Source: Chloroflexota bacterium
GTDB lineage: Bacteria > Chloroflexota > Anaerolineae > Anaerolineales > Anaerolineaceae
Length of the DNA: 44,409 bases
Assembly (NCBI GenBank): GCA_021779955.1
Contig: JAJXZS010000024.1
Span: 1-44,409, forward strand
Direction of reading: 5' to 3'
Of the stretch, positions 1 through 44,409 are shown in pieces. Below the pieces are notes generated by a model. It ran no database searches. It worked only from the letters and a program-made list of their open reading frames with translations, and had not been told where the DNA came from. Position numbers and translations under genes: made by a program. Within the stretch, counting starts at the first letter, position 1. Each line of letters starts with the position of its first letter.

Positions 1-1334
1 GGCTGTATAACTATGCCAGTGACCCCACGTTGGCAAATGTAACCTTTACAAACAATGTCGCAGTCCAGGAATACGGCGGCGGGATATTTAACTCGGGCGG
101 CACACTTAACCTCGAGAATGCTACTTTATCCAACAACACCGCCGGGATTTATGGCGGCGGGATTTCGATCGATGGAACGATCACCACGATCGACAATTCG
201 ATATTCTGGGGAAACGTTGCTGGCACGAATGGTTCACAGATATACAGCTTTCATCCCGGTATGCCGGCGATCAGCGATAGTGTTGTCGAGAATGGTTGTC
301 CTGCGGGCGGCGTCTGTACAAGTGTGATCGCAGCAGACCCATTATTGGGGGCACTGGGGGACTATGGTGGTTTTACGCAAACCATACCGCTCCTGGAGGG
401 GTCTTCCGCGATAGACACGGGCAACGATGCCACCTGTCCATCGACTGACCAGCGGGGTGTCACCCGGCCTCAGGGTCCTCATTGCGATATCGGAGCATAC
501 GAGGTGAACGTATTTGCGCTAACCTCTTTGGATCCGTCTGCCATGATAAAAGGCAGCGCGGAATTCAGTCTAAAAGTCAATGGAACAAGCCTTTCTGCTG
601 GGGATATTGTCTATTGGAATGGAGAAGCCCGGCCAACAACCTTTGTCAGCCCCACGCAATTAACCGCACAAATTTTAGCTGCCGATGTTGATTCGGTAAC
701 TTCTGCGGAAGTTACAGTAAAGAATCCAGATCTGGTGGAATCCAATGCTTTGACCTTCAGCACTTATTCTTTCGCTGATGTTCTTCCGACTTCATGGTCC
801 TACCGCTATGTGGAGGGTCTTTATGCACAGGGCATCACGAGCGGCTGTGCCGTCAGCCCCTTCCGCTATTGCCCGGATAGCGAAGTTACCCGGGCGCAGA
901 TGGCGGTGTTCCTTCTGAAGGCGAAATTCGGCAGTGATTATCTTCCCCCTGCAGCCAGCGGCACTTTGTTCGGCGACGTGCCGGTGGGTTACTGGGCGGG
1001 AGCATGGATCGAGCAACTCGCTGATGAAGGCATCACCTCGGGTTGCAGTGCAGGGATGTACTGTCCACAGAATCCTGTGACCCGTGCGCAGATGGCGATA
1101 TTCCTTCTGAAAGCGGAACACGGCAGTGCCTATGTTCCCCCGCCCGCGAGCGGAGTGTTCAGCGATGTGCCGGCGGATTACTGGGCGGCAGCCTGGATCG
1201 AGCAGCTCGCTGCTGAGGGCATTACCACGGGGTGCAGCACCAATCCGCTCAATTATTGCCCTGCCCGGAGCGTCACCCGGGCGCAGATGGCGGTGTTTAT
1301 CGACAAGGCGTTTGGGTTCGCATTGTTGCCATAG
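1..1334 (+). CDS. S-layer-homology surface protein, 3' part
   Basis: The frame is open from the window edge (first complete codon at base 3, reading LYNYASDPTLANV), so the true start lies upstream; the TTG at 30 is only an internal codon. The visible part begins with a right-handed beta-helix/choice-of-anchor Q region ending in the typical DQRGVTRPQGP..CDIGAYE signature. An IPT/TIG-like immunoglobulin fold follows (about residues 165-250 counted from base 30). Three SLH repeats end the protein (FADVLPTSW, FGDVPVGYW and FSDVPADYW, each followed by VTRAQMA[VI]F). SLH repeats normally bind secondary cell-wall polymers, so this is probably an exported, wall-anchored protein; its ligand or substrate is unknown. 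It stops 18 bases before a strong terminator. Domain calls are secure; function is not. Confidence 0.88.
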   Translation, partial: LYNYASDPTLANVTFTNNVAVQEYGGGIFNSGGTLNLENATLSNNTAGIYGGGISIDGTITTIDNSIFWGNVAGTNGSQIYSFHPGMPAISDSVVENGCPAGGVCTSVIAADPLLGALGDYGGFTQTIPLLEGSSAIDTGNDATCPSTDQRGVTRPQGPHCDIGAYEVNVFALTSLDPSAMIKGSAEFSLKVNGTSLSAGDIVYWNGEARPTTFVSPTQLTAQILAADVDSVTSAEVTVKNPDLVESNALTFSTYSFADVLPTSWSYRYVEGLYAQGITSGCAVSPFRYCPDSEVTRAQMAVFLLKAKFGSDYLPPAASGTLFGDVPVGYWAGAWIEQLADEGITSGCSAGMYCPQNPVTRAQMAIFLLKAEHGSAYVPPPASGVFSDVPADYWAAAWIEQLAAEGITTGCSTNPLNYCPARSVTRAQMAVFIDKAFGFALLP

Positions 1335-1351
1335 GGAATTAATGTAACAAC

Positions 1352-1385
1352 AGAGGGCGGGGCCATGAGACCCGCCCTCTTTATT
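1352..1385 (+). terminator. Rho-independent terminator of the SLH gene
   Basis: A perfect 10-bp stem AGAGGGCGGG / CCCGCCCTCT (1352-1361 with 1371-1380) with a 9-base loop is followed by TTTATTTG. It lies just after the stop codon at 1334. Confidence 0.85.
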
Positions 1386-1445
1386 TGTTGACGACCACCA
1401 ACCCAGGACGAAATGGTCGTTTTCATGCTGCGTGCGATCACTTAT

Positions 1446-1658
1446 TAGCTGGCTGCGGTCATAACCAGCAGCTTCAGCGGTGTACCTTTGGCGGGCAAGG
1501 AGCAGACGCTGCCTGAGTCTAGGAGTTCTACAAAGAAGGGCTGACTGCAGTGATACATATTGACACCTGCGCTGTAGTACAGCTCTGAACAGAGCGTGAT
1601 GGGGGTAGAGATAGCCACATTCCTGGATCCGGCGTTTGGGCTGGCTTTGTTACAGTAA
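1446..1658 (+). pseudogene. Decayed SLH-domain tail
   Basis: Translating 1446-1658 in shifting frames gives a recognisable ghost of the last SLH repeat of the preceding gene. First comes PAASAVY, matching PPASGVF. Then, in another frame, ADAA*V*EFYKEGLTA, matching WAAAWIEQLAAEGITT. Last, SVMGVEIATFLDPAFGLALLQ, where the intact gene has SVTRAQMAVFIDKAFGFALLP, ending in TAA at 1656-1658. At least three in-frame stops and two frameshifts break it. Like the intact gene it is followed within about 15 bases by a GC-rich hairpin. This is most simply the eroded 3' end of a second, tandem SLH-protein gene whose upstream part is gone. The alignment was made by eye. Confidence 0.7.
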
Positions 1659-1664
1659 GTGTAC

Positions 1665-1703
1665 AAAAAGGAGCGAATTCCCTTCACACTCGCTCCTTTA
1701 TTG
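1665..1703. terminator. Bidirectional hairpin terminator
   Basis: Stem GGAGCGA (1670-1676) pairs with TCGCTCC (1690-1696). The plus strand continues TTTATTG and the minus strand TTTTTGTAC, so it could stop transcription both ways. It probably served the decayed SLH gene. Confidence 0.6.
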
Positions 1704-1777
1704 TGGGACGAAAATTACACCAAAGGACTGTGCAGTTCGCTGCCGCAGCACACCGCGCCTATCTTTACATCTCCCTA

Positions 1778-1806
1778 TTGAAGTTGATTGCTTTGTTTGT
1801 TATAGT
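1778..1806 (+). promoter_or_regulatory. Sigma-A-type promoter of the small membrane protein
   Basis: TTGAAG (1778-1783), a 17-base spacer, then TATAGT (1801-1806). The expected start of transcription is about 16 bases before the ATG at 1829, leaving room only for the ribosome binding site. Confidence 0.6.
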
Positions 1807-1828
1807 CATATGAACAAAGGGAGGGAGA

Positions 1829-2059
1829 ATGGCAAACAAAACGCTGGGTATCATTGGGATGGTCCTGGGAGCACTGCTCGTTATTTCCAATCTACTTGTC
1901 GCTTTCTTTGGTTGGCCATGGCTGCTAAACCTGGTTCAATTTCCTGCTCCGGGCTTCGGCTGGAGAAAAATTGTCCTGATTGTGCTGGGGCTCGCCGTTT
2001 TCACTGCGGGGCTGATTCTGTATGATCGGGCCGCGAAACTGGTGAAGGTGGGGAAGTAA
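1829..2059 (+). CDS. Small two-helix membrane protein
   Basis: A 76-residue protein with two hydrophobic segments (about residues 5-28 and 46-65) joined by a loop rich in aromatic residues and Pro (FFGWPWLLN, FPAPGFGW), with a basic C-terminal tail (RAAKLVKVGK). The ATG is preceded by a strong GGGAGGGAG ribosome binding site and by a good promoter, which supports it as a real gene despite its size. I do not recognise a named family. The topology suggests both ends on the same side of the cytoplasmic membrane. It sits alone, convergent with the glycan cluster, and shares no operon with its neighbours. Confidence 0.75.
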   Translation: MANKTLGIIGMVLGALLVISNLLVAFFGWPWLLNLVQFPAPGFGWRKIVLIVLGLAVFTAGLILYDRAAKLVKVGK

Positions 2060-2087
2060 GGGGAAGCAGGTAGCAGGAAATAGGAAT

Positions 2088-2117
2088 AAAAAAAATCGCG
2101 GCTGGTGTAGCTGCGAT
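2088..2117 (-). terminator. Terminator of the glycan cluster
   Basis: On the minus strand the stem ATCGCAGCT / AGCCGCGAT (2109-2117 with 2095-2103, one G-T pair) is followed by a run of eight T. It closes the long minus-strand cluster. Confidence 0.85.
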
Positions 2118-2145
2118 CAGAAGTATTGCGCATAGGTGTCTCTCC

Positions 2146-2541
2146 TTAAAGCAGAGGCACCTTTCCTGTTTTATCTCCCCAGCGGTTCCAGAATTTTATC
2201 AACCCGGCAAGAAATCCAAACCCATAGCTCAGGTGAATGATCAGGAATGTAAAGGGAAGGAGGAGAAAGTGCTTATAACCTCTTATGACCCCGGTGAGGA
2301 TTGATGCGGTGAGATTCGCCAACAGATAACTGCCAGCGACGAGCAGCAACAACCACCATCCCCAGGGGGTAACGAGTGTCAGTAGAACAGAGATCAACAA
2401 GCTGAACACAAACGCAGGAGGGATGAATTGCCGGATGCTCATTTGCTTCGGGTGCTTCTGAAGAACACGCACCTTCCAGTATCCCAAAATGGAAATAATG
2501 TTTCCAAAGGGAGAGCGGAGTGATGCAAAAGGATGCGAAAT
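2146..2541 (-). pseudogene. C-terminal remnant of a GT2 glycosyltransferase
   Basis: This frame encodes only the membrane-associated C-terminus of an ExoA-like family 2 glycosyltransferase. The hallmark stretch GYWKVRVLQKHPKQM is followed by IRQFIPP, two to three hydrophobic segments and the family ending FWNRWGDKTGKVPLL. In-frame sequence upstream of the apparent start (SHPFASLRSPFGNIISIL) still resembles the family but runs into TAA at 2542-2544. The roughly 230-residue catalytic GT-A domain, with its DXD metal-binding motif, is absent. The neighbour upstream is an intact GT4 gene, so the N-terminal part was probably deleted or replaced there. A short membrane protein could still be made from the TTG at 2487, but I see no sign that it is functional. 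Confidence 0.75.
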
Positions 2542-2595
2542 TTAGGCATATTCAAACAATGAATCTTAACAATTTCATATCTGTTTTTGACTTCT

Positions 2596-3795
2596 CTATA
2601 ACGATAAGTCTTGAAGGAACTCGGAAAACTCTTTCGTGATTTTAATTCTGTCGTATTTCTCGATGACGGCGTTTCTTCCATTTTTCCCCAGGCGAATTCG
2701 CTCTTCCGGATGCGCCGCGAAATGCTGAATTTCGGAAGCAAGCTTTTCGATATCGCCGGGCTTTACAACCACCCCACAATCAGCGTTACATACAATTTCA
2801 GCAGCTTCACTCTCCGCAATCAGCACTACTGGTTTAGAGGCTGCCATGGCTTCATATAACTTTGATGGCACTGCCCCAGTCAGTTGGAGCTTGAGTGGAA
2901 CGATCAGAATATCTGCAGATGCCAACGCTTCAGGAATTTCTGATTTCGGAATAGGATCCAGGAAAGTAATATTACTAATCCCAGCGCTCTTTGTTTGTTT
3001 GATCAGATTCTGTTTCTCAGGCCCATCTCCGATTAAGACAAATTCGAGATTAGTATGATTTTTCAGAATTTCTGCAGCAGCTACGATCTGATCTAGACCT
3101 TGCGCAAGACCATGTAAACCTGCGTACATTACCCTAATCTTTCCATCCTTGGTCTTTGCTTGAGACGTATACTTTTCAGGATTCACTCCGTTGGAAAAAT
3201 GATATGTTGGTATGTCTGGGTAACGATCTGTGATACTCTGTAAAATAGTCTTGGATTGTCCAGTAACAATGATAGCTTTGTGATAGAAGAAGGACTCCAT
3301 TTTTTGACTTACTTGATACAAGAAACCATTTTTCTTGATAACCCCAAGTTCAACGACTGAAGTTGGCCACAAATCCGCCACATTGAAAATCCATTTTGCG
3401 CCCTTTATCCTGCTCAGTACATATCCGGAAATTCCAAGGAACAATGGCGGGCTTTCTGTGATGAGGAAATCTGGCTTTGACAAAAGAATTCCAACCCAAA
3501 ACGACGAGCATACAAAAGAAAAGTAGTTCAATAATCTTTTGAATAGTCCCGAACTCTGAGTGGGGTAAATATATGAACGGTATACAGTGATACCCTCTAG
3601 ATTCTCTTTTCTAAATAAGCCTTTGTATCCTGGAAATGTCTTTCCAGTTGGATAGTTTGGCATTGCGGTAAGAACAGATACCTCAAATCCAATCATCGCC
3701 AGCTCTTGAGCGAGTTCCGAGAGACGCGATTGCGGTGCTCCAATTTCAGGAGGGTAATATTGGGTGTGAAACAATATTCTGATCTTTTTATTCAA
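2596..3795 (-). CDS. GT4 glycosyltransferase, WbuB-like
   Basis: A 399-residue GT-B enzyme. The N-terminal acceptor domain begins with the GT4 pattern HTQYYPPEIGAPQSRLSELA and contains PNYPTGKTF..YKGLF, typical of the WbuB/WcaI branch that transfers deoxy-amino sugars such as FucNAc. The C-terminal GT4 domain has the nucleotide-sugar region PSKLYEAMAASKPVV and lacks the first Glu of the classic E-x7-E pair, as WbuB-like enzymes often do. It would act at the cytoplasmic face of the membrane on the lipid-linked glycan. It is the last intact gene of the cluster, 36 bases after the CapK-like gene, and AT-rich compared with that neighbour. Family assignment is firm; donor sugar is inferred only from family resemblance. 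Confidence 0.9.
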   Translation of the reverse strand: MNKKIRILFHTQYYPPEIGAPQSRLSELAQELAMIGFEVSVLTAMPNYPTGKTFPGYKGLFRKENLEGITVYRSYIYPTQSSGLFKRLLNYFSFVCSSFWVGILLSKPDFLITESPPLFLGISGYVLSRIKGAKWIFNVADLWPTSVVELGVIKKNGFLYQVSQKMESFFYHKAIIVTGQSKTILQSITDRYPDIPTYHFSNGVNPEKYTSQAKTKDGKIRVMYAGLHGLAQGLDQIVAAAEILKNHTNLEFVLIGDGPEKQNLIKQTKSAGISNITFLDPIPKSEIPEALASADILIVPLKLQLTGAVPSKLYEAMAASKPVVLIAESEAAEIVCNADCGVVVKPGDIEKLASEIQHFAAHPEERIRLGKNGRNAVIEKYDRIKITKEFSEFLQDLSL

Positions 3796-3831
3796 TTTCT
3801 TTGACTATCTCGAAAGTTCTGAAGATCTGAG

Positions 3832-5205
3832 CTATTGAATGTTGCTGATCACTGCCTTGAATTTCCCAGCTGATGTCCGTGGGATCATGTCCACCTTTTC
3901 TACCGTAACATGGATTGCCTTACCGAGCCTCTGCTGCACGCGGTGAATAATATCCTGAATATCTATATCGCTGAACTCATGGGTCGGAACGACCTTGACA
4001 TGGATCTGATCCACCGACTCTTGGATGATCTGACCTTCGATGATATGGGGTTGATTCACGAATATTCCGTGAAAGCGTACCATCTGCCGGCCATCGGGGC
4101 CTACAACTACATCTTCAATCCGGCCGACGACTTCTTTGATCACCGGCATAGACCTTCCACACGGACATGACTCTGAATCCCATGCTGCGAGGTCTCCCAA
4201 TCTGAAGCGGATCATGGGCTGAAAGGATCTCATTAAGCAGGTAGTTACAACCTCGCCGATTTCCCCCAGTTCGCAAGCGCTGCCATCCGGCCGCAGGATT
4301 TCTACAATCCCCACATCGGGACTGACATGCAGGTGGCCATGTTCGCACTCGCTGGCAAATAGAGCGTTCTCAACAGTGCTGTATTCCTCGTAGATTCGAC
4401 AGTGATAGGCTTGTTCCATCACAGATCGCATCTCTGGCGTCAACTTCTCACTGGTGGTGATCACCGCTGTCAACGGGGGCACATCCAAACCTGCATCGAT
4501 GATGAATTTCGCTAAAAGGTAATATGAGACTGCATAGCCGGTCATCCATCGGATCTTGTGCCGCTTGAGAGCCTCCACATAAAAGTGAGCTGTATCTGGT
4601 CGCAGGTGGAATGGAGAGAAATAGACTTGCTTCTCCACGCTATTGAACCGATAAAAAGGCCCCTTGCTGTCTGGATTGGGTTCGACCATTCGTCCGGAGA
4701 AGGTCGCTCGAGGTTGTTTAAATGAAACACCAGCCCAATTCGCGGAGCGGACCTCTCGTACAGCGAGCGAGTCGCGGGTCTCTTCCGCCGTCCACATACT
4801 GGCAATCGGTGTCCCCGTTGATCCGCTTGTGAGATTTGTCCAATACCGCTCCCTTGACATATCCCTGCGCACAAAATCCTTCGGGTTCCGTCGGATCGGA
4901 TCCTTTTCCAGCAGAGGCAGCGCGGTCAACTCGCCGCATTTGGCTGCGCTGATCTGATCCTCGGTCCAGATGCGTTGATAATAGGGAACCTGCTCAGCAG
5001 CAATGGTGATCAGCTCCCGCAGTTGTTTCTGCTGATACGCAGCCCATTGATCGGCGTCGAAGCGCTCCCGCTCTCGATATCCCCTATCATGCTCCGCGAA
5101 ATTCCCTCCAAATCTCAGCCAGTGCCAGTACAAACCGTAAAGTGAAACCACCTGGTTTTGTAAAGGGAGGGGTAGAGCAGAGTAGAGTTGGTCGAATTTG
5201 GTCAT
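3832..5205 (-). CDS. CapK/phenylacetate-CoA-ligase-like adenylating enzyme
   Basis: A 457-residue member of the ANL adenylate-forming superfamily (CapK/PaaK/coenzyme F390 synthetase branch). The phosphate-binding loop is LTSGSTGTPIASMW (about residues 125-138). The adenine/AMP region is EEYSTVENALFASECEHGHLH, and IRFRLGDLAAW carries the ribose-binding Asp. The Cys-rich stretch CPCGRSMP follows. The C-terminal lid ends in IPRTSAGKFKAV, whose Lys would be catalytic. CapK-like proteins occur in many capsule and O-antigen loci; they are thought to activate an acid as adenylate or thioester for attachment to the glycan, but their substrates are mostly unknown. It lies 16 bases after the GT4 gene at 5222-6403 and is clearly GC-richer than the flanking glycosyltransferases. 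Confidence 0.88.
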   Translation of the reverse strand: MTKFDQLYSALPLPLQNQVVSLYGLYWHWLRFGGNFAEHDRGYRERERFDADQWAAYQQKQLRELITIAAEQVPYYQRIWTEDQISAAKCGELTALPLLEKDPIRRNPKDFVRRDMSRERYWTNLTSGSTGTPIASMWTAEETRDSLAVREVRSANWAGVSFKQPRATFSGRMVEPNPDSKGPFYRFNSVEKQVYFSPFHLRPDTAHFYVEALKRHKIRWMTGYAVSYYLLAKFIIDAGLDVPPLTAVITTSEKLTPEMRSVMEQAYHCRIYEEYSTVENALFASECEHGHLHVSPDVGIVEILRPDGSACELGEIGEVVTTCLMRSFQPMIRFRLGDLAAWDSESCPCGRSMPVIKEVVGRIEDVVVGPDGRQMVRFHGIFVNQPHIIEGQIIQESVDQIHVKVVPTHEFSDIDIQDIIHRVQQRLGKAIHVTVEKVDMIPRTSAGKFKAVISNIQ

Positions 5206-5221
5206 TCTCTTAGTGTCTTGT

Positions 5222-6403
5222 TTATGATTGGATTAAGTCATCGTAGATTGTGCTAATTGCCTTGAACATTGTATTCGCGTCAAACTTTTCTTTACAAAGA
5301 CTCTCATTACTTTCCCCCATAAATCGGGTGTGTTTGGGATCATTGACTATCTTTTTAATAGCTTCAGAAAGGGCTAAGGAATCCCCAACATTGATTAAGT
5401 AACCGTTCTCATTATCGCATACAATTTCGGGTATAGATCCTATGGTTGTCGATATAATTGGCAAACCTATTGCCATGGCTTCTATTATTGAAATAGGTTG
5501 GCCTTCTGCATATGACGGAAGGCAATAAAAGTCAGATGCGAGTAAATATTTCCATTTGGTCTCTTCTGAGACAGGTCCTGTAAAAACAACTTGTTGTTCT
5601 ATTTCGTTGTCCTTTGCTAACTCGGAGAAATTTTTTATATCTCCCCTACCGATGAAGATCCAATTAACTTGTATACCTTCAGATTTCAAAATACGTAAAG
5701 CATCTAGAATTAAGTATGTACCCTTATTCTTGCTTAAATTACCGATCGTCGAGCCAACGAAATCGTGCGCATCGGTCAATGTTGTTTTTCTAACCTGCGC
5801 TTGGGGAATATCATCAAGATGTATTCCATTGAGAATTCCTTTTACTTTTGTATCTGTCAATTTTTCAACATAGCTTTGAAGTTGTGGAGATTGAACTAAT
5901 ACGTAATCGGGCAGCGAGAGACTATTCTTAATCATTCTCCTCTGGGTCTTCCCGACCTCTTCATAAAACACATCTATTGCATTGAGAACATGGAAAATCG
6001 TTTTTTTGCCAAGGAGTTTAGCTTGCAGAAGATAAAGCCAGTTTCGCCAGTATGCCCAGTATGAGGCCGGAAATATTTGCACAATGTCAGGTTTCCTACA
6101 GACAATAACAAAGAAGAATCTGAAATAAGAGGAGATGACAAAAATGACCTTATTGAGTCCAGATATCACCCCTCCTTCAAAAATAGAGAAATAGCTTCTC
6201 TTTCCTTCCCGATCTAGAGGTGCTACCCATTTGGGAAAAGATGTATTGAAAATAGAAAACTCAATATTCTCAATTTGTGATGTCGATAATTGCTCTACAT
6301 AAGTGGCAATTCCCCCAAATGGTGGGGAAACTGGACCAACAAGTAATACTTTCTTTACTTTTCCAGGAATAGGTTGATTATCTTGTATTTTGATTGAGTT
6401 CAT
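5222..6403 (-). CDS. GT4 glycosyltransferase
   Basis: A 393-residue GT-B glycosyltransferase. The N-terminal domain starts KKVLLVGPVSPPFGGIATYVEQL, the usual glycine-rich acceptor-side loop. The C-terminal GT4 domain holds IGNLSKNKGTYLILDAL, GPVSEETKWKYL and the E-x7-E motif in YAEGQPISIIEAMAIGLP. It should transfer a sugar from a nucleotide donor to the growing glycan. Its start overlaps the end of the epimerase gene by 26 bases, implying translational coupling. The gene is strikingly AT-rich (Ile, Lys and Asn codons) next to the CapK-like gene, a sign of different origin. Donor and linkage cannot be deduced. Confidence 0.9.
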   Translation of the reverse strand: MNSIKIQDNQPIPGKVKKVLLVGPVSPPFGGIATYVEQLSTSQIENIEFSIFNTSFPKWVAPLDREGKRSYFSIFEGGVISGLNKVIFVISSYFRFFFVIVCRKPDIVQIFPASYWAYWRNWLYLLQAKLLGKKTIFHVLNAIDVFYEEVGKTQRRMIKNSLSLPDYVLVQSPQLQSYVEKLTDTKVKGILNGIHLDDIPQAQVRKTTLTDAHDFVGSTIGNLSKNKGTYLILDALRILKSEGIQVNWIFIGRGDIKNFSELAKDNEIEQQVVFTGPVSEETKWKYLLASDFYCLPSYAEGQPISIIEAMAIGLPIISTTIGSIPEIVCDNENGYLINVGDSLALSEAIKKIVNDPKHTRFMGESNESLCKEKFDANTMFKAISTIYDDLIQS

Positions 6404-7310
6404 TTATTGCCCATGAAGTAAATTGACTTATCCCCTCTATCATCGATATTCTCGGTGTAAATCCCAAAGATTGCATCTTGTGAATATCAGCTCTCCAGTG
6501 TAACGGGTCTCCTAGCCTTAGTTGACCAGAGAAAACAATGTCTTTCTTAACACCTAATGAGGTGATTACAAGCTTCGAAAGGTCTTCAATTGAGGTATCT
6601 TGACCTGAGGCAACATTGTAGGCTTCGGAAGTGAATGCTCCCCTTAAGATTAATACATCAATAGCATTAGCAATATCATCAACAAAAATGAAATCCCTTG
6701 ATTCCTTTCCAGTCCCTGCCAGCTGAATTTCTGGGTCGTAAATTACCTTGTTCAAGATGTCCCAAATCACTTGACGCCTCAACCCCGGTCCATATGCCGA
6801 AAAAATCCTGACAGAACATATATTCAATTTGTAAAGTAAGTAAAATTCCTTGGATATATTTTCACATATTAATTTGTGAAAACCATAAGGAGATATTGGA
6901 TGTGTGATTTCATTTTCATCAATAGGTAGATTTTCAGGGTTGCCGTATACTGCTGCACTTGAAAAATTTATAACTTTAGTTTCTGGACAAGATTTTCGAA
7001 CCGCATCAAGGAGGTTGAAATAGACGACCGCCGATCCAGAAAAATCACCCAGGGGATTGATCACTGAATTCGGAACCGAAGAGTTCCCAGCTGTATGGAT
7101 TATTACGTCAGGCTTCCATTCAGATAATTTCTCGATCAATACTGGATCAGGTAGGTCGAGGGGAAAATAGGTATACTTCTTTGGGTTTGGAATAATACTA
7201 TAGGTTGTGGGGCGATCTATAGCAAAAACAATTTTATCTTGCTCACAGAAATGCCTTACCAGGTGTGAACCGATAAATCCATTTGAGCCCGTAATCAAAA
7301 CTCTACTCAT
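6378..7310 (-). CDS. NAD-dependent epimerase/dehydratase (extended SDR)
   Basis: A 310-residue extended short-chain dehydrogenase. The N-terminal NAD(P)-binding motif is ITGSNGFIGSHLVRHF. Ser/Thr and the Tyr-Lys pair of the active site are in NFSSAAVYGNP and SPYGFHKLICENI (Y-x3-K). GPGLRRQVIWDIL and SRDFIFVDDIANAI are typical of sugar-nucleotide 4-epimerases and 4,6-dehydratases. It probably makes or interconverts an NDP-sugar precursor for the glycan in the cytoplasm, and it is the only sugar-nucleotide enzyme in the cluster. It lies 12 bases downstream of a GT4 gene and overlaps the next. The exact reaction (GalE-like, dehydratase or reductase) is unresolved. Confidence 0.88.
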   Translation of the reverse strand: MSRVLITGSNGFIGSHLVRHFCEQDKIVFAIDRPTTYSIIPNPKKYTYFPLDLPDPVLIEKLSEWKPDVIIHTAGNSSVPNSVINPLGDFSGSAVVYFNLLDAVRKSCPETKVINFSSAAVYGNPENLPIDENEITHPISPYGFHKLICENISKEFYLLYKLNICSVRIFSAYGPGLRRQVIWDILNKVIYDPEIQLAGTGKESRDFIFVDDIANAIDVLILRGAFTSEAYNVASGQDTSIEDLSKLVITSLGVKKDIVFSGQLRLGDPLHWRADIHKMQSLGFTPRISMIEGISQFTSWAINELNQNTR

Positions 7311-7322
7311 TATGAACCTTCT

Positions 7323-8507
7323 TCAACTTTTTGATGAAGCTAGCCAATTCTCTATCTCGGTGATCATCTCTTTTGCTCGACGATCTAGTGTGTTTTCTTC
7401 AGCCAATTTATATCCATTTGCTATTAGTTTCTTTCGCAGGGCAGGCTCTGAGATTAACCGTTTTATCGACATCGCTAATTCTGAAGGAGAGTTGGGGGAG
7501 ACGATTAGGGCATCCTGTTCATCTTTCAGAAAATAGGGGATAGAACTTACATTTGTGGCAATAACGGGCGTGCCTTGGGAGAAAGCCTCCCAAATCGTTC
7601 TCGGGAATCCTTCAGCTGAGGATTTTGACGCAACAACGAATATATCAGAGTTCTTATAGTAATTTAGAAGCTCAGATCCGGCAGGATGATACCCATGGTA
7701 TCTAACCCGATCGGATATTCCATATGCTTTTGCTTTTTTGGCTAGTTCATCTAGCACCGGGTCGCCTTTTTCAATCATTCCAACCAGATCGAAATGAATA
7801 TCTTCTCCCTGTTTTATTAACTCAGCAATTGCGTCCAAGACGTTGAGAATGCCTTTTGATCGAGACATCCTACCTGTAGTAAGTATCTTAAATGGCATTC
7901 TTTGGCATGTGTCTTCCCGATAAAAGAAATTATCTTTTGTCAAAGTAGTTGTACGAATTTCGATCAGATTTGATACTCTTGAAACCATCTGGTTATAAAG
8001 CAGTCGACTATTGACTAAAGTAAGCGTATTCTCTGCGACTCTATTTTGCTGAAACTTGTTCCAGTAGGACCATAAACGTATAATTTCTTTTCGCCAACGT
8101 GGTTGTGGCAAGCTACTGACACCAGCTACATAATCTGCTACTAACATTAAAACGACAGGTGTCTTTCCACAAGCCAATGCTACTTGAGGTAATAATGGAG
8201 AAGGCCCTCTGATTAGCATTACATCTATGTTGTGTGACCACTGCCGAATAATCTTCTTTGTCTTGTTCGCCGAAAGCAAACGCCTGGGAACCGATGAGTG
8301 GGGACCGATTCCAACCAATGTGATATTTGGACTTTGCAGCCGATAATCCATCAAGACTTCTTCTTCAGAACTTGGCGAATGAAGAAAACATATCACCTGT
8401 TCACAATTAGATGCAATGCTGTCGAGCCATCCGCCTATAAACGAGGGCACAAACACTCCCCCATCTCTGGCTATCGCAGGAACATGAAAATGAAATCCCA
8501 GTCTCAA
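7323..8507 (-). CDS. GT4 glycosyltransferase
   Basis: A 394-residue GT-B enzyme. The N-terminal half (MRLGFHFHVPAIARDGGVFVP) is diverged. The C-terminal half is classic GT4: TTGRMSRSKGILNVLDAI, RVRYHGYHPAGSELLNYY and the E-x7-E motif SAEGFPRTIWEAFSQGTPVIA. Its ATG overlaps the stop codon of the polymerase-like gene by 4 bases, so the two are translationally coupled. Cytoplasmic, peripheral membrane role in assembling the repeat unit is inferred from family and context. AT-rich relative to the polymerase gene immediately upstream. Confidence 0.9.
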   Translation of the reverse strand: MRLGFHFHVPAIARDGGVFVPSFIGGWLDSIASNCEQVICFLHSPSSEEEVLMDYRLQSPNITLVGIGPHSSVPRRLLSANKTKKIIRQWSHNIDVMLIRGPSPLLPQVALACGKTPVVLMLVADYVAGVSSLPQPRWRKEIIRLWSYWNKFQQNRVAENTLTLVNSRLLYNQMVSRVSNLIEIRTTTLTKDNFFYREDTCQRMPFKILTTGRMSRSKGILNVLDAIAELIKQGEDIHFDLVGMIEKGDPVLDELAKKAKAYGISDRVRYHGYHPAGSELLNYYKNSDIFVVASKSSAEGFPRTIWEAFSQGTPVIATNVSSIPYFLKDEQDALIVSPNSPSELAMSIKRLISEPALRKKLIANGYKLAEENTLDRRAKEMITEIENWLASSKS

Positions 8508-9811
8508 AGCGATGGCTCCTTCTTATTGGCAATCACAATGGCGGCTGCCGCCAACCCATAGATAAACCAGTTACCCGTATTGGTGAGCGAGGCGATCACC
8601 CACATATGAATGCTCATCTGCACAAAACTTAAGAACACCGCGAGGATCAGGTAACTCCCCTTACGCGAAAACCGGTACGCCGATTTGAATCCCCCCCATG
8701 CCAGTGTGATCAACAGAATTCCAAAAGGTATTGCACCAACAAGTCCGCTTTCAGCAAGAAAATCCAGGTAGGAATTGTGAGAGGATTTTGCATTAAAATA
8801 CGCCTGATTTGCATATGATAGAATTTGAGGAATATCCAATGGGGCTGACGATTTGGTGAAGCGGCCTGCGCCTACGCCGATAATAGGGGATTGTTCAAAC
8901 AAGCGCACTCCCTTTTGGATCATCAATTGGCGGATCATGTAAGATTTTTCAGTATCAAGTGTTTGAAATGTATTGAACCGATCCACCACGCTTGTGTGCA
9001 CTTGCGGAAACGCTGTCCAGGCAGCACCGGCCAACCCAAAAATGAAAAGCACGGCGATCAACAGGCCGGCGAACTTACCTGGGCGCGATACTGCCAAAAG
9101 GATCAAACACAAAGCCAAACCGATGGCGATGGAAACCCACGACCCGCGCGAACCGTTGATGGCGGCTGCTGCCCAAAGAGTCAGAGTACCGGCAACTGCC
9201 AGAAGCTTTTTCCAACGCTTTTCTTCGAGAATGCGCAGCAATAAGAATGGTGAATAGGTTGAGAACAGGACTCCGTAGGCATTTTGCTCGAGCCAATGAG
9301 TTCGCGTCCACGCGCCTACATTGCCATAAAGGACCACTTCCAGCAAACGCAGGAGTGCGAGGGCAAGCACACCCCAGCCGAGCACTTCACTGATCCGTTT
9401 GAGCATGTCTCCCTGGCTGGCGAAGTAAGCGGTGATGACAAAGACCAGCAGCCAGTAGGCATAATGGATGGTCAGTGAAATCCCTGAGGTGTCAATATTG
9501 ACCCCTCCGCTTAGCAGGCCGTTCGCCGCCGCGCTGATGAAAATCCCCAACCAGATCAATACCGCGATGAGGATCCATCCCCGGTAAGCGCGGAACCAGG
9601 GTCGGGGCGGCTTGAGAACGGTTACCGCTGCAATTATGAAGAAGATCGGAGCGGAAAGCGAAAGCCCCAGCAGCGGAACATCGTAGAAAGGCAGAACCAG
9701 GTAAAGAGCGAAGACATAGAAGAGAAGGTAGATGATGCGGGGAAAAGCAAGGATTTTGCCTTTGAACTTATTTTGAATGTTCTCGACCGACATTAAAGAG
9801 GTATCTGTCAT
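8504..9811 (-). CDS. O-antigen ligase/polymerase-like membrane protein
   Basis: About 435 residues with some ten to twelve hydrophobic segments, a large extracytoplasmic loop and the Wzy_C/WaaL-type signature SSHNSYLDFLAESGLVGAIPF near residue 340. I chose the ATG at 9811 (MTDTSLMSVENIQ), which overlaps the stop of the GT4 gene by 4 bases (ATGA); the ATG at 9844 would add 11 residues inside that gene. Family members polymerise lipid-linked repeat units or ligate finished glycan to a carrier at the outer face of the membrane. A polymerase in a locus with an ABC exporter is not the textbook combination. If the host lacks lipopolysaccharide, the acceptor would be something other than lipid A. 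Noticeably GC-richer than its neighbours. Confidence 0.87.
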   Translation of the reverse strand: MTDTSLMSVENIQNKFKGKILAFPRIIYLLFYVFALYLVLPFYDVPLLGLSLSAPIFFIIAAVTVLKPPRPWFRAYRGWILIAVLIWLGIFISAAANGLLSGGVNIDTSGISLTIHYAYWLLVFVITAYFASQGDMLKRISEVLGWGVLALALLRLLEVVLYGNVGAWTRTHWLEQNAYGVLFSTYSPFLLLRILEEKRWKKLLAVAGTLTLWAAAAINGSRGSWVSIAIGLALCLILLAVSRPGKFAGLLIAVLFIFGLAGAAWTAFPQVHTSVVDRFNTFQTLDTEKSYMIRQLMIQKGVRLFEQSPIIGVGAGRFTKSSAPLDIPQILSYANQAYFNAKSSHNSYLDFLAESGLVGAIPFGILLITLAWGGFKSAYRFSRKGSYLILAVFLSFVQMSIHMWVIASLTNTGNWFIYGLAAAAIVIANKKEPSL

Positions 9812-11013
9812 TTTTCCAGCAGCGAGGAATACAACTGTTCCCATTTATCAATATAATTCACCCACCCGAATTCCGCGCGGATTCGTTCGTGAGCAGCTTT
9901 TCCCATGGCTTGCCGCAATTGTTTGTCAGTTCCCAACTTGACCATGGCTGATTTCAATGACTGCACATCTCCCACTTCCACATAAAGACCAGTTTTCCCT
10001 TCGATATTCGCTAAATCTGTCACACCTGGGATTCTGCTGATAATAACTGGAACTCCAGCTGCCATTGCTTCCATAGGTGCTATGCCCATACCTTCTTTTC
10101 GGCTCGGAAATACAAAAATATCAGAGAGTGCCAACAGGGTGGCCAGTTGTTTGCGATCATCGATTCTTCCCCAAAACCGTACATTTCGAAATTCCTGTAA
10201 TCTGTCAATCAAATCTGATACTTCGCTATTGTCAATATTCTGATTTTCCTTCTTCGTGTAAGGACCCATTACCCATAAGACCCATTCGGGAGATTGTCCA
10301 TTTAGCTCCAGGAAAGTATTTGCTAATAGATCAAATCCTTTTCTTAAGCCAACCGAACCTAAGAAGGAGATCACAATTTGGTTTTCCGAGATCGAATACT
10401 CTTCTCTTGATGCTCTTCTTTCCACGTCTGAACACGGAGAAAAAATATCATCGTGAATGCCGCACGGAAGACATAGGGCAGAATTGGGGTAATATTTCTT
10501 CACGCCTTCGTACAATGCCGGACTCACTGCAACAATTGTATCGATTTGCTTAAGATTGAACCTTCGTAGACGGCGATCGAGTCCCGCTTCAGAAAACATT
10601 TCAGTTTCAGTATCAGCAAGAGAATGAACCCAGACCAATTTAGCGCCACGTTTTTTTGCAGCCTTACAGGTGAGCCAGTTTCCAAAATTTGAGGTTATTG
10701 GATCTACCCCGCCTGCTCCCGAAAAATGCACAATATCAAAGTCGATCTTCTTCATCATCCGTATCGCCCAAAGAGGAAAAAGCAGCCGTCGAAGCCCCCT
10801 GCCTATTTTGGATGAATGTACTTTTGGGGATCGGAAGATTTCGATTCCGTTGATAACTTCGTGGTCCGGAAAGCCGGATGCTCCGGAGGTTAATACAATC
10901 ACTCGATGCCCCCGTTGAACAAGGGATTCAAAACGCTCGATGCTTATGAGCAGTTCACCCCCGAAATGTGGCGGCCAATAATGGTAAGAGACGAAGAGAA
11001 TATTCATTGGCAT
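9808..11013 (-). CDS. GT4 glycosyltransferase
   Basis: A 401-residue GT-B enzyme, a full-length and typical GT4. The N-terminus is ILFVSYHYWPPHFGGELLIS, a GGE acceptor loop. The donor domain holds ISFLGSVGLRKGFDLLAN, WGRIDDRKQLATLLALSD and the E-x7-E motif RKEGMGIAPMEAMAAGVPVI. It starts one base after the upstream GT4 gene ends, so the genes are part of one transcript. An in-frame ATG two codons later (MNILF) is an equally plausible start. Donor and linkage unknown. Confidence 0.91.
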   Translation of the reverse strand: MPMNILFVSYHYWPPHFGGELLISIERFESLVQRGHRVIVLTSGASGFPDHEVINGIEIFRSPKVHSSKIGRGLRRLLFPLWAIRMMKKIDFDIVHFSGAGGVDPITSNFGNWLTCKAAKKRGAKLVWVHSLADTETEMFSEAGLDRRLRRFNLKQIDTIVAVSPALYEGVKKYYPNSALCLPCGIHDDIFSPCSDVERRASREEYSISENQIVISFLGSVGLRKGFDLLANTFLELNGQSPEWVLWVMGPYTKKENQNIDNSEVSDLIDRLQEFRNVRFWGRIDDRKQLATLLALSDIFVFPSRKEGMGIAPMEAMAAGVPVIISRIPGVTDLANIEGKTGLYVEVGDVQSLKSAMVKLGTDKQLRQAMGKAAHERIRAEFGWVNYIDKWEQLYSSLLEK

Positions 11014-11014
11014 G

Positions 11015-12118
11015 TTAGTGATGAGCCCTTCCCGCTAATACTTCATCGTAAAGTTTATAGATATTCTGCATCATAAAATCAATTGTGAAGAATTCCTCAA
11101 CCCTTTTTCTTCCCGCTTCTCCCATCACCCTTCTTTTTTCTGGGGAATTTAATAGCACGAGGATTGCCTCAGCCAAGGCCTCTGGATCATCTGGAGGGAT
11201 CAATATGCCGGTTTCTGGCGTCACAATATCCAAAGCTCCCCAAACATTGGTTGCAATTACGGGTATTGCGCATGCCATGGATTCGATGGTTACCCGACCA
11301 AAGGGTTCTTTCCGGCTTGGCACAACGGATATGTCCAATTCGGGTAAGATGGTCCAGCTTTCTGGAATGTATCCTGTAAAGAGCACTTCTTCTTGGATTC
11401 TCAACTCTCTGATTATTGATTTAAGAGATTCAATATACTCTAAAGAACTTGGATCGTGATCATCACCAATAATCAAGAATTGAACGTTGTTATATTTTTC
11501 CAGGACTAATGCTGCAGCTTTGATGTATATATCTTGAGCTTTATATGGCATGATTCTACCTAACAGCCCCACTTTTGTTTTCCCGTTATCAGGTTCAAAA
11601 AGATGGTGCTCTTCATTCTTCATTGTTGGATAATTCTTCAAATCAATACCATTATGAATAACGATGCCATTATTGGACAGATTTGTCCTGTTTTGCCAGC
11701 TCGATATGGCAATATTTGCGTCTACATATTTCATAAGGAATCGACTTCGCTTATAAAATGATGGATCACGGTGATGAATAATTATGGGAGTACTCGTGAG
11801 CTTAGCTGGCAGCCAACTGTATAGAGCGTCGTCACATTGATTATTATGAATAATATCAATCTTATTCTGGTGTATATATTTGATAATTGACCCCACATTA
11901 GAAAATGCAAATAACGGTGGAGTAAATCGGGTTCTTCGGCTAATCTGGAAAAACGGTATTTCAAGTTCTTTAATTCTTTGTGCCACTTTGTCGTTATATA
12001 TCGACGCAAAATAGGGATTGACTCTTTGTCGATCCAAATGCTCTAGTAATTCATAAAGACTTCGAGCGGCGCCTCCGTTAAAATACTTCTGGTTGGAGAG
12101 ATACAAAATATTAATCAA
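11015..12118 (-). CDS. GT4 glycosyltransferase
   Basis: A 367-residue GT-B enzyme. The N-terminus INILYLSNQKYFNGGAARSLYELLEHL has the GGAARSL loop seen in many capsule GT4 proteins. The donor domain has VGLLGRIMPYKAQDIYIKAA, FTGYIPESWTILPELDISV and the E-x7-E motif RKEPFGRVTIESMACAIPVI. Very AT-rich. It is followed immediately by another GT4 gene and lies 55 bases after the GT at 12174-13298. Role in adding one residue of the glycan is inferred from family and place. Confidence 0.9.
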   Translation of the reverse strand: MINILYLSNQKYFNGGAARSLYELLEHLDRQRVNPYFASIYNDKVAQRIKELEIPFFQISRRTRFTPPLFAFSNVGSIIKYIHQNKIDIIHNNQCDDALYSWLPAKLTSTPIIIHHRDPSFYKRSRFLMKYVDANIAISSWQNRTNLSNNGIVIHNGIDLKNYPTMKNEEHHLFEPDNGKTKVGLLGRIMPYKAQDIYIKAAALVLEKYNNVQFLIIGDDHDPSSLEYIESLKSIIRELRIQEEVLFTGYIPESWTILPELDISVVPSRKEPFGRVTIESMACAIPVIATNVWGALDIVTPETGILIPPDDPEALAEAILVLLNSPEKRRVMGEAGRKRVEEFFTIDFMMQNIYKLYDEVLAGRAHH

Positions 12119-12173
12119 TGCGTTCTCTTTCCCAAATATCTAAATCATAAAAGAATTCCAGAAATCGGATCAT

Positions 12174-13298
12174 TTATTCGCAATATACTCTCAGCGTCTG
12201 CTCAGCAAAACGTTCTGGAGTGAATTGGTTTACATTGTTAAAAGCATTTACACCTGCTTGTCTGAAATCGCTGTTTACAGCACATTCCATAGCTTGACTG
12301 AGCGAATCTATATCCTCAGGCTTATAAAACCATCCCATACCTGGCTCAACCAATTCTGACATACATCCCATCCTTGGAACAATCACTGGACGCGAAAATG
12401 ATAGGGCTAGGATGGCAGAACCCGAAGTGAGGACTTTGGTGAACGGCAACACCAGGATATCTGAGGCGTTCAGATAGATCTGGACATCATTATTCTGGAT
12501 ATACCTTGTGTGAAAAGCGATTCGGTTGTCACCCTGGGCCAACTCCTGGATCATTTGCAGGTAATGATCGTCTGGATTCTCTTTCCCTGCGATCAGTAGT
12601 CGGTAATTTTCATTTGGCAGGATTCGAAAAGCACGGATTAATGTTTCGATTCCCTTTTTGGGTCGTATCCCGCCAAAGAATAAGAATACAACCGTGTTCT
12701 CAGGAAGATTGATCAGGGACCGGGCTTCATTCTTTGATATCTGGTTTGGATACCATCCGATGTAGCTGGGGTGGGGGACAACATAAACCTGTTTTCGACG
12801 GCCATACTTGCCCGCCATCAAATCTCCTGCTGCTTTGCAATGGACGATCACACGCTCCGAAAAATTCACTGCAATCCAGTGCCCCAGGTAGTCTATCCAG
12901 GCGGGTTGAACCGGATAGGTTCCCTCAAGATTGTGAAGGGTCAGTACTGTTCTATAACCCAACAAGCGTGCAGCGATCATATTTGAGGCAAACATGACGA
13001 GTTTGATGAATTTCTTTATGCCATTCGATGATTTATAAAATCCTTGGAAGTAATGAAAATGCAATATGCATACTCTTTTCCGTCTACAAACCAGCCAACT
13101 TAAAGAAAACCTTTCAGGAGTATCACTTGAAATGGGAACGCCCAACTTCTCTATAGAGGACTTCAGAATTTGCCAGTAAGGATTATCCGTCATCAAGACA
13201 ACTGCAGGAAAGAAAACCACTTCTCGTCTGTCTTCGTTCTGGGTTTGGGAAGGATGATCTTTGGGAGGGTACACTGAGGAAACGGATGATTTCTTCAT
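12174..13298 (-). CDS. GT4-like glycosyltransferase (atypical E-x7-E)
   Basis: A 374-residue GT-B protein. The N-terminal 25 residues are polar and unlike the family core, which starts VVFFPAVVLMTDNPYWQIL. The donor domain is recognisable from VVFLFFGGIRPKKGIETLIRAF, IAFHTRYIQNNDVQIYLNASD and LPFTKVLTSGSAILALSFSRPVI. The last stretch occupies the position of the E-x7-E motif but lacks both glutamates, having the LTSGS form known from a branch related to GumH-type mannosyltransferases. It is therefore probably active but with altered donor binding. Its ATG overlaps the preceding stop by 4 bases. Confidence 0.84.
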   Translation of the reverse strand: MKKSSVSSVYPPKDHPSQTQNEDRREVVFFPAVVLMTDNPYWQILKSSIEKLGVPISSDTPERFSLSWLVCRRKRVCILHFHYFQGFYKSSNGIKKFIKLVMFASNMIAARLLGYRTVLTLHNLEGTYPVQPAWIDYLGHWIAVNFSERVIVHCKAAGDLMAGKYGRRKQVYVVPHPSYIGWYPNQISKNEARSLINLPENTVVFLFFGGIRPKKGIETLIRAFRILPNENYRLLIAGKENPDDHYLQMIQELAQGDNRIAFHTRYIQNNDVQIYLNASDILVLPFTKVLTSGSAILALSFSRPVIVPRMGCMSELVEPGMGWFYKPEDIDSLSQAMECAVNSDFRQAGVNAFNNVNQFTPERFAEQTLRVYCE

Positions 13299-14539
13299 AT
13301 GTGATCGGTCAAAACAGGCGCAGATTTCTTGAGAAAGAGTTCGACTGATCGGATGTATCGTTCCAGTGTGAAGTATTGTTGGATGGTTTCGTGCGCATAT
13401 TGCGTAATTTGTTTGACTTGCTCAGGATCGTTTAGTAAAGACTTTATTATCTTTACTGCTTCAGAGATATCCCCTTCTGAAATGATGAATCCGTTTATAC
13501 CATTTGTGATGACCTCGTTCGATGCCTCATTGCCGTAGGAAAGGACCAGACAGCCGCATGCCATGGCTTCCAAAGGAACTCTGGATAAGCCGTTTTCTTG
13601 ATGACTGGGGAAGAAACAGATATCATGGGTCTGGTAAAGATTAGCCAATTCTTCTTGCGAGGTCATCGGCAGGAGAGAAATATCATGATGATCCATTTGT
13701 TCGACAACTTGCTGAATTTCATCAAAATAGGTATTAGAAAAATCCCTTCCAATAATGGTCAAGTGACTTGGTATTCCCGCTTCATTTAATTTGTCAAAAA
13801 GGGACAAGGCATCTTTTGTGCCTTTGATGGGGGTGATCCTTCCTGGGACGAGAAATTTCACTCTTCCGTCAAGCCCATTACGCGGGAGGTACTGAAATTC
13901 CCCCACGTCTATTCCCGAATAGATCACTTTCGCATTCTGTACCGGGACTCCATTTTGTTGGGCATAATCCAGTGAATGCTGGCTGTTGAAAATGATCTTC
14001 ATCTCATCCGGCCAGGTAGCGTTGGTGCAAATTCGCTTGCCGCTCAGGAAATCAACAAGGGTGTTGATCGTTTTCTTTGCCCATTTTTTGAGAGATGAGT
14101 CGTTTTCATTTTTGAAAAAATAAAGCCCCCTCTTCAGAATTCGGGCTGTGGCGATCAAGCCTTTCCCCCCCTCATCGTATACCATGGGGATTTTGCTGGA
14201 TGCAAAGTAAGGGATGATGGCGTTGGAAAGATCCCCAAGATGCCATAAATACACTAGGTCTGGTTTGAAGGATCGGGTGGTATGGTCGATAAACCACATA
14301 TCGGAAAAGTCACGAAGGATCTGGACAAGCAGCGAAGAAGCCTGGCTCTTCCTGTGAAGAATCCTGTCAACAGGTCCTTCATTAGGATGTAAGCCGCAGT
14401 GGTCATTTGTGCAGCGGGTCGTAATAATATGTATATTGTGACCACGGCTCATTAATCCATTTACGACGTCTTTGCAGCGCAGTTCGTAGCCGCCACCATG
14501 ATGCGGTGGGTAAGAGTCAACTAGGAGAAGTATTTTCAA
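13295..14539 (-). CDS. GT4 glycosyltransferase
   Basis: A 414-residue GT-B enzyme. The N-terminus KILLLVDSYPPHHGGGYELRCKD is a standard GT4 acceptor loop with the YELR element. The donor domain holds KFLVPGRITPIKGTKDALSLFDK, ISLLPMTSQEELANLYQTHDI and HQENGLSRVPLEAMACGCLVL, where the two glutamates are eight residues apart instead of seven. Stop and start codons overlap by 4 bases with genes on both sides, placing it in the middle of a tightly coupled run. Donor unknown. Confidence 0.9.
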   Translation of the reverse strand: MKILLLVDSYPPHHGGGYELRCKDVVNGLMSRGHNIHIITTRCTNDHCGLHPNEGPVDRILHRKSQASSLLVQILRDFSDMWFIDHTTRSFKPDLVYLWHLGDLSNAIIPYFASSKIPMVYDEGGKGLIATARILKRGLYFFKNENDSSLKKWAKKTINTLVDFLSGKRICTNATWPDEMKIIFNSQHSLDYAQQNGVPVQNAKVIYSGIDVGEFQYLPRNGLDGRVKFLVPGRITPIKGTKDALSLFDKLNEAGIPSHLTIIGRDFSNTYFDEIQQVVEQMDHHDISLLPMTSQEELANLYQTHDICFFPSHQENGLSRVPLEAMACGCLVLSYGNEASNEVITNGINGFIISEGDISEAVKIIKSLLNDPEQVKQITQYAHETIQQYFTLERYIRSVELFLKKSAPVLTDHI

Positions 14540-15384
14540 CTATTCGAACTCAGGTGATATCTATTAATTTCGCATTTCTTGCATACAAATATGATCATGT
14601 GGCCAAATATGTCAATCCATGCAGCTCTTTTAAGGTATTGCTTAATCGCCCAACCGCCAGGAAGACCATCGATAAAATTAAGCCAACCTGGTATCTCCTC
14701 CAATAAACCATAATAGCCAGCAATTCCGTGAGCTTCAATGACTTCAAATCCAGCTTGATGCAGGAAATTTCGAAATTCAGCTCTTCTAAATGCATATTGA
14801 AAAAAACTTGCATTTGGAGTGACATCTGCATACTGTCCGAGTTTTGCTTTTAATGTCCTTAATGGATTAACATATGGAACGGTAATGAAAGCGTATCCGC
14901 TAGGTTTAAGAACTCTGTTCGCTTCGATCAAGAAGGGTTCCGGTCCTTCAAGTCTATGCTCGACGACACCTAAAGAAATATATGCATCATATGAACTATC
15001 AGGTTTTCCGGTATTGGTTACATCGCCAACTTGTATAGATAAATCAGGATAGATTTTTTTTACCTTTTCAACTGTTTTTTCACCCCATTCTATCCCGTCG
15101 ATTTTGTTGAATCCCTTTGCGCATAGAGCGATTATGTATCTTGCATTGCCACAACCAGCTTCCAAGATAGAATCTGTTACTTTTAGGTATTTATCAAAAA
15201 TCCCCGAAAATTCGTTTAGCTGGCCTTCTTCGTATGTTTCGTAATATTCTTTGGTAATGGTATCATTCCAATAATTATCCCAATAATTGGCATCTGGCAG
15301 GTTTTGAAAAAAAACAAGGCGCCCATTTTTCCAAGCTTTTTCGCGACGATTGGTTGAATTAATCTTCTCTTTGAAAAGCGTCAT
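14536..15384 (-). CDS. Class I SAM-dependent methyltransferase
   Basis: About 282 residues with a Rossmann-type methyltransferase core: motif I ILEAGCGNARYIIALCAKGF, the acidic turn GIEWGEKTVEK, YDAYISLGVVEHRLEGPEPF (motif IV region) and LKPSGYAFITVPYVNPLR. It probably O-methylates a sugar of the glycan, or a glycolipid intermediate. I take the ATG at 15384 (MTLFKEKIN), two bases past the stop of the acyltransferase gene. A TTG at 15420 would add 12 residues, but they overlap that gene and show no better ribosome binding site. The C-terminus has an aromatic, hydrophobic stretch (IAGYYGLLEEIPGWLNF) that could bind membrane. Target unknown. Confidence 0.86.
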   Translation of the reverse strand: MTLFKEKINSTNRREKAWKNGRLVFFQNLPDANYWDNYWNDTITKEYYETYEEGQLNEFSGIFDKYLKVTDSILEAGCGNARYIIALCAKGFNKIDGIEWGEKTVEKVKKIYPDLSIQVGDVTNTGKPDSSYDAYISLGVVEHRLEGPEPFLIEANRVLKPSGYAFITVPYVNPLRTLKAKLGQYADVTPNASFFQYAFRRAEFRNFLHQAGFEVIEAHGIAGYYGLLEEIPGWLNFIDGLPGGWAIKQYLKRAAWIDIFGHMIIFVCKKCEINRYHLSSNS

Positions 15385-15385
15385 A

Positions 15386-15988
15386 TCATCTGTCTCGTAA
15401 ATATCTGGCTGGTACTCCAACCCAAACTTGATAAGATGGAATATCCGATGTTACAACAGCACCTGCACCGATAACAGCCCCTTTACAGATTCTTACACCA
15501 TCTGTAATAATTGCGCCAGCACCTATCCAGACATCATCTTCAATGACAATTCCTTGCAGACTTAATCCCTGTTTTGTGATCTGGGTTTCTCTATCAGAAA
15601 AAATGTGATTTGCTGGGATTATTACGGTATTTGCGGCAATGCGAACATAATTTCCAATTTTCAGGCCGCCATGCCCATATACGACACAATGTGGATTTAT
15701 TGAGCAATGATTTCCTATTTCAATAATTCCCCCATATGAAGAAATCACTGCAAATTCTCCAATAGTACAATTATCACCCAATATAATTGACCCCTGATTA
15801 TTGTATGCGCCGTTTACAATTGCATATGCTCTGATAGTGCACTTGTTTCCTAGCGAAATTCTTGAGCAATTGCGAAGTTCCACCGTTTGATCAATGGCAC
15901 ATGATTCGCCGATATTGGCTAATCGATGTTTCCATTTTATGAAGGCTAGTTTCTTAATTGCTTTTTCAAATATCATAATCAATCTCAT
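15386..15988 (-). CDS. Hexapeptide-repeat acyltransferase
   Basis: A 200-residue left-handed beta-helix protein. Imperfect hexapeptide repeats run through most of it, for example ISLGNKCTIRAYAIVNGAY, IGNHCSINPHCVVYGHGG and IGAGAIITDGVRICKGAVIGAGAVV. It ends in the maltose/galactoside acetyltransferase-like tail YQVWVGVPARYLRDR. The likely activity is acetyl-CoA-dependent O- or N-acetylation of a sugar in the glycan. It lies 13 bases after the Wzt gene and just before the methyltransferase, so decoration enzymes are grouped with the exporter. Very AT-rich. Confidence 0.87.
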   Translation of the reverse strand: MRLIMIFEKAIKKLAFIKWKHRLANIGESCAIDQTVELRNCSRISLGNKCTIRAYAIVNGAYNNQGSIILGDNCTIGEFAVISSYGGIIEIGNHCSINPHCVVYGHGGLKIGNYVRIAANTVIIPANHIFSDRETQITKQGLSLQGIVIEDDVWIGAGAIITDGVRICKGAVIGAGAVVTSDIPSYQVWVGVPARYLRDR

Positions 15989-16001
15989 GTGTGCTTAACT
16001 C

Positions 16002-17270
16002 TTATGATTTTCGTTGCCATTCTAACATTGGCGTAACAACACCTATCCGTTTATCTCCTAGTTCCGCCATAATGCTACCTTCAGATAGTATCTCAAAACC
16101 AACTGTAGAGGGTATTTGGTCATATTTTTGATGACCTGATATTCCCAATCCTAGCCGTAAGAAATATCTTCCTGGAAAGAGAAACTTTTCGGGAATCATT
16201 ACGACATATTCTAGTTTTCCTGGCAACCGTTGGCAAAACCGCAGATCAGGTAAATAATCCCAATCCGATGTAGTAAAAATCGGAAAACCCAAATCCGAAA
16301 TGATCGAGATTGCTGCCATACAAGCATGCAATTTCTCGCGAAAACAGATTGAGACTGAGATTCTTACGATTTCATCTTGTCTGAATTGATTGCACTCTAT
16401 GTCATCAATGTTACTAAGCTTAATTGATGTAAATTGAGCGCTTTTTGCTTTGTCAATTGGAAATAACATATGAGCATCACCGATGCTCCCACTTTTCATA
16501 TAATTGGCTATTGCATCATCAATTTTACTCTTATTAAGAAGAATACCTTTCCTCATCACCATCCCATTAATACAGAGCCGTCGGACGGATTCCATATTAT
16601 GGCTCACAAAGAGCACCGTTCTGCCTTCTCTCGAAGCCACGTCCCCCATCTTTCCTAGGCACTTCTTCTGAAACTCAGCATCGCCCACTGCCAGCACCTC
16701 GTCCACCAGCAGGATCTCGCTTTCCAAATGCGCTGCCACGGCAAAGGCCAGACGCACGTACATGCCGCTCGAATACCGCTTCACCGGGGTATCGATGAAC
16801 TTCTCGATCTCGGCAAAGGCTACGATCTCATCGAATTTGCGCGCGGTCTCCTGTTTGGTCATCCCCAGGATCGCGCCGTTGAGATAGATATTCTCGCGCC
16901 CGGTCAGGTCGGGGTGAAAACCCGTTCCCACCTCGAGCAGGCTGGCGATGCGTCCTTTCACCTTCACGAAACCGCTGCTTGGGGCGGTCACCCGCGAAAG
17001 GATCTTCAGCAGCGTGCTCTTGCCCGCGCCGTTGCGCCCGATGATCCCCAACACCTCGCCCTGCTCCACCTGGAAGCTCACATCCTTGAGCGCCCAAATC
17101 GTCTCGCCATCCGTGTTGCCGTGATCCACCTGCCCGATCTTCAGCATGGGGTTGGGTCTACCCAGCTTCTTTGCCCACCAGACCTTCATATCGTTGGTCA
17201 GCGTGCCTGTGCCAATCTGTCCCAGGCGGTAGGATTTGGAGAGATGCTCGACTGATATCGCTACTGTCAT
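16002..17270 (-). CDS. wzt: Wzt-like ABC exporter ATPase with C-terminal cargo domain
   Basis: A 422-residue polysaccharide-exporter ATPase. The nucleotide-binding domain covers residues 1-235: Walker A GIIGRNGAGKST (about 75-86), signature RYSSGMYVRLAFAVA (about 165-179), Walker B EILLVDEVLAVGD (about 185-197) and the switch His in VLFVSHNMESVRR. Residues 240-422 form a beta-rich Wzt-C-type domain, which in characterised exporters recognises the finished glycan. The DNA encoding the ATPase is GC-rich and that encoding the C-terminal part is AT-rich, changing near base 16570, so the gene looks recombinant. It pairs with the permease at 18079-18966, from which one acyltransferase gene separates it. 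A TATAAT at 17321-17326 (minus strand) could be an internal promoter, but its -35 is poor. Confidence 0.92.
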   Translation of the reverse strand: MTVAISVEHLSKSYRLGQIGTGTLTNDMKVWWAKKLGRPNPMLKIGQVDHGNTDGETIWALKDVSFQVEQGEVLGIIGRNGAGKSTLLKILSRVTAPSSGFVKVKGRIASLLEVGTGFHPDLTGRENIYLNGAILGMTKQETARKFDEIVAFAEIEKFIDTPVKRYSSGMYVRLAFAVAAHLESEILLVDEVLAVGDAEFQKKCLGKMGDVASREGRTVLFVSHNMESVRRLCINGMVMRKGILLNKSKIDDAIANYMKSGSIGDAHMLFPIDKAKSAQFTSIKLSNIDDIECNQFRQDEIVRISVSICFREKLHACMAAISIISDLGFPIFTTSDWDYLPDLRFCQRLPGKLEYVVMIPEKFLFPGRYFLRLGLGISGHQKYDQIPSTVGFEILSEGSIMAELGDKRIGVVTPMLEWQRKS

Positions 17271-17423
17271 TATTTGGAGTCTCTAGTTATTTGTATGAAG
17301 TACATCGGAAATCGTCATTAATTATAAAATCGGCAAGCCAACAATAAATGCTGTAACATATCCACTCAAAATCATTGAAGTTTTGGTGCATATTTTCTAT
17401 ACCGATTCGTTCAGCAAAAACGA

Positions 17424-18023
17424 TCAATAGAATAACGGACTAGGTGAGGACAATTGATAAGACAGATCTCGTGATCTTTCCCCTTTCTTGACAGCCGGAA
17501 CCCCTCCAACGATGGAGTAGGGTTCAACATCCTTTGTGACCACAGCTCCAGCCATGATCACCGCGCCTTTTCCTATGGTTACACCTTGGAGAATATTGAC
17601 ACCGGTACTTACCCAAACATAGTCTTCAATGATTACGGGTTTATGAATGATTTTGTAATCAGGGCTATTAATGTCGTGGGAACCTGTCCAAATTCTGGAA
17701 TAGCTGGCAAAGCTTACATTATTCCCGATTTGAATACCACCCTGACCTTGAAAATGGCAATCTGATCCAATCCTTGTGTTAAGGCCAATTGTGATTTTTT
17801 CAGGTGTTGTGATAATACAATTTCTGCGAATTGTCGAGTTTCCGGCAATTTTCATTCCGCAACAGCAATAATAAAACCGTCTGAATCGCCTGCTGGGTAT
17901 TTGGTTGATCAGAGTGTTTAACATGTAATATCTAAAGAAAAATGATACGAATTTCAGCACTTTTTTCAAGAAAGTAAAGTGCATTGTTCGGTTGGCCAGG
18001 GATTCTTGTACTTCGATTTTCAT
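17424..18023 (-). CDS. Hexapeptide-repeat acyltransferase (WcaF-like)
   Basis: About 199 residues. An N-terminal basic and hydrophobic segment ([18 protein letters not shown]) precedes a left-handed beta-helix ([28 protein letters not shown] and onward). The active-site region [13 protein letters not shown] has the His used by this family, and [30 protein letters not shown] closes the fold. Probable acetylation of a sugar or glycolipid. The ATG at 18023 (MKIEVQES) has an AAGGA ribosome binding site at the right distance, better than the ATG six codons upstream. The gene lies between the permease and the ATPase of the exporter and is AT-rich, whereas both those flanking coding regions are GC-rich: it looks like an insertion into the exporter pair. 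Confidence 0.86.
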
Positions 18024-18078
18024 GGTTTTTCCTTGAATCAATGGTTGGAAATGACCTATGCTACCCGTTATTTACCGC

Positions 18079-18966
18079 TTACACCGTATCCATGAACGTA
18101 GCTTCCACCCGGTTGAACACGATCGAACCGACCGCCACGATCACCACCATAAACCCGAAACTGTAAAGCAGGTCGAACACGCTCACCAATCCCGCCCCCA
18201 GAAAAGCGTACCTGAAAGTCTCAACGATGGGCGTCATCGGGTTGAGCCGGATGAAAATCTGAAACCGCTCTGGTATCGCAGACACCGGCAGGATCACCGG
18301 GGTGGCGTACATCAGCAGCGTCACGCCGAACGACACCAAAAAGCGCAGATCGCGGTACTTCGTCGTCATGGCCGAAATCAGGATCCCCAACCCAAGCCCC
18401 TGTCCTGCCATGATCAGCAGCAGCAGTGGGAAGGACAGGATCCAGATGTTGGGCTGGATCGCCGTCCCTCGCAGCACGAAATAACCCACAAATACCAGGA
18501 AGAACGCGAACTGGATAAAGAAAGTGATCAGGTTGGAGATCAAAATCGAAACAGGCACCGCCATGCGCGGGAAGTACACCTTGCCGAACAGGTTGCTGTT
18601 CTGCACGAATGTGTTCGACGTTTTGACCAGGCAGTCCGCGAAGTAAGCCCACACCACGGTACCGGACATATAGAAAAGGAACTGCGGCAACCCGTCCGTG
18701 GGAAGCTGGGCGATATTGCCAAAGATGAACGTGAAAGTCAGCGTGGTCAGCAGCGGCTGGATCAGGTACCATAACGGCCCAAGGATGGTTTGCTTGTACA
18801 CCGAAACAAAGTCGCGGCGCACGAACAGCATCACCAGGTCGCGGTACTTCCACAACTCACCCAGGCGCAGGTCAAGCAACCTCCGTTGGGGCTGGATGAT
18901 CAGGTCCCATTTTTCAGGCATTTCCGCGATTTGATTTTCGATTTGTTGTTCGATGGATTGGGTCAT
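18079..18966 (-). CDS. wzm: Wzm-like ABC exporter permease
   Basis: A 295-residue ABC-2 type permease of the polysaccharide/teichoic-acid exporter group (Wzm/TagG). It starts with an amphipathic, cytoplasmic region (PQRRLLDLRLGELWKYRDLV). Six membrane segments follow, with the landmark sequences VYKQTILGPLWYLIQPLL, FFADCLVKTSNTFVQNSNL-like coupling region around residues 110-135 (read here as YFADCLVKTSNTFVQNSNLF) and LNPMTPIVETFRYAFLG near the C-terminus. With the Wzt protein it should flip the lipid-linked glycan across the cytoplasmic membrane. It is the first gene of the long minus-strand cluster; a perfect 21-base palindrome lies 28 bases ahead of its start. GC-rich. Confidence 0.93.
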   Translation of the reverse strand: MTQSIEQQIENQIAEMPEKWDLIIQPQRRLLDLRLGELWKYRDLVMLFVRRDFVSVYKQTILGPLWYLIQPLLTTLTFTFIFGNIAQLPTDGLPQFLFYMSGTVVWAYFADCLVKTSNTFVQNSNLFGKVYFPRMAVPVSILISNLITFFIQFAFFLVFVGYFVLRGTAIQPNIWILSFPLLLLIMAGQGLGLGILISAMTTKYRDLRFLVSFGVTLLMYATPVILPVSAIPERFQIFIRLNPMTPIVETFRYAFLGAGLVSVFDLLYSFGFMVVIVAVGSIVFNRVEATFMDTV

Positions 18967-18993
18967 GAAAGGCTCTTTCCGTGCTCCGCCCTA

Positions 18994-19014
18994 TCGACAT
19001 GAATTTCATGTCGA
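18994..19014. promoter_or_regulatory. Perfect palindrome upstream of the glycan cluster
   Basis: Arms TCGACATGAA (18994-19003) and TTCATGTCGA (19005-19014) are exact inverted copies around a single central base. It sits 28 bases before the first codon of the exporter permease gene, a natural place for a repressor operator or for an RNA hairpin over the leader. There is no U-run, so it is not a terminator. Confidence 0.5.
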
Positions 19015-19598
19015 ACAAGATACAAACATTACGCAGCTGACCGGGCACCCTTTCCTGGGTGAGCGAGTCAGCCGTTTTGGATAAGAGGGTAACTTACCCC
19101 TGAGCCGGTACCGTTATTTGATCCATAGGTGCTTAATCGAAGTGCAATTGCCACGAATAATCGTCCTTTACCCCATCCTCGATTTTGCGCGGGCTGATGC
19201 AAAATCATTCGCCCTGGTATTGATTCAGGCATTTGCGGGTCAAATATGTTGGGTTTTGAGCATCTTTCTCAACTTCTCTTGCCATTGCCCCCTGCAGGAT
19301 CATCGACCCTGTGGACAGGGCGCCATATTCCGCTCGTTGGACCATTTGATTAAAACGATATGAGAAAGCTTGAAATATTTTACCACAGATATTTATTTGG
19401 ATGTAAACAGGAAATGGGTACAACTTCATTACCGTTTTCCCAGCCTCCTGTGTGCCACGCAGCGTTGGGCGCCCTCCGATAGTCCAACACGGCTCCAGCC
19501 CCTATCAAAAAATGCCCGGCCTGCCCCAGTATGCAGCCCCTGCTATATCCCCGCGTATCGGCCAATAAAATTACCAAACTGCCAGAATTCACGCCAGC

Positions 19599-19650
19599 TT
19601 TGCAGGGCTTGACAGGGGTTGTATAATTAAATTATGAGAACATATGTTCT
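19599..19650 (+). promoter_or_regulatory. Promoter with LexA/SOS-type box, no clear gene
   Basis: TTTGCA (19599-19604), a 17-base spacer and TATAAT (19622-19627) make a good promoter. At 19637-19650 lies the perfect palindrome AGAACATATGTTCT, which contains GAAC-N4-GTTC, the core of the Gram-positive (DinR/Bacillus-type) LexA box. The box would cover about +3 to +16, a repressing position. The only frame downstream (19634-19939) has unlikely composition and begins inside the box, so the controlled gene may have been lost, may be a small RNA, or may be outside what I can recognise. Confidence 0.55.
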
Positions 19651-19947
19651 ACATCAAATCAACCGCCGGCAAACCACAGCGATCCCTGCGCTGGTCAACC
19701 CGCCGATTCGTTTCGATTCGTCCCCATTTTTTTTCACAAATAACGAATCCGGCCGCGTGAACTGCCATAGCCCTGGCGATGATTTGCGCAATGGGTGCGC
19801 CCCCCGGCGCGGCTCGACCGTGCCGCCTGCTGATATCATCCCCTCGATGGGGGTAAAGGGTAGGCGCCCCTCGCGCAGCACCCCTCAGGGGCGTGGGAGG
19901 CTCGAAGTCCTCTCAATGGGGATCTCGAAGTCATATTAAAATCAAAG

Positions 19948-20021
19948 CGCCCCCGCAGGGATTCGAACCCTGAACCTACTGATTCGAAGTCAGGCACTCT
20001 GTCCAATTGAGCTACGGGGGC
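19948..20021 (-). tRNA. tRNA-Arg (anticodon UCG)
   Basis: A 74-base cloverleaf on the minus strand. Acceptor arms are GCCCCCG and CGGGGGC with discriminator G. The D arm is GCTC-AATTGGACA-GAGT, the anticodon loop CTTCGAA gives UCG for Arg CGA codons, and the T arm is CAGGG-TTCGAAT-CCCTG. The first pair of the anticodon stem is a C-U mismatch. No CCA is encoded. A TATAAT at 20033-20038 (minus strand) could be its -10 element. Confidence 0.93.
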
Positions 20022-20060
20022 GAACTGCCTCAATTATACTGTAATTTCACTTTCCATTCT

Positions 20061-22289
20061 TTACTTTTGCGCGTAGTCAATCAGATTTTGCACCAGTTGC
20101 GGGTTCAGCAGCCCTGATTGGTCAGCCCCGAGCATGCCGATATCTGCAAGCGCGATCACGGTTCCCGATCCTTGCTCAACTTTACCCAGCACAGCATCCC
20201 CGCTGATCAGCGCAAGGGCAGTCCCATGCTCCATCGTGAAGCAAATGCCATCGCCGTAGTACCACAGCACTCCCATCATGCCGTCTGTCAGCTCGTCGCT
20301 TACGATGTCTGATGCAAAGCCCCCTTCAAACTGCGGCGGCATGTAGCTGATCCCAAAGGACTCGGAAAGGAGATTCATCTTGCTCCAATCCTCATTGGCT
20401 TCATATTGTGTTCCGTAGTACCCGAGCCTTGACGCCGCGTTGGTGATGAGCAAGGTACCTCCCGAATCAACGTAACTTTTCAGCACCCCGATTTCTCCCT
20501 GCGTCCAGGCGACGTCATAGGCTGCTTCGGTCCGATTGCTGCCGGGTAGGTCGAAGGCGGGCAGGGCGATGACCAACGCCGCATTTTCAAGATCTGCAGC
20601 GTTCAATTCACTCCCGAAAGGCACGACATCCACGTCGTAGCCTGCGTTTTCGAATGCAAGCCCCAGGTCGAACATACCCGCAGGGGTCATCAAGACATCT
20701 TCAGTGTGCGATGCCACCAGCACAATCCTTTTCGTATCCGCCGGTTCCTGTCTGAAGGTCGGAACACCGGCTGGCAATGTAGCGGCATCCAGCGCGATCT
20801 TGGCCATATTCAGGAATTCCGGTTCCACCTCGCGCACAAGCGTCACTTCGTCATAAGGATCGTGCAGGTGGCCCGCGAACCACACGCCGTTGTATTCGTC
20901 CATCATTTCTTCACTATCGTAGACGATGTCGAAATTGGCTACATTGTAACCGGCAAAGCTGCTGTTATCTGACGCCAGAGGCATATACACCTGTTGGACA
21001 TCGATCCCCTGGTCTTTTGCGCGCCCGGAGAGGTAAGTGATCCACGGATCATCGGTGTCCCCGGGCTGCATCCCCGATCCATAGGCAAAGTTCAAGGTCG
21101 CAGGGGCGCCCTCAACAGGACGCGACAGGCAATCGATATTGACCATGCCGATCAACTTATCCACGATCTCCTGGTGTGAAGCCGTGAAGTTTGCCGATCC
21201 GAGCAAACCAAGCTCTTCGCTTCCATACCAGACCAAATAAAGATCGTATTCTGGGATATATCCGGTTTGGTTGAAAGTAGCCGCAATCTCGAGAAGAATC
21301 GCTGACCCAGCGCCGTCATCGAGCGCGCCGGGGGTGTTGGCGCTGTCAAGATGCGCCGAAAGAAGCACACCTCTCTCATGATTCTTTCCGGGTATCTTTG
21401 TGATCAGATTGGCTGAGGTACCCGGCGAGAGGACGTCGGTGTCCCAGGTCAGGCTCGCCGACCCAAAACTGCCCAGGGCTTGCCACGGATCGGAAGGATT
21501 TCCTGGTAGATCTTCCAGGCGCATGTAGATCGTCGGGATGGATGGTTTTGTTTGGATGTACGACGTGGTCCCAAGGTCGGCAAGGTAGGTTCCGTGGCTG
21601 GCATCTGGCGCATTCGAGTATTGCGTCACAAAGACGATCCCCTCGGGTTGCGCATCGATTGCAGCTACCGTTCTTTGCATCGCTTTGCTTTCATCAACGA
21701 GGTTTATATCGATCCAGGCATAGTCGACGAAGAGAACCTTGCCTTTCATGCTGCCGATTGCAAGCTCCATTGCGTCAACACCGTCACGGACTATTGCCAT
21801 TTCACCAGAAACCGTGACTGGATTGGGATCCGTATCGTTGAGAACGCCGTCAGAGTCCAGCCGTAGCGCGGATTGAATATCGTTCCGTGATCCTCTCAAT
21901 CCGTTGACAGGCACGTCCACAGTTCCATTGTTGGATGAGAGTTGCAGAGCTGCTTTATGGATCTCGGTGGCAAGGAACACGTTGAAAGATTCCCGCGTCA
22001 CCTCGAGACCGGACGAAGTGAGATTAGCCAATTGACCCAATTGCAGCTGAACATAGTCGAAAGCTTCCTTCTCGCCTTGTGTTGCAGAGGTACGCCAACC
22101 CGAATAAGCCTGAACGGCAGTAAGTTCTTCGAGAAAACCGTACATTCGGTCCGCATCGATTGAGGGAGCAGGCGGGGTGAGGCTTGGGGTGGGTGAGGTG
22201 GTCTTTTCGACGACCGAACAGGCACTCGCCAGGACGAGAACCAGGCTGATCAACAGATTGAAGAAGTGACGCGGTGATTTCATTTTCAC
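20061..22289 (-). CDS. M28 family metallopeptidase lipoprotein
   Basis: A 742-residue exported protein. A lipoprotein signal peptide ends in the lipobox LASAC at about residue 23, followed by a Thr/Pro-rich linker. A PA-like insertion covers about residues 150-300. The M28 peptidase core follows: LLSAHLDSANTPGALDDGAGS (first His and bridging Asp), WYGSEELGLLGSANF (catalytic Glu), MVNIDCLSRP (metal Asp) and GHLHDPYDEVTLV (last His). Residues from about 520 to the end form a ThuA/DUF4350-like alpha/beta domain (KRIVLVASHTEDVL, SYVDSGGTLLITNAASRLGY). It should act as a zinc aminopeptidase at the cell surface. A GAGAGGTG ribosome binding site precedes the ATG at 22289. It ends 39 bases upstream of the tRNA gene on the same strand, with no terminator between. 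Confidence 0.88.
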   Translation of the reverse strand: MKMKSPRHFFNLLISLVLVLASACSVVEKTTSPTPSLTPPAPSIDADRMYGFLEELTAVQAYSGWRTSATQGEKEAFDYVQLQLGQLANLTSSGLEVTRESFNVFLATEIHKAALQLSSNNGTVDVPVNGLRGSRNDIQSALRLDSDGVLNDTDPNPVTVSGEMAIVRDGVDAMELAIGSMKGKVLFVDYAWIDINLVDESKAMQRTVAAIDAQPEGIVFVTQYSNAPDASHGTYLADLGTTSYIQTKPSIPTIYMRLEDLPGNPSDPWQALGSFGSASLTWDTDVLSPGTSANLITKIPGKNHERGVLLSAHLDSANTPGALDDGAGSAILLEIAATFNQTGYIPEYDLYLVWYGSEELGLLGSANFTASHQEIVDKLIGMVNIDCLSRPVEGAPATLNFAYGSGMQPGDTDDPWITYLSGRAKDQGIDVQQVYMPLASDNSSFAGYNVANFDIVYDSEEMMDEYNGVWFAGHLHDPYDEVTLVREVEPEFLNMAKIALDAATLPAGVPTFRQEPADTKRIVLVASHTEDVLMTPAGMFDLGLAFENAGYDVDVVPFGSELNAADLENAALVIALPAFDLPGSNRTEAAYDVAWTQGEIGVLKSYVDSGGTLLITNAASRLGYYGTQYEANEDWSKMNLLSESFGISYMPPQFEGGFASDIVSDELTDGMMGVLWYYGDGICFTMEHGTALALISGDAVLGKVEQGSGTVIALADIGMLGADQSGLLNPQLVQNLIDYAQK

Positions 22290-22312
22290 CTCTCTGTAGA
22301 CCGATCAAAAGC

Positions 22313-22341
22313 GAAGACCTCCAAACTCTCAGAGGTCTTTG
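22313..22341 (-). terminator. Hairpin after the ABC-2 exporter operon
   Basis: AAGACCTC and GAGGTCTT form an 8-bp stem between the end of the permease gene at 22346 and the M28 gene. The following sequence has only a weak T-run (CGCTTTTG), so its strength as a terminator is uncertain. Confidence 0.5.
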
Positions 22342-22345
22342 CCGG

Positions 22346-23584
22346 TTAAGCCCTGCTGAAAAGCATACGCAAGAAGTATTTCAGCGAGAATGCTGTTCCT
22401 GATAGCAGGTTTTGTGTCCTGAAAAGGCCTGCGATTGCCCGAACAAGGAATATCGCTGTAAGCGCGAGCAGACCCAGGCTCAAGAGGATTTGCCAGATTG
22501 GAACCGGTATACTGGAAAGCCGTGCCATCATCGTGGAAGGTGCGGTCAGCGGGAAAATGCTCAAGATGACAACAAGTGTGCTGTTCGGTTGCTGGATGAG
22601 TTGGTTGATGAACACCAGCGGCACGACCATCGGCAAAATGACGATGGTGGTTGCTTGCGATGCCTCACGCAGGCTGGGCACCAGCGCGCCGATCCCGGCC
22701 ATCAGGCTGGCATAAACGGCATAACCCAGAAGGAAGAAGAAGACTCCCCAGATCAGCAAAGAAACGGGAATCTGAAATGCAGAAGACAGGGCGAAAAGCG
22801 ATGTGGAAGAGTTGAGCAACAACATTCCTGAGCCCAACCAGACCACGGTTTGGAGCAAGCCGGCCAGCCCTAGTGCGATGATCTTGCCGCTAAGCAATTC
22901 TGCAGGAGTTACCGAAGTCATCAGAATTTCCATGACGCGATTCTGCTTTTCATTCGTGATGCTGCTCAGCATCAATGTAGATGAGCTAAGGATCACGATA
23001 TAAAAGAGAAATGTGACGATATAGGGGATGATGTACGTCAAAGGATTATCGACGTTTCGCTGTTCGACGTTCGTCACCGACACCTGCGTTGCATTGATTG
23101 GATCCTGAATGCGATATGCCAGATTGAGATTTCCGTTCGTGAGCGCATAGGCCATTAAGGCATCAATAGAAGAGCTTTGACTGACCCCGGACATGGGATT
23201 GTAGTCCGGCCTGACATAGATCACGCTGCCGCTCTGGAGGTAATCCTTGGAGATGATGAAATAGGCGCCGATTTCCTTGCTCGCCAGGGAGGCTTTGGCA
23301 TCCGTCTCGTTATTGAATCGTATCAGGCGATATTCATAACCAGGCGGGATTACCTTTACCAATCCGCTCTCATCGATGAAACCTTCAGGCAGGGTTGAAA
23401 CTGTGGGCTGGAACAGCGTGCTCACAATGGAACCGGCCGATTGTCCGGTCGATTTTTGGATGATATTGATGATCACTACCGAGAGCATCCCCACGAGGGG
23501 GATCAAGATCAGCGTCAAGATAAAAGATCTTCGCCTGACTGTAGACACAAATTCATTTCTTAAAACGAGTAGCATTTTTGACAT
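22346..23584 (-). CDS. ABC-2 type permease (NatB/YhaP-like)
   Basis: A 412-residue permease. One N-terminal membrane segment (SFILTLILIPLVGMLSVVIIN) is followed by a large extracytoplasmic domain (about residues 45-180). Five further segments follow, starting with LTYIIPYIVTFLFYIVILSSST. The motif ITNEKQNRVMEILMTSVTPAELLSGKI is the family hallmark, the coupling helix region of NatB-like exporters. It is 9 bases downstream of a paralogous permease and forms a heterodimeric exporter with it and the ATPase at 24790-25695. Na+ (NatAB) or peptide/antibiotic export are both known for this family; the substrate is unknown here. Confidence 0.9.
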   Translation of the reverse strand: MSKMLLVLRNEFVSTVRRRSFILTLILIPLVGMLSVVIINIIQKSTGQSAGSIVSTLFQPTVSTLPEGFIDESGLVKVIPPGYEYRLIRFNNETDAKASLASKEIGAYFIISKDYLQSGSVIYVRPDYNPMSGVSQSSSIDALMAYALTNGNLNLAYRIQDPINATQVSVTNVEQRNVDNPLTYIIPYIVTFLFYIVILSSSTLMLSSITNEKQNRVMEILMTSVTPAELLSGKIIALGLAGLLQTVVWLGSGMLLLNSSTSLFALSSAFQIPVSLLIWGVFFFLLGYAVYASLMAGIGALVPSLREASQATTIVILPMVVPLVFINQLIQQPNSTLVVILSIFPLTAPSTMMARLSSIPVPIWQILLSLGLLALTAIFLVRAIAGLFRTQNLLSGTAFSLKYFLRMLFSRA

Positions 23585-23593
23585 AGTTGGCCT

Positions 23594-24793
23594 CTACCCT
23601 CGGTTAAAAGCGTCACGTAATGAGAGGCGTTTGCCATATTGCAGCATGCCAAGGCGGAATACTCTGCCGGCAAACCAGAGGGAAAAGATCGCCAGCGCCC
23701 AGAGCAGCGAAATGGAAATGGCGACCTGCCAAAATGGAAGCGTAGTAAAGATAGCTCGCATTGGCAACGCAATCGGGGCAGTGAACGGGAACATACTCAT
23801 TCCCAGCGCTACAGGCCCATTGGGGTTGAACATAATGCTGGTTACGAACCAGTATGGAACCACCAATGGCAATGTAAACAGACCGGCTAGTTGCTGAGCT
23901 TCACGCATTTCCGTTACCATGGATCCGATCGCACCCATGAATCCTGCAACGGCGATGAACGCTGGCAAGAAGGTGACCAAGAGCAATACCATATATCCTG
24001 GATCGATATTGATCGTCTGGTCGATCGGTAGGAATTTGGGAGCGATACTCAGGCCTACGATCGCAAACATAATCCAGACGACCAGTTCCGTGAGCCCAAC
24101 CATCAAGTCTCCGGTAATTTTGCCTGCCATCAATTGGGTAGGAGAGATCGATGTGACTAGGATTTCCATGGTACGATTTTCTTTTTCTTCGACAACAGCT
24201 TGAAGCAGATATCCTCCGGTGATGTTGACGGCGATAAAGAACAACACCCCGGAAAGCAGCGGGAGCACGATCGAAATCCAGTTATTGGCATTCATTTCCC
24301 GGGCTCCGTCAAGAGAACGAACGATCAGATTGTTCCCGTTGATCAGGCGTGTCGCGTCAACCTGAGGTAACCCTGAAACCAGGTTGTACCTCAGAAAATC
24401 ACCAAAATCCGTCGAGGCATTATTCCCGGCATTTGGCCCGCTGACCATGGTTGCTTCGCCGCTATTCATATAATTCTGCGAAAGCACATAATACGCCTGA
24501 ATATCCCCGGCTGCGAGAGCGTCTTTTGCTGCGTTTTCAGTGTCATAATTGATTACTCGCACAGCAGGCGATGTTGAGGTAGGGCTTGGCGGTACCTGTT
24601 GTGGATTATCAATTATGTGATAAGGATCAACATATCCTATTGGCGATGGATTCTCGTTGAGCCTTACAGTAAGGTAGCTCAGCCCAATAACAAATCCCAC
24701 CATCAACGGCATGCTCAAGATGGCAAAGATGAATCGCTTTCGCAGCACATGCCGTTTGTATTCGTAAGCAAAAACCAGAAGAAATTTCTTCAC
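23594..24793 (-). CDS. ABC-2 type permease (NatB/YhaP-like)
   Basis: A 399-residue paralogue of the next gene downstream with the same plan. One N-terminal segment (FIFAILSMPLMVGFVIGLSYL) is followed by an extracytoplasmic domain of about 140 residues, then the hallmark VVEEKENRTMEILVTSISPTQLMAGKI and five more segments. The extracytoplasmic part has a Pro/Ser/Thr-rich stretch (PQQVPPSPTSTSPAV). Its start overlaps the stop of the ATPase gene by 4 bases (ATGA). With its paralogue it would make the membrane pore of a three-gene exporter. Confidence 0.9.
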   Translation of the reverse strand: MKKFLLVFAYEYKRHVLRKRFIFAILSMPLMVGFVIGLSYLTVRLNENPSPIGYVDPYHIIDNPQQVPPSPTSTSPAVRVINYDTENAAKDALAAGDIQAYYVLSQNYMNSGEATMVSGPNAGNNASTDFGDFLRYNLVSGLPQVDATRLINGNNLIVRSLDGAREMNANNWISIVLPLLSGVLFFIAVNITGGYLLQAVVEEKENRTMEILVTSISPTQLMAGKITGDLMVGLTELVVWIMFAIVGLSIAPKFLPIDQTINIDPGYMVLLLVTFLPAFIAVAGFMGAIGSMVTEMREAQQLAGLFTLPLVVPYWFVTSIMFNPNGPVALGMSMFPFTAPIALPMRAIFTTLPFWQVAISISLLWALAIFSLWFAGRVFRLGMLQYGKRLSLRDAFNRG

Positions 24794-25695
24794 TCCTCGC
24801 CCCCTGATTCTTTCACCACCTGGATGAAGATCTCGTCAAGGGTTGGCATTGCGATTTCGAACTTTTCTAATGGAATATTTCTTTCCAATAGAGTTCGCAG
24901 TATGTCTTCGGTCTTTACGCCTTTTGCCAATGTGAGCAATTTGCTCCCGTTATGTTTTTGCACGCTCGTAACCCCAGGTAGACCATCAGGGAGGTCCTGG
25001 CTTGATTCGACCACAATAGCATCCCGCGCAAATTGATGCTGAATTTCATGCAAAGCGCCGTAAAGCACAACCCGCCCACGGTTGATGAGCGCAAGCCTGT
25101 CACATAACTCTTCGGCATTGTGCATCTGGTGGGTGCACATGACAATCGCCGTGCCTTTTGCCCTCCATTCGAGCAGTATGTCTTTCACCATTTGGGTGTT
25201 GACAGGGTCAAGCGCGCTGAACGGCTCATCGATGATCACAATCTGAGGTTCGTGAACCAGGGTGGTGATCAATTGTGCCTTCTGCTGCATGCCTTTGCTT
25301 AACTCTTTGACCTTCTTCTTCCTGGCATCCAATAGATCGAATCGCACCAGATAGTCGTTGACTCGGCTGCGTGCTTCACTCTCCGTAAGGCCTTTCAGAG
25401 TCGCCAGATAGATCAGGCAGCGATCGAGTTGCATCTCCTGGTAAAGGCCGCGTTCTTCGGGAAGATAACCGATCAGATTCTTCTTTTCCTCAGACATTGG
25501 TCCGTCAAGAACGGATATCGTTCCTGAATCCGGCTTGAAGATATCGAGAATGATGCGCAAAGACGTCGTTTTACCTGCGCCGTTCGGTCCAAGCAGACCA
25601 AAGATCTCTCCAGGCTCGACCGTGAAGCTCACTTTATCGACAGCTTGTAAATTACCAAATTTCTTGGATATCTCCCTGACATCGATGGACGGCAT
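24790..25695 (-). CDS. ABC exporter ATPase (NatA-like)
   Basis: About 301 residues starting MPSIDVREISKKFG at 25695, preceded by an AAAGGA ribosome binding site. The longer frame to 25827 would run through a terminator hairpin and is not credible. Walker A is GLLGPNGAGKTTSLRIIL, the signature region VKELSKGMQQKAQLI and Walker B IVIIDEPFSALDP. The tail from about residue 220 is a DUF4162-like domain typical of the NatA/CcmA group. It energises the two permeases encoded downstream. A TATAAT at 25723-25728 (minus strand) with about 20 bases of leader is a likely -10 element. Confidence 0.92.
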   Translation of the reverse strand: MPSIDVREISKKFGNLQAVDKVSFTVEPGEIFGLLGPNGAGKTTSLRIILDIFKPDSGTISVLDGPMSEEKKNLIGYLPEERGLYQEMQLDRCLIYLATLKGLTESEARSRVNDYLVRFDLLDARKKKVKELSKGMQQKAQLITTLVHEPQIVIIDEPFSALDPVNTQMVKDILLEWRAKGTAIVMCTHQMHNAEELCDRLALINRGRVVLYGALHEIQHQFARDAIVVESSQDLPDGLPGVTSVQKHNGSKLLTLAKGVKTEDILRTLLERNIPLEKFEIAMPTLDEIFIQVVKESGGEE

Positions 25696-25732
25696 TTGAA
25701 ATCCTTTCGTTCGGATGGTTTGATTATAAGAT

Positions 25733-25771
25733 AAAAAAGTGCCCTCTACTCGTATACGAGTAGAGGGCACT
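25733..25771 (-). terminator. Terminator of the nucleoside-type ABC operon
   Basis: AGTGCCCTCTACTCG (25738-25752) pairs perfectly with 25757-25771 around the loop TATA. On the minus strand it is followed by six T. The 15-bp perfect stem is unusually long; the plus strand has only TTT. Confidence 0.9.
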
Positions 25772-25786
25772 TTAAGTTGCCAGAAA

Positions 25787-27073
25787 CTACTCTTTTTCGT
25801 ACGGCTCTCCATCGGCTGCCGGAACATGTCCGCGTCCGATGAAACCTGCCAGAACGATCATAGTCAACAGATAAGGGGCCATTGCCATGAATTGCGGCGG
25901 AATGGCGGACCCAAGCAACGACAGCTTGGATCCAAGCGAGTCTGCGAAGCCGAAAAGCAAGCCTGCACCTGTCGCGCCAAGAGGAGAATAATTGCCGAAC
26001 AGCATGGCCGCCAGACCGATAAAACCCTTGCCGGCGGTCATCTCTTCATCGAACCGGCCAACGTTGCCCAGGGTGAAGAAGGCGCCGCCAATGCCTGCAA
26101 CAACGCCGCCAAGAAGAACTGACATGTAGCGTGTTTTAATGACATTGATGCCCAATGTATCAGCAGCTTTTGGATGCTCGCCTACAGAGCGGACACGCAG
26201 ACCCCAACGGGTGGAAAAGAGTGCCACCTGCAGGATGATCAAGATCGCGACCATCAGGTACACAAAGAGATTCGTGTTGAAGAGGATCGGGCCGATCACC
26301 GGAATTTCAGCAAGGCCAGGAATGGGGATTCTGGGGAAAATCGGAGGTGAATTCAACGCCTGGTTCGTTTGCAAGAATTTCTGCGAAATAAACGAGGTCA
26401 TGCCTGTGGAAAAGATGTTAATCACCGTGCCGGAGATGACCTGGTTGATTTTGTATTTGATCGATAAGACAGCATGAACCGCGGCAAGCAGAACTGACGA
26501 GAGGATCGCTGCGGCCAGGCCGATGATCAGACTGTGCGTCACGCTTCCGACAAGTGCTCCGACCATCGCGCCCATGAGCATCATGCCTTCGATGGCGATA
26601 TTGATCACGCCTGAGCGTTCGCAAAGTATGCCTGAATAGGCTCCCAGGGTGATCGGCACGGATAGGAGCACGGCGCTTGAGAGCATACCGGCCAGGTTGA
26701 GCGACTTTCCTGAAGCTTGCCAGGTTAGAAAGCTGAAGATGAACAAGATCGCAACCACTCCCAGCACGATCATTGTTACTTTGCCAAATCCTCTGATCAT
26801 CTGGATCGCTGCCAGGACAACGCTGATTCCCACAAGAATATAAAGCGTTAATTGGGTTGGAAGGATCCAATCGGGCGCCTTCCCGATCGTAATGCCGCCG
26901 GGGGTCATCACGAAAGTGGTTATATTCCCTGCAGGAACTGTCTGCGCGAAAATAAAGAGGATCAATGCGGCAAACGCAAGCTCAATGATGCCGTAGATAA
27001 TCCTTTTTACAGGGGAGGTCTGGGTAATTGTCTTGTGAACTGCCATGGTTGTTGGTGCAGTAGTTGTTGTCAT
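25787..27073 (-). CDS. ABC importer permease, nucleoside/BMP type (second)
   Basis: A 428-residue permease of the BPD_transp_2 family (YufQ/RbsC-like). The hallmark GAYSGILCERSGVINIAIEGMMLMGA lies near residue 145, and GLRVRSVGEHPKAADTLGINV near residue 295 is the cytoplasmic loop that docks the ATPase. Eight to ten membrane segments. The Thr-rich N-terminus (TTTTAPTTMAVHKTITQTS) is cytoplasmic. Its ATG overlaps the TAA of the other permease (TAATG). It is the last gene of the operon binding protein-ATPase-permease-permease, which imports nucleosides, purines or similar compounds. Confidence 0.92.
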   Translation of the reverse strand: MTTTTAPTTMAVHKTITQTSPVKRIIYGIIELAFAALILFIFAQTVPAGNITTFVMTPGGITIGKAPDWILPTQLTLYILVGISVVLAAIQMIRGFGKVTMIVLGVVAILFIFSFLTWQASGKSLNLAGMLSSAVLLSVPITLGAYSGILCERSGVINIAIEGMMLMGAMVGALVGSVTHSLIIGLAAAILSSVLLAAVHAVLSIKYKINQVISGTVINIFSTGMTSFISQKFLQTNQALNSPPIFPRIPIPGLAEIPVIGPILFNTNLFVYLMVAILIILQVALFSTRWGLRVRSVGEHPKAADTLGINVIKTRYMSVLLGGVVAGIGGAFFTLGNVGRFDEEMTAGKGFIGLAAMLFGNYSPLGATGAGLLFGFADSLGSKLSLLGSAIPPQFMAMAPYLLTMIVLAGFIGRGHVPAADGEPYEKE

Positions 27074-28359
27074 TATTTACCTCCACCCCATCCGCTCAAG
27101 AAGACTGCGGTAGCTTCTTCCTTCTCAGGTTTGCGCAAGCGGTAGATTGCCCGGATGATTGCGGGCGCCGCAACGAACATAACGATAAACGCCTGTACGA
27201 TCGAGATAATGTCGATAGGAATTTGAGACACTACCATCATCTTGGTTGCGCCATTGCGCAAAGTACCAAAGAGGATGGAAGCCAGGACAACGCCGAGAGG
27301 GTGGTTATTGCCAAGCAAAGCAAGCGCGATGCTGTCATAACCATAACCTGAGGAAAGCCCGAGTGCCATGCTGTGATTCAAGGCAAGGATCTGGTTTGCG
27401 CCGGCCATGCCTGCAAGAGCCCCGGACAAAACCATGCCAATCACTGTTATCGAGATGATGTTCAGGCCAGCATACTTTGCAGCTCTTGGATTTGTGCCGA
27501 CAAGCCTCAGATTAAGGCCCCAGGTTGTTTTGAAGAGCAACCACCAAACGAGACATGCCACGAACAGCGCAATGAAGAATCCCAAATTGAATCGGATTGG
27601 TGATTGGAAAAATTTCGGAATTTCAGCACTTGGCTGGATGAGAGGACTGATCGGCATGCCCCCAGCGCCCGGCCGGTTCATGGGACCGGAAAGCAGCCAT
27701 TCGGTGAAACGAAATGCAATCCAGTTCATCATGATTGTATTGATCACTTCATGTCCGCCTGTCGTTGCTTTGAGAATTCCAGGCACAAACCCCCAAAGGG
27801 CACCTCCCAAAGCTCCAGCAAGAAACGCAAGCGGCATGTGAATATACTGGGGCAACCCCGTGATCGAATAGCCGACATAAGTTGCTGCAGCGGCGCCGAT
27901 GAAAAGCTGGCCTTCGACACCGATATTGAATAAACCTGCTCTGAAGCCTAAAGCGACTGCCAACCCTGCGAAGATATACGGGGTTGATTGCACCAGGCTT
28001 TCCAGAAATGGATTAAATGCCTCGCGGATGGCTACTTGATTTCCACTTTGCAGAGCGGAGATCATCGCAGATGGGTTACCGATCGAACCCTGGAACAAAG
28101 CTGTGTATGCAGTTGCGATTTCCTTAAAGAATTCGGCAATTCCGGCTCCGAATGATGTCCCAAAAGCTGCATACATTCTTGTGCTTGTAACGCCAATCAG
28201 GAAGGCACCAAAGACGAGTCCTGTAACAATAGCCAGGATCGGTATGCGGATCGACATCCAGAATGATTTCTTCTCGTGATTTTTCTTGGAGGGGCTGTCG
28301 GTGAGTTCTTGCAGCACCACCTTACCAGCATCTTGCTTTTCAAGGTCGGGTTTTTTCAA
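27073..28359 (-). CDS. ABC importer permease, nucleoside/BMP type (first)
   Basis: A 428-residue BPD_transp_2 permease (YufP-like). The hallmark ALGFRAGLFNIGVEGQLFIGA lies near residue 135. GLNLRLVGTNPRAAKYAGLNI near residue 275 is the ATPase-coupling loop. YGYDSIALALLGNNHPLGV is the conserved late segment. The first 30 residues are charged and cytoplasmic (DLEKQDAGKVVLQELTDSPSKKN). It starts 12 bases after the ATPase gene and is translationally coupled to the second permease. Together the two form a heterodimeric pore. Confidence 0.92.
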   Translation of the reverse strand: MKKPDLEKQDAGKVVLQELTDSPSKKNHEKKSFWMSIRIPILAIVTGLVFGAFLIGVTSTRMYAAFGTSFGAGIAEFFKEIATAYTALFQGSIGNPSAMISALQSGNQVAIREAFNPFLESLVQSTPYIFAGLAVALGFRAGLFNIGVEGQLFIGAAAATYVGYSITGLPQYIHMPLAFLAGALGGALWGFVPGILKATTGGHEVINTIMMNWIAFRFTEWLLSGPMNRPGAGGMPISPLIQPSAEIPKFFQSPIRFNLGFFIALFVACLVWWLLFKTTWGLNLRLVGTNPRAAKYAGLNIISITVIGMVLSGALAGMAGANQILALNHSMALGLSSGYGYDSIALALLGNNHPLGVVLASILFGTLRNGATKMMVVSQIPIDIISIVQAFIVMFVAAPAIIRAIYRLRKPEKEEATAVFLSGWGGGK

Positions 28360-28371
28360 CGGAGCACCTCA

Positions 28372-29931
28372 TTAGAAAGTGGTTTCCACAACAGTCTTGC
28401 CGGTAGGCTTCTCGATGGTTTCAGGAGTGATCCCTGCCATTAGAAGGCCGATATATTCTTTCGTGGCGTCTTCAGAGGGTACGATGGCGATAATCTTACC
28501 GCGGAACATGACGGCGATACGGTCGGAAAGCTCCAGAATCTCATCAAGCTCGGGAGATACTAGTAAGATTGCGCAGCCTTCATCACGCTTCTGAACAATG
28601 CGTTTATGGATGTATTCGATCGAACCTACGTCCAAGCCTCGAGTTGGTTGAGACGCCACCAGGAATTTGATGGGGCGGGACAATTCTCTCGCGATGATCA
28701 CTTTCTGTTGATTACCGCCGGATAGCGAGCCGACCTGGGTATAAGCGTTGGGGGTTCGAATATCAAAGTCTTTGATCAATTCTTCAGCGGTACTTACGAT
28801 CTTGTCGTACTGGAGGATGACTCCTTTGGCAAATGGGCTGTTGTGATATGTGCAAAGCACGAGGTTTTCGGCGACCGGGAAGGGAAGTACGAGCCCGTCG
28901 CGTTGCCGATCCTCAGGGACGTGCGCACTGCCCAGCTTGGTGATGTGACGTGGGGTGGCATGCGTGATATCTTCGCCAAGCAGGGTGACTTTGCCGCTTG
29001 TGATCTTCACCAAGCCGGTTAGCGCTTCGACCAATTCAGTTTGACCGTTACCTTGAACACCTGCCACTCCAACGATTTCACCCGCGCGGACATCGAATGA
29101 GATCTGATCGATCATGATCTGGTTGGTGGCATCTGCAACGACAAGATCCTGCACCGCTGCAACGACGGGACCAGGCTCCTTGTGAACTTTGCTCACCACA
29201 AGCTGAACTTCTCGACCGACCATCATCGAGGCTAATTTCTTCATGTCCGCTTCAGCAGGTGTTGTTTCTCCTACAACCGCACCACGACGAATGACCATGA
29301 TCCGATCTGCAACCTCAAGCACCTCGCGCAATTTATGGGTAATAAATATGATCGATTTGCCCTTCTTGACTAGGCCGCGCATGATGTCGAAGAGCTCATT
29401 GGCTTCGTGAGGAGTCAGTACTGCGGTTGGTTCGTCGAAAATTAAAATTTCTGCTTCGCGATAGAGCAGCTTGATAATCTCGACCCTCTGCTGAACGCCT
29501 ACCGGAAGGTCGCGGACATATTCATCTGGATTGACTTCAAGGGAGTATTGTTCGCTAATTTCTTTGATTTTCTTGGCAGCAGTGGGCCGATCCAGGAATC
29601 CAGCTACTTTCAAAGACTCATCCCCAAGCATCACATTTTCAGTGACGGTGAAAACTGGTATTAGCATAAAATGCTGGTGCACCATGCCAATGCCAGCGTT
29701 GATCGCATCCGTCGGGGAGCTCACTTTAATCGGTTGTCCTTTAACCAGGATTTCGCCTTCATCCGGCTGGTACAAGCCATAAAGGATATTCATCAGCGTG
29801 GTTTTACCTGCGCCGTTTTCTCCCAGCAAGGCGAGAATCTCACCCTGGTTCAGTGTCAAATCGATATGATCGTTTGCCAACACACCGGGGAACCGTTTTG
29901 TGATTCCTTTGAGCTGAAGGATAGGAGTCAT
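28372..29931 (-). CDS. ABC importer ATPase, duplicated, nucleoside/sugar type
   Basis: About 519 residues with two fused ATPase domains, as in YufO/RbsA/MglA. The first has intact Walker A LLGENGAGKTTLMNILYG, QVGVQQRVEI-type signature (read VGVQQRVEIIKLLYR) and Walker B ILIFDEPTAVLTP. The second has the usual degenerate Walker A GVAGVQGNGQTELVEAL, signature GSLSGGNQQKVIIAREL and the Walker B variant FLVASQPTRGLDVGS. I start it at the ATG at 29931 (MTPILQLKGITKRFP), which agrees with the family; a frame from 29982 lacks a ribosome binding site. It lies about 120 bases after the binding-protein gene, beyond a terminator. Confidence 0.92.
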   Translation of the reverse strand: MTPILQLKGITKRFPGVLANDHIDLTLNQGEILALLGENGAGKTTLMNILYGLYQPDEGEILVKGQPIKVSSPTDAINAGIGMVHQHFMLIPVFTVTENVMLGDESLKVAGFLDRPTAAKKIKEISEQYSLEVNPDEYVRDLPVGVQQRVEIIKLLYREAEILIFDEPTAVLTPHEANELFDIMRGLVKKGKSIIFITHKLREVLEVADRIMVIRRGAVVGETTPAEADMKKLASMMVGREVQLVVSKVHKEPGPVVAAVQDLVVADATNQIMIDQISFDVRAGEIVGVAGVQGNGQTELVEALTGLVKITSGKVTLLGEDITHATPRHITKLGSAHVPEDRQRDGLVLPFPVAENLVLCTYHNSPFAKGVILQYDKIVSTAEELIKDFDIRTPNAYTQVGSLSGGNQQKVIIARELSRPIKFLVASQPTRGLDVGSIEYIHKRIVQKRDEGCAILLVSPELDEILELSDRIAVMFRGKIIAIVPSEDATKEYIGLLMAGITPETIEKPTGKTVVETTF

Positions 29932-29995
29932 ATTTTGTCCGATTCTTATATTGGATTTGTGAATAATTTTACCATATTGCAATAATTAATCTGGA

Positions 29996-30030
29996 AAAAA
30001 AAGACTGGATCTATTGATCCAGTCTTTTTG
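29996..30030. terminator. Terminator between binding protein and ATPase
   Basis: GACTGGATC (30003-30011) and GATCCAGTC (30016-30024) with loop TATT, flanked by A-run and T-run on both sides, so it works on either strand. On the minus strand it comes right after the binding-protein gene (stop at 30050) and would reduce transcription of the transporter genes downstream. Confidence 0.9.
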
Positions 30031-30049
30031 TCACTAGTCTGACAATTAC

Positions 30050-31183
30050 TTATTGCTGTTTGAAGTTCGGGTTGAGGGCGATTGCGCCGCTGATGAGATC
30101 AGCCTTGACCTGGTCAAGCTCAGCCTTCAGATCGGCAGAAACGAGGGAATCCAGATCGTGGAATGGGGCCAGATCGACACCCTGGTTGGCAAGAGTACCG
30201 ACTGTATTGCCGCCTTTGAAGGTTCCATCGACGACAGACTTGATGACTGCCAGGGTGGTGGCATCCATCTTTTTCATGACCGAGGTCAGAGTGATGGAAG
30301 CGTAATCGGGGCTGGTGAGGAACCAGTCGGAGTCCACGCCGATGACATAGGCGTTACCACGTTCCAGCACGGCTGCTGCAGTTCCAAGTCCAACAGGTCC
30401 TGCAACCGGCATGATGATGTCGGCGCCTTCGTCCATCAACGAGATACCCAGGTCGTGACCCTTGGTCTGATCGTCGAAGGAGTTGGTGAAGAGGCCCTTG
30501 GTCTCATCATTGACGTCCCAACCGAGAACTTGCACGGAGGTAGAGTGCTTCGTATTGTAGTAAGCCACACCGCGAGCGAAACCATCCATGAAGATGGTCA
30601 CGGTCGGGATGGGCAGGCCGCCGAATGTGCCGACTTTACCGGTTTTGGTTACACCGGCAGCAACATAACCGGCGAGGAATGCAGCTTCATCCGTCTGGAA
30701 GACCTGGCCAACGACATTGGGGATCACAGGTGAATAGGAATAGTCGACAATGGAGAAGTCGATAGTCGGATTGGCTTCAGCTGCGGCCTTGGTGGCGTCA
30801 CCGATCAAGAAACCGACGGTGATGATCAGGGTGCATTTCTCTTCGATGAAGGCGTTCAGATTCTTCTCGTAGTCAGCAACCTCTTTGGATTCGAGGTATT
30901 TGCCGGAAACACCGAGCTGGGCAACTGCATCTTCGACACCCTTCCACGCTGTCGCATTGAAGGATTTGTCATCGATACCGCCTGTATCGGTGATCTGGCA
31001 GACAGAAACGGTGGGGGCAGCGGTTGTGGCTTCGGTTGGCGCTGCGGTCGGAGCCTCAGTAGTAGCGGCTGTGGTCGGCGCCTCAGTAGTCGGCGCAGTG
31101 GTGGGTGTGGGTGTGCCGCAAGCGGCAAGTACCATCGACGCCACAAGCAGGACTGCTAAAATGGCAAACAACTTTTTAGACAT
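30050..31183 (-). CDS. BMP family substrate-binding lipoprotein
   Basis: A 377-residue lipoprotein of the Bmp/Med family. The signal peptide MSKKLFAILAVLLVASMVLAACG ends with lipobox LAAC (Cys22). A low-complexity Thr/Ala/Pro linker of about 37 residues follows. The periplasmic-binding-protein fold then starts at VSVCQITDTGGIDDKSFNATAW, the family signature (DxGxxDxSFN). Later landmarks are VGQVFQTDEAAFLAGYVAAG, KVGTFGGLPIPTVTIFMDGF and VIGVDSDWFLTSPDYASITLTSVMKK. It delivers nucleosides or related ligands to the permease pair encoded downstream. AGGAGGAG ribosome binding site and a strong promoter precede it, matching the high level expected of a binding protein. Confidence 0.94.
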   Translation of the reverse strand: MSKKLFAILAVLLVASMVLAACGTPTPTTAPTTEAPTTAATTEAPTAAPTEATTAAPTVSVCQITDTGGIDDKSFNATAWKGVEDAVAQLGVSGKYLESKEVADYEKNLNAFIEEKCTLIITVGFLIGDATKAAAEANPTIDFSIVDYSYSPVIPNVVGQVFQTDEAAFLAGYVAAGVTKTGKVGTFGGLPIPTVTIFMDGFARGVAYYNTKHSTSVQVLGWDVNDETKGLFTNSFDDQTKGHDLGISLMDEGADIIMPVAGPVGLGTAAAVLERGNAYVIGVDSDWFLTSPDYASITLTSVMKKMDATTLAVIKSVVDGTFKGGNTVGTLANQGVDLAPFHDLDSLVSADLKAELDQVKADLISGAIALNPNFKQQ

Positions 31184-31249
31184 TAGTTTCTCCTCCTACA
31201 GAGATTGTTAGATTGCGGATGTTAAGTTGATTTACCGCACGGTGAATCA

Positions 31250-31278
31250 AGTATAACGTCTTTTTAAATGGTATGCAA
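31250..31278 (-). promoter_or_regulatory. Promoter of the BMP transporter operon
   Basis: On the minus strand TTGCAT (31278-31273), a 17-base spacer and TATACT (31255-31250). Transcription would start near 31243, giving a leader of about 60 bases with a strong AGGAGGAG. Confidence 0.7.
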
Positions 31279-31310
31279 GTGATACAGTTAGCCATATTTT
31301 AATGAACCCG

Positions 31311-32573
31311 TCACGAATTTGGTAATGCCTTTTTAGCCTCTCCACGTTTGACGAATACCATGCAGAGCATCGCGAAGACAAGAAAGATGGGGCTTACCAG
31401 GAAAACAAGGTTGAAACGGTTACCTGCCAATTCCACTACCCAGCCGTAGATGATCGGGCCCGCAATTGCCGCAATCGTGGAAAACAAGTAGTACAGCCCC
31501 GTAAAAGTTCCCAGATGCAAATCATCCGTCATGTCTACAACCATGGGCAGACTGTTAATATTAATCAATGCCCAGGCGATGCCAATTCCCATGAGGATTA
31601 GTCCAATCACCGGCACCTGCCCCAGGACCGGCAATTTTGTCAGCACATGAGTCAATGTGGCGGGTGGAATGATGAAAATACTCCCAACTCCGATGGCAAA
31701 TAAGACAATGCCAATCATGATACTCACACGTCGTCCAATCGCTTTGCCGATATAGCCGGCAGGAAGCGCAAAGATCACGAACAACAGGGAAAGCTGACCA
31801 AGCAAGCGAGCTCCATCAGAGGCTGTCAGGCTGAGGTAATTCGTTGTGTAGAGAGTGAAGAACGCTTCAAGTCCGTTATAAGAAACGAACCAGAACAGGA
31901 TCGCAAGAAGGATCAAGAGGGGGCTTTTCTCTTCAGCCGTGAACAAACCCGCTACCGATTTCAGTAAATTCGGCCGTTCTTCATTGGCAGCCGGATACAC
32001 TTTTGGCTCACGGATAAAGAGCAACACCAAAAGGGCTGAAAGAACGACAAGGACCGCCCCAAGCAGAAACGGATATTCGGGGTTCAGATCGTACAAGGCA
32101 GCTCCGCCAAGGAAGGCAATGATCGCGCCAAGACCGCCCATCAAATTGATGATTCCGTTCGCCACCGATCGATGCTCGGATGGTGTGATGTCGGGCATCA
32201 GCGCCACAACAGGCGTGCGCCAGACGGCCATAGCCAGCAGCAGGAATAAGGCTGCCAGGAAGAACAGAAAAAGACTTGATGCCAGGGGTAGAAAAATGAA
32301 GGCAAGCGCGCCGATCGGAGCTCCAACGAGAATGAATGGAAGACGCCGGCCGATACGTGTGCGCACGTTATCTGACCATGCGCCGACAGCCGGTTGGATG
32401 AAGAGGGCTGCTATGTTATCCAGGGTCATGAAAATGCCGATGAAGCCGGTTGCCAGGAGAAATCTGTCTTGCAGAAATATCGGGACATAGGCATTGTAGA
32501 CGCTCCAGATCACACTTACGCCAAAGAAACCCAGGCCGAGCAAAAAAGTCTTAGGATAGCTGAATTTCATCAT
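31311..32573 (-). CDS. Major facilitator superfamily transporter
   Basis: About 420 residues with twelve predicted membrane segments in two bundles. The loop after helix 2 carries VGAWSDNVRTRIGRRLPFILVGAP, a variant of MFS motif A (GxxSDrxxxrxGRR) close to that of SLC45/GPH-like sugar carriers. EHRSVANGIINLMGGLGAIIAFLGG lies in helix 5, and GYIGKAIGRRVSIMIGIVLF is the equivalent loop of the second half. I favour the ATG at 32573, seven bases from AGGAAAGG; a GTG just before and an ATG just after are alternatives. A sugar or glycoside substrate is a guess from the SLC45-like loop. It stands alone between the BMP operon and trmD. Confidence 0.85.
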   Translation of the reverse strand: MMKFSYPKTFLLGLGFFGVSVIWSVYNAYVPIFLQDRFLLATGFIGIFMTLDNIAALFIQPAVGAWSDNVRTRIGRRLPFILVGAPIGALAFIFLPLASSLFLFFLAALFLLLAMAVWRTPVVALMPDITPSEHRSVANGIINLMGGLGAIIAFLGGAALYDLNPEYPFLLGAVLVVLSALLVLLFIREPKVYPAANEERPNLLKSVAGLFTAEEKSPLLILLAILFWFVSYNGLEAFFTLYTTNYLSLTASDGARLLGQLSLLFVIFALPAGYIGKAIGRRVSIMIGIVLFAIGVGSIFIIPPATLTHVLTKLPVLGQVPVIGLILMGIGIAWALININSLPMVVDMTDDLHLGTFTGLYYLFSTIAAIAGPIIYGWVVELAGNRFNLVFLVSPIFLVFAMLCMVFVKRGEAKKALPNS

Positions 32574-32624
32574 CACGATACCTTTCCTGTGCAGAATGAG
32601 GATTGAAGAACAAACAAATTGCTA

Positions 32625-32648
32625 AAGGGTGTTTGGGAGACCACCCTT
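32625..32648 (-). terminator. Possible terminator after trmD
   Basis: AAGGGTG/CACCCTT stem (32642-32648 with 32625-32631) overlaps the trmD stop codon and is followed by only three T on the minus strand. Weak. Confidence 0.35.
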
Positions 32649-33384
32649 ATTTCATATGCGCGTCAATAAATTCCTGCAAGGTATTTCGATCTTCTTTGCT
32701 TAATTGTGACTCATCCAGCAGATCCGGCCGGTGAAGGTAAGTGCGAATCAGTGCCTGATTGCGCCTCCAGCGGCTAATCTCGGCGTGATTCCCTGAAAGA
32801 AGTACATCCGGAACTTTCCAACTGCGGAACTCTTCAGGACGCGTGTAGTGTGGGTATTCGAGTAATCCGGAAGCAAAAGAATCGTCAAGCGCACCCATGG
32901 GGTCGCCCAGGGCGCCTGGAATAAATCGGGTTACTGCATCGATAATGATCATTGCAGGCAGTTCACCGCCTGTAAGCACATAATCCCCTACAGAAATCTG
33001 GTCAGTTACAAGGTGCTCCCGAACTCTTTCGTCCACGCCTTCATAGCGCCCGCAAAGCAGTGCGATGTGCGGCATCTCTGCCAGCTCCTGTGCAACAACT
33101 GAGCTGAACGGCCTGCCTTGAGGCGTCATCAATATAACGGGGCAGTCAGGTGCAGACCCTAGCACGCTTTCGACTGCTTCGAAAATGGGAGGCGCCTTCA
33201 TCACCATCCCCCCTCCACCGCCGTATGGGGTATCATCGGTCACATGATGGCGATCGTGCGTCCAATCGCGGATATTATGAATGGCTAGTTCGAGCAGGTG
33301 ATTTTCCTGTGCGCGTTGGAGGATGCTTGAGTTAAGATAAGGGGCGAATACCTGCGGAAGGAGCGTAAAAACATCGAATCGCAT
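32647..33384 (-). CDS. trmD: tRNA (guanine-37-N1)-methyltransferase TrmD
   Basis: A 245-residue SPOUT methyltransferase that makes m1G37 in tRNAs reading CNN codons, preventing frameshifts. The N-terminus [21 protein letters not shown] is diagnostic. [22 protein letters not shown] forms the conserved glycine-rich stretch. The trefoil knot that binds SAM is in [17 protein letters not shown] and [21 protein letters not shown], followed by the catalytic Asp region [19 protein letters not shown]-terminal ending is normal. It stands apart from rpsP, rimM and rplS, which usually accompany it. The promoter is so close to the ATG that the mRNA is probably leaderless. Confidence 0.97.
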
Positions 33385-33390
33385 GGATTC

Positions 33391-33418
33391 ATTCTATCGA
33401 AATTAGTCGATTTGACAA
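33391..33418 (-). promoter_or_regulatory. Promoter of trmD
   Basis: On the minus strand TTGTCA (33418-33413), 16 bases, TAGAAT (33396-33391). Only six bases separate the -10 element from the ATG at 33384, and no ribosome binding site fits. Confidence 0.6.
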
Positions 33419-33480
33419 GGAACTTCTTTCTCTGATCTTTCAAAAAGCCCTCGCTTCCTTATAATGCTCTGCAAGTTATC

Positions 33481-33510
33481 TTGACGCTTAAAGATTCAAC
33501 ATGGTAAGAT
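33481..33510 (+). promoter_or_regulatory. Promoter of the first TPR gene
   Basis: TTGACG (33481-33486), 18 bases, TAAGAT (33505-33510). Eight bases separate it from the ATG at 33519. A second pair, TTTCAA and TATAAT (33460-33465), lies upstream. Confidence 0.5.
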
Positions 33511-33518
33511 GACCGCAT

Positions 33519-34817
33519 ATGTACATCCGTGGTAGCAAATGGAATATGACACGAAAGAAACGCCGAAGGGTGAATCCCTTTACGGTGATTTTTCTGTTGC
33601 TTGCGATTGGAGCGGTAGTTTTTTTTGACCGTTGGATTGCTCCAACGGTGCCGGATTTATTTATGCCCACGTTGACTGCTACGCGCCCGCCGGAATCTTA
33701 TATTTCGGATGCTCAGGAATTGGAAGCGGCGGGTAAATACACCCAGGCGATCGATGCATACAAGCAGGCGATCATCGTCGATCCCAAGAATCCATCCAAT
33801 TTTATTGCTCTGGCCAGATTGGAAATCTACACGACCAATTACCAGGAAGCGCTCGACGATTCTGCCAATGCTTTACTGATCAATCCAAAGAATTCGGTAG
33901 CACTTGCATTGCAGGGTTGGATCTATGGTTTTATGGGTGATTACATCAAAGCAGAAGGAGCACTCAATAATGCCATCGAGCAAGATCCAAACAACGCTGT
34001 CGCTTATGCATATTTGACCGAAGTGTACCTGGATATGGTCAATGCAGGCCAGGGAACGTTGGATACTATGGACAAAGCCATTGCGGCATCGAAATCAGCG
34101 CAGGCATTGGCCCCTGAGTCATTGGAGACCCACCGGGCTCGCGGACTTGTCCTTGAAAACACGAGCAACTACGAAGAAGCAGTTGCAGAGTTTGAAGCAG
34201 CCATTGCCATCAATCCCAATATCGCCGACCTGCATCTTGCACTTGGCAGAAACTACAAAGTGCTTCAGCGCTACGATGAAGCGATCAACGAATTCTCGAG
34301 GGCAATTTCCTTGAATCCAAAGGATTCTGCGCCATATTCTTTGATCAGCGGCACGTACTTCACAAACGGTGATGACGTCAAAGCATTGCAGTACGCTCAA
34401 GACGCACTCAAAGTCGGCCCCACCGATCCATATTTGTATGGGAATATTGGCCTGATCTACTGGGAAACCAAAGATTATCAGAGTGCTGTAGACGCATTAC
34501 GCATCGCCACTCAAGGCGGGGTTGCTCAATCCGGTGAAGAGGTCAAAGGCCTTCCCCTGGACTACGGTCGTCCGGGGTATTATTACTATACCCTCGGGCT
34601 CGCCCTGGCAAACCTTGGCCAATGCGGAGAGGCGTTACCGATCGCTCAATCGGTTGCTTCGAATCTCAAGACTGATGAGATCGCCCAATATAACGCCCAG
34701 GAAATTATCAATATCTGTGAGCAGGTCGCCAAATATGGTGGGGTTCCCACTGTAACTTCTGAAGCAACGCAAAGCAGTGATTCGGGTTCATCCGCCGGGA
34801 CAACTCCCGGCCCGTAA
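33519..34817 (+). CDS. Membrane-anchored TPR protein
   Basis: A 432-residue protein. A basic N-terminus (TRKKRRRVNPF) is followed by one membrane segment (TVIFLLLAIGAVVFF), so the rest should lie outside the cytoplasmic membrane. From about residue 60 to 330 it is made of some seven tetratricopeptide repeats, for example AQELEAAGKYTQAIDAYKQAI, ALQGWIYGFMGDYIKAEGALN and YDEAINEFSRAISLNPKDSA. The C-terminus is a Ser/Gly/Thr-rich tail (SSDSGSSAGTTPGP). TPR arrays bind other proteins, so a scaffold or assembly role is likely; no enzyme domain is visible. The start at 33519 agrees with a leaderless promoter; ATG at 33546 (MTRKK) is the alternative. It is a paralogue of the next gene. Confidence 0.85.
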   Translation: MYIRGSKWNMTRKKRRRVNPFTVIFLLLAIGAVVFFDRWIAPTVPDLFMPTLTATRPPESYISDAQELEAAGKYTQAIDAYKQAIIVDPKNPSNFIALARLEIYTTNYQEALDDSANALLINPKNSVALALQGWIYGFMGDYIKAEGALNNAIEQDPNNAVAYAYLTEVYLDMVNAGQGTLDTMDKAIAASKSAQALAPESLETHRARGLVLENTSNYEEAVAEFEAAIAINPNIADLHLALGRNYKVLQRYDEAINEFSRAISLNPKDSAPYSLISGTYFTNGDDVKALQYAQDALKVGPTDPYLYGNIGLIYWETKDYQSAVDALRIATQGGVAQSGEEVKGLPLDYGRPGYYYYTLGLALANLGQCGEALPIAQSVASNLKTDEIAQYNAQEIINICEQVAKYGGVPTVTSEATQSSDSGSSAGTTPGP

Positions 34818-34859
34818 TCCATTCTCTTGGGCGGATAGCGCGCTTGAGACCGACAAAAA

Positions 34860-36233
34860 ATGATTGATTACAACGGAAAACGTAATATTTTTAGCAAACC
34901 GAAGAAACAGAACAATCCAGTCAGAATCTTTATTGGCCTGTTGGTAATCCTTGGATTTCTTTTTACCATTCAAGGCTTGAACAATGGCGTAATCAATAAT
35001 CCCTTTTTACCCACACCGGTTCCCACCAGGACATTCGATTCGTATGCACAGGAAGGCGACACGCAATTTGCGGCCGGGAACCTGAAAGCCGCAATTGAGG
35101 CATACCAAAATGCTGTGAGAATCGATCCGAACAATCCTGATCTGATCGCAAAACTGGTCAGAATCCAGGTTTATTCATCCTCTCAAGAGACCACGGATGC
35201 CAACAAACGGGCTATCTTGGAAGCTGCAATCAAGACAGCCTCAGATGCTATCACAACATTCCCACAAAATAGCGCGCTAAGAGCTGTGCATGCTTTTGCC
35301 CTCGATTGGTATGCTACTCCCGACATCGCAGGAGATAAATGGCAAAGCTCTTTAATTGAGGCAGAACAGGAAGCTGTCCAGGGTATCCAATTGGACAACA
35401 CCAATACGCTTGCTCTGGTGTATTATGCGGAAATTCTTGTCGATCAACAGAAATGGAATCAGGCAGAACAATACATATCCCAGGCAATCCAACGAGATTC
35501 GACACTGATGGACGTCTTCAGGGTTAATGGCTACGTTCAGGAGTCCCTGGGCAACTATCAAGAGGCGATAGTCAATTACCAGAAGGCATTGGCAATCACC
35601 CCAAAATTGAACTTTCTATACATTTCGATTGGCGCAAACTATCGTAAATTGGGCGACATGTCGTACTACGGTTCTGCCCAATGGTCCGATTATTATCACA
35701 AGGCTTTGGATCAATTCCAGCAAGCTGTTTACATCAATGATGCCCAGACAATCAAAGATCCAATCCCGTTGATCTCGATAGCCAACACCTATGGACAGAT
35801 GGGAGATTTCCTGTCAGCTGCCAGAAATATGCTTAAGGCGGTCGAATTCACCCCCTCAGAGCCAACCGTTTATGGTCAACTGGGGATCATCTATTACAAG
35901 GGCCGCAATTACGAGGGGTCCATTTTACCGCTCAAGTGCATCATCCGTGGCTGCACTGCGGCTGAGAGTTGTGAAGTGCGCAATCATGGAGCTCCGTGTG
36001 ATTCTGCTGAAGTTCCCAATATTCCCATTCAGGGATTACCCCTGTCGCAAAGTACTGTAGCCTACTACTTCACTTATGGTTCAGTGCTTGCCGGCTTGCA
36101 CCAACCCAGTAATGGATATTGTGAAGAAGCGATGAAGGTGTTCGCTGAGGTTCGGCAGGGGTTTGGCTCCGATCCGACGATCATGTCCATCGTGCAGGAA
36201 GGCGAGTCGATCTGCCAGTACTACGGCTACTGA
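34860..36233 (+). CDS. Membrane-anchored TPR protein, paralogue
   Basis: A 457-residue protein with the plan of the preceding gene: short basic N-terminus, one membrane segment (IFIGLLVILGFLFTIQG), Pro-rich stretch (PFLPTPVPTRTF) and then TPR repeats (GDTQFAAGNLKAAIEAYQNAV, VNGYVQESLGNYQEAIVNYQKAL, YGQLGIIYYKGRNYEGSILPL). The C-terminal part contains six Cys, four of them clustered (KCIIRGCTAAESCEVRNHGAPC), fitting disulfide bonds or a metal site outside the cytoplasm. It starts 43 bases after its paralogue, probably in the same transcript. A tandem duplication followed by divergence is the simplest origin. Function unknown. Confidence 0.85.
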   Translation: MIDYNGKRNIFSKPKKQNNPVRIFIGLLVILGFLFTIQGLNNGVINNPFLPTPVPTRTFDSYAQEGDTQFAAGNLKAAIEAYQNAVRIDPNNPDLIAKLVRIQVYSSSQETTDANKRAILEAAIKTASDAITTFPQNSALRAVHAFALDWYATPDIAGDKWQSSLIEAEQEAVQGIQLDNTNTLALVYYAEILVDQQKWNQAEQYISQAIQRDSTLMDVFRVNGYVQESLGNYQEAIVNYQKALAITPKLNFLYISIGANYRKLGDMSYYGSAQWSDYYHKALDQFQQAVYINDAQTIKDPIPLISIANTYGQMGDFLSAARNMLKAVEFTPSEPTVYGQLGIIYYKGRNYEGSILPLKCIIRGCTAAESCEVRNHGAPCDSAEVPNIPIQGLPLSQSTVAYYFTYGSVLAGLHQPSNGYCEEAMKVFAEVRQGFGSDPTIMSIVQEGESICQYYGY

Positions 36234-36278
36234 AATCTTTTATTTCATCAGAATTTCATAAGATTCATTTTCTTCCCC

Positions 36279-36307
36279 TTGACTTGAGTTCTAAAGACGA
36301 TTATCAT
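36279..36307 (+). promoter_or_regulatory. groESL promoter
   Basis: TTGACT (36279-36284), exactly 17 bases, TATCAT (36302-36307). The CIRCE operator begins 8 bases downstream, so it covers the start of transcription. Confidence 0.8.
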
Positions 36308-36315
36308 AAAGTCGA

Positions 36316-36342
36316 TTAGCACTCTATGAACGAGAGTGCTAA
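36316..36342 (+). promoter_or_regulatory. CIRCE operator (HrcA site)
   Basis: TTAGCACTC-N9-GAGTGCTAA, with both arms identical to the consensus. HrcA binds this element and represses groESL until heat or unfolded protein withdraws GroEL from HrcA. The hrcA gene itself is not in the window. Confidence 0.97.
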
Positions 36343-36376
36343 AATATTCAAGGGATTTCCGTTACAGGAGGATTGT

Positions 36377-36676
36377 ATGGCACTAAATTTGAAGCCTTTG
36401 GGCAGCCGTGTTGTAGTTGAGCCTCTTGAAGAAAACGAGGTAACGGCGGGAGGAATCGTTCTACCCGAAACAGCGAAAGAAAAACCTCAAAGGGGCGTTG
36501 TCCTTTCTGTCGGACCTGGCGATCGCGATGAGAGCGGAAAACACATCGAGATGGATGTCAAAGAAGGCGACACAGTCCTCTTCGCCAAATATGGCGGCAC
36601 CGAGATCAAGATCGACGGTAAAAAATACCTGATCTTGCGTGAAGCTGATCTTCTCGCAATTGTTCTCAAGAAATAA
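36377..36676 (+). CDS. groS: Co-chaperonin GroES
   Basis: A 99-residue Cpn10. It starts at the ATG at 36377 ([16 protein letters not shown]), which has a perfect AGGAGG; the frame upstream overlaps the CIRCE operator and is not coding. The mobile loop is [23 protein letters not shown] (residues about 18-40). The C-terminal half has [24 protein letters not shown]. Seven subunits cap the GroEL cavity. First gene of the groES-groEL operon under HrcA control. Confidence 0.97.
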
Positions 36677-36704
36677 AGTCATTCTTCAATAAGGAGCTAG
36701 TTCT

Positions 36705-38339
36705 ATGGCAGCTAAACAATTAGTTTTTGGCGAGGACGCGCGCCGCAAACTAAAAAACGGCATTGATATGGTTGCAGACGCAGTCGTCACTACCTTGGGA
36801 CCGAAAGGCCGCAATGTGGCTATCGATCGCAAATTCGGTTCGCCGACCATCACCCACGATGGGGTGACAGTAGCGAAAGAGATCGAACTCGAAGATCCAT
36901 TTGAAAATATGGGCGCTCAACTGATCAAAGAAGCAGCGACCAAGACGAACGACATTGCAGGTGACGGAACCACCACATCCACTCTGCTTGCGCATTCCAT
37001 CGTGAATGAGGGTCTCAAAACCCTTGCAGCCGGCGGCAACCCCATGCTGCTCAAACGTGGCATTGAAGTCGCTGCACAGAAGATCTCAGAAGCGATCAAA
37101 AAACAGGCAATTCCCATTTCCACACGCGAAGATATAGCAGCAGTCGCCACGACTTCCGCCCAGGATGCTTCGATCGGTGACCTGATCGCCGAGGTGATGG
37201 ACAAAGTCGGCAAAGACGGCGTGATTACCGTCGAAGAATCTAAGGGCCTCGAATTCGAAAAAGAGTACGTCGAAGGCATGCAGTTCGATCGCGGCTATAT
37301 TTCCTCCTATTTCGTCACCGATACCGAGCACATGGAATCTGTGATTGCTGAGCCGTATATCCTCATCTACGATAAGAAGATTTCGGCTGCACAGGATATC
37401 GTTCCAATTCTCGAGAAACTTGTCCAAACTGGCAAGCGCGATCTCGTTATCATTGCGGAAGATGTCGATAGCGAAGCCCTGGCTACCCTGGTGCTCAACA
37501 AGATCCGCGGTATGCTCAATGTGCTCGCCATCAAAGCCCCGGGCTTTGGCGATCGCCGCAAGGCTATGATGCAGGATATTGCCATCCTCACCGGCGCTGA
37601 AGTCATCTCTGAGGAAACCGGACGCAAACTGGATTCGGTTACCCTGGCTGACCTTGGCCGTGCTGAGAAGGTCGTTGCCGACAAAGACAATACCACCCTC
37701 GTTGGTGGTAAGGGCGACGACGCCCAGATCAAGGGCCGCATCGAGCAGATCCGTGTCGAGATCGAGAACACCACCAGCGACTACGACCGCGAGAAACTGC
37801 AAGAACGACTGGCCAAACTCTCCGGCGGTGTTGCGATCGTGCGCGTTGGCGCTGCAACCGAGACCGAGCTAAAAGAGAAGAAGCATCGCGTTGAAGATGC
37901 ACTCTCTGCCACTCGTGCAGCCGTTGAAGAAGGTATTGTCCCTGGCGGCGGCGTTGCCCTGCTGAATGCCATGCCCGAATTGGATTCTCTGAAACCCGAG
38001 ACCGAAGATGAGCAGATCGGCGTCAAGATCGTGCGCAAAGCACTCGAGATGCCCATGCGCCGCATCGCTGAGAATGCCGGAAAAGACGGTTCTGTGATCG
38101 TTGAGAACGTCCGCGCCGCACAGAAAGCCAAGAAGAATCCAGGCATTGGTTACGATGTCATTCGCGACGAATACGTCGACATGATCAAGGCCGGTTTGGG
38201 TGATCCTGCCAAGGTGACCCGTGGTGCTCTCGATAACGCAGCCTCCATTGCCGCGATGATCCTCACCACAGAAGCCCTGATAACGGATATCCCCGAAAAG
38301 AATCCGCCCGCTCCTATGCAACCCCCCATGGATTACTAA
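36705..38339 (+). CDS. groL: Chaperonin GroEL
   Basis: A 544-residue Cpn60. It is full length with the ATP-binding loop [15 protein letters not shown] (the catalytic Asp is in AGDGTTT), the GroEL signature [16 protein letters not shown] near residue 405 and the substrate-binding apical domain between about residues 190 and 375. The start has an AAGGAG ribosome binding site 28 bases after groES. The C-terminus ends [12 protein letters not shown] and lacks the GGM repeats of many GroELs, which in other bacteria line the cavity floor. It forms the folding chamber with GroES in the cytoplasm. Confidence 0.98.
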
Positions 38340-38353
38340 TCCATACTGAAGTC

Positions 38354-38400
38354 AAAACCCTGGTTGGTTTGAAAAATCCCGCCAGGGTTTTTCTTTTTGT
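38354..38400 (+). terminator. groESL terminator
   Basis: AAAACCCTGG (38354-38363) pairs perfectly with CCAGGGTTTT (38382-38391), followed by TTCTTTTTG. Confidence 0.9.
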
Positions 38401-38408
38401 TATTCGGT

Positions 38409-38414
38409 TATAAT
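38409..38414 (+). promoter_or_regulatory. -10 element before the PpiC lipoprotein gene
   Basis: A consensus TATAAT ends 7 bases before the ATG at 38422. No clear -35 is seen (the spot is taken by the groESL terminator T-run) and there is no ribosome binding site, so a leaderless transcript is likely. Confidence 0.45.
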
Positions 38415-38421
38415 CGTTCAA

Positions 38422-39306
38422 ATGAAACACACAAAACTCACGCTAATCACATCGCTGATTTTTATAATCCTGGTTTCTGCGTGCGGGCGCTCCAATACTC
38501 CAAGTGGTACCACAGCAGAAGCTACAGACACACAAACTCCGACGGCAACCCAACCTCCTATGGCCATCACCATCAACAATGTTGGCATCTCCGTTGAGGA
38601 ATTCCAGCAGGAATTAACTCGTCTGCAGCAAGCTCAGACTCAACTGGGGGTCAGTTCGACGCCTGAAGAGCAAAAACAAAAAGTGATCGACGATTTCACC
38701 GACCAGCTTCTGCTTGAGCAGGGCGCCTATCAGGCAGGTTTTACACTGGACCATGCCACGCTCCAAGCTCGAATCGATGCTCTTGCCGCGGAAATGGGGG
38801 GGCAGGACAAGTTGACGGCCTGGGAATCAACGAATAGTTATACTGCAGACTCCTTCAGTGAAGCGATGCGGCGAAACATTGCAGTTGCCTGGCAGCGAGA
38901 CCAAATTGCGAACAGCGTACCCATCACGGCCGATCAGGTGCACGTACGGCAGATTCTGGTTCAGACCGAGGAAACCGCGAATGAAATCCTGGCACAGATC
39001 AAAGCTGGCGCGGATTTTGCAACGTTAGCCTTAACCTACGATCCCGTGACGGGCGGCGACTTGGGTTGGTTCCCGCAGGGATACCTGACCCAACCGGAAG
39101 TGGACACAGCGGCATTTGCGCTTCAGCCGGGTCAAACCAGTGAAATCATCAAAAGCGCAATCGGGTATCACATCATTTTTGTGATCGAAAGAGATCCGCA
39201 GCATCCCTTGAGCCCAGACGCTCGTCGTGTTTTGCAGGAGAAGAAACTGGCAGAATGGTTGGATGCAGCCAAATCTTCAAGTCAGATCACGCTCAATGTT
39301 CCATAA
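38422..39306 (+). CDS. PpiC-type peptidyl-prolyl isomerase lipoprotein (PrsA/SurA-like)
   Basis: A 294-residue foldase. The signal peptide MKHTKLTLITSLIFIILVSACG has lipobox VSAC. A Ser/Thr-rich linker and a SurA_N-like helical domain follow (ISVEEFQQELTRLQQAQTQLG to about residue 170). The parvulin domain is VHVRQILVQTEETANEILAQI, GGDLGWFPQGYLTQPEVDTAAF and IKSAIGYHIIFVIER (about residues 173-265); its His and Asp/Gly residues are all present. It helps fold exported proteins at the outer face of the membrane. It follows groESL but has its own promoter element, and probably shares a transcript with the gene after it, 24 bases downstream. Confidence 0.92.
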   Translation: MKHTKLTLITSLIFIILVSACGRSNTPSGTTAEATDTQTPTATQPPMAITINNVGISVEEFQQELTRLQQAQTQLGVSSTPEEQKQKVIDDFTDQLLLEQGAYQAGFTLDHATLQARIDALAAEMGGQDKLTAWESTNSYTADSFSEAMRRNIAVAWQRDQIANSVPITADQVHVRQILVQTEETANEILAQIKAGADFATLALTYDPVTGGDLGWFPQGYLTQPEVDTAAFALQPGQTSEIIKSAIGYHIIFVIERDPQHPLSPDARRVLQEKKLAEWLDAAKSSSQITLNVP

Positions 39307-39330
39307 ATCATACGCTCCAGGAATCGGACA

Positions 39331-40074
39331 ATGAATTTTGCAGACCAGGATGAGATTGCAGCGAGATTGGAACGCAGACGCAGAAGGCAGCGCCACGATG
39401 CAACCTGGAATGTGTTGACCGGATTCGTTCTCTTTGTGGCATTGATCCTTCTGGGCTATCTTGCTCTTCTTTTCCTCGATCCTTCGTTACCTTTCAATCC
39501 GTTTCCACCGCCGACCTTACCATCAGCGGCAGGATTTGTTGCGACCGCAACTTCATACGTGCTGCCTCCAACGAAAACAGTGACGTCTTCGCCAACGGCA
39601 ACACTCGTACCTCCAACGGTTACGAACACTCCAGAGGCTACTAATTCTCCGACGCCATTGCCGATCGTGATCACTTCCGATCCAAACACCGAATTCCCCT
39701 ACGCGTTGGAGAGTAATCCTATCCCCATGTCGAACCTCGTCTTTCATCCAGATGGAAATTGCAGCTGGCAGGGCGTTGCCGGCCGTGTTGTCGATTTGCA
39801 GGGACGTCCGGTCGAGGGACTCGCCGTTCATTTGAGCGGAACCTATAATGGCACACCTGTAGATATGACAACTCTCACCGGTGGAGCACAGGCCTGGTAT
39901 GGTGAATCGGGGTTTGAATTCGTCCTGGGTTCGAAGCCGGTCGGATCGTCGGGTCAGTTGATCCTCCAATTGGCCGATCAAGGAATGGTGGCCATCTCGG
40001 CAACGGTGCAGTTCGATACATACGCCGAATGCGACAAAAACCTGGTTCTAATCAATTTCAGGCAAGTGAGGTAA
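39331..40074 (+). CDS. Membrane-anchored protein with Thr/Pro linker
   Basis: A 247-residue protein of unknown function. A basic, cytoplasmic N-terminus (AARLERRRRRQRHDATW) is followed by one membrane segment (NVLTGFVLFVALILLGYLALLF). An extended Pro/Thr/Ser linker then covers about residues 50-110, with TATSYVLPPTKTVTSSPTAT as a sample. The C-terminal globular domain of about 130 residues, starting near NLVFHPDGNCSWQGVAGRV, resembles carboxypeptidase-regulatory-like beta-sandwiches (VVDLQGRPVEGLAVHLSG) and includes a pair of Cys that could form a disulfide. It should therefore stand on the outer face of the membrane. AGGA ribosome binding site; ends just before a terminator. Confidence 0.78.
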   Translation: MNFADQDEIAARLERRRRRQRHDATWNVLTGFVLFVALILLGYLALLFLDPSLPFNPFPPPTLPSAAGFVATATSYVLPPTKTVTSSPTATLVPPTVTNTPEATNSPTPLPIVITSDPNTEFPYALESNPIPMSNLVFHPDGNCSWQGVAGRVVDLQGRPVEGLAVHLSGTYNGTPVDMTTLTGGAQAWYGESGFEFVLGSKPVGSSGQLILQLADQGMVAISATVQFDTYAECDKNLVLINFRQVR

Positions 40075-40082
40075 TTGATGCC

Positions 40083-40108
40083 AAAGAGGGCGAACGCCCT
40101 CTTTTTTT
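40083..40108 (+). terminator. Terminator after the PpiC operon
   Basis: AAAGAGGGC and GCCCTCTTT stem (40083-40091 with 40096-40104) with a GAAC loop, followed by TTTT. The minus-strand gene ends at 40107, so it overlaps its stop and may serve both strands. Confidence 0.85.
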
Positions 40109-42362
40109 ATAGAAAGATACTGAGTTGAGTATCTTTCTCAGAACTCAAGGGGTCTCCATCAAGCAGCATCATCCACAGCTCCTGGTTGAGCTCTGGTCGA
40201 TTAGCCAAAGATTCAAGGTAGCGAAATTTCAAGAAATGCCACTCGTTACGGGTCATTTCCCGTAAGCTTGGATTTTGGTTGAGCTTATGTTGGATCAAGG
40301 AAGAACGACTTCCGGGAAAAACATACACAGACTGCGTTTGCTCTACAACCGATGGGCAGGCATAAGACTGGAAGATGGCCGATGCGCCAAGGAAGAAACG
40401 ATAGATCGGTTCTTCCTGCTTTCGGGTTTGCCAAATGATCGGTTGGTCGCCTGAAGATTGATAGCCGAGCCGTTTAGCCGTCTTGCGCAGAAAATCTCGC
40501 ATCTGGCTTAATTCGGATTTCCGTTCCTCTGGAGTCTCGCCCGGTTTGATGTGCCAGGAACCGTCCGTGAAATTGAAGTCGGCATACGATTCAAGGCACG
40601 CTCGGAGGATCTCGTCGTCTGGTGTAAGAACTCCCGGCAATACCGAATAGAGGATATTCTGTAAATCGGGTAAACGTATGCTTCCGCGGTCCAACAGAAT
40701 TCTGACGATTTCCCTTTCCACTCGATCGTCTAAAGGTTCAGCGCAATTCTCTTGATTTTCGAGGAACCATCTGCCCGGCTCGATTTCCTGGGCGACAGAG
40801 TCAAAATGGTGGACAAAGGTTTTCTCAAGCAAGATGCTGCTAAATGATTTTTGTATTTCATTGAGCTTCTCGGGCGTCAATTTCTCATCTGAGGTCGGCA
40901 GCAGATTCGCCTTCGCCAACGCGCCCATTGTGGCGAGAAATGGCTGCAGGTAGCTGGTAGGCTGACCCAACGCCATGAATGTATTGCGAATCGTCTGTCG
41001 GATGGTGTTTTGCAGGCTTCCTTCAATTGGGCGAAGTGTCTGATCGTTGGTCGCCCAAAGGAACTGTACTTCTCCGGTTTCGGATTTGCAAGCAAATCCT
41101 TTGAGCAGGCAATTGGCAGCCGAAGCAGCTGAAGTCGCCGCGAGAACAAACCCAGGGGTGGCATTCGACACCAGCCCAAGGATCGGTGTGCTTATCTTCG
41201 TGGTATGGTTGACCGCCTCGAGCGTCGAATGAAGCGCTCGAGCGTGCCAATGCCAGTCGAAGCGTCGCCTGCCCAAAACACCCGAATAGTGCGCGCTTGT
41301 CTCTTTGCCCCAGACCCAGGCAGACCAAAGAGCTGAAAGTGTCCAGAATGCCTGATTTGGGCGCGGCAGGCAGCACGTTACAGCTGTGAAATCGAGATCG
41401 TGTCCTTCATTGTGCAATTCCCTCGTCCGTCCCGGGTAAACACAGATGCCGGCGTCTTGCGGTAAAGCGGGCCAATGCGTGAACTCGATAGTCGCCGAAG
41501 CGCTATGCCATCTATCTACTGCTGCTTCAAGCTCCATCCAGAGATTTTTTTCCACAAACTCGGCGGGCGCTTGCAACAGATGAGGAGTTTCTGATGTTTC
41601 TGGCCAGGGCCAGAGGTTCGTACCCGCGTCAAGCACAGGAAGAAGCAGCGCTTGCAGCATCCTCTTGCTGCTCATGCTTGAAGAATAGGCATCCAGTTTG
41701 TTGAGGAGATTGAAGATGACAACGAGCGAGCGCACAGTATAGTTCTTCAGCGCTTCTTCAACGTTATCCCTTTCATCTTCGTCCATATCCGGACGGATGG
41801 CTTTTTCAAGTGCTCGCGCCCGGTGAAGCGGCTCCGCTCTCTGCAGCGGGTTAAGGCGCTCGATATCGCTTTCGGTTGACGGATGAACACCCGAGTCGCC
41901 GCAATGCGGGCACGTGTACATGCGTGCATATGGCGATTTCTCATTGCGTTTCCAGATAAATCCGTTTGCCTGGATCTCTCTCCCGCACGTAGCGCATGTC
42001 GTCAGGTAGAATGATCGGATTAATGTCTCGAGGCTCACATCGCCACGCCGGCTTGCTGCAAGATCAGCCAGGGCAGCCTGGTAGTCGCTGCGCTGAGGAG
42101 GTTGGCAAAGCATCTGTAATTCGAATGCGAGAAGGGGGTTGTTAACAGCGGCCAGTACGCGATATCCCGCTTTTGCTGCATGGATGGAAGTCAAAGGCGT
42201 AGACCCGAAAGGATCGAGCACCCAGGAGTTGCCCGGTGCAAGATCTTTCAGCCAGGAAGAAATTACACCCGGGGGACATTCGGGCAAAAATCGATCCAGG
42301 GGTGGAGGTAGAGATTCTCCAGTAGATGCCAGGTATGGAACATTAAGGTCGTATTCCATCAT
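40107..42362 (-). CDS. DNA-methylase-like zinc-ribbon protein, catalytic motif degraded
   Basis: About 751 residues from the ATG at 42362 (MMEYDLNVPYLAS); the longer frame to 42407 begins inside a terminator. An N-terminal DPFGSTPLTSIHAAKAGYRV-type glycine loop followed by NNPLLAFELQ (about residues 50-82) matches motif I of large adenine-specific DNA methylases of the DUF1156 kind. A four-Cys zinc ribbon follows (CATCG..CPHCG, about 123-164), also as in that group. Where those enzymes have T-DPPY and the Y-x-L-S-x-F-x-x-x-W region, this protein has FTAVTCCLPRPNQAF then TLSALWSAWVWG, so the DPPY motif is lost. A winged-helix-like segment (EREIVRILLDRGSIRLPDLQN) and an unassigned C-terminal domain complete it. 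I infer a nucleic-acid-binding, probably non-methylating protein. It stands alone, with no restriction partner nearby. Confidence 0.7.
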   Translation of the reverse strand: MMEYDLNVPYLASTGESLPPPLDRFLPECPPGVISSWLKDLAPGNSWVLDPFGSTPLTSIHAAKAGYRVLAAVNNPLLAFELQMLCQPPQRSDYQAALADLAASRRGDVSLETLIRSFYLTTCATCGREIQANGFIWKRNEKSPYARMYTCPHCGDSGVHPSTESDIERLNPLQRAEPLHRARALEKAIRPDMDEDERDNVEEALKNYTVRSLVVIFNLLNKLDAYSSSMSSKRMLQALLLPVLDAGTNLWPWPETSETPHLLQAPAEFVEKNLWMELEAAVDRWHSASATIEFTHWPALPQDAGICVYPGRTRELHNEGHDLDFTAVTCCLPRPNQAFWTLSALWSAWVWGKETSAHYSGVLGRRRFDWHWHARALHSTLEAVNHTTKISTPILGLVSNATPGFVLAATSAASAANCLLKGFACKSETGEVQFLWATNDQTLRPIEGSLQNTIRQTIRNTFMALGQPTSYLQPFLATMGALAKANLLPTSDEKLTPEKLNEIQKSFSSILLEKTFVHHFDSVAQEIEPGRWFLENQENCAEPLDDRVEREIVRILLDRGSIRLPDLQNILYSVLPGVLTPDDEILRACLESYADFNFTDGSWHIKPGETPEERKSELSQMRDFLRKTAKRLGYQSSGDQPIIWQTRKQEEPIYRFFLGASAIFQSYACPSVVEQTQSVYVFPGSRSSLIQHKLNQNPSLREMTRNEWHFLKFRYLESLANRPELNQELWMMLLDGDPLSSEKDTQLSIFL

Positions 42363-42401
42363 CCATAGTTTATCCGAGAACTCCAAAAAGGTGCAACTAA
42401 C

Positions 42402-42433
42402 ACACAAAACACCGCGCGAGCGGTGTTTTGTGT
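42402..42433 (-). terminator. trpB2 terminator
   Basis: A perfect 14-bp stem (ACACAAAACACCGC at 42402-42415 with its complement at 42420-42433) with a 4-base loop, followed on the minus strand by GTTAG. The T-run lies inside the stem (GTTTTGTGT). Confidence 0.75.
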
Positions 42434-42465
42434 CTAAAGAAGGAAAGGAAGAAGAGGAAATCTGG

Positions 42466-43845
42466 TTATGCGTCGATTGATTCGGTCATTTGAGGAAGAT
42501 GCAGTTTGATCCCGGCTTCTGTTTGAGCATCGTATTTGAAATCTTCCAGTGTGCCGCTAAGATATTTTTCATAGGCAGTCAGGTCGAAATGCCCGTGTCC
42601 TGAAAGATTGAACAGGATGACTTTCTTTTCGCCTGTTTTTTTGGCTTCGAGGGCTTCATCGATGGCTGCCAGGATCGCATGCGAAGATTCAGGCGCAGGC
42701 AGAATGCCTTCATTGCGGGCAAACAGCACCGCGGCTTCGAAGACCCTGGTCTGCGGAACGGCAATCGCATCGACGAGCTTCGCATCGTATAGCGCAGAAA
42801 GTGTGGGCGACATGCCGTGATACCGCAGACCGCCGGCATGGATGGAAGGCGGGATGAAATCGTGTCCGAGGGTGTACATCTTGACGATGGGCGCTGTACC
42901 TGCCGTATCGCCGTAGTCGTATGCGTAGACTCCCTGGGTTAGAGAGGGTGCTGCATCCGGTTCGACGGCCAATAGACGGGTATGTCTGCCGTGGACCAGG
43001 TTCTCGCGCAGGAATGGAAAGGCGAGGCCGGAGAAATTCGTGCCGCCGCCCACGCATCCGATTACCACGTCTGGGTATTCATCCGCCATGTCCATTTGCT
43101 TCAACGCTTCTTCACCGATGACCGATTGGTGGATCAAGACATGGTGCAGAACCGAGCCCAGCCCGTATTTCTTCGTGCCGTTGGATTTTGCAGCGACTTC
43201 AACCGCCTCCGAGATGGCGATGCCAAGCGAGCCTGCGTTGTTGGGGTTTTCGGCCAGCAGTTTCCGGCCATAATCTGTGCGATCGGTTGGGCTGGCAAAC
43301 ACCTGCGCGCCGTAAGTCTCCATGATGATGCGTCGGTAGGGTTTCTGGTCGTACGAAACCCTTACCATGTAGACCTCTAGATCCATATTGAAGAACTGGC
43401 AGGCCATCGCCAGTGCGGATCCCCATTGACCGGCGCCGGTTTCGGTGGTCATGGCTTTCGTGCCTGCGATCTTGTTGTAGAAGGCCTGCGCGACTGCCGA
43501 GTTGGATTTATGGCTCCCTGAAGGCGACACGCCTTCATACTTGAAGTAGATGTGCGCCGGGGTTCCAAGGGCTTTTTCAAGCCGTCTTGCCCGGATCAGT
43601 GGCGTTGGTCTCCAGAGCTTGTATATTTCGCGCACTTCTTCTGGTATCTCGATATACCTTTCTGTGCTGATTTCCTGCTCGATCAACCCCATGGGGAAGA
43701 GCACCGAGAGAAAGTCAGGGGTGATCGGTTCCCGGGTGATTGGATTGAAGACTGGCGACGGCTTTGCCGGTGAATCGGCATTGATGTTGTACCAAAATCG
43801 GGGAATATCGTTTTCGCCTAAAAGATACTTTGTTTGTGTGTCCAT
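42466..43845 (-). CDS. trpB: Tryptophan synthase beta chain, TrpB2 type
   Basis: A 459-residue PLP enzyme of the TrpB2 branch, longer than ordinary TrpB (about 400). The N-terminus ([20 protein letters not shown]) and [17 protein letters not shown] are characteristic. The PLP lysine lies in [20 protein letters not shown] (Lys about 116). The PLP phosphate loop is [16 protein letters not shown]. TrpB2 condenses serine with indole; its ability to pair with TrpA differs from TrpB1 and it often works alone. No other trp gene is nearby. AAGGAG ribosome binding site at 43855. The gene is preceded by a T-box leader with a Trp specifier, so it responds to uncharged tRNA-Trp, which confirms the biosynthetic role. 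Confidence 0.95.
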
Positions 43846-43903
43846 TTTGCACTCCTTTTATCATGAATGTTTGGTCTTTCCGATTCATCATTTGTGGGAG
43901 GAG

Positions 43904-44235
43904 TTAACAAAAACGTCCGTCCCACTCAGGGACGGACGATGTTATATCCGCGGTGCCACCCAGGTTAAGCAGGTATCCATCTTACAAAAAACCCCGGAGA
44001 ATTGCCCGGGGATTGGTATGCCAGCTTCACTCTTTTCGAGTACGGCAGAAGTTCTGCTTATACTCTTTGCCCTGATAACGGTGGCAACTCCGTCGGCGGT
44101 TACAGGCTTACGCTTTCACCTCGCAACTCGAAGGTCCATTCATCTGTGCAGTGCGTGCAGGTTCACACCTCATCCTGCTCTCTGAAACGCCTGTGCCCAG
44201 ATTACTCGTCCTTGTCACAGCCTTATATTCAAGTT
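43904..44235 (-). ncRNA. T-box leader, specifier UGG (Trp)
   Basis: The leader of trpB2 on the minus strand. It contains in order the AGAGAGC element of stem I (44183-44177), the specifier UGG in GAATGGACC (44138-44136), and the T-box consensus GGGTGGCACCGCGG (43961-43948). The terminator stem GGGACGGACG/CGTCCGTCCC (43938-43929 with 43923-43914, read on the plus strand) ends with five T. The UGGC bulge fits a tRNA with discriminator G, as tRNA-Trp has. Uncharged tRNA-Trp would stabilise the antiterminator and turn on the gene. A second hairpin, CCCCGG/CCGGGG followed by six T (44011-43986), occupies the stem III position and itself looks like a terminator. Confidence 0.95.
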
Positions 44236-44241
44236 TATTTG

Positions 44242-44269
44242 ATTATAGGCAGACCTTGAGATTTGTCAA
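44242..44269 (-). promoter_or_regulatory. trpB2 promoter
   Basis: On the minus strand TTGACA (44269-44264), 16 bases, TATAAT (44247-44242). Both hexamers match consensus exactly, and the T-box starts where transcription should begin. Confidence 0.85.
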
Positions 44270-44275
44270 TAGCCT

Positions 44276-44341
44276 CGTATTAGTTCAGCTAAAATGTTAC
44301 TGAAATACCGTATTAGTTCACCTAAAATGTTACTGAAATAC
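44276..44341 (+). repeat. 33-bp tandem repeat, two copies
   Basis: Two adjacent 33-base copies (44276-44308 and 44309-44341) beginning CGTATTAGTTCA and ending AATGTTACTGAAATAC, differing at one base (G/C). A third, partial copy of the core AATGTTACTGA is at 44361-44371. Repeated short terminal motifs are known at the ends of IS21-like and Tn7-like elements, so this may be the left end of a mobile element that continues beyond the window. Confidence 0.7.
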
Positions 44342-44379
44342 AATCGTTAGGTCAAAAGATAATGTTACTGAGGCCAACG

Positions 44380-44409
44380 ATGTCCGAAACCGACCCGATG
44401 AATGTAGAC
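44380..44409 (+). CDS. Start of an open frame after the repeats
   Basis: ATG at 44380 begins MSETDPMNVD and runs off the window. A GAGG lies 8 bases upstream. Ten codons are too few to identify it; a transposase would fit the repeats, but this is a guess. Confidence 0.35.
   Translation, partial: MSETDPMNVD

Follow-up and report, generated by a model that had tools for sequence, protein, structure and literature searches.

The gene at positions 40107–42362 of the analysed stretch of DNA (44,409 nucleotides, in the following termed the window) encodes a protein of 751 aa that, as judged by profile comparison, descends from an N6-adenine DNA methylase of the BrxXI/DUF1156 class and carries a different, conserved sequence in place of motif IV. 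The zinc ribbon and the methyltransferase (MTase) core are kept and the protein ends in a conserved clamp-type peptide, a combination that is most simply accounted for by a DNA-binding factor of replication or repair. The reading that we favour, tentatively and at a little less than an even chance, is that of a replication- or repair-associated, non-methylating protein that would bind DNA, would be tethered to the sliding clamp and would have been domesticated from an RM- or BREX-like methylase.

The gene and all of its parts described below lie on the reverse strand. The reading frame extends from an ATG at 42360–42362 to a stop codon at 40107–40109, in agreement with the frame and coordinates given in an earlier note on this DNA; a TTG start 45 bases upstream of the ATG would yield an alternative product of 766 aa. 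The host genome (2.8 Mb, 56 contigs) contains the gene as a single copy, with one match. A terminator-like hairpin (40083–40104, forward strand) between the family gene and the convergent gene at 39331–40074 is a weak assignment, as three sites were found vs. 3.2 expected in shuffles. Searches with the single protein in Pfam, NCBIfam and PDB sequences returned nothing above cut-off, so that relatives and profiles were needed; its match to the PADLOC model MTase_II has an E value of 0.0016.

Two alignments of family members, A1 with 41 sequences and the broader A2, were used together with an alignment of four plasmid-borne methylases (A4). Family counts refer to 100 members, among them the window's protein (L001), with members identical over the last 300 residues counted once and with L060 and L061 (distant), L062 (a fragment) and members below 150 bits left aside; 19 relatives from outside the order of the window's host, 752 aa and longer, were examined at full length. 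In the set of 69 sequences used for conservation within the order, the protein enters as the window itself. Among named genomes, 231 pattern matches encode a relative, and the best 80 of these, 79 with a usable frame, constitute a named set that overlaps the other genomes used, is not independent of them, and favours the window's order because the search pattern was taken from the motif IV region. The titles of these best 80 name Chloroflexi/Chloroflexota, Anaerolineae or taxa that we take to belong there, which suggests that the window's order is the Anaerolineales, and hosts include Longilinea arvoryzae, Anaerolinea thermolimosa, Levilinea saccharolytica, Ornatilinea apprima and Pelolinea submarina. 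The excluded L060 (2340–5477, reverse strand) and L061 (2463–5468, reverse strand) are related frames of about 1000 aa with a methylase-like zinc-ribbon N-terminal half and a C-terminal half resembling the electron-transfer subunit of dihydroorotate dehydrogenase (Pfam scan of L060), an odd fusion.

Comparison of A1 with A4 by hhalign gave a match at 99.3% (E 4e-20, 399 columns), and A2 matched the plasmid-borne methylases at 99.9% (8.4e-35). Three scanned A4 methylases are recognized by the PADLOC model PglXI (1e-85, 4e-48 and 1e-108), and methylases of the BrxXI/PglXI type, i.e., DNA adenine methylases, are the closest active relatives found. With A2, matches restricted to motif I were further obtained to RsrI and to a DNA methylase from Thermus (about 1e-6). 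The distant member L114 is matched by 27 plasmid records, the first 15 of which were listed and five examined, and none of the matches listed exceeds 80% of L114. No match to the Pfam domain DUF1156, presumably PF06634, appeared at E values up to 10, in a search whose HMMER filters can drop weak matches; the previous assignment as a DUF1156-type protein is upheld as to methylase descent and amended as to the closest relatives. The MTase-fold domain with its inserted zinc-ribbon and helical module occupies approximately residues 9–441 (41040–42338), as supported by VIA-align and the BrxXI/PglXI-type profile match. BrxXI/PglXI proteins (type 3 BREX) and DUF1156 BR-type methylases share with the window family the MTase core with a zinc-ribbon insert as well as Y..R and E.N.W motifs; the family differs from them by the absence of DPPY, loss of GxG within the order and lack of recognised BREX genes, and by the addition of a restriction-endonuclease (REase)-like domain, a clamp-type tail and inheritance along host families.

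In the profile alignment with the active relatives, the motif IV word of the window protein, C331-L332-P333-R334 (41361–41372), stands opposite DPPY, just as the earlier note had proposed. DPP is invariant in the four A4 methylases and DPPY was read in two of them, whereas the pattern (D/N/S)PP(Y/F/W) occurs at the motif IV column in none of the 100 members and another word is present in 79/79 sequences of the named set. Within the window's order, 80/81 members retain the second proline and 79/81 have arginine at the tyrosine position; distant members feature DPPR (L124), RPPY (L111), SPPR (L115), QPPI (L117) and similar words. The possibility that relatives carry an intact DPPY at a different position found no correspondence in the sequences: well away from motif IV, DPP(Y/F/W)-like words are confined to five of the 100 members and (D/N/S)PP(Y/F/W) words to 3/79 sequences of the named set, in both cases in unrelated columns. 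The four cysteines of the zinc ribbon (C123, C126, C151 and C154; 41901–41996), already reported as kept, are present in all 100 members. Downstream of the MTase domain, the helical region of approximately residues 450–605 (40548–41015) is possibly helix-turn-helix (HTH)- or winged-helix-like, as suggested by its secondary structure and by its likeness to the C-terminal domains of BrxXI; in PMC12839542, methylases of the BrxXI/PglXI and DUF1156 BR types are described with a module inserted behind core strand 2 and with HTH-like domains following the core.

The protein ends in a tail that, following the ordered part, is disordered in the AlphaFold2 model (pLDDT below 50 for residues 743–751) and contains the pentapeptide QLSIF (residues 746–750, 40113–40127), a feature absent from the earlier note. 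According to PMC12309361, the common clamp-binding motif is QL[S/D]LF, more generally QxxLF, and the C-terminus of Bacillus subtilis PolC reads QLSLF; QLSIF is one residue off the strict form. A looser pattern, Q[LMIV]x[LMIFV][FLWM], is found within the last nine residues of 79/100 members vs. 4 of 1444 other open reading frames, the controls being mechanical frames of at least 150 aa with spurious and repeated ones included. Shuffled tails carried the loose pattern 2.0 times on average and seven times at most in 1000 rounds, and as tail copies share descent, these shuffles overstate their independence. With any residue allowed at position 2 the count rises to 87/100, while QxxLF and the strict QL[S/D]LF are present in 24 and three of the 100 members, respectively. 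The loose tail occurs in 11/19 members from outside the order, in 75/79 sequences of the named set vs. 1/341 others and, in a subset of 59 members, at least once in 15 of 20 host families and in none of the members from the other five; some proteins end differently (KVPLL, HLPMM or QLAFKW). The host genome also encodes a Y-family polymerase with an internal QMGLW and two UDG-family proteins, one of which ends in QLSLF (L132 on contig C27). At L063, a similar protein (7178–7810, reverse strand), named by eye and likewise ending in QLSLF, adjoins the family member. PolC and the UDG-family protein of the host thus resemble the window protein in QLS(L/I)F at the extreme C-terminus; the window protein differs in having neither a polymerase nor a glycosylase domain, and its docking on the clamp is a prediction. 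In the open-access literature searched, no paper brings together Chloroflexi, a methyltransferase, the sliding clamp and a clamp-binding motif.

A transcription-type regulator or a nucleoid protein that binds DNA via the zinc ribbon and the helical domains, and in which the tail has a different role, would agree with the invariant cysteines, the loss of catalysis and the helical character of the middle region. This explanation leaves the conserved clamp-type tail unaccounted for and we regard it as unlikely.

The C-terminal domain, considered additional and unassigned in the earlier note, is indeed an additional domain, and via the distant members of the family it can be assigned: profile comparison relates it to type II restriction-enzyme-like domains. 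The degenerate REase-like part comprises residues 611–720 (40203–40532), on the evidence of helix-strand order and of the profile match to the distant members. Residues 548–751 matched the same domain of 16 distant members at 99.8% (E 3.5e-30), and in 10 of these 16 the domain is recognized by the PADLOC REase_II model PDLC03534 (best value 1.2e-5). The distant-member domain in turn matched WP_028197037.1 from Paraburkholderia fungorum and WP_008652084.1 from plasmid pMOL30 of Cupriavidus metallidurans (together alignment A5) at 97.2% (3.1e-11), two proteins that PDLC03534 itself recognizes (1.4e-12 and 3.8e-11). When A1 is compared directly with A5, the match is weak (7.3%, E 0.0048), and nothing meaningful was retrieved with the C-terminal domain of the distant members from PDB, Pfam and NCBIfam. 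The PDLC03534-type proteins resemble the family in a C-terminal domain with the signature ID.iWl...aFEVEh.t; they exist as independent proteins (about 420 aa), in contrast to the window protein, whose copy of the domain is devoid of the acidic positions. Strand order and homology suggest a PD-(D/E)xK fold. In the fold searches described below, no nuclease appeared among the matches listed; as the MTase domain dominated these searches, this is no evidence against a nuclease-like fold.

Outside the window's order, 17 of the 19 members retain the aspartate as well as an acidic residue at the second FEVE position, 12 of these 17 also having the first glutamate, and the two exceptions, L124 and L112, both stem from the window's class. 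Within the order, the aspartate column is a gap in 79/81 members in an alignment-dependent manner (proline in another alignment), and a single member of the 81 retains the second acid of FEVE. A replacement of mismatch repair was considered as a role for the family and dropped. Of 18 chosen genomes, 15, the host's own included, encode MutL (PF01119) and two have the Pfam domain NucS_C, with no match in the host's own. The aspartate and the second acidic residue are kept by members from genomes without MutL and NucS_C (G184, G217 and G280) and also by members from genomes with MutL (G173, G160, G215 and G152), which speaks against a clean replacement of mismatch repair.

Family matches were obtained in 111 of 151 genomes searched, the host's own included. 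Among genomes of good quality, 72/89 have a match and 17/89 do not, so the gene is not essential everywhere. Absence often concerns whole genera: among the genomes listed (20 more without a match are outside the list), the gene is missing from genera g11 and g17 altogether, with four genomes each, and in the host's own genus it is missing from four, one of them 95% complete. A profile search across 400 genomes of the phylum (E up to 1e-3) yielded matches in 108, or in 89 of 294 of good quality; these include weak partial matches that are perhaps not members, and 74 of the 108 fall outside the window's order, some of them being weak. In a tree of 77 members, calculated by a quick method with SH-aLRT support only, host-family labels change 20 times, the minimum being 19 and the mean of shuffled labels 39.3, with none of 200 shuffles as low; families f1 and f14 each do not form a single clade. 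The best reading of this tree, which follows host families, is vertical inheritance of the gene. No family match was found in 50,697 phage records, and none of the pattern matches in viral contigs (64 for A1, five for A3) proved to be a relative by tblastn.

Reading the neighbours by eye, we recognised no defence genes around the family gene and no BREX-like genes among the open reading frames of the window. In the host's own genus, the neighbours, named by eye, are groESL-like, TrpB-like and hypothetical genes, and in 9 of 12 loci the TrpB-like gene is located 59–116 bases upstream on the same strand, so that the family gene may be co-transcribed with this unrelated one. Other families show a penicillin-binding-protein-like gene (by eye) at the 3' side on the opposite strand (30/69 loci). 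No operon partner conserved across the order was apparent in the 69 loci, and no repair-gene neighbour is conserved. In 9/19 loci from outside the order, the family gene has a TPR-like gene (by eye; about 280 aa) in its vicinity, in many cases a short distance upstream and in the same orientation (L119, L123, L125 and others), and in one of the 19, L113, a helicase-like gene (by eye) starts nine bases after the family gene (1272–3536, reverse strand) on the same strand. Elsewhere in the window, positions 2596–19000 are occupied by an extended series of genes resembling those of glycosyltransferases, acyltransferases and ABC exporters, by eye a surface polysaccharide cluster, and the groES/groEL-like genes are adjoined by a tandem pair of TPR-repeat-like genes coding for an N-terminal hydrophobic segment (33519–36233, by eye).

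These observations bear on the proposal that the protein is a stand-alone anti-phage or restriction-like factor, in which the former methylase would read sequence or modification, the nuclease-like domain would attack invaders and the clamp would serve to find replicating phage DNA. The ancestry in common with BREX and BR methylases, the REase-like domain and the acidic residues retained outside the order fit such a role, whereas inheritance along host families as a single copy, the lack of defence genes recognised by eye in the vicinity and of phage matches, and the loss of the acidic residues within the order argue against it and render it distinctly unlikely. The idea in the earlier note of a DNA- or RNA-binding regulator or defence component made from a methyltransferase can accordingly be retained for a methylase-derived, probably non-enzymatic protein that would bind DNA, and is not supported with respect to defence; a multi-gene system is likewise not supported.

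Structure prediction, which had been recommended as a check, shows that the MTase fold is retained in the predicted structure. The AlphaFold2 model calculated on A1 has a mean pLDDT of 91.8 and a pTM of 0.89, and its VIA-align neighbours at Z 12.5 are TrmN and Trm14 (3tma, rmsd 2.9; 3tlj, rmsd 2.8; 172 residues aligned each). For a model of the distant member L114 (pLDDT 84.4), VIA-align gave Z 16.6 with Trm11 and the top Foldseek match was CcrM (E 1.1e-3); Foldseek matches with E below 0.001 were obtained for neither model. Motif I, DPFGSTP at residues 50–56 (42195–42215), is present where it had been reported, albeit in altered form: GxG is lost, and the position of the second glycine is occupied by proline in 81/81 members of the order and by glycine in 11/19 outside. 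The well-kept fold, the tRNA methylases TrmN, Trm14 and Trm11 among the structural neighbours and a seemingly intact motif I (DPWAGTG) in the distant members L119 and L130 would be compatible with an active methyltransferase that uses an unorthodox motif IV on another substrate, RNA or protein. Given the proline in motif I throughout the order and the xxPR-like motif IV, we consider this improbable and accord it little weight.

P333, R334, P335, A338 and W340 of the sequence PRPnqAfW at the motif IV site are each conserved in at least 90% of the 69 sequences from the order, and this stretch together with the tryptophan residues following it is among the most conserved of the protein. The replacement of motif IV by a conserved sequence argues for constraint rather than decay, and the loss appears to be ancient and to have been followed by constraint. 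That the gene is a decaying pseudogene or an annotation artefact, as the loss of two catalytic centres might suggest, is hardly credible in view of strongly conserved residues and frames that are open in nearly all matches (two list one internal TGA).

For the favoured clamp-tethered DNA-binding factor, the following mechanism can be envisaged. The ancestor would have been an N6-adenine DNA methylase of the BrxXI/DUF1156 class that carried a restriction-nuclease-like domain, methylation having since been lost. The MTase, zinc-ribbon and helical surfaces would hold or scan DNA, and the nuclease-like domain would be a structural or DNA-contacting module, perhaps active only in the distant members that kept the acidic residues. 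The QLSIF peptide would dock the protein on the DnaN sliding clamp, from which we propose action at replication forks or repair sites. NucS/EndoMS is a clamp-linked nuclease, and the combination of a nuclease fold with a clamp peptide is similar as an idea only, as no result links the families.

Viewed across the phylum, a Chloroflexota lineage may have converted a fusion of an RM- or BREX-like methylase with a nuclease into a genome-maintenance factor tethered to the clamp, with distant members, in which D..E.E is kept, possibly cutting DNA at sites found by the ex-methylase reader and with the window's order having lost both centres to become a scaffold at forks or repair sites; we put this forward as a possibility that is more doubtful than not. 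If true, the family would represent a clear bacterial case, from a phylum that has received little study, of an RM-type enzyme domesticated for a role in replication or repair, and the tail peptide would offer a built-in, directly testable handle. It would also caution against assuming methylation by the large methylase-like proteins of this type that Chloroflexota encode.
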